This document shows positions 1 through 38,261 of a stretch of DNA of 38,261 bases, piece after piece (the first letter of the stretch is position 1; every line of letters begins with the position of its first letter). This DNA comes from Rhodoferax sp. (GTDB lineage Bacteria > Pseudomonadota > Gammaproteobacteria > Burkholderiales > Burkholderiaceae_C). Location of the stretch: positions 1-38,261 of the forward strand of contig NZ_JAGPBB010000035.1 in assembly GCF_018063565.1 (NCBI RefSeq), given 5' to 3'. The notes under the pieces were generated by a model. The model saw only the letters and a program-made list of their open reading frames with translations, had not been told where the DNA came from and did not search any database. A program made the position numbers and the translations under genes.

Positions 1-1150
1 AGGTCTTGATCACCTCAAACACCTCCTGCACCAGCAACGGTGCCAGCCCCATCGACGGCTCATCGAGCAGCAACAGGCGGGGGCGCCCCATCAGCGCGCG
101 GCCAATGGCCAGCATCTGCTGCTGCCCGCCCGACAAGGTGCCCGCTGGCAAGGCGCGCTTTTCCTTCAGGATCGGGAACATGGTGAAAATTTTCTCCATG
201 TCACTGTCCACCTGATGCCGCGGCTGCGTGTACGCCCCCAGACGCAGGTTGTCTTCAATCGACAGCGGGCCAAACACCTGGCGTCCTTCGGGGCTTTGGC
301 AAATGCCCCGGCGCATGCGCTTGTCGGAGCGCAGGTGGCTGATGTCTTCGCCGTCAAAATGGATACTGCCCGCACTCATCGGCTGCACGCCCGAGAGCGT
401 GCGCAAAAACGTGGTCTTGCCCGCACCGTTGGCACCCACCAGCGCCACCGTCTCGCCCCGGTGCACTTCCAGGCTGATGCCCTTGAGCGCCTTGATCCGG
501 CCATAACAGCTCTCCATACCCTGCACCCGCAACAGCACATCGGCCTGTGCCACAGCGGCCTTGGGCGGCAAATCTCCTGCACTGTGAGCGCCCAAACCGA
601 CCGACTCGGGCGCGGTGCTGACGATGCGGTGGTACAGCTCACGAAACTCGGCCTGTGCGGACTCACCAAACAGCGGGTCGCTGTTGTCCAGAAAGGCACG
701 GTTGATTTCCTGCCAGTCTTCTTTCAGCAAAGCCTTGCGAGCCAGTGGCATCACCTGCTTTTCCTCGGTCAGGATGTGCTTCTTCAACCCTGCCGTATAG
801 GTGCGCAAATGGATGGCAAGTGTGCCGGCCGGTTGGCTGCCACTGGCCGTGGCGGCCAGACTCTCGCGCAAGCGCTTCAGCCGCCCCAAACCGCCACGAT
901 GGTCGACCTGCAAGGCATCGAGCGTGTCTGCGGCATAGGGGTTGCGCAGCCGCAGCAAGCGGAACAGGTAATCGTCTTCCTTCGGATGGTGAGATCGCTC
1001 GACAAACTGCTCGATGTAATCCAGCACCGAGGAGAAAAATGCCAGCTCCAGCGGCGCGCCAGCCTCCATCTCGCCGGCCAGTTGATCGACCGTGGTCGCC
1101 AGTCGCCACAAGTTGTTGTGGTCTTCGCTGATGATGCGCAGTGCGTCCAT
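1..1150 (-). CDS. livF: Hemerythrin-LivF fusion: branched-chain/aromatic acid ABC transporter ATPase (partial)
   Basis: The frame is open without a stop from the ATG at 1150 to the left edge, giving 383 visible residues; roughly 55 C-terminal residues should be missing. Residues 1-140 form a hemerythrin-like HHE domain with a full set of likely diiron ligands: H11, H54, E58, H84, H125 and E129. A linker of about 60 residues leads to an ordinary LivF ATPase with Walker A GANGAGKTT at 239-247, signature LSGGQQQM and Walker B LLLLDEPS. LivF pairs with LivG to power import by LivH/LivM of branched-chain amino acids or related acids. LivF is normally about 235 residues and has no N-terminal extension. 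The start follows livG by 14 bp with a GGAG site. That the HHE domain gates transport by oxygen or redox state is inference. Confidence 0.9.
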   Translation of the reverse strand, partial: MDALRIISEDHNNLWRLATTVDQLAGEMEAGAPLELAFFSSVLDYIEQFVERSHHPKEDDYLFRLLRLRNPYAADTLDALQVDHRGGLGRLKRLRESLAATASGSQPAGTLAIHLRTYTAGLKKHILTEEKQVMPLARKALLKEDWQEINRAFLDNSDPLFGESAQAEFRELYHRIVSTAPESVGLGAHSAGDLPPKAAVAQADVLLRVQGMESCYGRIKALKGISLEVHRGETVALVGANGAGKTTFLRTLSGVQPMSAGSIHFDGEDISHLRSDKRMRRGICQSPEGRQVFGPLSIEDNLRLGAYTQPRHQVDSDMEKIFTMFPILKEKRALPAGTLSGGQQQMLAIGRALMGRPRLLLLDEPSMGLAPLLVQEVFEVIKT

Positions 1151-1164
1151 GGGTACTTGCTCCT

Positions 1165-1926
1165 TCAAGCGTGGGCGCCAAGGTATGCGGCAATCACGTC
1201 CGGGTTGTTGCGTACATCCATGGCGCTGCCCTCGGTGAGCTTCTTGCCATAGTCCAGCACCAGAATGCGGTCAGACAGGTTCATCACCATCTTCATGTCG
1301 TGCTCCACCAGCACCACGGTGACGCCCGAATCGGCCACCTTGCGCACCAGCGCGTCGACCTCCAGCGTTTCCTTGGGATTCAGACCGGCGGCGGGCTCAT
1401 CCAGAAAAATCAGACGTGGCTTCATGGCCAGGGCGCGGGCAATTTCCAGACGTTTCAGCGCGCCATAAGGCATGGCGTCCGCCCGGGCGTTGACAAATGC
1501 GTCCAGTCCGACAAAGCGCATCAGTTCGGTGGCCTCGGCGTGCAACTCGCGGTCACGCATTCTTAACGACGGCCAGCGCAGACAGGCCTTGAACAGATTG
1601 CGGTCCAGCCGCAGGTGGGCACCGACCATCACGTTCTCGACCGCGCTCATGTTCATGCAGATCTGCAGGTTCTGAAAAGTGCGTGCCACACCGCGGCGCG
1701 CCAACTCGTCAGGCGACTTGCCCACAATCGATTCGCCGTCAAGCATGATGCTGCCGTGGGTGGGGGTGTAAATGCCAGTAATCAGGTTGAACAGCGTGGT
1801 CTTGCCCGCACCGTTGGGGCCAATCACTGCATAGACAATGCCCGAGTCGATGCTAAAGCTGACGTTTTGCACCGCCTTGACACCGCCAAAGTGGATCGAG
1901 AGGTCTTTGACATCGAGCAGAGCCAT
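1165..1926 (-). CDS. livG: ABC transporter ATP-binding protein LivG
   Basis: This 253-residue cytoplasmic ATPase partners LivF on the LivHM permease. Visible motifs are Walker A GPNGAGKTT near residue 35 and Walker B with LIFLDEPAAGLNP, followed by the LivG-type switch region VVLVEHDMKMVM. The length is normal for LivG (about 250). I chose the ATG at 1926 (MALLDVKDLS), 2 bp after the livM stop with GGGGAG inside the end of livM. An upstream in-frame start at 2031 would add 35 unlike residues overlapping livM. The tight spacing shows co-transcription with livH and livM. Substrate specificity is set by a periplasmic binding protein that is not in this window. Confidence 0.93.
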   Translation of the reverse strand: MALLDVKDLSIHFGGVKAVQNVSFSIDSGIVYAVIGPNGAGKTTLFNLITGIYTPTHGSIMLDGESIVGKSPDELARRGVARTFQNLQICMNMSAVENVMVGAHLRLDRNLFKACLRWPSLRMRDRELHAEATELMRFVGLDAFVNARADAMPYGALKRLEIARALAMKPRLIFLDEPAAGLNPKETLEVDALVRKVADSGVTVVLVEHDMKMVMNLSDRILVLDYGKKLTEGSAMDVRNNPDVIAAYLGAHA

Positions 1927-1928
1927 GC

Positions 1929-2861
1929 TCAGTCTCCCCTGCCAAACCGGGCCGCCAGCGTAGGCACCAGGCCTTTGGGCAAAAAGATCATGCACAGCAT
2001 CAGGATGGTGCCAAACGCCACCGTCTCCCAACCTTCAAACGAGGCCAGCGCCTGCGGCAATGCGGTGAGCAGCACCGCGCCGACAACCGAGCCATAGACC
2101 GAGGCCATGCCACCCACCACCACCATCGTGACCAACTCAATCGAATGGAAAAAGTCCGCCAGATTCGGCGTGACAAAGCCGACGTAATGCGCGGTGATAC
2201 TGCCCATAAAACTGGCAAAGGTAGCCGACAGGACAAAAATGGCGACCTTGTATCGCACCACATCGACGCCGACGACTTTGGATGCCACCTCGGAGCCGTG
2301 CAGCGCGCGCAAGGCACGGCCAAACGGGGAGTCAATCAGGCTCAGCGACGCCCAAACGCTGAAAACAAGCACCAACGCGCAAATCCAGTACCAGTGCTTG
2401 TCGCCCGAAATCTCAAAACCCGCCACGCTCATGGCTGGCACGGGCATACCGTCCGGGCCACCTGTAAGTGCGGCCTCGTTGCGCACCGCGATATTGATGA
2501 TGATGCCCAGCCCGAGCGTGGCCATGGCGAGGTAGTGCCCCTTGAGTTTGAAAATGGGTCGGGCCACCAGCGCCGCCAGCGCGGCTGCCGCCACCATACC
2601 CGCCATCATGGCCAGCAGCGGATGCCAGCCAAAATGACTGGGCAAGACGGCGCTGGCATAGGCACCCATACCCAGAAAACCGGCATGCCCCAGGCTGATC
2701 TGTCCGGCAAACCCAATCAGCAGGTTCAAGCCCAGGACAATGACAGCATTGATGGCCATGCGGATGGCCAGGTCAACATAAAAGCTGTTGGGCAGCACAA
2801 AAGGCAGCACCAGCAGAATGGCGATGATGAGGTACAGACCAATGAAAGGGTTCTTGCTCAT
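1929..2861 (-). CDS. livM: ABC transporter permease LivM
   Basis: This 310-residue inner-membrane permease has many hydrophobic segments. It contains the LivM hallmark stretch NLLIGFAGQISLGHAGF near residues 45-62, and a second conserved block RALRALHGSEVASKVVGVD in the cytoplasmic coupling loop. With LivH it forms the channel of a hydrophobic/branched-chain amino acid transporter. The ATG at 2861 is preferred; a TTG two codons upstream at 2867 would overlap the livH stop. No strong ribosome site is visible, so translation is probably coupled to livH. The family also imports aromatic acids, urea and amides, so the substrate is open. Confidence 0.93.
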   Translation of the reverse strand: MSKNPFIGLYLIIAILLVLPFVLPNSFYVDLAIRMAINAVIVLGLNLLIGFAGQISLGHAGFLGMGAYASAVLPSHFGWHPLLAMMAGMVAAAALAALVARPIFKLKGHYLAMATLGLGIIINIAVRNEAALTGGPDGMPVPAMSVAGFEISGDKHWYWICALVLVFSVWASLSLIDSPFGRALRALHGSEVASKVVGVDVVRYKVAIFVLSATFASFMGSITAHYVGFVTPNLADFFHSIELVTMVVVGGMASVYGSVVGAVLLTALPQALASFEGWETVAFGTILMLCMIFLPKGLVPTLAARFGRGD

Positions 2862-2863
2862 GT

Positions 2864-3739
2864 TCAAACCCGATCGGTGGATTTGCCGCCAAACAGCCCG
2901 CGCGGCATGAAGAACAGAATCAGCAGAATCAGCACAAACGGCATCGCATCTTTGTAGGACGACGAGATATAGCCCGCGCCCATGGCTTCCAGAATACCCA
3001 CCAGCAAGCCGCCCACCACCGCGCCCAACCCATTACCCAGGCCGCCGACCACGGCAGCCACAAAGCCTTTGAGACCCAGCATGATGCCCACGTCATAAGA
3101 GGTCAGCGTGATGGGTGTCACCAGAATGCCGCCCAAAGCGCCCAACGCGGCTGACATGGCAAAGCTCAAAAACAACACCCAGTTGGTGTTGATGCCCACC
3201 AGTTCGGCCGCTACCCGGTTGTATGAGGTGGCCAGCATCGCCTTGCCCTGCAGGGTGCGATTGAAGAAGTACCACAGCGCCAGCACGACAATGGCCGTGA
3301 CCCCCAGCACCCACAGACTTTGCGGCATCAGCGTGGCACCCAGAATCTGCAGAGGTGTGTCACCAGAAAATGCGGGCAGGCTAAAGGTATTTTTTCCCAG
3401 CCAGACCTGCACCAGACCGCGAATCACCAGCGAAGCACCAATGGTGATGATGATCAGCGTGACCGACTCCGCGCCCTTGACCGGCTCAATCGCCAGCTTT
3501 TCCACCACCACGCCCACGACGGCCGGCAGCACAATCGCCAGAATCAGCGCTGCCGGCAGGGGCCACCCCGCCTGGGTGAAATACACCGCCAGCATGCCAC
3601 CCAGCATGATGAACTCGCCCTGGGCAAAGTTGATCACGTTGCTGGCGTTGTAAATCAGCGTGAAGCCTAGTGCCGCCAGCGCGTAGGTGGCACCCACGGT
3701 GATGCCAGAGAACAGAAACTGCAGAAATTCAGCCAGCAT
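2864..3739 (-). CDS. livH: ABC transporter permease LivH
   Basis: This 291-residue inner-membrane permease begins MLAEFLQFLFSGITVGATYA and carries the LivH signature NASNVINFAQGEFIMLGGM near residues 31-49. A second conserved region, GLKGFVAAVVGGLGN, lies near residue 225. The ATG at 3739 is preceded by GGAG at a normal distance. livH is the first full gene of the operon livH-livM-livG-livF. The liv promoter candidate lies about 110 bp upstream, and a possible 21-codon leader overlaps its start. No binding-protein gene (livK) is adjacent on this side, so it may lie beyond the left edge or elsewhere. Confidence 0.93.
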   Translation of the reverse strand: MLAEFLQFLFSGITVGATYALAALGFTLIYNASNVINFAQGEFIMLGGMLAVYFTQAGWPLPAALILAIVLPAVVGVVVEKLAIEPVKGAESVTLIIITIGASLVIRGLVQVWLGKNTFSLPAFSGDTPLQILGATLMPQSLWVLGVTAIVVLALWYFFNRTLQGKAMLATSYNRVAAELVGINTNWVLFLSFAMSAALGALGGILVTPITLTSYDVGIMLGLKGFVAAVVGGLGNGLGAVVGGLLVGILEAMGAGYISSSYKDAMPFVLILLILFFMPRGLFGGKSTDRV

Positions 3740-3794
3740 TCCACACTCCGTTGCGAGAGTCGAAAAAAACTCGATGGAAAGGACTCTTCAGCAT
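3729..3794 (-). CDS. Candidate 21-residue leader peptide overlapping livH
   Basis: An ATG at 3794 follows a strong AGGAGA site (spacing about 6) and opens 21 codons ending in a TGA that overlaps the livH start in another frame. The peptide is Phe-rich (MLKSPFHRVFFDSRNGVWNAG, with three Phe and one Trp). A GGGG-CCCC hairpin at 3807-3819 precedes its ribosome site, and AGAGTC/GACTCT arms lie within the reading frame. This arrangement could couple or attenuate livH translation. Such a short frame with a good ribosome site can also occur by chance, and no clear terminator-antiterminator pair was found. Confidence 0.3.
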   Translation of the reverse strand: MLKSPFHRVFFDSRNGVWNAG

Positions 3795-3806
3795 GGGTTG
3801 TCTCCT

Positions 3807-3819
3807 GGGGTCAATCCCC
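3807..3819 (-). other. Small perfect hairpin in the liv 5' leader
   Basis: Four G and four C pair around a five-base loop (ggggtcaatcccc on the + strand). It lies between the predicted liv promoter and the leader-peptide ribosome site. There is no T-run after it on the transcribed strand, so it is not an intrinsic terminator. Confidence 0.35.
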
Positions 3820-3848
3820 GAATTTTGAAGTCATTTTGTCTTGCTTGA

Positions 3849-3877
3849 ATTCTGAAATACAGAATCCGTTCTGTCAA
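3849..3877 (-). promoter_or_regulatory. Candidate liv promoter with overlapping inverted-repeat operator
   Basis: On the minus strand TTGACA (3877-3872) and CAGAAT (3854-3849) are separated by 17 bp, a perfect -35 and a 4/6 -10. The inverted repeat ATTCTG-AAATA-CAGAAT (3849-3865) covers the -10 and half the spacer, a classic repressor position. Further TTCTG or CAGAA half-sites occur at 3869-3873, 3912-3916 and 3978-3991. The likely binder is one of the nearby regulators (PaaX-type or IclR-type), which is inference. Confidence 0.5.
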
Positions 3878-4224
3878 TTGGTATTTGGGCCCATCATCGC
3901 ATTTTTTTCACAGAATTTGCTTTTATAGATACGTTTTTTCTAAATGTTAAGACTTTTTGATGTCATTTTACTCATCTCAGAACAAATTCTGCATATCACA
4001 ATTCGTACCTCTAAATGAAATATTCTCTTATTAAGCATTGATTTATATATAAATTATGTTGAACTCTACATGAGATTGCGAGCCAAAGTTCTCTTTTTTC
4101 TTACTTTTCTCTTTTATGCGATACAGTTTTTGTTGCTTTTTTAATTTTTTAGTGACATGATTAGCTCGCGACTGACTGATTCAGCCAGCGCCACCCCACC
4201 ACACCCACCCGATGAGGAGACAAC

Positions 4225-5253
4225 ATGGCTACCCACTCAGACCGTTTTTCAGACAAGATGGAATTCCCCCCGGAAATCGCCCAACCCAACGTTTACCCCC
4301 TGTCGTGGGAGAACAAGACCGCCAAGTTGCAAGAAGTGTGGGAAGCCGCGCTGCGCGAAAACTGGGACCCCGAACAGCTGCCTTGGGACACTTTTGACGT
4401 CGAAAGCTACACCTGGGAAGAGCGCGAAGCCATTGCCTACTGGTGGAGCCTGCTGTCGGTGTTTGATGCCTCCGCGCCGCCGGTGTTTGCCGAAGCTCTG
4501 ATCAAGACCTACGAAGTACACGAAGAAGATCTGGTGCGCCGTTGCTTTTTCTCGGTCACCCGCGACGAGCAAAATCACGAGATCATGTGCGGACTGGCCA
4601 TCACCAAGCTGCTTGGCCACCCTGATCCCGTCACTTATGAGCCCAAGACCGAACTCGGCAAACGTCTGCAGAAAAACGTCAAGTGGCTGTATTTCAATGG
4701 TTCACGCTACTGGACCGGCTACAAAAAAGCCGTGCCCAAATACGATCTGGCAGTGCTTTTCAGCTCGTTCCTGATGGGTGAAATTGCTGCGGCCACCATC
4801 TTCAAGCAGATGTTTGACAACTCGCGCGAAGCAGTCTTCAAGGAAGGCTTCAAGAACATCGGCCGTGACGAAGGCCGCCACATGGCCATCTGCATGGCCG
4901 TGATGGAGCGGGACTACCCCGGCCTGCAGGCCGAAACCCGCGCCATTGTCACCAAGCAGATTCGTGCCGGCTACTTATTCCTGTCTGCCGTGCTGTTTGA
5001 GCCACCGATGGAATTCTGGGACCTGCCCAGTGACTTCATCGCCAACCAGCGTGAAGCTGAAGAACTGGCGCGTGAGGCCGGCTTTGGCATTCCCACTTAT
5101 GAGATGAAGTTGCAAAACTGGAAGAACGCCATGCTCAATCTCAAGGGCGTGCTGGATCGCTACAACATCCCGTTCCCGGCGATCCCGGAAGTCGGCATCA
5201 GCGGACAGGAAGTCTCTGAAGTGGATATGGCCGACATCATCCCGGTGTTCTGA
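4225..5253 (+). CDS. R2-like/ferritin-like diiron oxygenase, substrate unknown
   Basis: This 342-residue soluble protein has the ligand pattern of a four-helix diiron oxygenase: an acidic first ligand (D81 or E90), E115-x-x-H118 in RDEQNHE, E186 in LMGEIAAAT, and E216-x-x-H219 in RDEGRHM. That spacing recalls ribonucleotide reductase R2 and AurF-like N-oxygenases. No second subunit of the multicomponent toluene/phenol hydroxylase type is nearby. The ATG at 4225 has a strong GAGGAGA site. The next gene, 2 bp away, is a 2Fe-2S/FAD reductase, so the pair probably forms a two-component monooxygenase. The setting of PaaX- and IclR-type regulators, a liv importer and an arylpyruvate oxidoreductase suggests aromatic or amino-acid-derived substrates, which is inference. 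I do not recognise the exact enzyme. Confidence 0.75.
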   Translation: MATHSDRFSDKMEFPPEIAQPNVYPLSWENKTAKLQEVWEAALRENWDPEQLPWDTFDVESYTWEEREAIAYWWSLLSVFDASAPPVFAEALIKTYEVHEEDLVRRCFFSVTRDEQNHEIMCGLAITKLLGHPDPVTYEPKTELGKRLQKNVKWLYFNGSRYWTGYKKAVPKYDLAVLFSSFLMGEIAAATIFKQMFDNSREAVFKEGFKNIGRDEGRHMAICMAVMERDYPGLQAETRAIVTKQIRAGYLFLSAVLFEPPMEFWDLPSDFIANQREAEELAREAGFGIPTYEMKLQNWKNAMLNLKGVLDRYNIPFPAIPEVGISGQEVSEVDMADIIPVF

Positions 5254-5255
5254 GC

Positions 5256-6305
5256 ATGACTCACATTGTGATGCAACCGTCGGGGCGATCGGTGGATTGC
5301 CTCTCGGGTGACACCGTGCTGATGGCGCTGGAGAAGGCCGGTTACGCCTTGCCCAACAACTGCCGTGCCGGTGCCTGCGGAGAGTGCAAGGTCAAGGTCA
5401 GCGCCGGCCAGTTTGACCAGGGCATGGTGCTGGACATGGCCTTGTCGCAGGACGAGCGCAAACAAGGCTTCGGCCTGATGTGCATGGCCAAGCCCATCTC
5501 TGATGAACTGGTCATCGAGTGGGGCACCGAGGACGCCCGGCCCAAGCTGTTCCCGCCGCGCGAGAACGTGCTGTTTGTGCTGGTTGACAAACGCCCGATT
5601 GCCGCGCGTGTGGTTGAATTGCGCCTGCGTCCTGTGGGTCAGCCCATTCGCTATTGGCCGGGCCAGTACCTGACGCTGGGCGACCCCCGCAACGGCGTGC
5701 CAGCGAGGGCCTACTCCATCTCCAACGCACCACGACCTGATGGTGAATTGGTCTTGCAGGTGGCGCGCTCTGATGGCGGCGTCACCAGCCACTGGGTTCA
5801 TGACAAGCTGCAGGTGGGCGACATCCTCAAGATCGCAGGCGCCTATGGCACTTTTATTGGTGATCCCTCGGTGGACACACCCGTGCTGTGTCTGGCCGCC
5901 GGAACCGGGCTGGCGCCAATCCTGTCGCTGGCCGAAGCCGCGCTGCGTCGTGGTTTCAAAAAGAAAGTGACCCTGGTGTTTTCAGCGCGCACGGCTGACG
6001 ACGTGTACTGCCAGGGTTTGATGGCCTGGTGGCGCACCAAACATCGCAATTTTGATTACAAGATCACCCTGACGCGGGAAACCCGCGAGGGGCATTTGGG
6101 GGGGCGTGTCGACGCGGTATTGCCGGGGCTGTTTTCCGACTTGTCCAAACACACCATTTTTGCCGCGGGCAGCCCGGAGTTTGTCGAAACCTGTGTGGCC
6201 ACCGTCCAGAAGCTTGGCGCCAACAAAGACATGGTTCACACGGAGGGCTTTTTTGCCCAGCAGCAGCTGGTAGTGGCCGATGCGGCGCACTTGTTGCCCG
6301 CTTGA
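5256..6305 (+). CDS. 2Fe-2S ferredoxin/FAD/NAD(P)H oxygenase reductase
   Basis: This 349-residue electron-transfer protein has three domains in order. A plant-type [2Fe-2S] ferredoxin comes first, with ligands C36, C41, C44 and C76. A flavin domain follows with RAYSISNAP near residues 150-158, and an NAD(P)H domain carries the LCLAAGTGLAPILSL stretch. This layout matches reductases of bacterial oxygenases such as XylA and the MmoC type. It starts 2 bp after the diiron protein stop, so they are co-translated and the reductase probably feeds electrons from NAD(P)H to that enzyme. The length is normal for the family. The assigned partnership rests on adjacency. Confidence 0.88.
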   Translation: MTHIVMQPSGRSVDCLSGDTVLMALEKAGYALPNNCRAGACGECKVKVSAGQFDQGMVLDMALSQDERKQGFGLMCMAKPISDELVIEWGTEDARPKLFPPRENVLFVLVDKRPIAARVVELRLRPVGQPIRYWPGQYLTLGDPRNGVPARAYSISNAPRPDGELVLQVARSDGGVTSHWVHDKLQVGDILKIAGAYGTFIGDPSVDTPVLCLAAGTGLAPILSLAEAALRRGFKKKVTLVFSARTADDVYCQGLMAWWRTKHRNFDYKITLTRETREGHLGGRVDAVLPGLFSDLSKHTIFAAGSPEFVETCVATVQKLGANKDMVHTEGFFAQQQLVVADAAHLLPA

Positions 6306-6375
6306 CAACAGATGGCTCAGGAGCCTGCAGGGCACCGGGGACGGGTCGTTATGATCAAAGGCATTCGATGAAAGC

Positions 6376-7344
6376 TTGACTCGCGCTGTGTTTGCCTCCA
6401 TTCAAAAACGTCTTGAAGACTTTCGCCAGCAACCCCGCGTTCAGGCGCGTTCGCTCATCGTTTCTGTGTTCGGCGACGCCATCCTGCTGCGTGGTGGCCG
6501 CATCTGGCTGGGCAGCCTGGTTCAGTTGCTGGAACCGCTGGCGCTCAATGAGCGACTGGTGCGTACCTCGGTGTTTCGCCTGGTCAAGGAAGACTGGCTG
6601 ACGGCTGAAACTGTGGGCCGGCGCGCCGATTACACGCTCACTGACCTGGGTCGCAAGCGCTGTGAAGAAGCCGCACGTCACATTTATGCCTCTCACGCAC
6701 CACAGTGGGACCGGCGTTGGCGGCTGATTCTGAGCATCGGTGAACTCGATCCCAAAGAACGGGAGCGCCTGCGCAGCGCGATGTTCTGGCAGGGGTTTGG
6801 TCAGCTTGGCAACGACTGCTTTGTACATCCCGGAGCCGATCTGAGCATGGCGTTTGACGCCCTGGCGGCTGAAGGCCTGTCAGATGTCACCGGGCGTCTG
6901 ATGCCGCTGCTGGCAGCAGATGCTGGCCCGGCGCTGGCAGCCAGTGGCACAGAACTGGTTCGCCGAGCCTGGAGCCTGGAAGCGTTAGACCAGGCTTACG
7001 GTGCATTCATCGACACCTACACACCCATCATGGCCGAGCTGCGACGTGATCGCCAGGCCAACGTGGAGCCACGAGACGCGTTCTTGCTGCGCACACTGCT
7101 GATCCATGACTACCGGCGCTTGATGCTGCGGGATCCCGAGCTACCTGAAGTGTTGCTGGCGCGAGACTGGTCAGGCCACATGGCGCGGTTGCTCTGCCGC
7201 GATTTGTACCGTCGCCTGATGGGACCATCCGAGGCGCATCTGGACCATACCCTCAAACTGGCTGACGATTCTGTGCCCCCGGCAAATGCACTGTTGCTGC
7301 AGCGCTTTGCACAGGACGACCCGCTGGCCGCCATCTCAGTTTGA
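6376..7344 (+). CDS. PaaX family transcriptional regulator
   Basis: This 322-residue protein matches PaaX in length (about 310) and in the conserved N-terminus RARSLIVSVFGDAIL.RGG.IWLGSL, near residues 24-52. A winged-helix domain and the central PaaX domain follow. PaaX represses phenylacetate genes and is released by phenylacetyl-CoA; this copy may sense another aryl-CoA. The only plausible start codons are TTG at 6376 or GTG at 6388, because a TGA closes the frame at 6352 and the nearby ATG at 6368 is out of frame. Its gene follows the reductase by 70 bp in the same direction. Its stop overlaps the convergent iclR gene by 9 bp. Confidence 0.88.
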   Translation: MTRAVFASIQKRLEDFRQQPRVQARSLIVSVFGDAILLRGGRIWLGSLVQLLEPLALNERLVRTSVFRLVKEDWLTAETVGRRADYTLTDLGRKRCEEAARHIYASHAPQWDRRWRLILSIGELDPKERERLRSAMFWQGFGQLGNDCFVHPGADLSMAFDALAAEGLSDVTGRLMPLLAADAGPALAASGTELVRRAWSLEALDQAYGAFIDTYTPIMAELRRDRQANVEPRDAFLLRTLLIHDYRRLMLRDPELPEVLLARDWSGHMARLLCRDLYRRLMGPSEAHLDHTLKLADDSVPPANALLLQRFAQDDPLAAISV

Positions 7345-8175
7345 ATCGACCGGGACCAAGCTGTGTCCCAAGCGTTGTGAAAGCTCTCTTGCGGATTGTT
7401 TCAGGCTCAGGACGACCGGGCCGTCCAGCGACAAATCGATCATGCCCTTGACCCCAATGGCCAGCAATGACAAGGTGATTTCGTTCTTGAAATTGAACAC
7501 CGGTGCTGCTGCAGCCGCCACCCCGGGCACCAGGTGGTAGTCAGACACAATTGAAACGCCGTCCCGGCGTACTCGGGTGAGCATCTCCGCTAACCCCGAG
7601 GCGGTTTGAAGTACTTCGGGCAAGGCCGGGTCGAGCAGTTCGCGGCTGATCAGGCTTTGAGTCGTCGCGCTGGGCAGCCATGCCGCAAACACCCGGCCAC
7701 TTGCAGAGGTCAGCAGATTCAGGGCGGTCCCTGTGACAACGTTGACGGTGATCGGCCGATAAGGTCGCACTGAACGAATGATCACCGGCCCGTGCTCGCT
7801 CCAGACGGCCAGGGCAGAGGTCTGGTTGATTTCGTCGCGCAGTTGGTCTATCGCTGCCAGTCCCAGCTTCACCCGGTCAAGCCGGTCCACTGCGATCAAC
7901 CCCAGATTCAGCGCAAAGGGACCCAGGTTATAACGTGAGCTCATCGGGTCCTGCTCCACCAGCCCGGATCGAACCAGACTGACGATGTAGCGATGCACCT
8001 TGGAAGCAGGCATGTCCGCCGCTGCAGCAATATCCTTGAGCATCATGGCACGGTGACCACTGCTGATCGCTCGCAGGATGGTCATGCCGATTTCCAACGA
8101 TTGAACACCGTTTTTTCCTTCAACATCCCGGTGAGCGGGTGCGTCCATTCTGAGGGGCATTTTGCGCTCCATCAT
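7336..8175 (-). CDS. IclR family transcriptional regulator
   Basis: This protein of up to 279 residues has an N-terminal winged helix (VQSLEIGMTILRAI...LKDIAAAADMPASKVHRYIVSLVRSG split over residues 24-76) and an IclR effector domain. The latter includes LNLLTSASGRVFAAWLP and a late GVAAAAAPVFNF region. IclR proteins often control aromatic-acid catabolism and respond to small organic acids. Three ATG codons are possible; the one at 8160 has GGAG at good spacing, so the true start may be five codons inside the coordinates given. It diverges from iorA, and an inverted repeat lies between them. The effector is unknown. Confidence 0.9.
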   Translation of the reverse strand: MMERKMPLRMDAPAHRDVEGKNGVQSLEIGMTILRAISSGHRAMMLKDIAAAADMPASKVHRYIVSLVRSGLVEQDPMSSRYNLGPFALNLGLIAVDRLDRVKLGLAAIDQLRDEINQTSALAVWSEHGPVIIRSVRPYRPITVNVVTGTALNLLTSASGRVFAAWLPSATTQSLISRELLDPALPEVLQTASGLAEMLTRVRRDGVSIVSDYHLVPGVAAAAAPVFNFKNEITLSLLAIGVKGMIDLSLDGPVVLSLKQSARELSQRLGHSLVPVDSN

Positions 8176-8253
8176 GCGTTGGTCTGGGTGAGAAACCGCA
8201 CCTGAGCGGCGTAGGAATGCGTCATGGACAATGATGCCTGGTTAAAAACGTGC

Positions 8254-8270
8254 ATCTCCCGGATGGAGAT
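8254..8270. promoter_or_regulatory. Inverted repeat, candidate IclR-type operator
   Basis: ATCTCC-CGGAT-GGAGAT is a perfect 6-5-6 inverted repeat lying between the divergent iclR-type gene and iorA, about 120 bp before the iorA ATG. IclR proteins bind palindromes of similar size in divergent promoters. Binding is inferred from position only. Confidence 0.4.
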
Positions 8271-8388
8271 ACGCCGAGATTACCAACATTTTCCATTGCC
8301 GTCGATTTGTGCAAACCCGACCACAGACCGCCAATGAACTGGGCGATCACCGATTTATCATTGCGACCCTTACTGAACTGGATTTTTC

Positions 8389-10032
8389 ATGTCTGACCTG
8401 ATTCTCCTCGGTGACGAGGCGGTGGCCCGTGCCGCCATCGACGCCGGTATCACCGCCGCCTACGCCTACCCCGGCACCCCTTCGACCGAGATCTACCAGG
8501 CCATCGAAGACCATGCCAAGAAGCACGGCTTGCCGATCAAGGGTTTCTGGTCCACCAACGAAAAAGTGGCGCTTGAAGAAGGCGTGGGCGTGTCTTATGC
8601 CGGTTGTCGCTCCATTGTGTCGATGAAACACGTCGGGCTGAATGTGGCGGCCGACCCGTTCATGAACCTGGCGGTGTCGGGCACGCATGGCGGGCTGGTG
8701 ATTGTGGTGGCCGATGACCCGTCGATGCACAGCTCACAGAACGAACAGGATTCGCGCTATTTTGCCGACTTTGCCATGGTGCCGTGCCTGGAGCCAGCCA
8801 CCCAACAGCAGTGTTACGACATGACGCGCGAGGCGTTTGAGCTGTCGGAGCAGCTCAAGGTGCCGGTGCTGCTGCGCCTGGTGACGCGCCTGGCGCACAG
8901 CCGATCGCAGGTCAAACTGGCACCGCCGCGTCCGCAAAACAAGCCGCACTATGTGGACGATCCGGCGCGCTTTACTCTGATTCCCGCCAACGCCCGGCGC
9001 GCCTACGCCCAGCTGATCGACAAACAGACCGCCTTGCAAGCCTACAGCGAGGCGCATCCGGTCAATGCTCTGACGATCAAGGGCCAGGGCCAACCCGGCA
9101 TTCTGGTCAGTGGCCTTGCCTGGAACTACCTCAACGAAGCACTGGGGGACGCCATTCACAACTACAACCTGTTGCGCATTGCATCCTATCCACTGCCGGT
9201 GAAAAAAATCCGCCAGTTGCTTGACGCCAGCAGCGAAGTGTTTGTGGTGGAAGAAGGCTACCCGTTCATCGAGCGCTACATCAGTGCACTGGGTCTGATG
9301 ACCGAGCGGCGTATTCGCGGCAAGCTCACCGGCGACTTGCCGCGCATTGGCGAACTGAGTCAGGACGCCATCAAGCCCTGCTTTGGTCTGACCGTGGAGC
9401 CATCTTTGCAACTGGCTGGGTTGGCGGACGTGCTGGTGGGCCGCCCACCGCGCCTGTGCGACAAGTGCCCACACAGCGATGCCTACATTGCCATCAAGGA
9501 AGTGATTGCCGAGCTTGGCGCCGGCGTGCGCGTGATGGGTGACATTGGCTGTTATTCGCTGGGTTACCTGGAACCGCACCAGGCGATTCACTCGTGCCTG
9601 TGCATGGGCTCGTCGATTGGCATGGCGATTGGCGCGGCGCATGCAGGCATGAATCCGAGCCTGTGTGTGATTGGCGACGGCACCTTTACCCATTCGGGCA
9701 TGGCACCGCTGCTCGACGCGGCGCGTGAAAACAGCAACATCAAGGTGTTCATTCTGGACAACAGCATTGTGGCCATGACCGGTGGCCAGCCCACCATGGC
9801 CACCGACGAAGAGGTGGTCGACCTGGTGGCCGGGCTGGGTGTGCCCCGCAAACACATCCGCATCGTGGAGCCCACCGCGCACAAAAAGCACCAGACCATG
9901 GCCACCATCCGTGAGGAACTGGCCCATACCGGCCTGTCGGTGATTGTGGCGCGGCGCGCCTGCGTCACGTACGCCAAGGAAATCAAGGAACTTAAAGCGC
10001 ACAAGCGTGACATCCCGATGGTGGCCGCATGA
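8389..10032 (+). CDS. iorA: Indolepyruvate (arylpyruvate) ferredoxin oxidoreductase alpha subunit, short form
   Basis: This 547-residue thiamine-diphosphate enzyme subunit oxidatively decarboxylates aryl-2-oxoacids to aryl-acetyl-CoA with a low-potential acceptor. The N-terminal pyrimidine-binding domain contains AYAYPGTPSTEIYQA near residues 24-38. A CDKC pair sits at C357 and C360. The thiamine-diphosphate motif starts at GDG 429-431 and ends at N458. Family members of roughly 600 residues or more end in a ferredoxin domain with two 4Fe-4S Cys clusters; here the final 60 residues contain a single Cys, so that domain is absent. No ferredoxin gene is adjacent. The stop overlaps iorB by ATGA. 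No strong ribosome site precedes the ATG. Confidence 0.87.
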   Translation: MSDLILLGDEAVARAAIDAGITAAYAYPGTPSTEIYQAIEDHAKKHGLPIKGFWSTNEKVALEEGVGVSYAGCRSIVSMKHVGLNVAADPFMNLAVSGTHGGLVIVVADDPSMHSSQNEQDSRYFADFAMVPCLEPATQQQCYDMTREAFELSEQLKVPVLLRLVTRLAHSRSQVKLAPPRPQNKPHYVDDPARFTLIPANARRAYAQLIDKQTALQAYSEAHPVNALTIKGQGQPGILVSGLAWNYLNEALGDAIHNYNLLRIASYPLPVKKIRQLLDASSEVFVVEEGYPFIERYISALGLMTERRIRGKLTGDLPRIGELSQDAIKPCFGLTVEPSLQLAGLADVLVGRPPRLCDKCPHSDAYIAIKEVIAELGAGVRVMGDIGCYSLGYLEPHQAIHSCLCMGSSIGMAIGAAHAGMNPSLCVIGDGTFTHSGMAPLLDAARENSNIKVFILDNSIVAMTGGQPTMATDEEVVDLVAGLGVPRKHIRIVEPTAHKKHQTMATIREELAHTGLSVIVARRACVTYAKEIKELKAHKRDIPMVAA

Positions 10033-10811
10033 ATTTTGATCTGGTGATTGCCGGGGTCGGTGGCCAGGGTGTGCTGACCATTGCTGCGGTGCTGGACCGC
10101 GCCGCACACGAAGCCGGCCTGTACGTCAAACAGTCCGAGGTGCACGGCATGGCGCAACGCGGCGGTGCCGTGTCAGCCTTCGTGCGCATGTCGGACCAGC
10201 CCATCAGCAGCGACCTGATCGCCAAAGGTCGCGCCAGTCTGCTGCTGTCGATCGAGCCGCTGGAGGCACTGCGCTATACCCAGTTGCTCAAGCCGGACGG
10301 GTGGATCGTCAGTGACATCACACCCATGCTCAATGTGACCGACTACCCTGACATGGAGGCGGTCTACCAGGTGCTGTTTTCCGCCCCCCGGCTGGTGGCG
10401 CTGGATGCGACCCGGCTGGCGCAAAAAGCCGGCACCATCAAGGCGCAAAACGTGGTGGCTTTGGGTGCAGCCGCGATGCACCTGCCGCTGCCCATGGAAC
10501 TGATCGAGGCGCAGATTCGGGCCCTGTTTGAGCGCAAGGGTGAGCGCATCGTCAATGCCAATCTGCACGCCTTTCGCAAGGGGGACGCTGCTGCCCGCTT
10601 TACGTCGGCGCTGCTGGCCGGCGGTATCCCTGGCAACATTGTGGCGCGGGTCACGTCCCACATCCACTTTCCGCCACATCCGGTGGCCAACGAGCTGGCG
10701 GCCACTTGGTGCGAGCGTCTGCATACCGATGCTGATCCACTGCTGAAGCAACTACAGGGGCACGAGGAGTTGATGCGTTTGGACACACTGGCCGAGCTGT
10801 CAGCCCATTGA
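10029..10811 (+). CDS. iorB: Indolepyruvate ferredoxin oxidoreductase beta subunit
   Basis: This 260-residue subunit has the gamma-type 2-oxoacid oxidoreductase fold. It begins DLVIAGVGGQGVLTIAAVL and then has the conserved SEVHGMAQRGGAVSAFVR near residues 37-54. Together with IorA it forms the arylpyruvate oxidoreductase. It is translated from an ATG overlapping the iorA stop (ATGA), so subunit ratios are likely coupled. Its length is above archaeal IorB (about 200) because of a C-terminal extension of about 60 residues. The convergent msrA ends 25 bp away, and no terminator hairpin is visible in that gap. Confidence 0.9.
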   Translation: MNFDLVIAGVGGQGVLTIAAVLDRAAHEAGLYVKQSEVHGMAQRGGAVSAFVRMSDQPISSDLIAKGRASLLLSIEPLEALRYTQLLKPDGWIVSDITPMLNVTDYPDMEAVYQVLFSAPRLVALDATRLAQKAGTIKAQNVVALGAAAMHLPLPMELIEAQIRALFERKGERIVNANLHAFRKGDAAARFTSALLAGGIPGNIVARVTSHIHFPPHPVANELAATWCERLHTDADPLLKQLQGHEELMRLDTLAELSAH

Positions 10812-10836
10812 ACAAGCCCTCCCGCACGTCGCAGCG

Positions 10837-11391
10837 TCAGTCCTTCTGCAGGCGCGCAAAGGTCTTGCGAAATTTGGCGACTTTGGGCGCTGCGACGGCC
10901 TGGCAGTAGCCTTGGTGCGGATTGCGTGCGAAAAAGTCCTGGTGATAGTCCTCGGCAGGCCAATAGTTCTGCAAGCCTTGCAATTCGGTGACGATAGGAC
11001 GCGTGTACACCCCGCTCTGACCCAACTCTTGCAGCACCTGCTGCGCCACCGGCTGCTGCGCCATGTCGACAAAATAAATACCACTGCGGTATTGGGTACC
11101 GTGGTCATTCCCCTGGGCGTTACGGGTGGTTGGGTCATGGATCACAAAGAAGATCTCCAAAATTTCGCGCAGGCTGATGATCTGAGGGTCAAACTCAAGC
11201 TTGACCACCTCCGCATGGCCGGTATTGCCGCTACAGACCTGTTCGTAGCTCGGTTGTCGCAGCTGCCCGTTGCTGTAGCCCGACTCCACCGAAACGATAC
11301 CCTTGACGTTGGCATAAACAGCATCCAGGCACCAAAAACACCCGCCACCGAGCACGATGGTCGAGGTGCAGGCCTGAGCAGGTGTGGTCAT
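10837..11391 (-). CDS. msrA: Peptide methionine sulfoxide reductase MsrA
   Basis: This 184-residue cytoplasmic repair enzyme reduces methionine-S-sulfoxide. The catalytic Cys is C18 in GGGCFWC, followed by the family blocks GYSNGQ, GHAEVVKLEFDP and NDHGTQYRSGIY. The ATG at 11391 is chosen because it starts just before the catalytic motif and has AGGAG upstream. A longer in-frame version reaching 11568 would add about 59 non-homologous residues. It diverges from the TetR-RND operon. Unlike the iorAB genes beside it, it has no clear link to catabolism. Confidence 0.95.
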   Translation of the reverse strand: MTTPAQACTSTIVLGGGCFWCLDAVYANVKGIVSVESGYSNGQLRQPSYEQVCSGNTGHAEVVKLEFDPQIISLREILEIFFVIHDPTTRNAQGNDHGTQYRSGIYFVDMAQQPVAQQVLQELGQSGVYTRPIVTELQGLQNYWPAEDYHQDFFARNPHQGYCQAVAAPKVAKFRKTFARLQKD

Positions 11392-11424
11392 ACGGCTGGG
11401 CTCCTTAGATGAAACGACATGAAA

Positions 11425-11438
11425 CGCTTGATCAAGCG
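11425..11438. repeat. Perfect 14-bp palindrome upstream of msrA
   Basis: CGCTTGATCAAGCG is fully self-complementary and lies about 34 bp upstream of the msrA start on the minus strand. It could be a regulator site for msrA. No family can be assigned. Confidence 0.3.
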
Positions 11439-11561
11439 GCTGTTCAAGCTGCAGAATAATCCGCCTGGCGCTGGGGTGCTGCAATTGCCCGAATACCCCT
11501 GTCCGATGGCCGGGATGGTGGGTTGCCCTCGCAGGCCAGGACCAATTTTGCCCCCCAACAA

Positions 11562-11590
11562 TTGACAAGTCAGCAGCACATCGCTATATT
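11562..11590 (+). promoter_or_regulatory. Near-consensus sigma-70 promoter of the TetR-RND operon
   Basis: A perfect -35 TTGACA (11562-11567) and a 5/6 -10 TATATT (11585-11590) are separated by exactly 17 bp. The predicted start of transcription falls near 11597, directly at the operator palindrome. A promoter this strong usually needs tight repression. Confidence 0.75.
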
Positions 11591-11597
11591 AATAACC

Positions 11598-11608
11598 ACT
11601 GAGTCAGT
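11598..11608. promoter_or_regulatory. Palindromic operator for the TetR-type repressor
   Basis: ACTGA-G-TCAGT is a perfect 11-bp palindrome, followed by a third ACTGA at 11610-11614 that touches the tetR start codon. It covers the predicted +1 region. TetR/AcrR repressors commonly bind such TGACTGAGTCA-like sites in front of their own genes, so autorepression is the simplest reading. Confidence 0.6.
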
Positions 11609-11613
11609 AACTG

Positions 11614-12324
11614 ATGCCGGCCTTGCCCAATACCTACTCCCCTTCCGAATCCAGCGGTGACGAGCACACCCGGCGTGAGCGACGCAAGGATGCGCGTCCG
11701 GGCGAATTGCTGGCCGCCGCACTGGATCTGTTTGTTGAAAAGGGCTTTGCGGCGACTCGGGTCGACGAAGTCGCCCGGCGAGCAGGCGTTTCCAAAGGCA
11801 CCTTGTTCTTGTACTTTCCCAGCAAGGAAGAGCTGTTTAAAGCCGTGGTGCGCGAGAACATTTCGGGCCGGTTTGCCGAGTGGGACGCCGAGATCGATCA
11901 GTTTGTTGGCAGTTCACACGAAATGCTGCACTATTGTCTGCACAGTTGGTGGGAGCGTATTGGCGCCACCAAAGCTTCAGGGATCCCCAAACTGATGATG
12001 AGTGAAGCGCATAACTTTCCAGAGCTGGCCCTGTTTTATCAAAACGAGGTCATGCTGCCCGGCACTGCGCTGATTGAGCGGATCTTGCGCCGTGGCATCG
12101 ATCGCGGTGAGTTTCGCGCGATGGACTTGCGCTATGGCGTGCTGATGGTCATGGCACCGCTGTTGTTTTTGGCAATGTCGAAACACTCCCTGGGGTCCTG
12201 CTGTTGTGGCCTGCTGCAAATCGATCCCAGACAGTACCTTGCGACACAGTATGAGGTACTGATGACCGGATTTGGTGTCAACCCGGTATCGATGCCGTCC
12301 CACCGGGAGTCAACGCCAACATGA
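11614..12324 (+). CDS. TetR/AcrR family repressor of the adjacent RND pump
   Basis: This 236-residue regulator has a TetR-type helix-turn-helix at about residues 28-75, including GFAATRVDEVARRAGVSKG followed by TLFLYFPSKEELF. The C-terminal ligand domain contains the pattern SEAHNFPELALFYQNEV found in AcrR-like proteins that guard efflux operons. It has a late CCC triplet near residue 195. Its stop overlaps the adaptor gene start (ATGA), so the regulator is cotranscribed with the pump. A consensus promoter and a palindrome lie directly upstream. The inducing compound is unknown. Confidence 0.92.
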   Translation: MPALPNTYSPSESSGDEHTRRERRKDARPGELLAAALDLFVEKGFAATRVDEVARRAGVSKGTLFLYFPSKEELFKAVVRENISGRFAEWDAEIDQFVGSSHEMLHYCLHSWWERIGATKASGIPKLMMSEAHNFPELALFYQNEVMLPGTALIERILRRGIDRGEFRAMDLRYGVLMVMAPLLFLAMSKHSLGSCCCGLLQIDPRQYLATQYEVLMTGFGVNPVSMPSHRESTPT

Positions 12325-13463
12325 AGCCCTCGTTGAAATGGGCAGCAGCGGGCCTGATAATGGCGCTGCTGATAGGCGGCGCATTGCGCACGTTGTCGGC
12401 GCGTCAGACCAAACAGGCCGCATTGCAGGCGCAGCAGGATGCACAAAAAACCCAGGTGGCCATCAAGCTCGCGGCGACCGATCTGTTGCAGGTCAAACTG
12501 CGCCGGTTGCCAGCCACCTTGCCGATCTCTGGCACCGTCAAGGCCGTGAACACGGCCTTTGTCAAAGCCAGAATCCCCGGAGAAATTCAAGGTCTGACCG
12601 TGCGCGAAGGCGACACGGTCAAAGCCGGTCAGGTATTGGCCCGTGTCGACCCACTGGAATCCCGTGCCCGTCTTGACCAAGCCCGCCAGCAGGTCCAGAC
12701 CGCCCGAGCACAAGTGGACATCGCACAACGCAGCTTTGACAACAACCGGGCCCTGGTGGCGCAGGGCTTCATTTCAGGCACCGCATTGGAAAACTCACAA
12801 GCCAATCTTGCCGCGGCGCAGGCCACGCTGGCCGCTACGCAAGCCGGAGCCGAACTGGCCACCAAAGCATTGGATGACACGGTAATGCGCGCGCCGGTGG
12901 CAGGGCAGGTGTCGCAACGCCTGGTCCAAAATGGTGAGCGGGTGGCGGTGGAAACACGGGTGCTGGAAATTGTTGACCTGAGTCGTCTGGAGCTCGAAGC
13001 CAGCGTCAGCTCGGCCGATGCCATGCAACTCAAAATCGGGCAGTTGGCGCAGGTGCGAGTCGACGGCAGCAGCCAACCCGTTTCGGCAACACTGGCACGC
13101 ATCAACCCCAGCGCCAGTGCGGGTAGCCGCGCCGTTCAGCTTTATCTGGCCATTGCCCCGGGAAGCGGGTTGCGCCATGGCTTGTTTGCCCAGGGCTTGC
13201 TGCACACCGGCAGTCAGAGCCTGCTGTCGGTCCCGCTGAGCGCAGTGCGCACCGATAAACCGGCACCTTATCTGCAAATTTCGCTACAAAATAAAGTGCA
13301 ATATTCGCCCGTGGTGATTGGGCAAAAAAGCGAAATTGATGGAGAAACCATGGTGGCGGTTGAGGGTGTCAGCGAGGGCACGCTGGTGCTGGCGGGCCAT
13401 GTTGGTGCTTTGCGCGCCAACACACCGGTACAACTCGGCGCCAGTGCGCCTGCAAAGCCCTGA
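12321..13463 (+). CDS. RND efflux periplasmic adaptor (membrane fusion protein)
   Basis: This 380-residue adaptor has an N-terminal membrane anchor (residues about 7-25) without a lipobox. A lipoyl half-domain follows (SGTVKAVNTAFVKARIPGEI, near residues 70-90), then an alanine- and glutamine-rich coiled-coil hairpin (about 110-190), the second lipoyl half (APVAGQVSQRLVQNGERV) and a beta-barrel domain. It would bridge the inner-membrane RND pump to an outer-membrane channel. It overlaps tetR at the 5' end, and its stop abuts the RND start with no spacing. The substrate cannot be deduced from this sequence. Confidence 0.92.
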   Translation: MKPSLKWAAAGLIMALLIGGALRTLSARQTKQAALQAQQDAQKTQVAIKLAATDLLQVKLRRLPATLPISGTVKAVNTAFVKARIPGEIQGLTVREGDTVKAGQVLARVDPLESRARLDQARQQVQTARAQVDIAQRSFDNNRALVAQGFISGTALENSQANLAAAQATLAATQAGAELATKALDDTVMRAPVAGQVSQRLVQNGERVAVETRVLEIVDLSRLELEASVSSADAMQLKIGQLAQVRVDGSSQPVSATLARINPSASAGSRAVQLYLAIAPGSGLRHGLFAQGLLHTGSQSLLSVPLSAVRTDKPAPYLQISLQNKVQYSPVVIGQKSEIDGETMVAVEGVSEGTLVLAGHVGALRANTPVQLGASAPAKP

Positions 13464-16400
13464 ATGTGGTTCACCCGCGTCAGCCTGGGCAACCCGGTGT
13501 TTGCCACCATGGTCATGCTGGCTCTGGTGGTGCTTGGGCTGTTTTCGATGCAGCGCCTGCGGGTCGATCAGTTTCCCAATGTTGATTTTCCGGTGGTGGT
13601 CATCAGCACCGATTACCCGGGTGCCTCGCCTGAGATTGTCGAAAGCGAAGTCACCAAGAAGCTTGAGGAAGGTGTCAACAGCATTGCCGGCATCAACGCG
13701 CTGACCTCACGCTCCTACGAAGGCCAGTCGGTGGTGATCATCGAATTCGGTCTGCACATTGACGGGCGCAAGGCGGCGGATGACGTGCGCGAAAAGGTGG
13801 CCTCGGTGCGGCCCAACCTGCGCACCGAGGTCAAGGAGCCACGGGTGCTGCGTTTTGATCCGGCCAGTCGCGCCGTCTGGTCGGTGGCGGTTCTGCCGGA
13901 TGGCAGTTCTGGCACCGCCATGAACGCGGTGGAACTAACCAACTGGTCTGAACAAACGCTGAAAAAGCGGCTGGAGAATGTGCGCGGTGTGGGTTCCGTG
14001 ACCTTGGTGGGAGGAGCCAAGCGCGAGATCAACATTTACCTCAATCCGCAGGCACTGGAAGCTTTTGGCATCACGCCCGAACAGGTGGCGAGTGCGGTGC
14101 GCAATGAAAACCAGGACTTCCCGGTTGGCAGTATCCGCTCGCTCGAACAAGACCGGGTGATCCAGATTGCTGCGCGTATCGAACGCCCGGAAGACTTTGG
14201 CCGCATCATCATCACCCGCAGGAACGGTGTGGCCATCCGCGTGGAACAGGTGGCGCGTGTGAGCGATGGCGCGCAGGAAGTGGAAAGCCTGGCGCTCTAT
14301 AACGGCGAGCGTACTTTGCTGCTGAACGTGCAGAAATCGCAGGACGAGAACACCATTGGTGTGGTCGACGGCCTGAACCGGATGCTGGCCGAGCTGCAAA
14401 CCCAGTTGCCGCAAGGCGTCAAACTGACTCCCATCACCGACGGCTCACGACAGATTCGGGTGTCAGTCGCCAATGTGCGCCAGACCTTGCTGGAAGGGGC
14501 ATTGCTGACCATCCTGATCGTGTTTTTGTTTCTGAACTCCTGGCGCTCCACGGTCATCACCGGGTTGACGCTGCCGATTGCCTTGATCAGCACCTTTTTC
14601 TTCATGAACTTGCTGGGTTTTACCGTCAACATGATCACCATGATGGCGCTCAGCCTGTGTGTTGGCCTGCTGATCGACGATGCCATCGTGGTGCGCGAAA
14701 ACATCGTGCGCCACGTGCAAATGGGCAAAAGTGCGTTTGATGCCGCCATGGACGGTACACGAGAGATCGGCCTGGCGGTGTTTGCCACCACCATGTCGAT
14801 CGTGGCGGTGTTTTTACCGATTGGCTTCATGGGCGGCATCATCGGCAAGTTCTTCCACGAATTCGGCCTGACGATCGTCGCCGCAGTCAGCATATCGATG
14901 TTTGTCAGTTTCACGCTTGACCCGATGCTGTCAAGCATCTGGCACGACCCCAGCATCGAGGCACATGGCCAGCGCCACCGCCCGGTGAGCTTTTACGACA
15001 AGACCATCGGGCGCGTGACTTCGCTGTTTGACCATGGTACCGACGCCCTGATTGACATCTATCAAGGCATCCTGCGCTGGTCCTTGCAGCACAAGTTGAC
15101 CACACTGGCGATTGCGTTGACCATTTTTGTGGGCAGCGTGTTCATGGTGCCCTTGCTGGGAACCGAATTTGTGCCGAAATCGGATTTTTCTGAAACCAAC
15201 CTGACCTTCCATACGCCGGTCGGTTCATCGCTCGACGTCACCCAGGCCAGGGCGCAGCAGGTGGATGCGGTGATTCGTTCCTTTCCGGAAGTTCGTTACA
15301 CCCTCACCACCATCAATACCGGCAATGCACCCGGAAAAATCTACGCCAGCATTTACATCCGGCTGGTTGACCGCGCCGAGCGTCGTCGCAGCGTCGACGA
15401 TATGTCGGTGCTGCTGCGCCAACGGCTGCGCGAAGTACCGGGCATCAGTGTGACCCATGTCGGCCTGCTCGACCCGGTGGGCGGTCAAAAACAAATTGCG
15501 TTCTCGATCCAGGGTGCCGACATGGGAGAACTGTCGCGACTGACGGCAGTGGCGCTGGAGCGGATTCGTGTGATCCCTGGACTGGTGGACATCGATTCGT
15601 CGCTGAAGCCTGACAAACCCACGCTGGATGTGGGGGTTCGCCGCGATGTGGCATCGGACCTGGGCTTGAGCGTGGCGCAGATCGGCAGTGCGTTGCGGAC
15701 ACTGGTGTCGGGCCAGACCGTGGGCAACTGGCGCGCCCCAGACGACCAGACCTACGATGTGAACGTGCGTCTGGCACCCCAGGCACGCAACCAGAGTGCG
15801 GACCTGAGTGGCTTGCCTTTTTCATTGGGGAGCAACGCAGATGGCAGTAGTCGCATCGTCCGCCTGGATCAGGTGGCCAGCATCAACGAATCCACCGGGT
15901 CCAACCAGATCAACCGCCGCGACCTGACGCGTGAAGTGGCGATCACCGGCAACGTGTCCGGCCGATCGGCAGGAGAAATTTCAGCTGACATCAAAGTTGC
16001 GATGGACGGCGTTGCCATGCCGCCAGGCTACAGCTATAAATTCAGTGGCTCCGTGAAAGACATGGCCGAGGCCTTCGGTTATGCCCTGTCAGCGCTGGCC
16101 ATGGCGGTGATCTTTATTTACATGATTCTGGCCAGTCAGTTCAAGAGCTTTTTCCAGCCGCTAGCGCTGATGACCGCGCTGCCGATGACGCTGATCGGAG
16201 TGGTGCTGGCGTTGCTGATGTTCAACTCCACACTGTCGATGTTCTCTGTGATCGGGGTGGTGATGCTGATGGGGCTGGTCACCAAGAATGCAATTTTGCT
16301 GGTGGACTTTGCCATCCGCGCACGCAGTGAACATGTGAACGATCACGGGCAACCGGTGGCCGGGCTGGACCGGCACGATGCTCTGTTGCTCGCGGCCCAG

Positions 16401-16655
16401 GTGCGACTGCGGCCAATCCTGATGACCACTCTGGCCATGATTTTTGGCATGATGCCCTTGGCATTTGCCCTGTCTGAAGGTGCGGAGATGCGCGCACCCA
16501 TGGGCCAGGCGGTCATCGGCGGCGTCATTACTTCGTCACTGCTGACGCTGGTGGTGGTGCCCGTGGTGTATTGCTACCTGGACGATCTGTCCCAGTGGCT
16601 TCGAAGGCACCGTGGCAAACCGCCGGTAAAGACCACAAGCCATGCCAGCGATTGA
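13464..16655 (+). CDS. HAE1-type RND multidrug efflux pump
   Basis: This 1063-residue inner-membrane proton antiporter is of typical length and layout: twelve transmembrane helices and two large periplasmic loops. The proton-relay pair D405 and D406 lies in LLIDDAIVVREN in helix 4. The N-terminus FTRVSLGNPVFATMVMLALV and the repeated fold in the second half (MGLVTKNAILLVDFAIRAR) are family hallmarks. Its ATG directly follows the adaptor stop. With the adaptor and a TolC-type channel it forms a tripartite exporter. No outer-membrane gene is in this operon, but tolC lies 1.1 kb downstream. The drug or metabolite exported is unknown. Confidence 0.95.
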   Translation: MWFTRVSLGNPVFATMVMLALVVLGLFSMQRLRVDQFPNVDFPVVVISTDYPGASPEIVESEVTKKLEEGVNSIAGINALTSRSYEGQSVVIIEFGLHIDGRKAADDVREKVASVRPNLRTEVKEPRVLRFDPASRAVWSVAVLPDGSSGTAMNAVELTNWSEQTLKKRLENVRGVGSVTLVGGAKREINIYLNPQALEAFGITPEQVASAVRNENQDFPVGSIRSLEQDRVIQIAARIERPEDFGRIIITRRNGVAIRVEQVARVSDGAQEVESLALYNGERTLLLNVQKSQDENTIGVVDGLNRMLAELQTQLPQGVKLTPITDGSRQIRVSVANVRQTLLEGALLTILIVFLFLNSWRSTVITGLTLPIALISTFFFMNLLGFTVNMITMMALSLCVGLLIDDAIVVRENIVRHVQMGKSAFDAAMDGTREIGLAVFATTMSIVAVFLPIGFMGGIIGKFFHEFGLTIVAAVSISMFVSFTLDPMLSSIWHDPSIEAHGQRHRPVSFYDKTIGRVTSLFDHGTDALIDIYQGILRWSLQHKLTTLAIALTIFVGSVFMVPLLGTEFVPKSDFSETNLTFHTPVGSSLDVTQARAQQVDAVIRSFPEVRYTLTTINTGNAPGKIYASIYIRLVDRAERRRSVDDMSVLLRQRLREVPGISVTHVGLLDPVGGQKQIAFSIQGADMGELSRLTAVALERIRVIPGLVDIDSSLKPDKPTLDVGVRRDVASDLGLSVAQIGSALRTLVSGQTVGNWRAPDDQTYDVNVRLAPQARNQSADLSGLPFSLGSNADGSSRIVRLDQVASINESTGSNQINRRDLTREVAITGNVSGRSAGEISADIKVAMDGVAMPPGYSYKFSGSVKDMAEAFGYALSALAMAVIFIYMILASQFKSFFQPLALMTALPMTLIGVVLALLMFNSTLSMFSVIGVVMLMGLVTKNAILLVDFAIRARSEHVNDHGQPVAGLDRHDALLLAAQVRLRPILMTTLAMIFGMMPLAFALSEGAEMRAPMGQAVIGGVITSSLLTLVVVPVVYCYLDDLSQWLRRHRGKPPVKTTSHASD

Positions 16656-16709
16656 CACGACCGGAAGCTAAAATCAAGGTTTACCGCTACCATACCCCCT
16701 GGAGTAACA

Positions 16710-17372
16710 ATGAACTTGCACGACGTAGAAAAAGCCCGTTATCACATGATCGAGCAGCAAATCCGCCCTTGGGACGTGGCAGATGCTGCGGTGCTGGAGT
16801 TGCTGTCGACGGTCAAGCGTGAGAATTTCGTACCTGCCAGCTACAAAGCCATGGCTTTTGCCGATATGGCGATTCCGCTGGCTGCCGGTCAGGCCATGCT
16901 GGCACCGCGGCTGCAAGCGCGTTTGCTGCAAGACGCCGCCGTTCAGCCGACGGACAAGGTGTTGGAGATCGGCGCGGGTTCGGGTTTTATGACGGCGCTG
17001 CTGGCGCATCAGGCGCAGCGGGTGGTGTCGCTCGAGATCAACGCCGAGCTGGCCGACCTGGCGCGCGCCAACCTGCAGAAGGCGGGTGTTCGCAATGCCG
17101 AAGTGCGTCAGGCTGACGGCGCTGCCGGCGCTGCCGCCGACGGCCCGTTTGATGTGATCTTGTTGGGTGGCTCAGTGGCTGAAGTGCCACTGCCATTGTT
17201 GTCTCAGCTCAAGATCGGCGGGCGGCTGGTGGCCATCGTCGGCGACGAGCCCATCATGCACGCTCAGGTGATCACACGCACCAGCGAGAGCAACTTCAAG
17301 TCCGATGAAAAATGGGACGACAACGCGCCACGCCTGCTGAACTTCCCGCAGGCTTCGGCTTTCAAATTCTGA
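16710..17372 (+). CDS. pcm: Protein-L-isoaspartate O-methyltransferase family protein
   Basis: This 220-residue methyltransferase has the SAM-binding motif LEIGAGSGFMTALLA near residues 85-99 and the pre-motif region ENFVPASYKAMAFADMAIPL. The family repairs isoaspartyl residues in damaged proteins. This copy reads AAGQAMLAP where E. coli Pcm has GQTISQP, so the substrate is less sure than the fold. A textbook GGAG site lies 5 bp before the ATG. It is followed by a rhodanese and tolC in the same direction, an order I recall from other Comamonadaceae. Confidence 0.85.
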   Translation: MNLHDVEKARYHMIEQQIRPWDVADAAVLELLSTVKRENFVPASYKAMAFADMAIPLAAGQAMLAPRLQARLLQDAAVQPTDKVLEIGAGSGFMTALLAHQAQRVVSLEINAELADLARANLQKAGVRNAEVRQADGAAGAAADGPFDVILLGGSVAEVPLPLLSQLKIGGRLVAIVGDEPIMHAQVITRTSESNFKSDEKWDDNAPRLLNFPQASAFKF

Positions 17373-17373
17373 C

Positions 17374-17715
17374 ATGTTGGCCCAGATCCGACCCGCCCAA
17401 CTTGTCGACTGGCTGGAAGCAGTGCGAGAGCATGGTCAGCCCATCGTGCTGGATGTGCGCGAGCCCTACGAATTGCGCATGTCCAGTGTCAAAGCTGATG
17501 GGTTCGAGCTGATCGCTATCCCGATGAGCGTCATCCCACCACGTCTGCATGAACTCGACCCGCATCGCCCCATCGCCTGCCTTTGTCACCACGGCGGTCG
17601 CAGTATGCAGGTTGCCAACTTTCTCAAATCCCGCGGGTTTGATCATGTTGCCAACATTGCAGGGGGCATTTACGCCTGGTCCGCTGAACTTGATCCAACC
17701 GTGCCACGGTACTAA
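17374..17715 (+). CDS. Single-domain rhodanese-like sulfurtransferase
   Basis: This 113-residue cytoplasmic protein is one rhodanese domain. It has the N-terminal VLDVREPYELRMS motif at residues 25-37 and the active-site loop C71-HHGGRS. The catalytic Cys would carry a persulfide. Its ATG is 1 bp after the pcm stop, so the two are co-translated. The domain length is normal. The sulfur acceptor is unknown; a small rhodanese between pcm and tolC is a conserved neighbour in relatives as I recall them, but this is not evidence of a shared pathway. Confidence 0.92.
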   Translation: MLAQIRPAQLVDWLEAVREHGQPIVLDVREPYELRMSSVKADGFELIAIPMSVIPPRLHELDPHRPIACLCHHGGRSMQVANFLKSRGFDHVANIAGGIYAWSAELDPTVPRY

Positions 17716-17784
17716 ACCATTGCGTTAGGGAATACTTTTGCTCCTTGTCGCTTTACCCTCCTGCCATCCAAATTTCTGCCAACC

Positions 17785-19107
17785 ATGAACAACTACCGTC
17801 TACTTCCCCTTTCTGTGGTTCTGGCTACCCTTCTGGCGGAGCCGGTGGCAGCGCAAAGCCTGAGTGAACTGTACGATGCGGCGCGTCAGTTTGACAGCAC
17901 TTACCAGTCGGCCAGGCTGCAATACGACGCCAACCTTTCCAAGGCAGAGCAGGCACGTGCGGCCGTTTTACCCAGCGCCAATCTGGCACTGGGCATCAAC
18001 CGCACCCATGTGTCAAGCGATGTTGACAGCTTCGACCGTGGCAGTTTTGGCAGCCAGTCGGCCACGGTATCAGGATCGCAGCCTTTGTACCGACCTGCCA
18101 ACACCGCAACGGCCGAGCAAGGCAAAAAATTGATCACCATCGCCCAGGCGCAGCTCACGGCAGCCGAACAGGACTTGATCGTTCGGGTCAGCCAGGCGTA
18201 CTTTGATGTGTTGGCGGCCAGTGACAACCTGAACTTCATCAAGGCACAAAAGGCCGCAGTTTCCGAGCAACTGGCCTCGGCCAAGCGCAATTTCGAAGTC
18301 GGCACCTCCACCATCACCGACACCCGCGAGGCACAGGCCAAGTTTGATCTGGTACTGGCGCAGGAAATTGCGTCCGAGAACGACTTGAGGGTGAAGAAAC
18401 TCGCGCTCGACCAACTCACCGGAAAGGTCGATGCGACGCCGAAGCCCTTGAAAGTTCCCGCCACCATCGCTGCGGTCACTCCTGATGATGTGGGGCAATG
18501 GGTTACCTTGTCGCAGCAGCAGCACCCCAGCGTGCTGCAAGCCCAGCAGGCACTGGAAGTGGCGCAGCTCGAAACCCAGAAAGCCAAAGCCGGTCATTTG
18601 CCAACCCTGGATCTGACCGGAAGTTACAACATCACCCAAAACAACGGCTCATCGAGCACAACGCTGGACTATCGCAACAACGTCTTCGCCGTAGGCCTAG
18701 CCTTCAACCTGCCGCTGTTTGCCGGCTATGCCACGCAAAATCGCATCAAGGAGACGCTGTCCCTCGAAGACAAGGCGCGCACCGACCTTGAAGGTGCGCA
18801 GCGTGGTGTAGCGCAAGCCACCCGTGCCGCATTCTTTGGTGTTCGCTCAGGCTTGGGACAGGTCAAGGCACTCGAAGCGGCAGAGGCCTCCAGCCAAAGT
18901 GCGCTTGACGCCAACAAACTCGGTTACCAGGTCGGGGTGCGCATCAACATTGACGTGCTCAACTCGCAAAGTCAGCTCTTTGATACCAAAGCCAAACTCG
19001 CCAAGGCACGTTACGACGTGCTGGTGGGGACCCTCCGGCTGCGCCAAGCGAACGGCACACTTGACAGTGCCGACCTGCAGACGCTCAACGCCCTGATTGC
19101 CCAGTAA
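17785..19107 (+). CDS. tolC: TolC family outer-membrane channel
   Basis: This 440-residue protein has a signal peptide (cleavage near VAAQ, residue 24) and the duplicated TolC repeat. Each half begins with a SLSELYDAARQFDSTY-like or KALEAAEASSQSALDANK-like helix and contains a VGTSTITD or VGVRINIDVLNSQSQL turn. It forms a trimeric outer-membrane and periplasmic tunnel used by RND pumps and type I secretion. The upstream RND operon lacks its own channel, so TolC is the natural partner. Its ATG is 69 bp after the rhodanese gene. Convergent genes follow 93 bp downstream. Confidence 0.95.
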   Translation: MNNYRLLPLSVVLATLLAEPVAAQSLSELYDAARQFDSTYQSARLQYDANLSKAEQARAAVLPSANLALGINRTHVSSDVDSFDRGSFGSQSATVSGSQPLYRPANTATAEQGKKLITIAQAQLTAAEQDLIVRVSQAYFDVLAASDNLNFIKAQKAAVSEQLASAKRNFEVGTSTITDTREAQAKFDLVLAQEIASENDLRVKKLALDQLTGKVDATPKPLKVPATIAAVTPDDVGQWVTLSQQQHPSVLQAQQALEVAQLETQKAKAGHLPTLDLTGSYNITQNNGSSSTTLDYRNNVFAVGLAFNLPLFAGYATQNRIKETLSLEDKARTDLEGAQRGVAQATRAAFFGVRSGLGQVKALEAAEASSQSALDANKLGYQVGVRINIDVLNSQSQLFDTKAKLAKARYDVLVGTLRLRQANGTLDSADLQTLNALIAQ

Positions 19108-19200
19108 ATAGTCGATCCTGGGCATCACGCCGCTGGCCACCGACTTCGGACTTTAGCCGAGGCTGGTGAAATCAGCCAAAGTCGCGTTTTTTGGCAACCG

Positions 19201-19593
19201 CTATTTTTTTAACAACTTCGCGGTCGTTTCTGCAGTTTGCCTGGCAATCACCAGTGTCTTGATATCCTCATAAACCTCACGACCAAGGATGCCGCGGGTC
19301 GTCAATTGCGCCTTGCTACCAAAGGGGCGACCGGCGATGATGGTCTGCGCAACGGCGTCCGTCACACCTGGCAGAGTCTTGAGTTCGTTGATGCCAGCGC
19401 TGTTGATGTCGACCAACCTTACCTTGGCCGCAGTGACCGGTTTGGCCTCCTTTTGATTCGAATTTTTTGATACGGGCGGCGCCGAACTGGCGGCTGCCTT
19501 CGCCACGGCCTTCTGCTCTGTTGCTGCGCCTGCTGCAAAGCCAGTAAAAAGCAGGAGTGTGCAAAACGAAATTCTCAGTACTGATAGCGACAT
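19201..19593 (-). CDS. Secreted helix-hairpin-helix (ComEA-like) protein
   Basis: This 130-residue protein has a signal peptide (MSLSVLRISFCTLLLFTGFA, cleaved near residue 24). A low-complexity Ala/Lys linker follows, then a ComEA-like helix-hairpin-helix domain with VDINSAGINELKTLPGV and RGILGREVYEDIK. ComEA proteins bind DNA in the periplasm during natural transformation, but secreted HHH proteins also occur as general add-ons. It is on the same strand as the cytochrome genes and lies just past the terminator hairpins, so it may be transcribed by readthrough or on its own. I chose the ATG at 19593, which puts the signal peptide at the N-terminus; an earlier ATG at 19617 would add eight residues. 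Confidence 0.82.
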   Translation of the reverse strand: MSLSVLRISFCTLLLFTGFAAGAATEQKAVAKAAASSAPPVSKNSNQKEAKPVTAAKVRLVDINSAGINELKTLPGVTDAVAQTIIAGRPFGSKAQLTTRGILGREVYEDIKTLVIARQTAETTAKLLKK

Positions 19594-19640
19594 GGTGGCT
19601 CTCGTTGGTCGATGCATGATGTGTAGATTATCAAAGGGCA

Positions 19641-19670
19641 TTGCCTGTTCCGATCAAAATGAACAGGCAA
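19641..19670. repeat. Perfect 10-bp hairpin between the cytochrome terminator and the HHH gene
   Basis: TTGCCTGTTC and GAACAGGCAA pair around a 10-base loop. It lies downstream of the T-tract of the preceding terminator on the minus strand. The + strand side is followed by an A-run, not a T-run, so it is not a terminator for plus transcription. Confidence 0.5.
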
Positions 19671-19703
19671 AAAAATAACCCGGATGCAATGAACATTCGG
19701 GTT
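19669..19703 (-). terminator. Rho-independent terminator of the mtr operon
   Basis: On the minus strand AACCCGAATG pairs with CATCCGGGTT (9 of 10 bases, 19703-19677) around a 7-base loop, and is followed after one A by seven T (19675-19669). It lies about 55 bp past the stop of the distal decaheme gene. This is the clearest intrinsic terminator in the window. Confidence 0.85.
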
Positions 19704-19723
19704 ATGTCGGGTCTAAATCACAA

Positions 19724-19749
19724 CCGGAACACGGCAAACCGTGTCCCGG
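19724..19749 (-). repeat. Hairpin directly after the distal decaheme gene
   Basis: CCGGAACACGG and CCGTGTCCCGG pair in 10 of 11 positions around a 4-base loop, 10 bp past the stop codon. No long T-tract follows on the transcribed strand, so it may stabilise the mRNA end rather than terminate. Together with the next two hairpins it makes three in a row. Confidence 0.6.
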
Positions 19750-19758
19750 CTTCACCCG

Positions 19759-22542
19759 CTATTTGTGTGCAGCGACAACATCCTTGTCTTTGCCAACACC
19801 GTGGCAGCTTGCGCACACGCTTGCAGTTGCGTCAGAAGTGCCTGAGGCGACAGTGGAAGCAAACACGCTTCGAGCCTGATTGACCACAGCACTCTTGTAC
19901 AAACCAAAGTGGGTTGTCGCCTTGGCCGAGCTGTGGCACCCAACACAAGACGCCACATAAGGTGAGGTCACCTTGTCGGTCGTGTTATGAGTGTTCAACG
20001 CAGTCTTAGCCAGCACAGTAGTCGCGTTATTTGCGCCAATCGCTGTGTTGTAGGCCGCATCAATCGACTCATAGGTAGATGCCAAGGCATTGACCGGAAC
20101 ACCGCTGTACGTTCCTGCAACGTGACAGGTTTCACAGTTGTTGATCTTGCCCGGGAAGTCCATGCGTTTGAAGTCCAGCAGGGTAATGGCAGACGGCGTG
20201 CGGTCCCGTGCATCCATAAACGGTGCAGCGGTTTCGCGACCAGCATGAATACCGTGGATCATGTCCTTGAAGTTGTTGGTCACAACAGGCAATTTCAACG
20301 CTGCATTGGTCGCATTCTTGTCAAAGCCCCATCCGGCCAGAATCCGGTTATCCGCGGCCGTGAATGCCGTATAGGCCTTCAGAGCGGTATCGCTGATACC
20401 ACGTCCACTGGTCGCCAGACCCGGGGTGTGGCACATGACACAAACCTGTACTTGATAAACACGATTGCCGCCATGGCCTTCAAACCACTCGTGGCAATTG
20501 GAGCATTTGTCAGAGTCCACCACCTTGCGGCGTTCGGTGTCACCCGTGACGGACTTCACCACCGAGATGGCGTGACGCGCAGAGGCAGGCGAAACCTGGG
20601 TGTAGTACCCTTGCAAGCCCACCGCACGCAGCGTTGCACCGACCGGGAACTTCTTCGTGCCTGCGGCGTCGCCCTTGATGGTTGCCGTGTAATAACCGGC
20701 TGCATCAGCCGTTGCCGACATCGTACCCACGGTAGCTGCCTTGCTGGTGCTCAACAAGTCAGCCAGGGTAACGGAAATCGCCTGTGCTTGCTTGATACCT
20801 GCATTGTTGTAGTCCACAGGTGTAGCAATACCGTCCTGCGCTTGCGCATAAGCCAACAGGAAGCTAGGACCACCTGTAAAGCCAGTGAGCGAGTTCGAGA
20901 CAGTTGCGGCAGGTGCCACAAAAGTTACCGGCTTGCCATCAGCAGCGATCTTGAACACAACGGTCAGATTGTTGGTAGCGGCATCCACCGCAGCAGACTT
21001 GATGTCGTAGGTGAACGTCACCAGTCCAGCTTTGATCGTGGGATTGTGCTTGGTGATGTTCTCGGTCTGGTGATAGACCTTGATATCGGCAGGTGTATGA
21101 CAAATCGTACACGCTTGGTTGCTCAAGCCCTGACCAGGCAAGTGACCAGTCTTGGCCAGCACCGGATTTGTGCTTGCAGGTGCAGCGTTATACGCTTGTC
21201 CGTCAGCAATCGTGGAGCCCGCGCCCGTTTTCCAGTCGATACCGTCGTGGCAAGAGCCGCAAGCCAATTGACTGGGTTTGGTATTCCAGTTGTCGGCCTG
21301 AGCTGCCTTGGTGTTGTCGTGGCACTTGGCACACATCTTTTGACCACTGCCAAGGATCGAGAAGCCCTTTTGATCCAGAACTACGTTGGCCAGGTTGTAA
21401 TTTTCCTTGACCAGATCACCACCACTGTGAATCTTGTGAACCATGATCGGGAAATCGCCCAACACCTCACCGTCGGCAACTGACATGCTCGGGCTGTAGC
21501 GGTAGGACTTGATGCCCGTGGTTGCATCGGTCGTCACTGTTTCCGTCAATGCCGGGAACTTGCCGTTGGTGGACGCCACATTCGCTTTGCCAAACTTCAA
21601 CTGATCGTTGTGGCACACCACGCAGTACTGGGTGTCATTGCGGGAGCCATGCAGCGTGAGCTTTTCGTGGCACTCGTTACAAACGGTCTTGGATACGATT
21701 TCGCGCTGGAAATCTGTCGCAGAAACCGGCTTGCCATTCGCAGGGACAAAGTCATAAATGACATTGACCGGATTGGCCATGGCCACTGCGGTGACGCCAG
21801 AATTGCTGCCATCCGGGGTATTGGTGCCTGTGCCCGGTGCATTGCCAGAAACCTGAATGGTCAGGCGGTGCGTCAGGGTCGGATCATAGGTCAGATCACC
21901 CAGATCTGCTGCCACCTTTGGTGCAGCCAAGGTAGCAGAATCCACCAGCGCCTTGATGGCCTTGATGTCGCGACCAAAAGTGTAGGTATAGGTTCCATTC
22001 TTGTTGTCAACCAAGGTACCAAATTGGTCGGTGGTTGGCGTGGAAGGCACGGAGGCGACTTTGACGGTGCCATCGGCATTCAGCGTTGGCGCGGTGGTCA
22101 CAATGTAATTGACCCACTTGCTGACGTTGCCATCCTTGCCGGGGACCAACTTGGCCAGCGAGAAACGCAAGTTGGCCAGGCTGGCCAAATTGGTCGAGCT
22201 TGGCTTGTTGGTGGCGTTGAATCCAATGATGGGATTGTCCGCTGCCGTTCCGTCCGACATCGCAAAGGTTACAACAGCTGGGCTGTTAATGGCGACACCA
22301 CCGACGGTGACCTTAGGGGTCAGCGCGGCAAACTGCGCCGAAGTCAAGTTAGCCACATTGACAGGAGATGTACCTGTCGGAGGAGTCACCGAGGGAAGCG
22401 TTGGGCCGGGCGGCACCACGGCAGTATCTCCACCACCGCCACCACCGCAACCGGCGATGGCCATTGCCAACAGACCAGCCGCCGCATAGCGGGTCCAATG
22501 CGGCGATGGCCTGGGGTGAACTGACTGCACAGTAAGCTTCAT
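19759..22542 (-). CDS. Outer-membrane decaheme lipoprotein cytochrome (OmcA/MtrC family), distal copy
   Basis: This 927-residue cell-surface cytochrome would pass electrons from the MtrAB conduit to minerals or other acceptors. It has a lipobox (AIAGC, C32) followed by six Gly. Ten CXXCH hemes are split five and five: hemes 1-5 at residues about 288-482 and 6-10 at 680-914, with beta domains before each set as in MtrC. Every Cys after C32 belongs to a heme motif, so the CX8C disulfide of Shewanella MtrC is absent. The ATG at 22542 has AAGGAG. An FNR-like box lies about 100 bp upstream, so it may have its own promoter. It follows mtrB by 185 bp and is longer than the proximal copy by 124 residues. 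Confidence 0.93.
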   Translation of the reverse strand: MKLTVQSVHPRPSPHWTRYAAAGLLAMAIAGCGGGGGGDTAVVPPGPTLPSVTPPTGTSPVNVANLTSAQFAALTPKVTVGGVAINSPAVVTFAMSDGTAADNPIIGFNATNKPSSTNLASLANLRFSLAKLVPGKDGNVSKWVNYIVTTAPTLNADGTVKVASVPSTPTTDQFGTLVDNKNGTYTYTFGRDIKAIKALVDSATLAAPKVAADLGDLTYDPTLTHRLTIQVSGNAPGTGTNTPDGSNSGVTAVAMANPVNVIYDFVPANGKPVSATDFQREIVSKTVCNECHEKLTLHGSRNDTQYCVVCHNDQLKFGKANVASTNGKFPALTETVTTDATTGIKSYRYSPSMSVADGEVLGDFPIMVHKIHSGGDLVKENYNLANVVLDQKGFSILGSGQKMCAKCHDNTKAAQADNWNTKPSQLACGSCHDGIDWKTGAGSTIADGQAYNAAPASTNPVLAKTGHLPGQGLSNQACTICHTPADIKVYHQTENITKHNPTIKAGLVTFTYDIKSAAVDAATNNLTVVFKIAADGKPVTFVAPAATVSNSLTGFTGGPSFLLAYAQAQDGIATPVDYNNAGIKQAQAISVTLADLLSTSKAATVGTMSATADAAGYYTATIKGDAAGTKKFPVGATLRAVGLQGYYTQVSPASARHAISVVKSVTGDTERRKVVDSDKCSNCHEWFEGHGGNRVYQVQVCVMCHTPGLATSGRGISDTALKAYTAFTAADNRILAGWGFDKNATNAALKLPVVTNNFKDMIHGIHAGRETAAPFMDARDRTPSAITLLDFKRMDFPGKINNCETCHVAGTYSGVPVNALASTYESIDAAYNTAIGANNATTVLAKTALNTHNTTDKVTSPYVASCVGCHSSAKATTHFGLYKSAVVNQARSVFASTVASGTSDATASVCASCHGVGKDKDVVAAHK

Positions 22543-22634
22543 AAGGCTCTCCTTCGTTGTAACAAAAAGTTTTTTGATGCTAACTCAATTACCCCAAAAA
22601 TCGAAAGGGAATAGGGTCGGCAAATAAATATAGT

Positions 22635-22648
22635 TTGAGAAAAATCAA
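22635..22648. promoter_or_regulatory. FNR-like box upstream of the distal decaheme gene
   Basis: TTGAG-AAAA-ATCAA matches the FNR consensus TTGAT-N4-ATCAA in 9 of 10 defined bases. Its centre is 99 bp before the gene start. If it activates at -41.5, transcription would begin near 22600, where the minus strand offers only a weak -10 (TATTCC). Confidence 0.5.
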
Positions 22649-22727
22649 AGCCAGTTCACCGTGCGCGACTTCGCTGAACTCACCCAACTCGGATCAATCG
22701 TGCAGGCTACCCACGACAACGGTTGCA

Positions 22728-24941
22728 TCACGGCAGACGGTAGATGTAAGAAATACCAATAAAGCTGGCGGACTGAGACGGCTTATGCATCACCGTGGTG
22801 CCATCAGAATACGCAAACGGCACGCCGTTGTAGTTCCAGGCCCAGTCATTTATCTTCGTGCGTTGATGCACCAAGTCGACTCGAATGCCTGAGCGCTTGT
22901 CCAGTGCGTAATTTCCAAAGAGCTTCAGAGCGGTCTGGCGGTACACCACATCAGGTAGCCCACCCGTAGCCGCAAGCAGCGCCACACTGTCCGCCGTGGC
23001 AAACCTGTCGAGTGTTTGAGCGTAAACACTCTTCTCGTCACTGAATGTCACATTGCCACCGATTTCAAAGTTGCTGTTCACTTTGCCGGTAAAGCCAAGG
23101 CCAGCATTCAGACTGGTGTTCTCGAACGCCATCACATAACCTGCGTAACGTGATTGATTGAAACTCTGCACGCCGTGCGAAAGATAACCGTTGAAATTCC
23201 AGTTAAAGGACTCGGCGTAGGCAAAGTCGATGCCGAAGTGGTTCATCCGGGTGTCCTGCAGCCCGTAAGTGCTGGGCGACGAATAGCTATCCTTGCCACC
23301 TTCTGCAGTGAACTGCAGCGTGAGCTTTTTGGAGGCTTGCCAGTCCGCATACAGTCGCACCTTGTCACGATTTCGATCCGCCAGCATGGGCATGAACACC
23401 GCGCCAGGTAGGAAACCGTTGACAGCGTCAGCCGGGTTGACCACCTCGGTCACACCGACTCCGCTGTTGTCCCGAAGCCAGTTTGAACCGGTGCGCTTGC
23501 TGCTGGACAATGCCACGGTGCCACTGAAGTCCTCGGTCAACTGCCGGCGCAGTTCGGCGCGCAAGGTGGTTTCGTCGGTCTGCTGCCGCAGTGCGCTGAT
23601 ACCTGCTGCCGCGCTGCTGGCAGTGAACGCACCCCGATCGATCGACTCATAATTTGCCGCGACTGTGCCGCGATAGCCACCAGAGAACTGCCAGTTGGCT
23701 TCCAGCTTGCCCCGAGTCCTTTGATCAGGCAATGTGCGGTTGGTATAACGTGTGCTACCGTCAGCATTGTTGTAGTAGGCCAGCGGCGTCTGGTCGTCTT
23801 TGTCGTCATAACGCAAATCGGCTAACAAAGTCAGGTTTCGCATCGGGTGGGACGACACACCCAACCGGACCGATGTCGTAATCACTTTGCCCGCCAGGCT
23901 GGATACACCGACGGGCGCACCCGCTAGCCCATCTGCTGCAAAATTGCTGTCCTGAGTGGCATTGGCGTAAGCCAACCGGAACATTGCCCGCGTCGTGTCG
24001 GTAAACGCATAACTCCCCGCCACATCAAGTTGATGCGCCTGATTGTCAGGTGTCAATGCCACCGGTTGACTCAATAGTGCCTGCAAGCCGCTGCTGAGAC
24101 TCAACGGACTTCCCAACGGGTTGTTCAGGACACTGGGTACAGCCGGATTCAGGGTGGAGTAATCGTTGCGGTAAAACGAGCCGTAATAACCGGCGCTGAT
24201 GCTGAACTTGTCGCGCGCATAGGTCAGACGCGCCTCCATCTGACTATGATTGGCGCTAATGGGTTCTGGCAACATAAGCAGCGCCCAACCCGTGTTGAAA
24301 CCGGTGGTTGGCCCGCACGAGGCAATTGCAGAAAAACAGTTCATGCCGACACCAAACAGCCGAGAACCCTCCTTCTTTTCAGTCTTGAGCTCAATATCGA
24401 TTTGCACGTCGTTGCTCACCCGCTTGGAAAAGCCCACACCCAAGCCGGTTCGCTTGGTTTTCAGGTCAAACTCTGTGCCGGTACCCAAACCACCCGGCAA
24501 TAGCGCGACCTGAGGGTTGGTGGAACCGACACCACTCAACCCACTGTTAAAGCTGTTCGGGTCGTAGTGCACCAGTTCCGAATAGTCGACACTGGCCTTC
24601 CATTCGCCTGGGTTGCGCCACACCAGGTGCATTTCACGCGAATCCCCCAGCAGATTCTCACCCTTGAAGTCAATCCATGTGGCGGTTTCGTGCTTGCGCA
24701 GGCGGTAATCAATGTCAAGGATTCCCACCGCTTGCTGGCTACCCTCCAGCCCATAATATTGCCCAAACAGGGCACGATCAGCGCGTGTTCCATTCACCAG
24801 CCCGGCACCAACCGCGATGGTTGCCTGCACCGGTGGTGCCTCGTCGTCGCCAGCGGCCGCCGGCATGGAGACACACAATGTGCAGGCCGCCAGGGCGACC
24901 GCTGAAAGACGAAAACGAGAAGAAAAATCAGAGTGGGTCAT
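22728..24941 (-). CDS. mtrB: MtrB/PioB family outer-membrane porin
   Basis: This 737-residue protein has a signal peptide (cut near AAAG, about residue 31) and then alternating amphipathic strands typical of a large beta-barrel, with motifs such as GLGVGFSKRVSNDVQIDIELKT split over neighbouring strands. MtrB sheathes MtrA across the outer membrane. Shewanella MtrB is about 700 residues and needs an N-terminal CXXC; here the only CXXC (CTLC, residues 20-23) lies in the signal peptide, and the mature part has just two Cys near residue 205 (NCFSAIASC). The chain ends YRLP, not in an aromatic residue as most barrels do. It starts 16 bp after mtrA with a GGAGAG site. Confidence 0.9.
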   Translation of the reverse strand: MTHSDFSSRFRLSAVALAACTLCVSMPAAAGDDEAPPVQATIAVGAGLVNGTRADRALFGQYYGLEGSQQAVGILDIDYRLRKHETATWIDFKGENLLGDSREMHLVWRNPGEWKASVDYSELVHYDPNSFNSGLSGVGSTNPQVALLPGGLGTGTEFDLKTKRTGLGVGFSKRVSNDVQIDIELKTEKKEGSRLFGVGMNCFSAIASCGPTTGFNTGWALLMLPEPISANHSQMEARLTYARDKFSISAGYYGSFYRNDYSTLNPAVPSVLNNPLGSPLSLSSGLQALLSQPVALTPDNQAHQLDVAGSYAFTDTTRAMFRLAYANATQDSNFAADGLAGAPVGVSSLAGKVITTSVRLGVSSHPMRNLTLLADLRYDDKDDQTPLAYYNNADGSTRYTNRTLPDQRTRGKLEANWQFSGGYRGTVAANYESIDRGAFTASSAAAGISALRQQTDETTLRAELRRQLTEDFSGTVALSSSKRTGSNWLRDNSGVGVTEVVNPADAVNGFLPGAVFMPMLADRNRDKVRLYADWQASKKLTLQFTAEGGKDSYSSPSTYGLQDTRMNHFGIDFAYAESFNWNFNGYLSHGVQSFNQSRYAGYVMAFENTSLNAGLGFTGKVNSNFEIGGNVTFSDEKSVYAQTLDRFATADSVALLAATGGLPDVVYRQTALKLFGNYALDKRSGIRVDLVHQRTKINDWAWNYNGVPFAYSDGTTVMHKPSQSASFIGISYIYRLP

Positions 24942-24957
24942 GATGGCTCTCCGTACA

Positions 24958-26019
24958 TCAGCGCATCAATCGCTGGGGTGTCCCATTGGTGGTGGATGGG
25001 TTGTTTGACCCATGAACCTGCGTGTGGCAGTTCATGCAACTGCGTCCCTGCCACATGTTGACAACGTTTTTACCGCCCGTCACACCCGTGATGAGTGGCG
25101 AGGTCTGTCCCAGAGCCGCCAGACCATAGACTCCGGCCTGTCCGCCAAGGCCACCCACGCCACCGGCCACGTGCGGCGTATGGCATTGCTGACACAACAT
25201 GGGCGCACGCGCCTTGAGCATGCCTGGCACGGTGCTGCCGTGGGAATTGTGGCAATTGGAGCAGTCGTCTGCCACCGGCTGATGTGGGTGCACAAACGGA
25301 CCCCGCTTTTCAGCGTGACAGGTAAAACAGGTGTCTGTCATTGTGCTGCGCTTGGCCAGCTTGTCGCCCGCAGAGCCATGAACGTTGTGGCAGTCCGAAC
25401 ATGCCATCTTGCCTTCAGACACCGGATGGTGCGACGGGCGATTGACCTGATTGCGTACATCTTTATGGCAGGTATAGCAAGACTCGGTCTGATTGACGCG
25501 ACCACTCAGTACTTTGTCACGACTGGTGTGCACCTGGTGGCAAGAGTCACAGGCAATATCGGCCGACTGATGCGGGCTACCGAGCCAATAGGCGCGTTTG
25601 GCATCCCGGTCATGACACGCCAGACACACCCGGCTGCGCTCAGATGGCGGCAGCGCCGAAATTTTGCCAGGCTTCTTGCCGTAGGTGAAATCGGGCTTGG
25701 GCAGATCTTTGGCTCCCTCGGGTTTGAACGAGTGGGTGTCACTTTCACCGTGACAACTGGCGCAGGTGGGTGCACGCAAATTATCGATATCCCCCATGAC
25801 ACGACTGCTCAGTGCGGCAGCTGCTGCAGCCATGGGGGGTTTCTTTACGTCGACGGGCGCATGCAGGCTGTCGCTCATGTCGGGCAGGTCGTCCTGATCG
25901 TGACAGCTCACGCAAAGCGCAGCACCCTTCAGACTCCTGTCTGGCTCCGCTCCCCATGCCGAACCCAGCATGCCCATCAAACACAGGCCCAAAATGGCCA
26001 GCGCAAGTTTCGTCTTCAT
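24958..26019 (-). CDS. mtrA: Periplasmic decaheme cytochrome MtrA (DmsE family)
   Basis: This 353-residue protein has a signal peptide (MKTKLALAILGLCLMGMLGS, cut near residue 24) and exactly ten CXXCH motifs, from C36 to C328. Its length and heme number match MtrA (about 335 residues). MtrA forms the heme wire through the MtrB barrel and receives electrons in the periplasm. Distal His ligands recur in the spacing CHNVHGS, CHNSHGS and CHTPHVA. The gene lies directly before mtrB, the order seen in Shewanella (mtrC-mtrA-mtrB). Between hemes 9 and 10 is a Gly-rich insertion of about 45 residues. Confidence 0.95.
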   Translation of the reverse strand: MKTKLALAILGLCLMGMLGSAWGAEPDRSLKGAALCVSCHDQDDLPDMSDSLHAPVDVKKPPMAAAAAALSSRVMGDIDNLRAPTCASCHGESDTHSFKPEGAKDLPKPDFTYGKKPGKISALPPSERSRVCLACHDRDAKRAYWLGSPHQSADIACDSCHQVHTSRDKVLSGRVNQTESCYTCHKDVRNQVNRPSHHPVSEGKMACSDCHNVHGSAGDKLAKRSTMTDTCFTCHAEKRGPFVHPHQPVADDCSNCHNSHGSTVPGMLKARAPMLCQQCHTPHVAGGVGGLGGQAGVYGLAALGQTSPLITGVTGGKNVVNMWQGRSCMNCHTQVHGSNNPSTTNGTPQRLMR

Positions 26020-26086
26020 TCCAACCCCTTAAGAACAGGTCCAGGTACGCATGACTGAGCCAAAGCTCCGGTGACCAGGTCGACGA

Positions 26087-26104
26087 GGGGCATCAATCTG
26101 CCCC
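26087..26104 (-). repeat. Hairpin in the mtrC-mtrA intercistronic gap
   Basis: GGGGCA and TGCCCC pair perfectly around six bases, and outer arms CAGGT (26076-26080) and ACCTG (26110-26114) extend the structure. No T-tract follows on the minus strand. It may stabilise or process the mRNA between the two cistrons (109-bp gap). Confidence 0.5.
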
Positions 26105-26128
26105 CTGTGACCTGAAAGTCATACCGGA

Positions 26129-28540
26129 TCAGTTCTGTCCATGAACGATATCGACACCCTTGAACTTGCCGCTCGAGTGGCAGTCATAACAGCCCTCTTT
26201 GGGCAACCCATTGATCTGAGACTGGGTCAGGTTGCCAAACGATGCCGGTGGATCACTGAAAGTCGTGACGTGACCGATCGCCTTGCTTGAATCATGGCAG
26301 GAGGTGCAGCTGGCGGCCATGGGCGAAATCACCTTGTATCCCAAAGGATCCGCTCCGGTAACCCGGGGTGACACGGTTGCGCCCAGCGGCCCAAGATCCT
26401 GCTTATAGGAGTTGTTGACATGGCAGGCATTGCAATTGATGCCTACGCCGGGCCAGGCTACCTCAGCGGCGTAATTTTCGACACCAGCAGCAAGCGGCGC
26501 CCCACCCGTAGCAGACGTTCCATCCTTGTTGAAAACTCCCACCACTGCATTGCCGTGAGTAAACGGTGTGGTACGCACCGAGTTGCCGTGAATGCCGTGG
26601 ATCATGCGTTTGAACTGATACGACTCATTCATCGCCATCCCATTGGTCATGATCGTGGACGAGGCCCGGTTTGCATCATGGCAGACCGCACAGGACTCAA
26701 CGGTGTTGCGTGCGCCGCTGTGGAAGGCATTGTCGGCCGTGTTAGAACCTGACGTAGTCCCCAAGGCACCATGACAGACATTGCACTTTTCATTGGAAAC
26801 AACCGCTCGGCGCGGGTTCAGCGCGCTGCCGCTGAGCAGCACATCCTTAAAGGTGTGCTGAACCACAATGTTGGCATTCACCGCCGGGGTAACTTCCTTG
26901 CGAGTCTTGACGTCAAGTTTGTTTTCAATGACCTGCCCATAGCTGACGACCCGCGCGGTTCCAGAGGCAATCGCGATGGCGGTGTCATCCGGTATCGCGA
27001 TGTCCACCTTAAACCGGTTGCCGCCCAGATTGACGCCATCCTTGGCATACGCATTGGCAGAACTTCCGCCATTGTTGTAGGCCGAGAACTCCGTGATGGC
27101 GTTGGGCTGGCCATTACTGGTTTGCGTCGTCATATTTTGGTATGCCAGCACAAAACGCAGGCTTCCAAATTTCTTGGCGTCGGATTTCAGATCCCAAACG
27201 GTGCCATCGAGCGGATTGGATAGCGCGTAAGTCACCGACACCTTACGGGCTTTCTTGTCAGCAGTGTCATTGAACGCCACGCTGTCAATACTCATCTTGT
27301 ACTTGGCAGAATTTTCCTCATTCTGGTTCCAGTGCACCCATTCCGGTGAAATGGTCACATCACCCAGGTGACAGCCTGAGCACAATTGATTGCCCATATC
27401 GGTGGCCTTGGCCGCAGTATCCTTCAGCACAGACACCGCAATGGCATTGTGGCTGGTATTCCAGGGCGAACCGGTCTTGTTGGCGTGGCAAGTCAGACAG
27501 GCCTCTTTGGAAACCTTGGCCTTCCAGTTGTCACCTTGCGGGGTATTCGGATTGGCACTTGAGTGGCACACTGCGCAATTGCGCAAGTCCTGCGGGAAAC
27601 CCACCTCGGCGTAATTGTGTTTGGCATTGCCGTAGCCCCAGATGGTGTAGTCCTCACCACCAGCCGCCAGATTCTTCTTGAGCAACTTGCCCGCGTGGAT
27701 CTTGTGGCTCATGGTCGCCATATCCAGGTTGTTGCCACTTTCAGGGTCAACCGTACCCGTGTTATGACACATCACGCAGTACTGGGTGTCCACACGTCCG
27801 CCACCATGCAGGGCCAGCTTCTCGTGGCAGCCGTTGCACGATGCCACATCGGTCATCTTGCGGGTCTTGGCCGGGTCAGTCACGACGACCGACTTGCCGT
27901 CCACAATGGTGAAATCAAAATAGGGGTTGACCAGCACATCCTCGCCGGCGGCATTCTTGTAGCTCAGCTGAATGGCCACACGGTGGGTGCGGTTGGGTTC
28001 ATAGCTGATGCCGGGCACTGACTTGATGTCGGTCGAAAACGTGTAGGTGTAATAACCTTCTGCGTTGTACACCAGTTGGGATGCGGCTGCGGTGTCCGTG
28101 CTCGCTTGCGGCGCCGAAGCCAGCGCAGGGGATCCGCCCGGACCAAAACCGGGTTTTCCGGCGACCTGCTTGGTCACATAGCTCACCCACTGATCCGGGG
28201 TGCCCGAGGTTCCAGGCAGCAATTTGGCGATGGCAAAGCGGGTGTTGGCCGTGGTCAGGCCAGTCTTGACCTTGCCATCAGAGAAGACCACAAACTTGAC
28301 CACCGGCGGGCTGTTGACCGTGACCGCGGGAACGCCAGCGTTCTGTAGCACAACAAACGATGCCGAGGAATTCACGGCGGTGTCATTGCTCGCGACGGCA
28401 GCTGCCTTGGCAATCGCCTCCGCCAGCGGTGTGGACGTTCCAGGCTGCCCGGTACTGTCCCCGCCGCCGCCGCCGCCGCATCCTGCAATTGCAGCGAGCA
28501 CCACCAAAGCCGCGCCCCATCGAATCAATGACTTTTTCAT
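26129..28540 (-). CDS. mtrC: Outer-membrane decaheme lipoprotein cytochrome (MtrC-like), proximal copy
   Basis: This 803-residue surface cytochrome lies directly upstream of mtrA, the place of mtrC in Shewanella. The lipobox is AIAGC with C21 as the lipidated residue, followed by six Gly as in the distal copy. Ten CXXCH motifs are split five and five, hemes 1-5 at residues about 235-391 and 6-10 at 586-788. Central and N-terminal beta domains lie outside these sets. No Cys remains outside the lipobox and hemes, so the MtrC CX8C disulfide is lacking. The ribosome site is weak. Both decahemes are probably exposed on the surface and may accept electrons from the same MtrAB pore or divide substrates between them. 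Confidence 0.93.
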   Translation of the reverse strand: MKKSLIRWGAALVVLAAIAGCGGGGGGDSTGQPGTSTPLAEAIAKAAAVASNDTAVNSSASFVVLQNAGVPAVTVNSPPVVKFVVFSDGKVKTGLTTANTRFAIAKLLPGTSGTPDQWVSYVTKQVAGKPGFGPGGSPALASAPQASTDTAAASQLVYNAEGYYTYTFSTDIKSVPGISYEPNRTHRVAIQLSYKNAAGEDVLVNPYFDFTIVDGKSVVVTDPAKTRKMTDVASCNGCHEKLALHGGGRVDTQYCVMCHNTGTVDPESGNNLDMATMSHKIHAGKLLKKNLAAGGEDYTIWGYGNAKHNYAEVGFPQDLRNCAVCHSSANPNTPQGDNWKAKVSKEACLTCHANKTGSPWNTSHNAIAVSVLKDTAAKATDMGNQLCSGCHLGDVTISPEWVHWNQNEENSAKYKMSIDSVAFNDTADKKARKVSVTYALSNPLDGTVWDLKSDAKKFGSLRFVLAYQNMTTQTSNGQPNAITEFSAYNNGGSSANAYAKDGVNLGGNRFKVDIAIPDDTAIAIASGTARVVSYGQVIENKLDVKTRKEVTPAVNANIVVQHTFKDVLLSGSALNPRRAVVSNEKCNVCHGALGTTSGSNTADNAFHSGARNTVESCAVCHDANRASSTIMTNGMAMNESYQFKRMIHGIHGNSVRTTPFTHGNAVVGVFNKDGTSATGGAPLAAGVENYAAEVAWPGVGINCNACHVNNSYKQDLGPLGATVSPRVTGADPLGYKVISPMAASCTSCHDSSKAIGHVTTFSDPPASFGNLTQSQINGLPKEGCYDCHSSGKFKGVDIVHGQN

Positions 28541-28577
28541 TTTTATCCCGCCGTGTTCAATTTAACTGATTTACGCC

Positions 28578-28606
28578 GAACGGCCCGCAAACCTGTGGGC
28601 CGGTTC
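28578..28606 (-). repeat. Hairpin between the small cytochrome c gene and mtrC
   Basis: GAAC-GGCCC and GGGCC-GGTTC arms pair with one bulge around a central loop. It lies 7 bp after the cytochrome c stop. The T-run is before, not after, the hairpin on the minus strand, so it may separate mRNA abundance of the small cytochrome from the downstream genes rather than end transcription. Confidence 0.5.
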
Positions 28607-28612
28607 AAAAAA

Positions 28613-28957
28613 TCAATGTGACAAATACCAGTCGGCAATGTTCTTAAGCTCCTTCTGATCTTTGGTATCAATGATCTTGTGCTTTTCTTCGGTGCCATCA
28701 GTCAGCTTGACCTTCTGCCCTTCCGTCATGTTCTTGATCGCCAATGCCTGACCATCAGGCTTGCCACGATACTTGTCAGCAATCTTTTTCATCGACGGGC
28801 CCTTTTTGTCTTTGTCAGCAGCATGGCATTTCAGACAATCGTTGGATTTGGCGAGCGCCTTGGCGGCCTCTACATCAACTGCGGCCTGTGCGGGCGCAGC
28901 AGCACCCAATGCAAACAGAACGGCTGTAGCCAGGGTAGACAGAGAGATTTTTGTCAT
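28613..28957 (-). CDS. Small periplasmic monoheme cytochrome c
   Basis: This 114-residue protein has a signal peptide cleaved near A25 and one heme site, CLKCH, at residues 41-45. The class I cytochrome fold is supported by the C-terminal helix KELKNIADWYLSH. In this class a Met usually sits just before that helix; here the position holds EEKH (H93), and Met residues occur only earlier (M56, M77). The heme may therefore have bis-His ligation, which is inference. It could carry electrons between the inner-membrane complex and MtrA. It has an AAGGA ribosome site and its own upstream FNR-like boxes, so it may be expressed as a separate strong unit. Confidence 0.9.
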   Translation of the reverse strand: MTKISLSTLATAVLFALGAAAPAQAAVDVEAAKALAKSNDCLKCHAADKDKKGPSMKKIADKYRGKPDGQALAIKNMTEGQKVKLTDGTEEKHKIIDTKDQKELKNIADWYLSH

Positions 28958-29014
28958 TTGATCATTCCTTTGATGAGTTGAACTTGTCTAGAGAGACGAC
29001 GGAGATTTGAAATC

Positions 29015-29028
29015 TTGCTTTAGATCAA
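29015..29028. promoter_or_regulatory. FNR-like box, cytochrome c promoter
   Basis: TTGCT-TTAG-ATCAA matches TTGAT-N4-ATCAA in 9 of 10 defined bases. With the centre at -41.5, transcription would begin near 28980, leaving a 22-base leader that includes the AAGGA site. The -10 is poor (TCTAGA). Confidence 0.5.
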
Positions 29029-29071
29029 GTCAAGAGTCATATGACGGGTTTTCCATTTAAGTCTGTCCACG

Positions 29072-29085
29072 TTGATTTAAATCAA
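29072..29085. promoter_or_regulatory. Perfect FNR consensus box
   Basis: TTGAT-TTAA-ATCAA matches the FNR half-sites exactly and is also a full palindrome. It lies 57 bp upstream of the degenerate box and 34 bp beyond the cytochrome b stop. This is the strongest FNR-type site in the window. Confidence 0.7.
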
Positions 29086-29118
29086 AGCAGACGCATAAAA
29101 GTGGGGCGCACCCGCAAC

Positions 29119-29751
29119 TCAGGACTTGCTTTTGTCGTGAATTTCCTCGTAGCCTGTGAGCATGGCCTTGATGTGGGCGAACCGCGAGTGACCCAAGGTG
29201 ATCAGATACAGGTGCATGAGCAGGAAGCCACAGAAAACAATGAACATCAGCACATGCACCGTATCAACAACCCGCACCCCGCCAAACAAATCGATCAGAC
29301 TTGAAAAGCGCTTGACATCCCACAGCAACAGGCCCGACAAAAACATGATCGGCACCATCAGCAGCATGATGATCTGGTACATCATGATCTGCAGCGGATT
29401 AAATTTGTGATAAATCGTCGGATGATGCGGGTTCTCCTCGCCCAAAAAGATGCCATACCCGTAGAACTTGATCTGCCGCCACGAATCCTCAAAATATTTC
29501 TTGGGGTTCATCTCTGGCAAATAAACCGTGATCTTGTCGGTGAAAAGGTAAAACCCCAGCCACAAAAAGAAGTTGCCCATCAGCACAAAGCCAATCCAGT
29601 TGTGCACCACGACAGCGGTTCTGAAGGGGATCAACTGCACCAGATCGAGGTACCGAATCTGAATCCCGGTGGCAATCATCACCAAAAACCCCATGGCGTT
29701 GACCCAGTGCCAGATGCGCACGGGAAGCGGATGAATATAGACTTTTTTCAT
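29119..29751 (-). CDS. Diheme cytochrome b (FdnI/HydC-like membrane subunit)
   Basis: This 210-residue inner-membrane protein has four hydrophobic segments and four well-placed His ligands for two b hemes: H15 (WHW), H50 (HNW), H166 and H180 (DTVHVLM...LLMH). It begins IHPLPVRIWHW, a signature of the formate dehydrogenase/hydrogenase b-type subunit family. It probably oxidises or reduces quinol and exchanges electrons with the nine-heme cytochrome encoded directly upstream (25 bp gap, AAGGA site). No molybdopterin or hydrogenase subunit is nearby. The same two parts are fused in Geobacter CbcL. The ATG at 29751 is chosen; an in-frame start 78 bp upstream would overlap the neighbour. Confidence 0.88.
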   Translation of the reverse strand: MKKVYIHPLPVRIWHWVNAMGFLVMIATGIQIRYLDLVQLIPFRTAVVVHNWIGFVLMGNFFLWLGFYLFTDKITVYLPEMNPKKYFEDSWRQIKFYGYGIFLGEENPHHPTIYHKFNPLQIMMYQIIMLLMVPIMFLSGLLLWDVKRFSSLIDLFGGVRVVDTVHVLMFIVFCGFLLMHLYLITLGHSRFAHIKAMLTGYEEIHDKSKS

Positions 29752-29776
29752 GGCTGATTCCTTGAGTTCTGGCGGG

Positions 29777-31204
29777 TCATTGGGTCGACTTGGCAGACGC
29801 ATTTTTCCGCTTCGCATTGCGTTCATCACGCTGGCGTTTGAACAGTCGGTGCGCCGTCATGTGACCGATTGGCACCACCAGTACACCCAACACCACCAGC
29901 ACCAGCAGGTAATCCAGTAATTTGATCCGCGTGCTGCCGATGGCGTAAAAGCCGCGCATGGACCCCATGGCAGTCGCCGAGGTCAGCACCTCTTTTTCTA
30001 CGCCCTCGCGCATCAGCCGGCCATCGGGTCCGGCCATGGACAACACCACACTGACAAAGGGCACGGCACCAGCCTGGTGGCAAACCTTGCAGTCCTTGAT
30101 GGCCAGGTCCTTGGTGCTGAGCTGATGCGCCTGAATGCCTGAGCGCACTTCGAGCCGACCACTCAGGATCGCCTTGTTGTCGGGATTTGCCAGGTTGAAT
30201 TCCTTCAGGAAACTGCTCAGCTCTTTTTCGTTCAAGTTACCTTCGGTGCCGTTGGCAGCGTTAACCAGGCGTTCAAATTGCGGCACACCCTTTTTCTCGA
30301 TCAGCTGCTTGCCTCCAACGCTGTCCACCATTCTGAGGTTGACCCGACGCTGGGCATAAGGGGCATGGCAAACCGGGCAGGATATCGCCTCAAAGTGCCG
30401 ACCGGAATTGGGCAACCATTCCTCATGCTTGGCCACTGAATCCTTGTGACAGGCCAGACAAGAGTCCTTGATATCGCTTCCTACCGCCGCAGCCTTGATG
30501 GCGTGTGACTTGTGGCAATCGGCACACAAAGGTGCGGTCTTGCCCTTGGCCACCCGCTCCAGCCCATGCACATCTTCCGCATAGGCGCGGAAAATCTCCT
30601 TGTGGCAGGTGGAACACGGCACGTTGGCAATGGGCTCCACCAACTTGACCGACTTGAGGGTATGCGAGTTGTGGCAGTCGGAGCAGGTAGGCGCCTTGTC
30701 ACTGCCATCGGCAACCATCGAGGCGTGCACGCTGTCCTTGAATTCCGCCACATTTTTCTTGTGGCAAGTCGTGCAGGCGTTCTGGAACGACATCCGATAG
30801 GCGCGTTTGCTCTTCATGGGGACCGCCACTTTGCCGTGGTCTTTGCCATCGGCATCCTCGTGGCAGTCGGTACAACTGGTCTCGAAGTGCATCGAGTCAA
30901 TGAAATCTTTGGTCGATATCCGCATGGAGACGGATTCACCCAGCTCGGTTTTCTTGACTGCGATGTCCTCCTTGTCGTGGCAACTCTGGCACGCTGCGTC
31001 CTCTTCACCCAGCGTGACGCCGACACGGGACTTGTTGGCCGCACTGGGTTTGGCGGCACTGGCGGGCTGGGCAGGCTCGGCCACCGGATTGGCGTCAGCA
31101 GACATCACAACCGGACCAGCCATCGCCAGCACCAGACTGACCAAAGCTGATCTCAAAAGTCCATTGGTGAGCCACGCCATGCGAGGTATGGAAGTTCTTT
31201 TCAT
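29777..31204 (-). CDS. Membrane-anchored nine-heme cytochrome c
   Basis: This 475-residue protein has a signal peptide (cut near residue 36) and nine CXXCH motifs between residues 72 and 376. Hemes 2-7 have the regular CXXCH...H pattern of c7/NrfH-like multihemes. A single C-terminal anchor at about residues 428-450 is followed by a basic tail (RLFKRQRDERNAKRKN), which should face the cytoplasm. It probably takes electrons from the cytochrome b and passes them to periplasmic carriers. I chose the ATG at 31204, which starts the signal peptide; the frame continues up to a TTG at 31243 that adds 13 residues. No CymA/NapC-type gene is present in the island. Confidence 0.92.
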   Translation of the reverse strand: MKRTSIPRMAWLTNGLLRSALVSLVLAMAGPVVMSADANPVAEPAQPASAAKPSAANKSRVGVTLGEEDAACQSCHDKEDIAVKKTELGESVSMRISTKDFIDSMHFETSCTDCHEDADGKDHGKVAVPMKSKRAYRMSFQNACTTCHKKNVAEFKDSVHASMVADGSDKAPTCSDCHNSHTLKSVKLVEPIANVPCSTCHKEIFRAYAEDVHGLERVAKGKTAPLCADCHKSHAIKAAAVGSDIKDSCLACHKDSVAKHEEWLPNSGRHFEAISCPVCHAPYAQRRVNLRMVDSVGGKQLIEKKGVPQFERLVNAANGTEGNLNEKELSSFLKEFNLANPDNKAILSGRLEVRSGIQAHQLSTKDLAIKDCKVCHQAGAVPFVSVVLSMAGPDGRLMREGVEKEVLTSATAMGSMRGFYAIGSTRIKLLDYLLVLVVLGVLVVPIGHMTAHRLFKRQRDERNAKRKNASAKSTQ

Positions 31205-31289
31205 GGATAAAGTCTCATGTAGAAAATTCGCCGTCGTGCTCAAGCGCGGACTGACATGCGGAGGAAAGCGTGCCGACTGGAGCGGTGAC

Positions 31290-31478
31290 TTATTTGCTGG
31301 CCTGACCCGCTTGCGAAACCGACTTTCGCTCGTTCATGGCCAACTGAAACAGCTTGCCAGGCAACAAAACCGCGTAATACAACCCGATGAACGGAGATAT
31401 CAAAAACAGGCCAATATTCTTGAGCCTGCTACCCTGAGCCGCGGGCGCCGCCGACTCGTTTGCTGATGTTTCAGTCAT
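31290..31478 (-). CDS. Small single-span membrane protein, first gene of the cytochrome operon
   Basis: This 62-residue protein has one hydrophobic segment (NIGLFLISPFIGLYYAVLLP, residues about 21-40) between a polar Ala/Ser-rich N-terminus and a basic C-terminus. I do not recognise a family. It lies 85 bp before the nine-heme gene and is probably the promoter-proximal gene of the operon, so a subunit or assembly role in the inner-membrane complex is possible. The ATG at 31478 follows the palindrome at 31506-31519 and a poor AGAAG ribosome site. Codon use and reading frame are consistent with a real gene, but homologues would need checking. Confidence 0.6.
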   Translation of the reverse strand: MTETSANESAAPAAQGSRLKNIGLFLISPFIGLYYAVLLPGKLFQLAMNERKSVSQAGQASK

Positions 31479-31505
31479 GGTTTCTTCTGTGATGGGCCAA
31501 CGCTG

Positions 31506-31537
31506 TTGACAATTGTCAAAATTTTTTTGTCATTCTA
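31506..31537 (-). promoter_or_regulatory. FNR-type palindrome and -10 candidate before the cytochrome operon
   Basis: TTGAC-AATT-GTCAA (31506-31519) is a perfect 14-bp palindrome with FNR-family 5-4-5 spacing, differing from the FNR consensus at one base in each half. A -10 candidate TAGAAT lies at 31537-31532, with no good -35. If that -10 is used, the palindrome lies just downstream of +1, a repressing position. The palindrome is only 28 bp from the start codon. Confidence 0.45.
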
Positions 31538-31624
31538 GTCCTCAAAGTAGGGGTATTCCCTGCAACTTGGCCACTCTTTTTTGCACTTTCAGCTAGGTGT
31601 CGATAGGCGACCGCCCAACTGACT

Positions 31625-32953
31625 TCAGACTGCTTCAGATGACGCAATGACTTTTGCCAAACGCCGAGCAGCGCCGCGGTGTTCTTGTGCGAAGTGCCCA
31701 CAGGCCAGCCGACTTGACATCAGATTCTCCGCATCGACCGCCAGTGCAACAGCGGTTTGGATGCCCAGCGCCAGACTTTCAACTCTTTGGGCGGCGCCAG
31801 CCACCAATGCCTGCTCTGCTGCGTCGGCGAAATTGAACGTGTGCGGCCCCATCACGATCGGGCAGCCACAGGCGGCCGCCTCGATCAGGTTCTGACCGCC
31901 CAATGGCTCAAAACTGCCACCCAGCAATGCCACATCGGCCAGCCCGTAATACAAGGCCATCTCACCCAGCGTGTCGCCCAACCAGACATTCGGTGAACCG
32001 GTAGCAGCCACCCCACCGGGGCCTACCTCACCCCATTGACTGCGCCGCGACAAGCCAAACCCCTGCGCCCGAATCAAGTCGGCCACGGCGTCAAAACGCT
32101 GCGGGTGCCTCGGGACAATCAACCAGTGGACACGACTTGCTACATTGATGGAAGCATTTCCCGATGGATGGATAACCGCTGGAGGGACAAATGCCTTCAG
32201 ATTCTGCAGCAGGGACAACTCTTCGCCCTCGCGCGACACTGCCAGAATGACCACCGGCCTGGCCAATGCCGCACGCCAGTCGCGCCCGGTCGCCATCTGT
32301 TGCGCATCGGGCGTGGCATCAAACTTCAGGTTACCCAACACCCCCCGCACCGGCGCGCCGATTTGTATGAGTCGATCCGCATCCGCCTGGGTCTGCGCCC
32401 AGACGCTGGTCAACGCCCGGTAGGCAGGACGCGCCAGCCAGGCCAGCCGCTGCGCCTGCCGCAAAGACTTGTCGCTCAAACGGGCATTGGCCAGCACCAG
32501 CGGCACACCTCGCTGACGGCAACCATGCACCAGGTTGGGCCAGATCTCAGTCTCCATCAACACCCCAAGCGCGGGTTTGAAATGCTGCAAGAACCGCGAC
32601 ACTGCGCCGATGGTGTCCCAAGGTTGCCAACATTGCAGGTCACCCGACTGAAGCAAACCACGGCCTTCCGCCCGGCCAGTGGCCGTACCATGAGTGAGCA
32701 GCAAACGCATACCGGGTATTTCGCTGCGCAGCGCCGTGATCAACACCGCAGCAGCGCGCGTCTCCCCCAGCGAGACAGCGTGAATCCAAACCAGCGGCCC
32801 ACCGCCCTGCTGCGGCTTTGCCATGGCATACCGGCCAAAACGCTCGTCAATGTATTCCAGATAGCCCGGCTCCTTCGCCCCGCGCCGACGCAGTTTGCGC
32901 AGCAACAGGGGTTGCGCCAGCCACATCAGCAGCGCATACAGCCAGCGGGTCAT
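31625..32953 (-). CDS. waaA: 3-deoxy-D-manno-octulosonic acid transferase WaaA (KdtA)
   Basis: This 442-residue inner-membrane enzyme attaches Kdo to lipid A precursor on the cytoplasmic face. It has an N-terminal anchor (about residues 3-16). The catalytic Glu lies in HAVSLGETRA near residue 60. The donor-binding loop is GGSFEPLGGQNLIEAA in the C-terminal domain. The ATG at 32953 overlaps the waaC stop (ATGA); a longer frame to 33052 would overlap waaC without support. The next gene on its 3' side is the cytochrome island on the same strand, with 146 bp between. Essential lipopolysaccharide genes flank the electron transfer cluster here. Confidence 0.95.
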   Translation of the reverse strand: MTRWLYALLMWLAQPLLLRKLRRRGAKEPGYLEYIDERFGRYAMAKPQQGGGPLVWIHAVSLGETRAAAVLITALRSEIPGMRLLLTHGTATGRAEGRGLLQSGDLQCWQPWDTIGAVSRFLQHFKPALGVLMETEIWPNLVHGCRQRGVPLVLANARLSDKSLRQAQRLAWLARPAYRALTSVWAQTQADADRLIQIGAPVRGVLGNLKFDATPDAQQMATGRDWRAALARPVVILAVSREGEELSLLQNLKAFVPPAVIHPSGNASINVASRVHWLIVPRHPQRFDAVADLIRAQGFGLSRRSQWGEVGPGGVAATGSPNVWLGDTLGEMALYYGLADVALLGGSFEPLGGQNLIEAAACGCPIVMGPHTFNFADAAEQALVAGAAQRVESLALGIQTAVALAVDAENLMSSRLACGHFAQEHRGAARRLAKVIASSEAV

Positions 32954-33996
32954 TGATTGCCAGCCAACGCCATCGACGGCATCGATGCCACCACCGTCCA
33001 GGCCTGCCAGACCGCATCCACCGACGGAGTCGGGCTGGCATACACACTGCACTGGCGCGGCGCGGCGTCCAGCCCATGTGGCACGGACAGGGGGCCGGTG
33101 CGCCAGGCGGTGTCAAAGTTGTAGATCTGTACATGGGCAAGATCCAGCGCAACCGCAACATGACTCAAACCGCTGTCCACACCGATGACGCCGACACATG
33201 CGGCCAGCGAATCCAGCAGGTCATCCAGCGCCAGCAGCGGCCACCGCTGGACCTGTGGCACCTGACTGGCGATGGCTATGGACACCTGCTCTTCAGCCGG
33301 GCTGCCATGCACCAGCGCGACCAGGTAGCCGTCACGGTTCAAACGCTGTCCGATTGCCTGCCAATGTGCCACTGGCCACTGCTTGTCGGCCCGCGAGGTG
33401 CCGTGTGCCAGCGCCACAATCCCCTTGAGACCGGTCTTAATCGCTACATTTCGCGTAGCTGGAAGCGCTTTACTGATAAGCGCTAGAAGGCCAAAACTCG
33501 TCTCAACCGGCATCTTGTACCCCAAGGCCTTGGCGCACAGCTCGCGGGCTCGGGTGACCGCGTGGCTATGTGCCGGCAACGTGATGGCGGTATGCGCCAC
33601 CCAGCGCGTGGGCGCCTCAAAACTCGACCCGTCCGTCTGGTTCGCCATGGCGTAGCGCTGGCCGGCTTCGCTCAAGCGTGCCAGCCACGCCACCGCAGCC
33701 GACTTGGCTAGGCCCTGCAGGTCGATCACCGCGTCATAAGGTTGTGATTGCAGCTCCAGCTTGAACAAACGCCAGGCCAAGCGAGTCTCTTGGCTGAACA
33801 TGTCTTTGCGCCAGCGCCGCAAGTCACACGGGATGACGCGGCGGACCCCTTTGCAGCGGCGCACCAGCGGGGCAAAACCACGCTCCACCACCCAGTCGAT
33901 CTGCGCTCGCGGCAGCGCCGCGCGGATGTCCTGCACCGCCGCCATGGCGTGCACCACGTCGCCAAGCGATGACAGCTTGACGATCAGGATATTCAA
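32950..33996 (-). CDS. waaC: Lipopolysaccharide heptosyltransferase I (WaaC), with a repeat-derived insert
   Basis: This 348-residue family 9 glycosyltransferase adds the first heptose to Kdo. It begins NILIVKLSSLGDVVHAM and carries the donor-site block GVIGVDSGLSHVAVAL. The only start that fits is a TTG at 33996, overlapping the stop of the upstream mutase as TTGA. A copy of a short dispersed repeat lies in frame at 33439-33496 and encodes about 19 residues of the domain linker (LALISKALPATRNVAIK). The order mutase-waaC-waaA with overlapping starts argues for one operon. The insert does not break the frame or the catalytic motifs. Confidence 0.93.
   Translation of the reverse strand: MNILIVKLSSLGDVVHAMAAVQDIRAALPRAQIDWVVERGFAPLVRRCKGVRRVIPCDLRRWRKDMFSQETRLAWRLFKLELQSQPYDAVIDLQGLAKSAAVAWLARLSEAGQRYAMANQTDGSSFEAPTRWVAHTAITLPAHSHAVTRARELCAKALGYKMPVETSFGLLALISKALPATRNVAIKTGLKGIVALAHGTSRADKQWPVAHWQAIGQRLNRDGYLVALVHGSPAEEQVSIAIASQVPQVQRWPLLALDDLLDSLAACVGVIGVDSGLSHVAVALDLAHVQIYNFDTAWRTGPLSVPHGLDAAPRQCSVYASPTPSVDAVWQAWTVVASMPSMALAGNQ
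33439..33496. repeat. Dispersed 58-bp repeat, copy A, inside waaC
   Basis: This copy begins AATCGCTA and ends in GATAAGCGCTAGA followed by GGCCAAAA. It is about 70 percent identical to the copy at 37094-37151 over 58 bp without gaps. AAGCGCTT and AAGCGC arms can form a hairpin. I recall similar AAGCGCTAGAGGC elements between genes in Comamonadaceae. Confidence 0.65.
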
Positions 33997-35375
33997 TGCG
34001 CTGCCTCGTCAAACACGGCGTCGGGCTTGACGCTGAGCAGCAGTGCCAGCATGTCGGCCTGGATGCGCGCCAGCGCCTCTGGCGTGTGGCCCTCAAAACG
34101 CAGCACCAGCACCGGCGTGGTGTTGCTCGCGCGAATCAAGCCAAAACCGTCGGGCCAGTCCACGCGCAGGCCGTCAATCGTCGTCACAGCAGCGGGTGCG
34201 GGGAAGCTGACCTTGGCCACCAGTTGTTCGACCAGGCCATGCGGCTCGCCCTCGGCGCATTTCACATTCAGCTCAGGCGTGGAAAAGCTGGTGGGCAGCG
34301 CGTTGAGTACCGCATTGGCATCAGGCGATTGACTCAGAATCTCGAGCAACCGGCAACCCGCATAGGTGCCATCGTCAAAACCGTACCAGCGCTCCTTGAA
34401 GAAGATATGGCCACTCATCTCGCCGCCCAGAGGACTGCCAATCTCTTTCATCTTGGCTTTGATCAGCGAGTGGCCGGTCTTGAACATCAACGGTACGCCA
34501 CCGGCGGCCGCGATGGTGGGTGCCAGGCGCTGCGAACACTTGACGTCAAAAATGATGGTGCCGCCCGGCGCACGCTTGAGCACGTCGCGCGCAAACAGCA
34601 TCATCTGCCGATCCGGATAGATGGTGTGTCCCTCTTTGGTGACAATGCCCAGCCGGTCCCCGTCGCCGTCAAAGGCCAGGCCGATTTCGGCGTCGCCTGA
34701 GGCCAGCGCCGCCACCACATCACGCAGATTCTCGGGTTTGCTCGGGTCAGGGTGGTGGTTGGGAAAGTTGCCATCCACCTCGCTGAGCAGTTCGGTCACC
34801 TCACAACCGATGGCGCGCAAAATGCCCGGGGCCGACGCACCCGCAATGCCATTGCCGGAGTCCACCACAATTTTCATGGGCCGCGCCAGCGTGATGCCGC
34901 CCACAATACGCGCTTGGTAGGCCGGCAAGACGTCCACCGCGCGGACCGAGCCACCAGCCTGCAGCGCCCAGGTCTCAGACTCCATCATGCGGCGCAGGGC
35001 CTGGATTTCATCGCCATAAATGGCGCGCCCACCCAGCACCATCTTGAAACCGTTGTAGTCCTTGGGGTTGTGGCTACCGGTCACCTGGATGCCGCTGGCA
35101 CACAAAGTGTTGGCGGCAAAGTAGAGCATGGGCGTGGTGGCCATGCCAATGTCAATGACATCCACCCCCACCGACACCAGACCACGCATCAGCGCACCAC
35201 TGAGCATGGCGCCACTGAGGCGGCCGTCGCGCCCCACCGCCACCACCGTTTGTCCCTCACGCAGCGCAAGCGTGCCAAAAGCGCAACCCAGCGCTTCGGC
35301 CATGGCCTCGTTGACGGTGCTGGGCACCACGCCACGGATGTCGTAGGCCTTGAAAATCGAGGCGGGCAGTTGCAT
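33993..35375 (-). CDS. algC: Phosphomannomutase/phosphoglucomutase (AlgC type)
   Basis: This 460-residue enzyme interconverts hexose 1- and 6-phosphates for sugar nucleotide synthesis. The phosphoserine is S101 in VTGSHNPKDYNGFK. Mg ligands lie in AFDGDGDRLGI near residue 240, the sugar-binding loop is GEMSGHIFF, and the C-terminal phosphate loop is RASNTTPVLVLRFEG. The length equals P. aeruginosa AlgC (about 463). A GGGAG site precedes the ATG at 35375. It is the first gene of the core operon; its stop overlaps the waaC start. The symbol algC indicates the family, and manB is an equal alternative. Confidence 0.93.
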   Translation of the reverse strand: MQLPASIFKAYDIRGVVPSTVNEAMAEALGCAFGTLALREGQTVVAVGRDGRLSGAMLSGALMRGLVSVGVDVIDIGMATTPMLYFAANTLCASGIQVTGSHNPKDYNGFKMVLGGRAIYGDEIQALRRMMESETWALQAGGSVRAVDVLPAYQARIVGGITLARPMKIVVDSGNGIAGASAPGILRAIGCEVTELLSEVDGNFPNHHPDPSKPENLRDVVAALASGDAEIGLAFDGDGDRLGIVTKEGHTIYPDRQMMLFARDVLKRAPGGTIIFDVKCSQRLAPTIAAAGGVPLMFKTGHSLIKAKMKEIGSPLGGEMSGHIFFKERWYGFDDGTYAGCRLLEILSQSPDANAVLNALPTSFSTPELNVKCAEGEPHGLVEQLVAKVSFPAPAAVTTIDGLRVDWPDGFGLIRASNTTPVLVLRFEGHTPEALARIQADMLALLLSVKPDAVFDEAAH

Positions 35376-35474
35376 GAGAAGCTCCCAAAAGTACGGTTGG
35401 TGTGCGTTGGACCGCTGCCTTGGCTGACCAATGCGGCGTCAGAGCGACGAATTGTAGGGTGCCACACGCCCTTC

Positions 35475-35520
35475 CAACGCCCGGGGAGATGTCCGAAAAC
35501 GGTGACCAGCGCGGGCGTTG
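35475..35520. repeat. Separated 9-bp inverted repeat upstream of the Ada-AlkA gene
   Basis: CAACGCCCG (35475-35483) and CGGGCGTTG (35512-35520) are exact complements separated by 28 bp, within the 174-bp gap between the divergent mutase and repair genes. It could be a regulator site or a cruciform. No promoter can be fixed. Confidence 0.35.
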
Positions 35521-35549
35521 ACCGCGGCGCCGGCGCATATCATCAGCGC

Positions 35550-37094
35550 ATGAATCCCTTGTCCTGTCGTGCCGACGACGACGCCTGCTACCTCGCGCTC
35601 AAGGCGCGCGACGCCCGTTTTGACGGCAACTTCTTCACCGGCGTAATCTCCACCGGCATTTATTGCCGACCAGTTTGCCGCGTGCGCACCCCCAAACGCG
35701 AGAACTGCCGTTTTTTTGAGCAAGCGGCGCAGGCGGAACTGGCCGGGTTTCGCCCCTGCCTGCGTTGCCGCCCGGAACTGGCACCTCGCCAGTGCCATGG
35801 TCGCGACCTGCTCCCCTGGTCGATGCAGGACGCCTCGCGCATCCTGGCCCAGCAAGCGGCGCAACTGATCGACGCTCCCACCCACAGCAGCCAGTCACCC
35901 ACCTCGGTTGCGGCACTGGCACGGCGGCTGGGCATCAGCGAGCGGCACCTGCGTCGCATTTTTGAAGCACGGTTTGGTGTGTCACCCCTGCGCTACCTGC
36001 AAACCCGCCGATTGCTGACGGCCAAGCAGTTGCTGACCGACACCACGCTCAGCGTGGCTCAGGTGGCCCTCATCAGCGGGTTCGGCAGCGCGCGCCGACT
36101 GAATGCGGTGTTTGCCAGCCAGTACCAACTGGCGCCAAACCAGTTGCGCAAATCCGCACCAAGCTCTGACGCCTCGCCCGCACAAACCGGCATGACCCTG
36201 CAGCTGGCATATCGCCCGCCCTATGACGTACCGGCGATGCTGCGTTTCATGGCAGCGCGCGCCATCGCGGGTTGCGAGGTGATCGATACCGATCCGGCGC
36301 ATCCGCGTCTGGCCACAACGCTGCGTCTGCACAACGGACCGCAAGCCTGCACCGGCTGGCTGGTGGCGCAGTTCGATCGGTCCCACTGCCGGGTCAACGT
36401 GACCTTGAGCGACAGCCTGAGCCAGGCACTGCCGCAGGTGCTGACGCTGGTGCATGCCTGGCTGGACCTGGACGCCGACCCCACTGTCATCCACAGCGCC
36501 TTGCAGGCAGATTTTCCAGACGGCGAGGCGCTGCGTTTGCCCGGCACACTGGACGGGTTTGCGCTGGCTGTGCGGGCCATCCTGGGCCAACAAATCACGT
36601 TGGCGGGCGCGCGCACCCTGTGCCAGCGCCTGGTGGATCGTCTTGGCGAACCGCTTGCCACACCCATTGCCGGGTTGAATCGGCTCTTTCCCAGCCCGCA
36701 GAGGCTGGCCTTGACGAGTGCAGATGAATGGGACCAGTTGGGCATCACTCAACAGCGCCGGCGTGCCCTGCTTGGCCTGGCACAGGCCTTTTGCGAGCGC
36801 GGTTTGCTGCTGCAGCCGGGTGTCGATGTCGTGCGCACCCTGTCCCAATTGCAGGCCATCGCCGGCGTTGGCGACTGGACCGCGCAGTACATCGCCATGC
36901 GGGCACTGGCCTGGCCCGACGCATTCCCGAGCGGAGACGTTGCCCTGCAACGCGCCCTCGGAGTCAGGCGTGACACCCATCCGGCCAAGGCTGCGCTGGC
37001 AGCGTCCGAGGGCTGGCGGCCCTGGCGCAGCTACGCCACCGTGCGCGCATGGGCCAGACTGAGCCCATCACCGGCCAGCAGTCGGGCGGCATGA
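35550..37094 (+). CDS. alkA: Ada-type regulator fused to 3-methyladenine DNA glycosylase (AlkA)
   Basis: This 514-residue protein has three domains. The Ada N-terminal domain has Zn ligands C39, C43, C70 and C73; C39 would accept the methyl group from DNA phosphotriesters. An AraC-type helix-turn-helix follows at about residues 120-200, and an AlkA glycosylase ends the protein, with ILGQQITLAGA and the helix-hairpin-helix plus catalytic Asp block IAGVGDWTAQYIAMRAL...PSGDVAL. The domain that repairs O6-methylguanine is missing, and ogt supplies it just downstream. The ATG at 35550 fits the Ada start; the same frame is open much further upstream without homology. The protein should both sense and repair methylation. 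Confidence 0.93.
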   Translation: MNPLSCRADDDACYLALKARDARFDGNFFTGVISTGIYCRPVCRVRTPKRENCRFFEQAAQAELAGFRPCLRCRPELAPRQCHGRDLLPWSMQDASRILAQQAAQLIDAPTHSSQSPTSVAALARRLGISERHLRRIFEARFGVSPLRYLQTRRLLTAKQLLTDTTLSVAQVALISGFGSARRLNAVFASQYQLAPNQLRKSAPSSDASPAQTGMTLQLAYRPPYDVPAMLRFMAARAIAGCEVIDTDPAHPRLATTLRLHNGPQACTGWLVAQFDRSHCRVNVTLSDSLSQALPQVLTLVHAWLDLDADPTVIHSALQADFPDGEALRLPGTLDGFALAVRAILGQQITLAGARTLCQRLVDRLGEPLATPIAGLNRLFPSPQRLALTSADEWDQLGITQQRRRALLGLAQAFCERGLLLQPGVDVVRTLSQLQAIAGVGDWTAQYIAMRALAWPDAFPSGDVALQRALGVRRDTHPAKAALAASEGWRPWRSYATVRAWARLSPSPASSRAA

Positions 37095-37151
37095 ATCGCT
37101 ATTTAATTTGTAACTGTCAGCACTTACCCGATAAGCGCTAGAGGGCTAAAT
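37094..37151. repeat. Dispersed 58-bp repeat, copy B, upstream of ogt
   Basis: This copy starts at the last base of the alkA stop codon and ends 4 bp before the ogt ATG. It shares AATCGCTA at the 5' end and GATAAGCGCTAGA at the 3' end with the copy in waaC. It therefore fills the whole alkA-ogt gap and replaces any recognisable ogt ribosome site. Confidence 0.65.
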
Positions 37152-37154
37152 CTC

Positions 37155-37649
37155 ATGAAACTTCCACCGCAAACCGTGCAAACCATCTATGCCAGCCCGC
37201 TTGGCCTTATGACCCTGGCCGCCACCGACACGGCACTCGTTGGCGCCTGGTTCAGCGACGGGTCCCATTTGCCCGATCTCAGCGGCTGCGCCCAGCAGCC
37301 AGCTCACGCGCTGCTGCGCCTCGCGGCAAGCCAGCTTGATGCCTATTTTGCCGGGCAGCGCCAGCAGTTTGACTTGCCACTCAACCTGAGTACGGGTACC
37401 GCCTTTCAAAACGCCGTGTGGCAGGCGCTGTGCGATATCGGCTTGGGGTCCACCCGAAGTTATGGGTGGGTCAGCCAGCAAATCGGCCACTCCAAGGCCG
37501 TGCGCGCGGTGGGTGCCGCAATTGGACGCAACCCCCTGAGTATCATCGTGCCCTGCCATCGAGTGGTCGGTGCTAACGGCCAACTTACCGGATACGCCGG
37601 TGGTCTGCCTCGAAAGACCGCTTTGCTGCAACTGGAAGGTGCACTTTGA
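37155..37649 (+). CDS. ogt: Methylated-DNA--protein-cysteine methyltransferase (Ogt)
   Basis: This 164-residue suicide repair protein removes methyl groups from O6-methylguanine. The acceptor is C134 in the strictly conserved PCHRVVGANG motif. The preceding block RSYGWVSQQIGHSKAVRAVGAAIGRNP is the DNA-binding helix and Asn hinge. The size is normal for Ogt (about 170). It lies 60 bp after the Ada-AlkA gene, and the gap is filled by a dispersed repeat. Cotranscription with that gene is likely. The gene overlaps the following transporter by TTGA. Confidence 0.95.
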   Translation: MKLPPQTVQTIYASPLGLMTLAATDTALVGAWFSDGSHLPDLSGCAQQPAHALLRLAASQLDAYFAGQRQQFDLPLNLSTGTAFQNAVWQALCDIGLGSTRSYGWVSQQIGHSKAVRAVGAAIGRNPLSIIVPCHRVVGANGQLTGYAGGLPRKTALLQLEGAL

Positions 37650-38261
37650 CAACGTTGTCCCCCTCAAAACCCTGGTTGATCGAGTTTGTGCTGCTTGGCG
37701 CCATCTGGGGTGCTTCGTTTTTGTTCACCCGCCTGAGTGCGGCCGAGTTTGGCGCACTGCCCACTGCGGGCCTGCGCGTAGGAATTGCCGCGCTGTTTTT
37801 GCTGCCCTTGTTGCTGGTTCGTGGCCAAGGGCCGGTACTGGCGGGTCACTGGAAAAAGATCTTCCTGTTGGGCATGCTCAACTCAGGTATTCCATTTGCC
37901 TGTTACGCCTATGCGCTGCTGGCCATCACCACCGGGCTGTCGGCGCTGCTTAACGCCACGGTGCCCTTGTTTGGCGCACTGGTGGCGTGGGTGTGGCTCA
38001 AGGACCGGCCACACGGCTTGAAGATCCTCGGCCTGCTGATCGGGTTTGTCGGCGTGGCCATGCTGGCCTGGGGCAAAGCCAGCTTCAAGCCGGAGGCATC
38101 CGGCGTGTCCAGTGGCTGGGCCGTCGTGGCGTGTCTGGTGGCTTGCCTGTGTTACGGCATCTCGGCCAGCTTTACCCGGCGTTACCTGAGCGGTGTGCCA
38201 TCACTGGTGGTGGCCTCTGGCAGCCAGATTGGTGCATCGCTCGGGCTGGCGCTGCCCACGC
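37646..38261 (+). CDS. EamA/DMT-superfamily transporter (partial, cut by right edge)
   Basis: About 205 residues are visible. They contain five or six hydrophobic spans and the EamA pattern LLGAIWGASFLFTRLSA near residue 16. A conserved NATVPLFGALVAWVWLKDRP lies at the end of the first repeat, near residue 104. The second repeat begins with CLCYGISASFTRRYL. The full family length is about 290, so roughly 90 residues are missing. The only start that precedes the first span is a TTG overlapping the ogt stop. DMT exporters move diverse metabolites, so the substrate is unknown. Confidence 0.9.
   Translation, partial: MTTLSPSKPWLIEFVLLGAIWGASFLFTRLSAAEFGALPTAGLRVGIAALFLLPLLLVRGQGPVLAGHWKKIFLLGMLNSGIPFACYAYALLAITTGLSALLNATVPLFGALVAWVWLKDRPHGLKILGLLIGFVGVAMLAWGKASFKPEASGVSSGWAVVACLVACLCYGISASFTRRYLSGVPSLVVASGSQIGASLGLALPT

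Follow-up and report, generated by a model that had tools for sequence, protein, structure and literature searches.

A two-gene nine-heme/b cytochrome in an Mtr island of Rhodoferax: a candidate link between the quinone pool and the cell exterior

Results

A Mtr conduit and a multiheme/cytochrome b pair in one island

The window analysed here is a stretch of 38,261 nucleotides of Rhodoferax sp. (contig NZ_JAGPBB010000035.1), and it carries an island whose genes probably make up one path for electrons between quinone pool and cell exterior, via a nine-heme/cytochrome b pair and an Mtr conduit. We put the probability of this reading at about 70%. The inner-membrane end of the route looks like a little-studied two-gene cytochrome that is not of the CbcL type.

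The gene run reported in a preliminary description of this DNA (19759-31478, minus strand) is present, as judged by open reading frames, CxxCH counts and family matches. All island genes lie on the minus strand, with neighbours 16-185 bases apart, and a genus-mate (G654) has an equivalent nine-gene set in the same order, so that the arrangement is unlikely to be accidental. Adjacent matches to PF11854, TIGR03508 and TIGR03507, all above cut-offs, identify an MtrCAB conduit: an MtrB/PioB outer-membrane barrel without CxxCH motifs (22728-24941; PF11854, 454 bits), a decaheme periplasmic cytochrome of the MtrA family with ten CxxCH (24958-26019; TIGR03508, 261 bits, cut-off 192), and two MtrC-family decaheme surface lipoproteins with ten CxxCH each, the first at 26129-28540 (TIGR03507, 540 bits) and the second at 19759-22542 (384 bits). 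Both MtrC-family proteins have I-A-G-C near the N-terminus, as read by eye; a lipobox pattern requiring a leading L matched neither.

Upstream of the conduit genes lies a gene for a monoheme class I cytochrome c with one CxxCH, an MtoD-like periplasmic shuttle (28613-28957). Its best PDB sequence match, and closest solved structure, is 4xxl_A (E 2.1e-31), which we take to be MtoD of Sideroxydans. Further upstream lie genes for a diheme-type cytochrome b subunit (29119-29751; PF01292, 92.9 bits), the start of which was chosen from relatives, the mechanical open reading frame beginning upstream at 29829, and for a c-type cytochrome with nine CxxCH motifs, a signal peptide-like N-terminus and a C-terminal hydrophobic membrane helix (29777-31204 as used here; 31243 is the start in the open reading frame list). 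The gene farthest upstream (31290-31478) encodes tm62, a protein of 62 residues with one hydrophobic segment, which resembles the membrane tail of a receiver protein without the receiver. At the other end of the island a small helix-hairpin-helix (HhH) protein is encoded (19201-19641; PF12836), which is also found in the G654 set and has counterparts at many of the genus's mtr loci; a HhH gene adjoining mtrC is mentioned in the available text of PMC8805035. The island is bordered by a tolC-type outer-membrane efflux gene on the plus strand (17785-19107; PF02321 OEP, 180 bits) and by a waaA-type Kdo transferase gene on the minus strand (31625-33052; PF04413, 207 bits). A scan for promoters and terminators gave sites no more numerous than in shuffled sequences. 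The initial description of an Mtr conduit accompanied in one island by a monoheme shuttle and a multiheme/cytochrome b module is thus supported.

The nine-heme and b subunits have different affinities

The nine-heme domain is homologous to the heme domain of MtrH, a CbcL homologue (profile score 162, E 9.7e-30, 333 columns, 23%); compared with the MtrA profile it scored 82 over 200 columns, hence the MtrH-like similarity is not exclusive. Its structural model (pLDDT 82.9) has a helix at 425-474, and H448, in this C-terminal membrane helix, is invariant in 54 aligned sequences. Its PDB sequence match, 28pb_A (E 3e-13), is named only "Cytochrome c", a name that gives no function, and a Foldseek search of the PDB with the model returned nothing at E 0.001, the best entry being hydroxylamine oxidoreductase at E 0.05.

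All 51 aligned sequences of the b subunit retain the four histidines H15, H50, H166 and H180. A PDB sequence search with this subunit alone gave no meaningful match; the best PDB fold match was 1kqf_C (FdnI; TM 0.71, E 1.9e-3). In a comparison of profiles built from 1-18 sequences each, the b subunit scored 202 with the b subunit of octaheme tetrathionate reductase (OTR), 173 with YdhU (PhsC-type), 89 with HydC-type and 70 with FdnI/FdoI proteins. With the b domain of MtrH, which alone stood for the CbcL/MtrH/MtoC family, the score was 2.6, that is, no match; the MtrH b-domain profile scored 59 with FdnI/FdoI and at most 13 with the remaining groups. MtrH reached 25.2 bits with PF01292, under the cut-off of 30.1, and both b parts belong to the wider PF01292 superfamily. 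A maximum likelihood tree gave the same split as the profiles (99/98), with MtrH grouped with FdnI/FdoI, apart from the b subunit; it supersedes an earlier tree with a single MtrH sequence, in which branches were very long and the AU test gave p 0.098. The b subunits of the window's type and of OTR formed separate groups on the same side of the tree, and their joining was not rejected (AU p 0.36). The b subunit therefore looks FdnI-like in fold, and by profile closest to the OTR/PhsC-type b cytochromes.

Quinone modules of the FdnI/HyaC/PhsC type likewise join a four-helix b subunit to a partner anchored by a single C-terminal helix bearing a histidine; by eye, this anchor-helix histidine is present in FdnH and HyaA, and also in OTR and MtrH. 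The partners in these modules are iron-sulfur subunits, whereas here the partner is a nine-heme cytochrome. The OTR encoded in the same genome (contig C186) also has a multiheme subunit with a C-terminal helix and a separate b subunit, 31% identical to that of the window, but neither of the OTR models, TIGR04315 and PF11783, matched the nine-heme protein at E 0.1. CbcBA is a two-gene b/c inner-membrane cytochrome. It is described as a third inner-membrane cytochrome of Geobacter sulfurreducens in the available part of PMC9129911.

The preliminary description had read the pair as a CbcL-like protein split into two genes, and the island as a hybrid of the Geobacter and Shewanella routes. Proteins of the CbcL/MtrH/MtoC family, known from Geobacter, R. 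ferrireducens, Dechloromonas and Gallionella, do combine a multiheme periplasmic domain with a membrane b cytochrome (PMC6295460, available text), and nine hemes with a b cytochrome are the composition given for CbcL in the accessible part of PMC9129911; the homology of the heme domains, the relation of both b parts to PF01292 and an AU test that did not reject a single clade of the b subunit and MtrH (p 0.23) point the same way. However, those proteins are single polypeptides, whereas here there are two genes and a small membrane protein, with a b subunit apparently of another branch: it matches OTR b and YdhU strongly and the MtrH b domain not at all, and the tree places MtrH elsewhere. In addition, MtrH and the pair coexist in G596, a genome inferred to be R. 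ferrireducens, the former within the mtr cluster and the latter at a distance of 1.5 Mb. In all 117 loci, which partly overlap, the two subunits are encoded by separate genes on the same strand, and none shows a fusion. Descent from a split CbcL was rejected on profile and tree evidence, which sets the b subunit apart from the MtrH branch, an outcome that the preliminary description had named as a refutation, although the formal AU test does not bear it out; we consider such descent very improbable. By sequence, the nine-heme/b pair would be a family apart from MtrH, with the AU result leaving room for a relationship between them. As for the hybrid, the association of an Mtr conduit with a multiheme/b module stands, but it is not new, because CbcL homologues (MtrH/MtoC) within mtrAB/mtoAB clusters (PMC6295460) and mtoC/mtoD adjoining mtrCAB (PMC8805035) have already been published, as far as the available text of both papers goes. 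The latter clusters of Betaproteobacteria (Group 4) have MtrC, MtrA, MtrB, the MtoD-like shuttle and the HhH gene in common with the island, and their mtoC may include this pair; the portion of the Group 4 description available to us contains no small membrane-tail protein, receiver link or tolC|waaA slot.

Distribution in the genus and the tolC|waaA slot

Among 89 genomes of the genus, the nine-heme protein was found in 38 (E <= 1e-40), MtrB above cut-off in 50 and both in 37 (Fisher p 1e-12, kinship ignored). Nine-heme copies at least 65% identical to that of the window (10 genomes) were called class A, and the rest (28) class B. In 8 of 10 class A genomes, and in none of 28 class B genomes, the nine-heme and MtrB genes shared a contig and were no more than about 20 kb apart. 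MtrH was present in 3 of 10 and 25 of 28, respectively (p 8.7e-4); the window's form of the pair is thus more often seen in genomes that lack MtrH.

The island occupies the slot between tolC and waaA, which is closed in some congeners, tolC abutting waaA. A tolC match was found in 84 of 89 genomes, and the contents of the slot were read in 32 of 89: islands at this position had one of three inner-membrane modules, namely this pair, MtrH or a NapC-type gene, and others showed none of the three over the stretch seen. One genus, one slot and related MtrAB with a different inner-membrane partner make a clean comparison. To our knowledge, no mutant tests have so far addressed how the Mtr conduit of Betaproteobacteria is coupled to the quinone pool.

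A proposed electron route and its direction

What was established directly comprises the genes with their order, families and heme and histidine motifs, the fact that the two subunits of the pair stay together across loci, and the joint occurrence of the pair and MtrB within the genus; the following scheme is a proposal. The four-helix cytochrome b would exchange electrons with quinol/quinone at the inner membrane; the nine-heme subunit would dock on it via its C-terminal helix and take electrons into the periplasm, and tm62 may bring the membrane complex to about six helices (1+4+1), as many as have been reported for CbcL. From there, the MtoD-like cytochrome would serve as shuttle to MtrA, with MtrAB spanning the outer membrane and the two MtrC lipoproteins presumably facing minerals or electrodes.

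This scheme has to be weighed against a different inner-membrane partner and against the opposite direction. As initially described, the window contains no CymA/NapC gene, the best PF03264 score being 14.3 bits, within the nine-heme gene (cut-off 24.1). The check for cymA elsewhere, which that description had called for, revealed three NapC/NirT genes in the genome, of which a CymA-like one, on contig C38, adjoins genes for PdsA-like and MtoD-like cytochromes; as CymA-like genes exist elsewhere in the genome, the route through the pair may not be the only one. The C38 protein could be the real quinol dehydrogenase for MtrA, leaving the pair as an accessory or a redox-sensing remnant: it is about 51% identical to both NapC/NirT proteins of the G596 mtr cluster, a relative (G670) has a 63% homologue on a contig also holding mtr genes and the pair, and a kinase and regulators often adjoin relatives of the pair. 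We regard this as unlikely, since the pair is intact beside mtr genes in most class A genomes and since, in the genome of the window, the receiver-tail protein found only receiver-level matches (best 35%) and the kinase only partial ones. Reverse flow, in which MtrCAB and the MtoD-like shuttle import electrons from Fe(II)/Mn(II) and the pair reduces quinone, is a more substantial possibility, although at less than even odds. It is favoured by the shuttle itself, by mtr-linked relatives of the pair in Ideonella sp. A288 (L073; PMC8805035) and by Rhodoferax MIZ03, which oxidises and reduces iron (PMC8552755), both according to the available text; on the other hand, no sequence feature sets the direction, and the accessible part of PMC6295460 gives none that separates the two directions in CbcL/MtoC/MtrH.

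tm62 and membrane-tailed receiver proteins

No Pfam or NCBIfam family matched tm62, and a known-family identity was dropped. It is 65-79% similar, over 24-31 residues, to the tails of proteins adjoining the nine-heme gene in five loci (L024-L028). Among the tail-bearing proteins scanned, those of L025, L028 and L030 contain PF00072, and the small L024 protein does not. The 14 free tm62 copies aligned have a conserved core (median pN/pS 0.44, 91 pairs).

Most assigned relatives have a gene for a membrane-tailed receiver protein immediately upstream of the pair, accompanied by genes for a sensor kinase and an NtrC-type regulator. Of 81 tree rows, 48 were receiver-fused, 16 free and 17 left unassigned. 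The tree has two changes, with two lineages lacking the receiver, each of which has mtr genes. Counting the loci of the nine-heme-family scan of genome contigs that had a flank of 5 kb or more on one side, mtr linkage was found for 7 of 11 free and 2 of 36 fused forms (p 1.6e-4). These figures supersede an earlier count (13/16 and 2/48), because 9 of its 48 fused rows stemmed from loci with flanks of only about 1.5 kb, while the labels of several free rows drew on longer stretches of sequence. Where 4 kb of downstream sequence was available, NtrC and kinase occurred together in 32 of 36 fused loci and in 0 of 9 free ones. Most copies of the pair near mtr genes keep the tail without the receiver; a sign test of the link with mtr over the only two receiver-free lineages gave p 0.5, two independent changes being too few for such a test.

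We tentatively propose, at somewhat less than even odds, that the nine-heme/b complex was originally quinone-linked and physically coupled to signalling, with a response-regulator receiver tethered to it by a membrane tail and a heme-motif sensor kinase and NtrC-type regulator alongside, and that it was drafted at least twice into an mtrCAB island, losing receiver, kinase and regulator while the tail was retained in a structural role. The tolC|waaA slot would then be a socket in which inner-membrane modules are exchanged beneath one and the same outer-membrane conduit. Binding of the membrane-tailed receiver to the complex, if it does occur, would physically join a two-component system to a respiratory cytochrome complex, which would be unusual. 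A literature search for a response regulator with a multiheme cytochrome or cytochrome b561 in Rhodoferax gave no match, although published accounts may have been missed. In the second receiver-free lineage (L065, L073), a tail-like open reading frame, 37-43% similar, lies on the opposite strand beyond the b gene. Two loci (L069, L071) go against the pattern, having mtr genes together with the receiver form, 4-7 kb away.

The mtr island and the slot that holds it

The gene content given in the preliminary description was confirmed. All listed genes are present on the minus strand from 31478 to 19759, with intergenic gaps of 16-185 bases, in the order tm62 (a 62-residue one-helix membrane protein, 31290..31478), nine-heme cytochrome (29777..31204), cytochrome b (29119..29751), monoheme cytochrome, MtrC, MtrA, MtrB and second MtrC; a small helix-hairpin-helix gene (19201-19641) ends the island. 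G+C content in 2-kb blocks is 0.53-0.58 in the island and 0.59-0.64 in most remaining blocks of the window, the exception being two blocks (2001-6000) at 0.57.

The island lies between tolC (17785..19107, plus strand) and waaA (31625..33052, minus strand). In a non-random selection of 32 genomes with a tolC or waaA flank at hand, tolC abuts waaA in 10, three of which (G604, G646, G668) encode MtrB elsewhere; mtr-type genes occupy the slot in 16, and six cases were unresolved. Slot islands contain the nine-heme/b pair in G000 (the window's genome), G654, G624, G637, G615 and G649, the CbcL homologue MtrH in G318 and G639, and a NapC-type gene in G661. Others, among them those of G598, G631 and G645, contain mtr genes, and none of these three modules was present within the stretch fetched. 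G596, which we take to be R. ferrireducens T118, carries its mtr cluster at 4.54-4.56 Mb and tolC at 2.87 Mb.

We conclude that this is a real and conserved island for extracellular electron transfer, equipped with a quinone-type module. PMC8805035 reports insertion scars in general terms; 'TolC' and 'waaA' are absent from its main text. A 3193-base contig of the window's genome (C52) carries a second MtrB tail adjoining a second tolC that shares 83% identity with the window's, perhaps from a related strain in the bin (contamination 3.6%) or as a true second copy. G649 has a second, divergent MtrA/MtrB pair (43%, 25%) beyond its nine-heme island.

Relationship of the nine-heme/b pair to CbcL

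According to the literature, CbcL combines nine c hemes with a diheme b domain of six helices (PMC9129911), its homologues MtrH and MtoC are found within mtrAB/mtoAB clusters, including the R. ferrireducens cluster, which additionally holds two cymA genes (PMC6295460), and mtoC and mtoD adjoin mtrCAB in betaproteobacterial Group 4 (PMC8805035). Because of the last two reports, the coupling of a CbcL-like protein to MtrCAB is already published, and the Geobacter-Shewanella hybrid put forward in the preliminary description is not a new idea. The G596 cluster agrees with PMC6295460 in containing two NapC/NirT genes besides MtrH, which was read as 691 aa with eight CxxCH; the nine-heme/b pair of this genome, accompanied by a receiver-tail protein (a receiver domain with a tm62-like membrane tail), is 1.5 Mb away. 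The genome set of PMC8805035 (Baker et al.) includes Ideonella sp. A288, in which the pair adjoins mtrC, mtrA and mtrB; mtoC of that paper may include the pair. The additions made here to the known picture are the identity of the module, the likely origin of the small protein, and the slot.

The nine-heme protein is homologous to the heme domain of MtrH (profile score 162, 23%; the comparison score with MtrA is 82). The b subunit scored 202 with the b subunit of octaheme tetrathionate reductase (OTR), 173 with YdhU, 89 with HydC-type and 70 with FdnI/FdoI proteins, versus 2.6 with the b domain of MtrH, which itself scored 59 with FdnI/FdoI and at most 13 with the others. The PF01292 superfamily is common to both, MtrH being below cut-off. 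A 32-row b tree gave the same split as the profiles (support 99/98), although an AU test did not reject a single clade of the b subunit and MtrH (p 0.23). The pair consists of two genes on the same strand in 117/117 loci (80 from the wide locus set, 29 from the genus set and 8 others, some genomes being counted twice), and was fused in none. Profiles and tree set the b subunit apart from MtrH, and judged on sequence the module is probably not the split CbcL initially proposed, with the reservation of the AU test.

The predicted b model (pLDDT 87) best matched FdnI (1kqf_C; TM 0.71, E 1.9e-3). The nine-heme model (pLDDT 82.9) has a long terminal helix (425-474) containing H448, invariant in 54/54; by eye, a His is similarly placed in FdnH, HyaA, OTR and MtrH. 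The helix count of the module, 1+4+1 = six, is the same as in CbcL, and tm62 would fill the sixth position.

Distribution in the genus

Among 89 genomes of the genus, many of them incomplete drafts, the nine-heme gene was found in 38 and MtrH in 45 (both at E 1e-40), and MtrB in 50 over cut-off (51 at E 0.001). Nine-heme and MtrB occurred together in 37, nine-heme only in 1, MtrB only in 13 and neither in 38 (p 1e-12, kinship ignored). Nine-heme proteins at least 65% identical to the window's (class A, 10 genomes) are encoded near MtrB on the same contig in 8/10, the exceptions (G627, G618) having them on separate contigs, compared with 0/28 for the remainder (class B). MtrH is present in 3/10 class A and 25/28 class B genomes (p 8.7e-4, kinship ignored); 6/50 MtrB genomes lack both MtrH and class A. 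Homologues with 13 or 17 CxxCH (L082, L084, L087, L088, L100, L102, L103, L105-L108, L112, L113), in records titled Nitrospirae, Nitrospira, Thermodesulfovibrionales, Alphaproteobacteria or Rhodospirillales, are each followed by a b subunit of the same kind as the window's.

tm62 and receiver-tail proteins

tm62 is 65-79% identical over 24-31 residues to membrane tails of proteins encoded beside the nine-heme gene in five loci (L024-L028), and similar tails occur in many further loci at lower identity; PF00072 is present in three scanned tail-bearing proteins. Small proteins at 2126-2551 and 4041-4424 of L024 have a tm62-like membrane segment twice, without receiver.

The nine-heme tree started from 118 rows; 13 with at least 13 hemes and 3 truncated ones were removed, and collapsing the remaining 102 at 95% identity left 81. 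By the motif in the tail-bearing ORF, the tail is receiver-fused in 48 rows, free in 16 and unassigned in 17 (tail not found, contig edge cuts, or receiver unrecognised). In 42/48 fused and 13/15 free rows (window excluded), this ORF lies immediately upstream of the pair and shares its strand. The free state corresponds to two changes on the tree: the first covers the 14 rows of the window's clade, the second Ideonella A288 plus KLAP50, where the tail ORF is on the opposite strand, beyond the b gene. Of the wide-set loci that extend 5 kb or more to one side, 7/11 free versus 2/36 fused ones contain mtr genes (p 1.6e-4, the free rows representing just two tree changes). In the 61 that reach 4 kb or more downstream, homologues of NtrC and of the kinase occur together in 32/36 fused, 0/9 free and 8/16 unassigned loci; one of the 9 free loci has NtrC without kinase.

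The acceptor position in 68 receiver-bearing copies is Asp in 61, Glu in 1 and not parsed in 6. The G103 locus (L069/L030) has both mtr genes and a receiver-tail protein, its acceptor Asp replaced by Glu. The G596 kinase has a CxxCH between two hydrophobic segments. Searches of the window's own genome gave receiver-level matches only for the receiver-tail protein (best 35%) and partial matches only for the kinase (best 39% over 239 residues).

Other quinol dehydrogenases in the same genome

The window's genome is 92.8% complete. MtrH had no match in it at E 1e-40, and at E 0.01 only fragments inside the nine-heme gene. A check for cymA elsewhere found NapC/NirT proteins on three contigs (C48, C64, C38). 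That of C64 is TorC-like and adjoins a TorA-family reductase; that of C38 is CymA-like and about 51% identical to both NapC proteins of the G596 mtr cluster. Next to its gene are those of a PdsA-like diheme protein (NF049874, 54 bits versus a cut-off of 330) and of a monoheme cytochrome that shares 45% identity with the window's. A CymA-type route may operate in parallel. In the C38 locus (L033:3509-8266), the CymA-like gene is accompanied by genes for a haem-type TonB receptor and for cytochromes of MtoD-like and PdsA-like type. On contig C186 (L034:7384-10033), a member of the octaheme tetrathionate reductase family is encoded together with a b subunit of its own and a monoheme cytochrome, an arrangement that resembles that of the nine-heme module.
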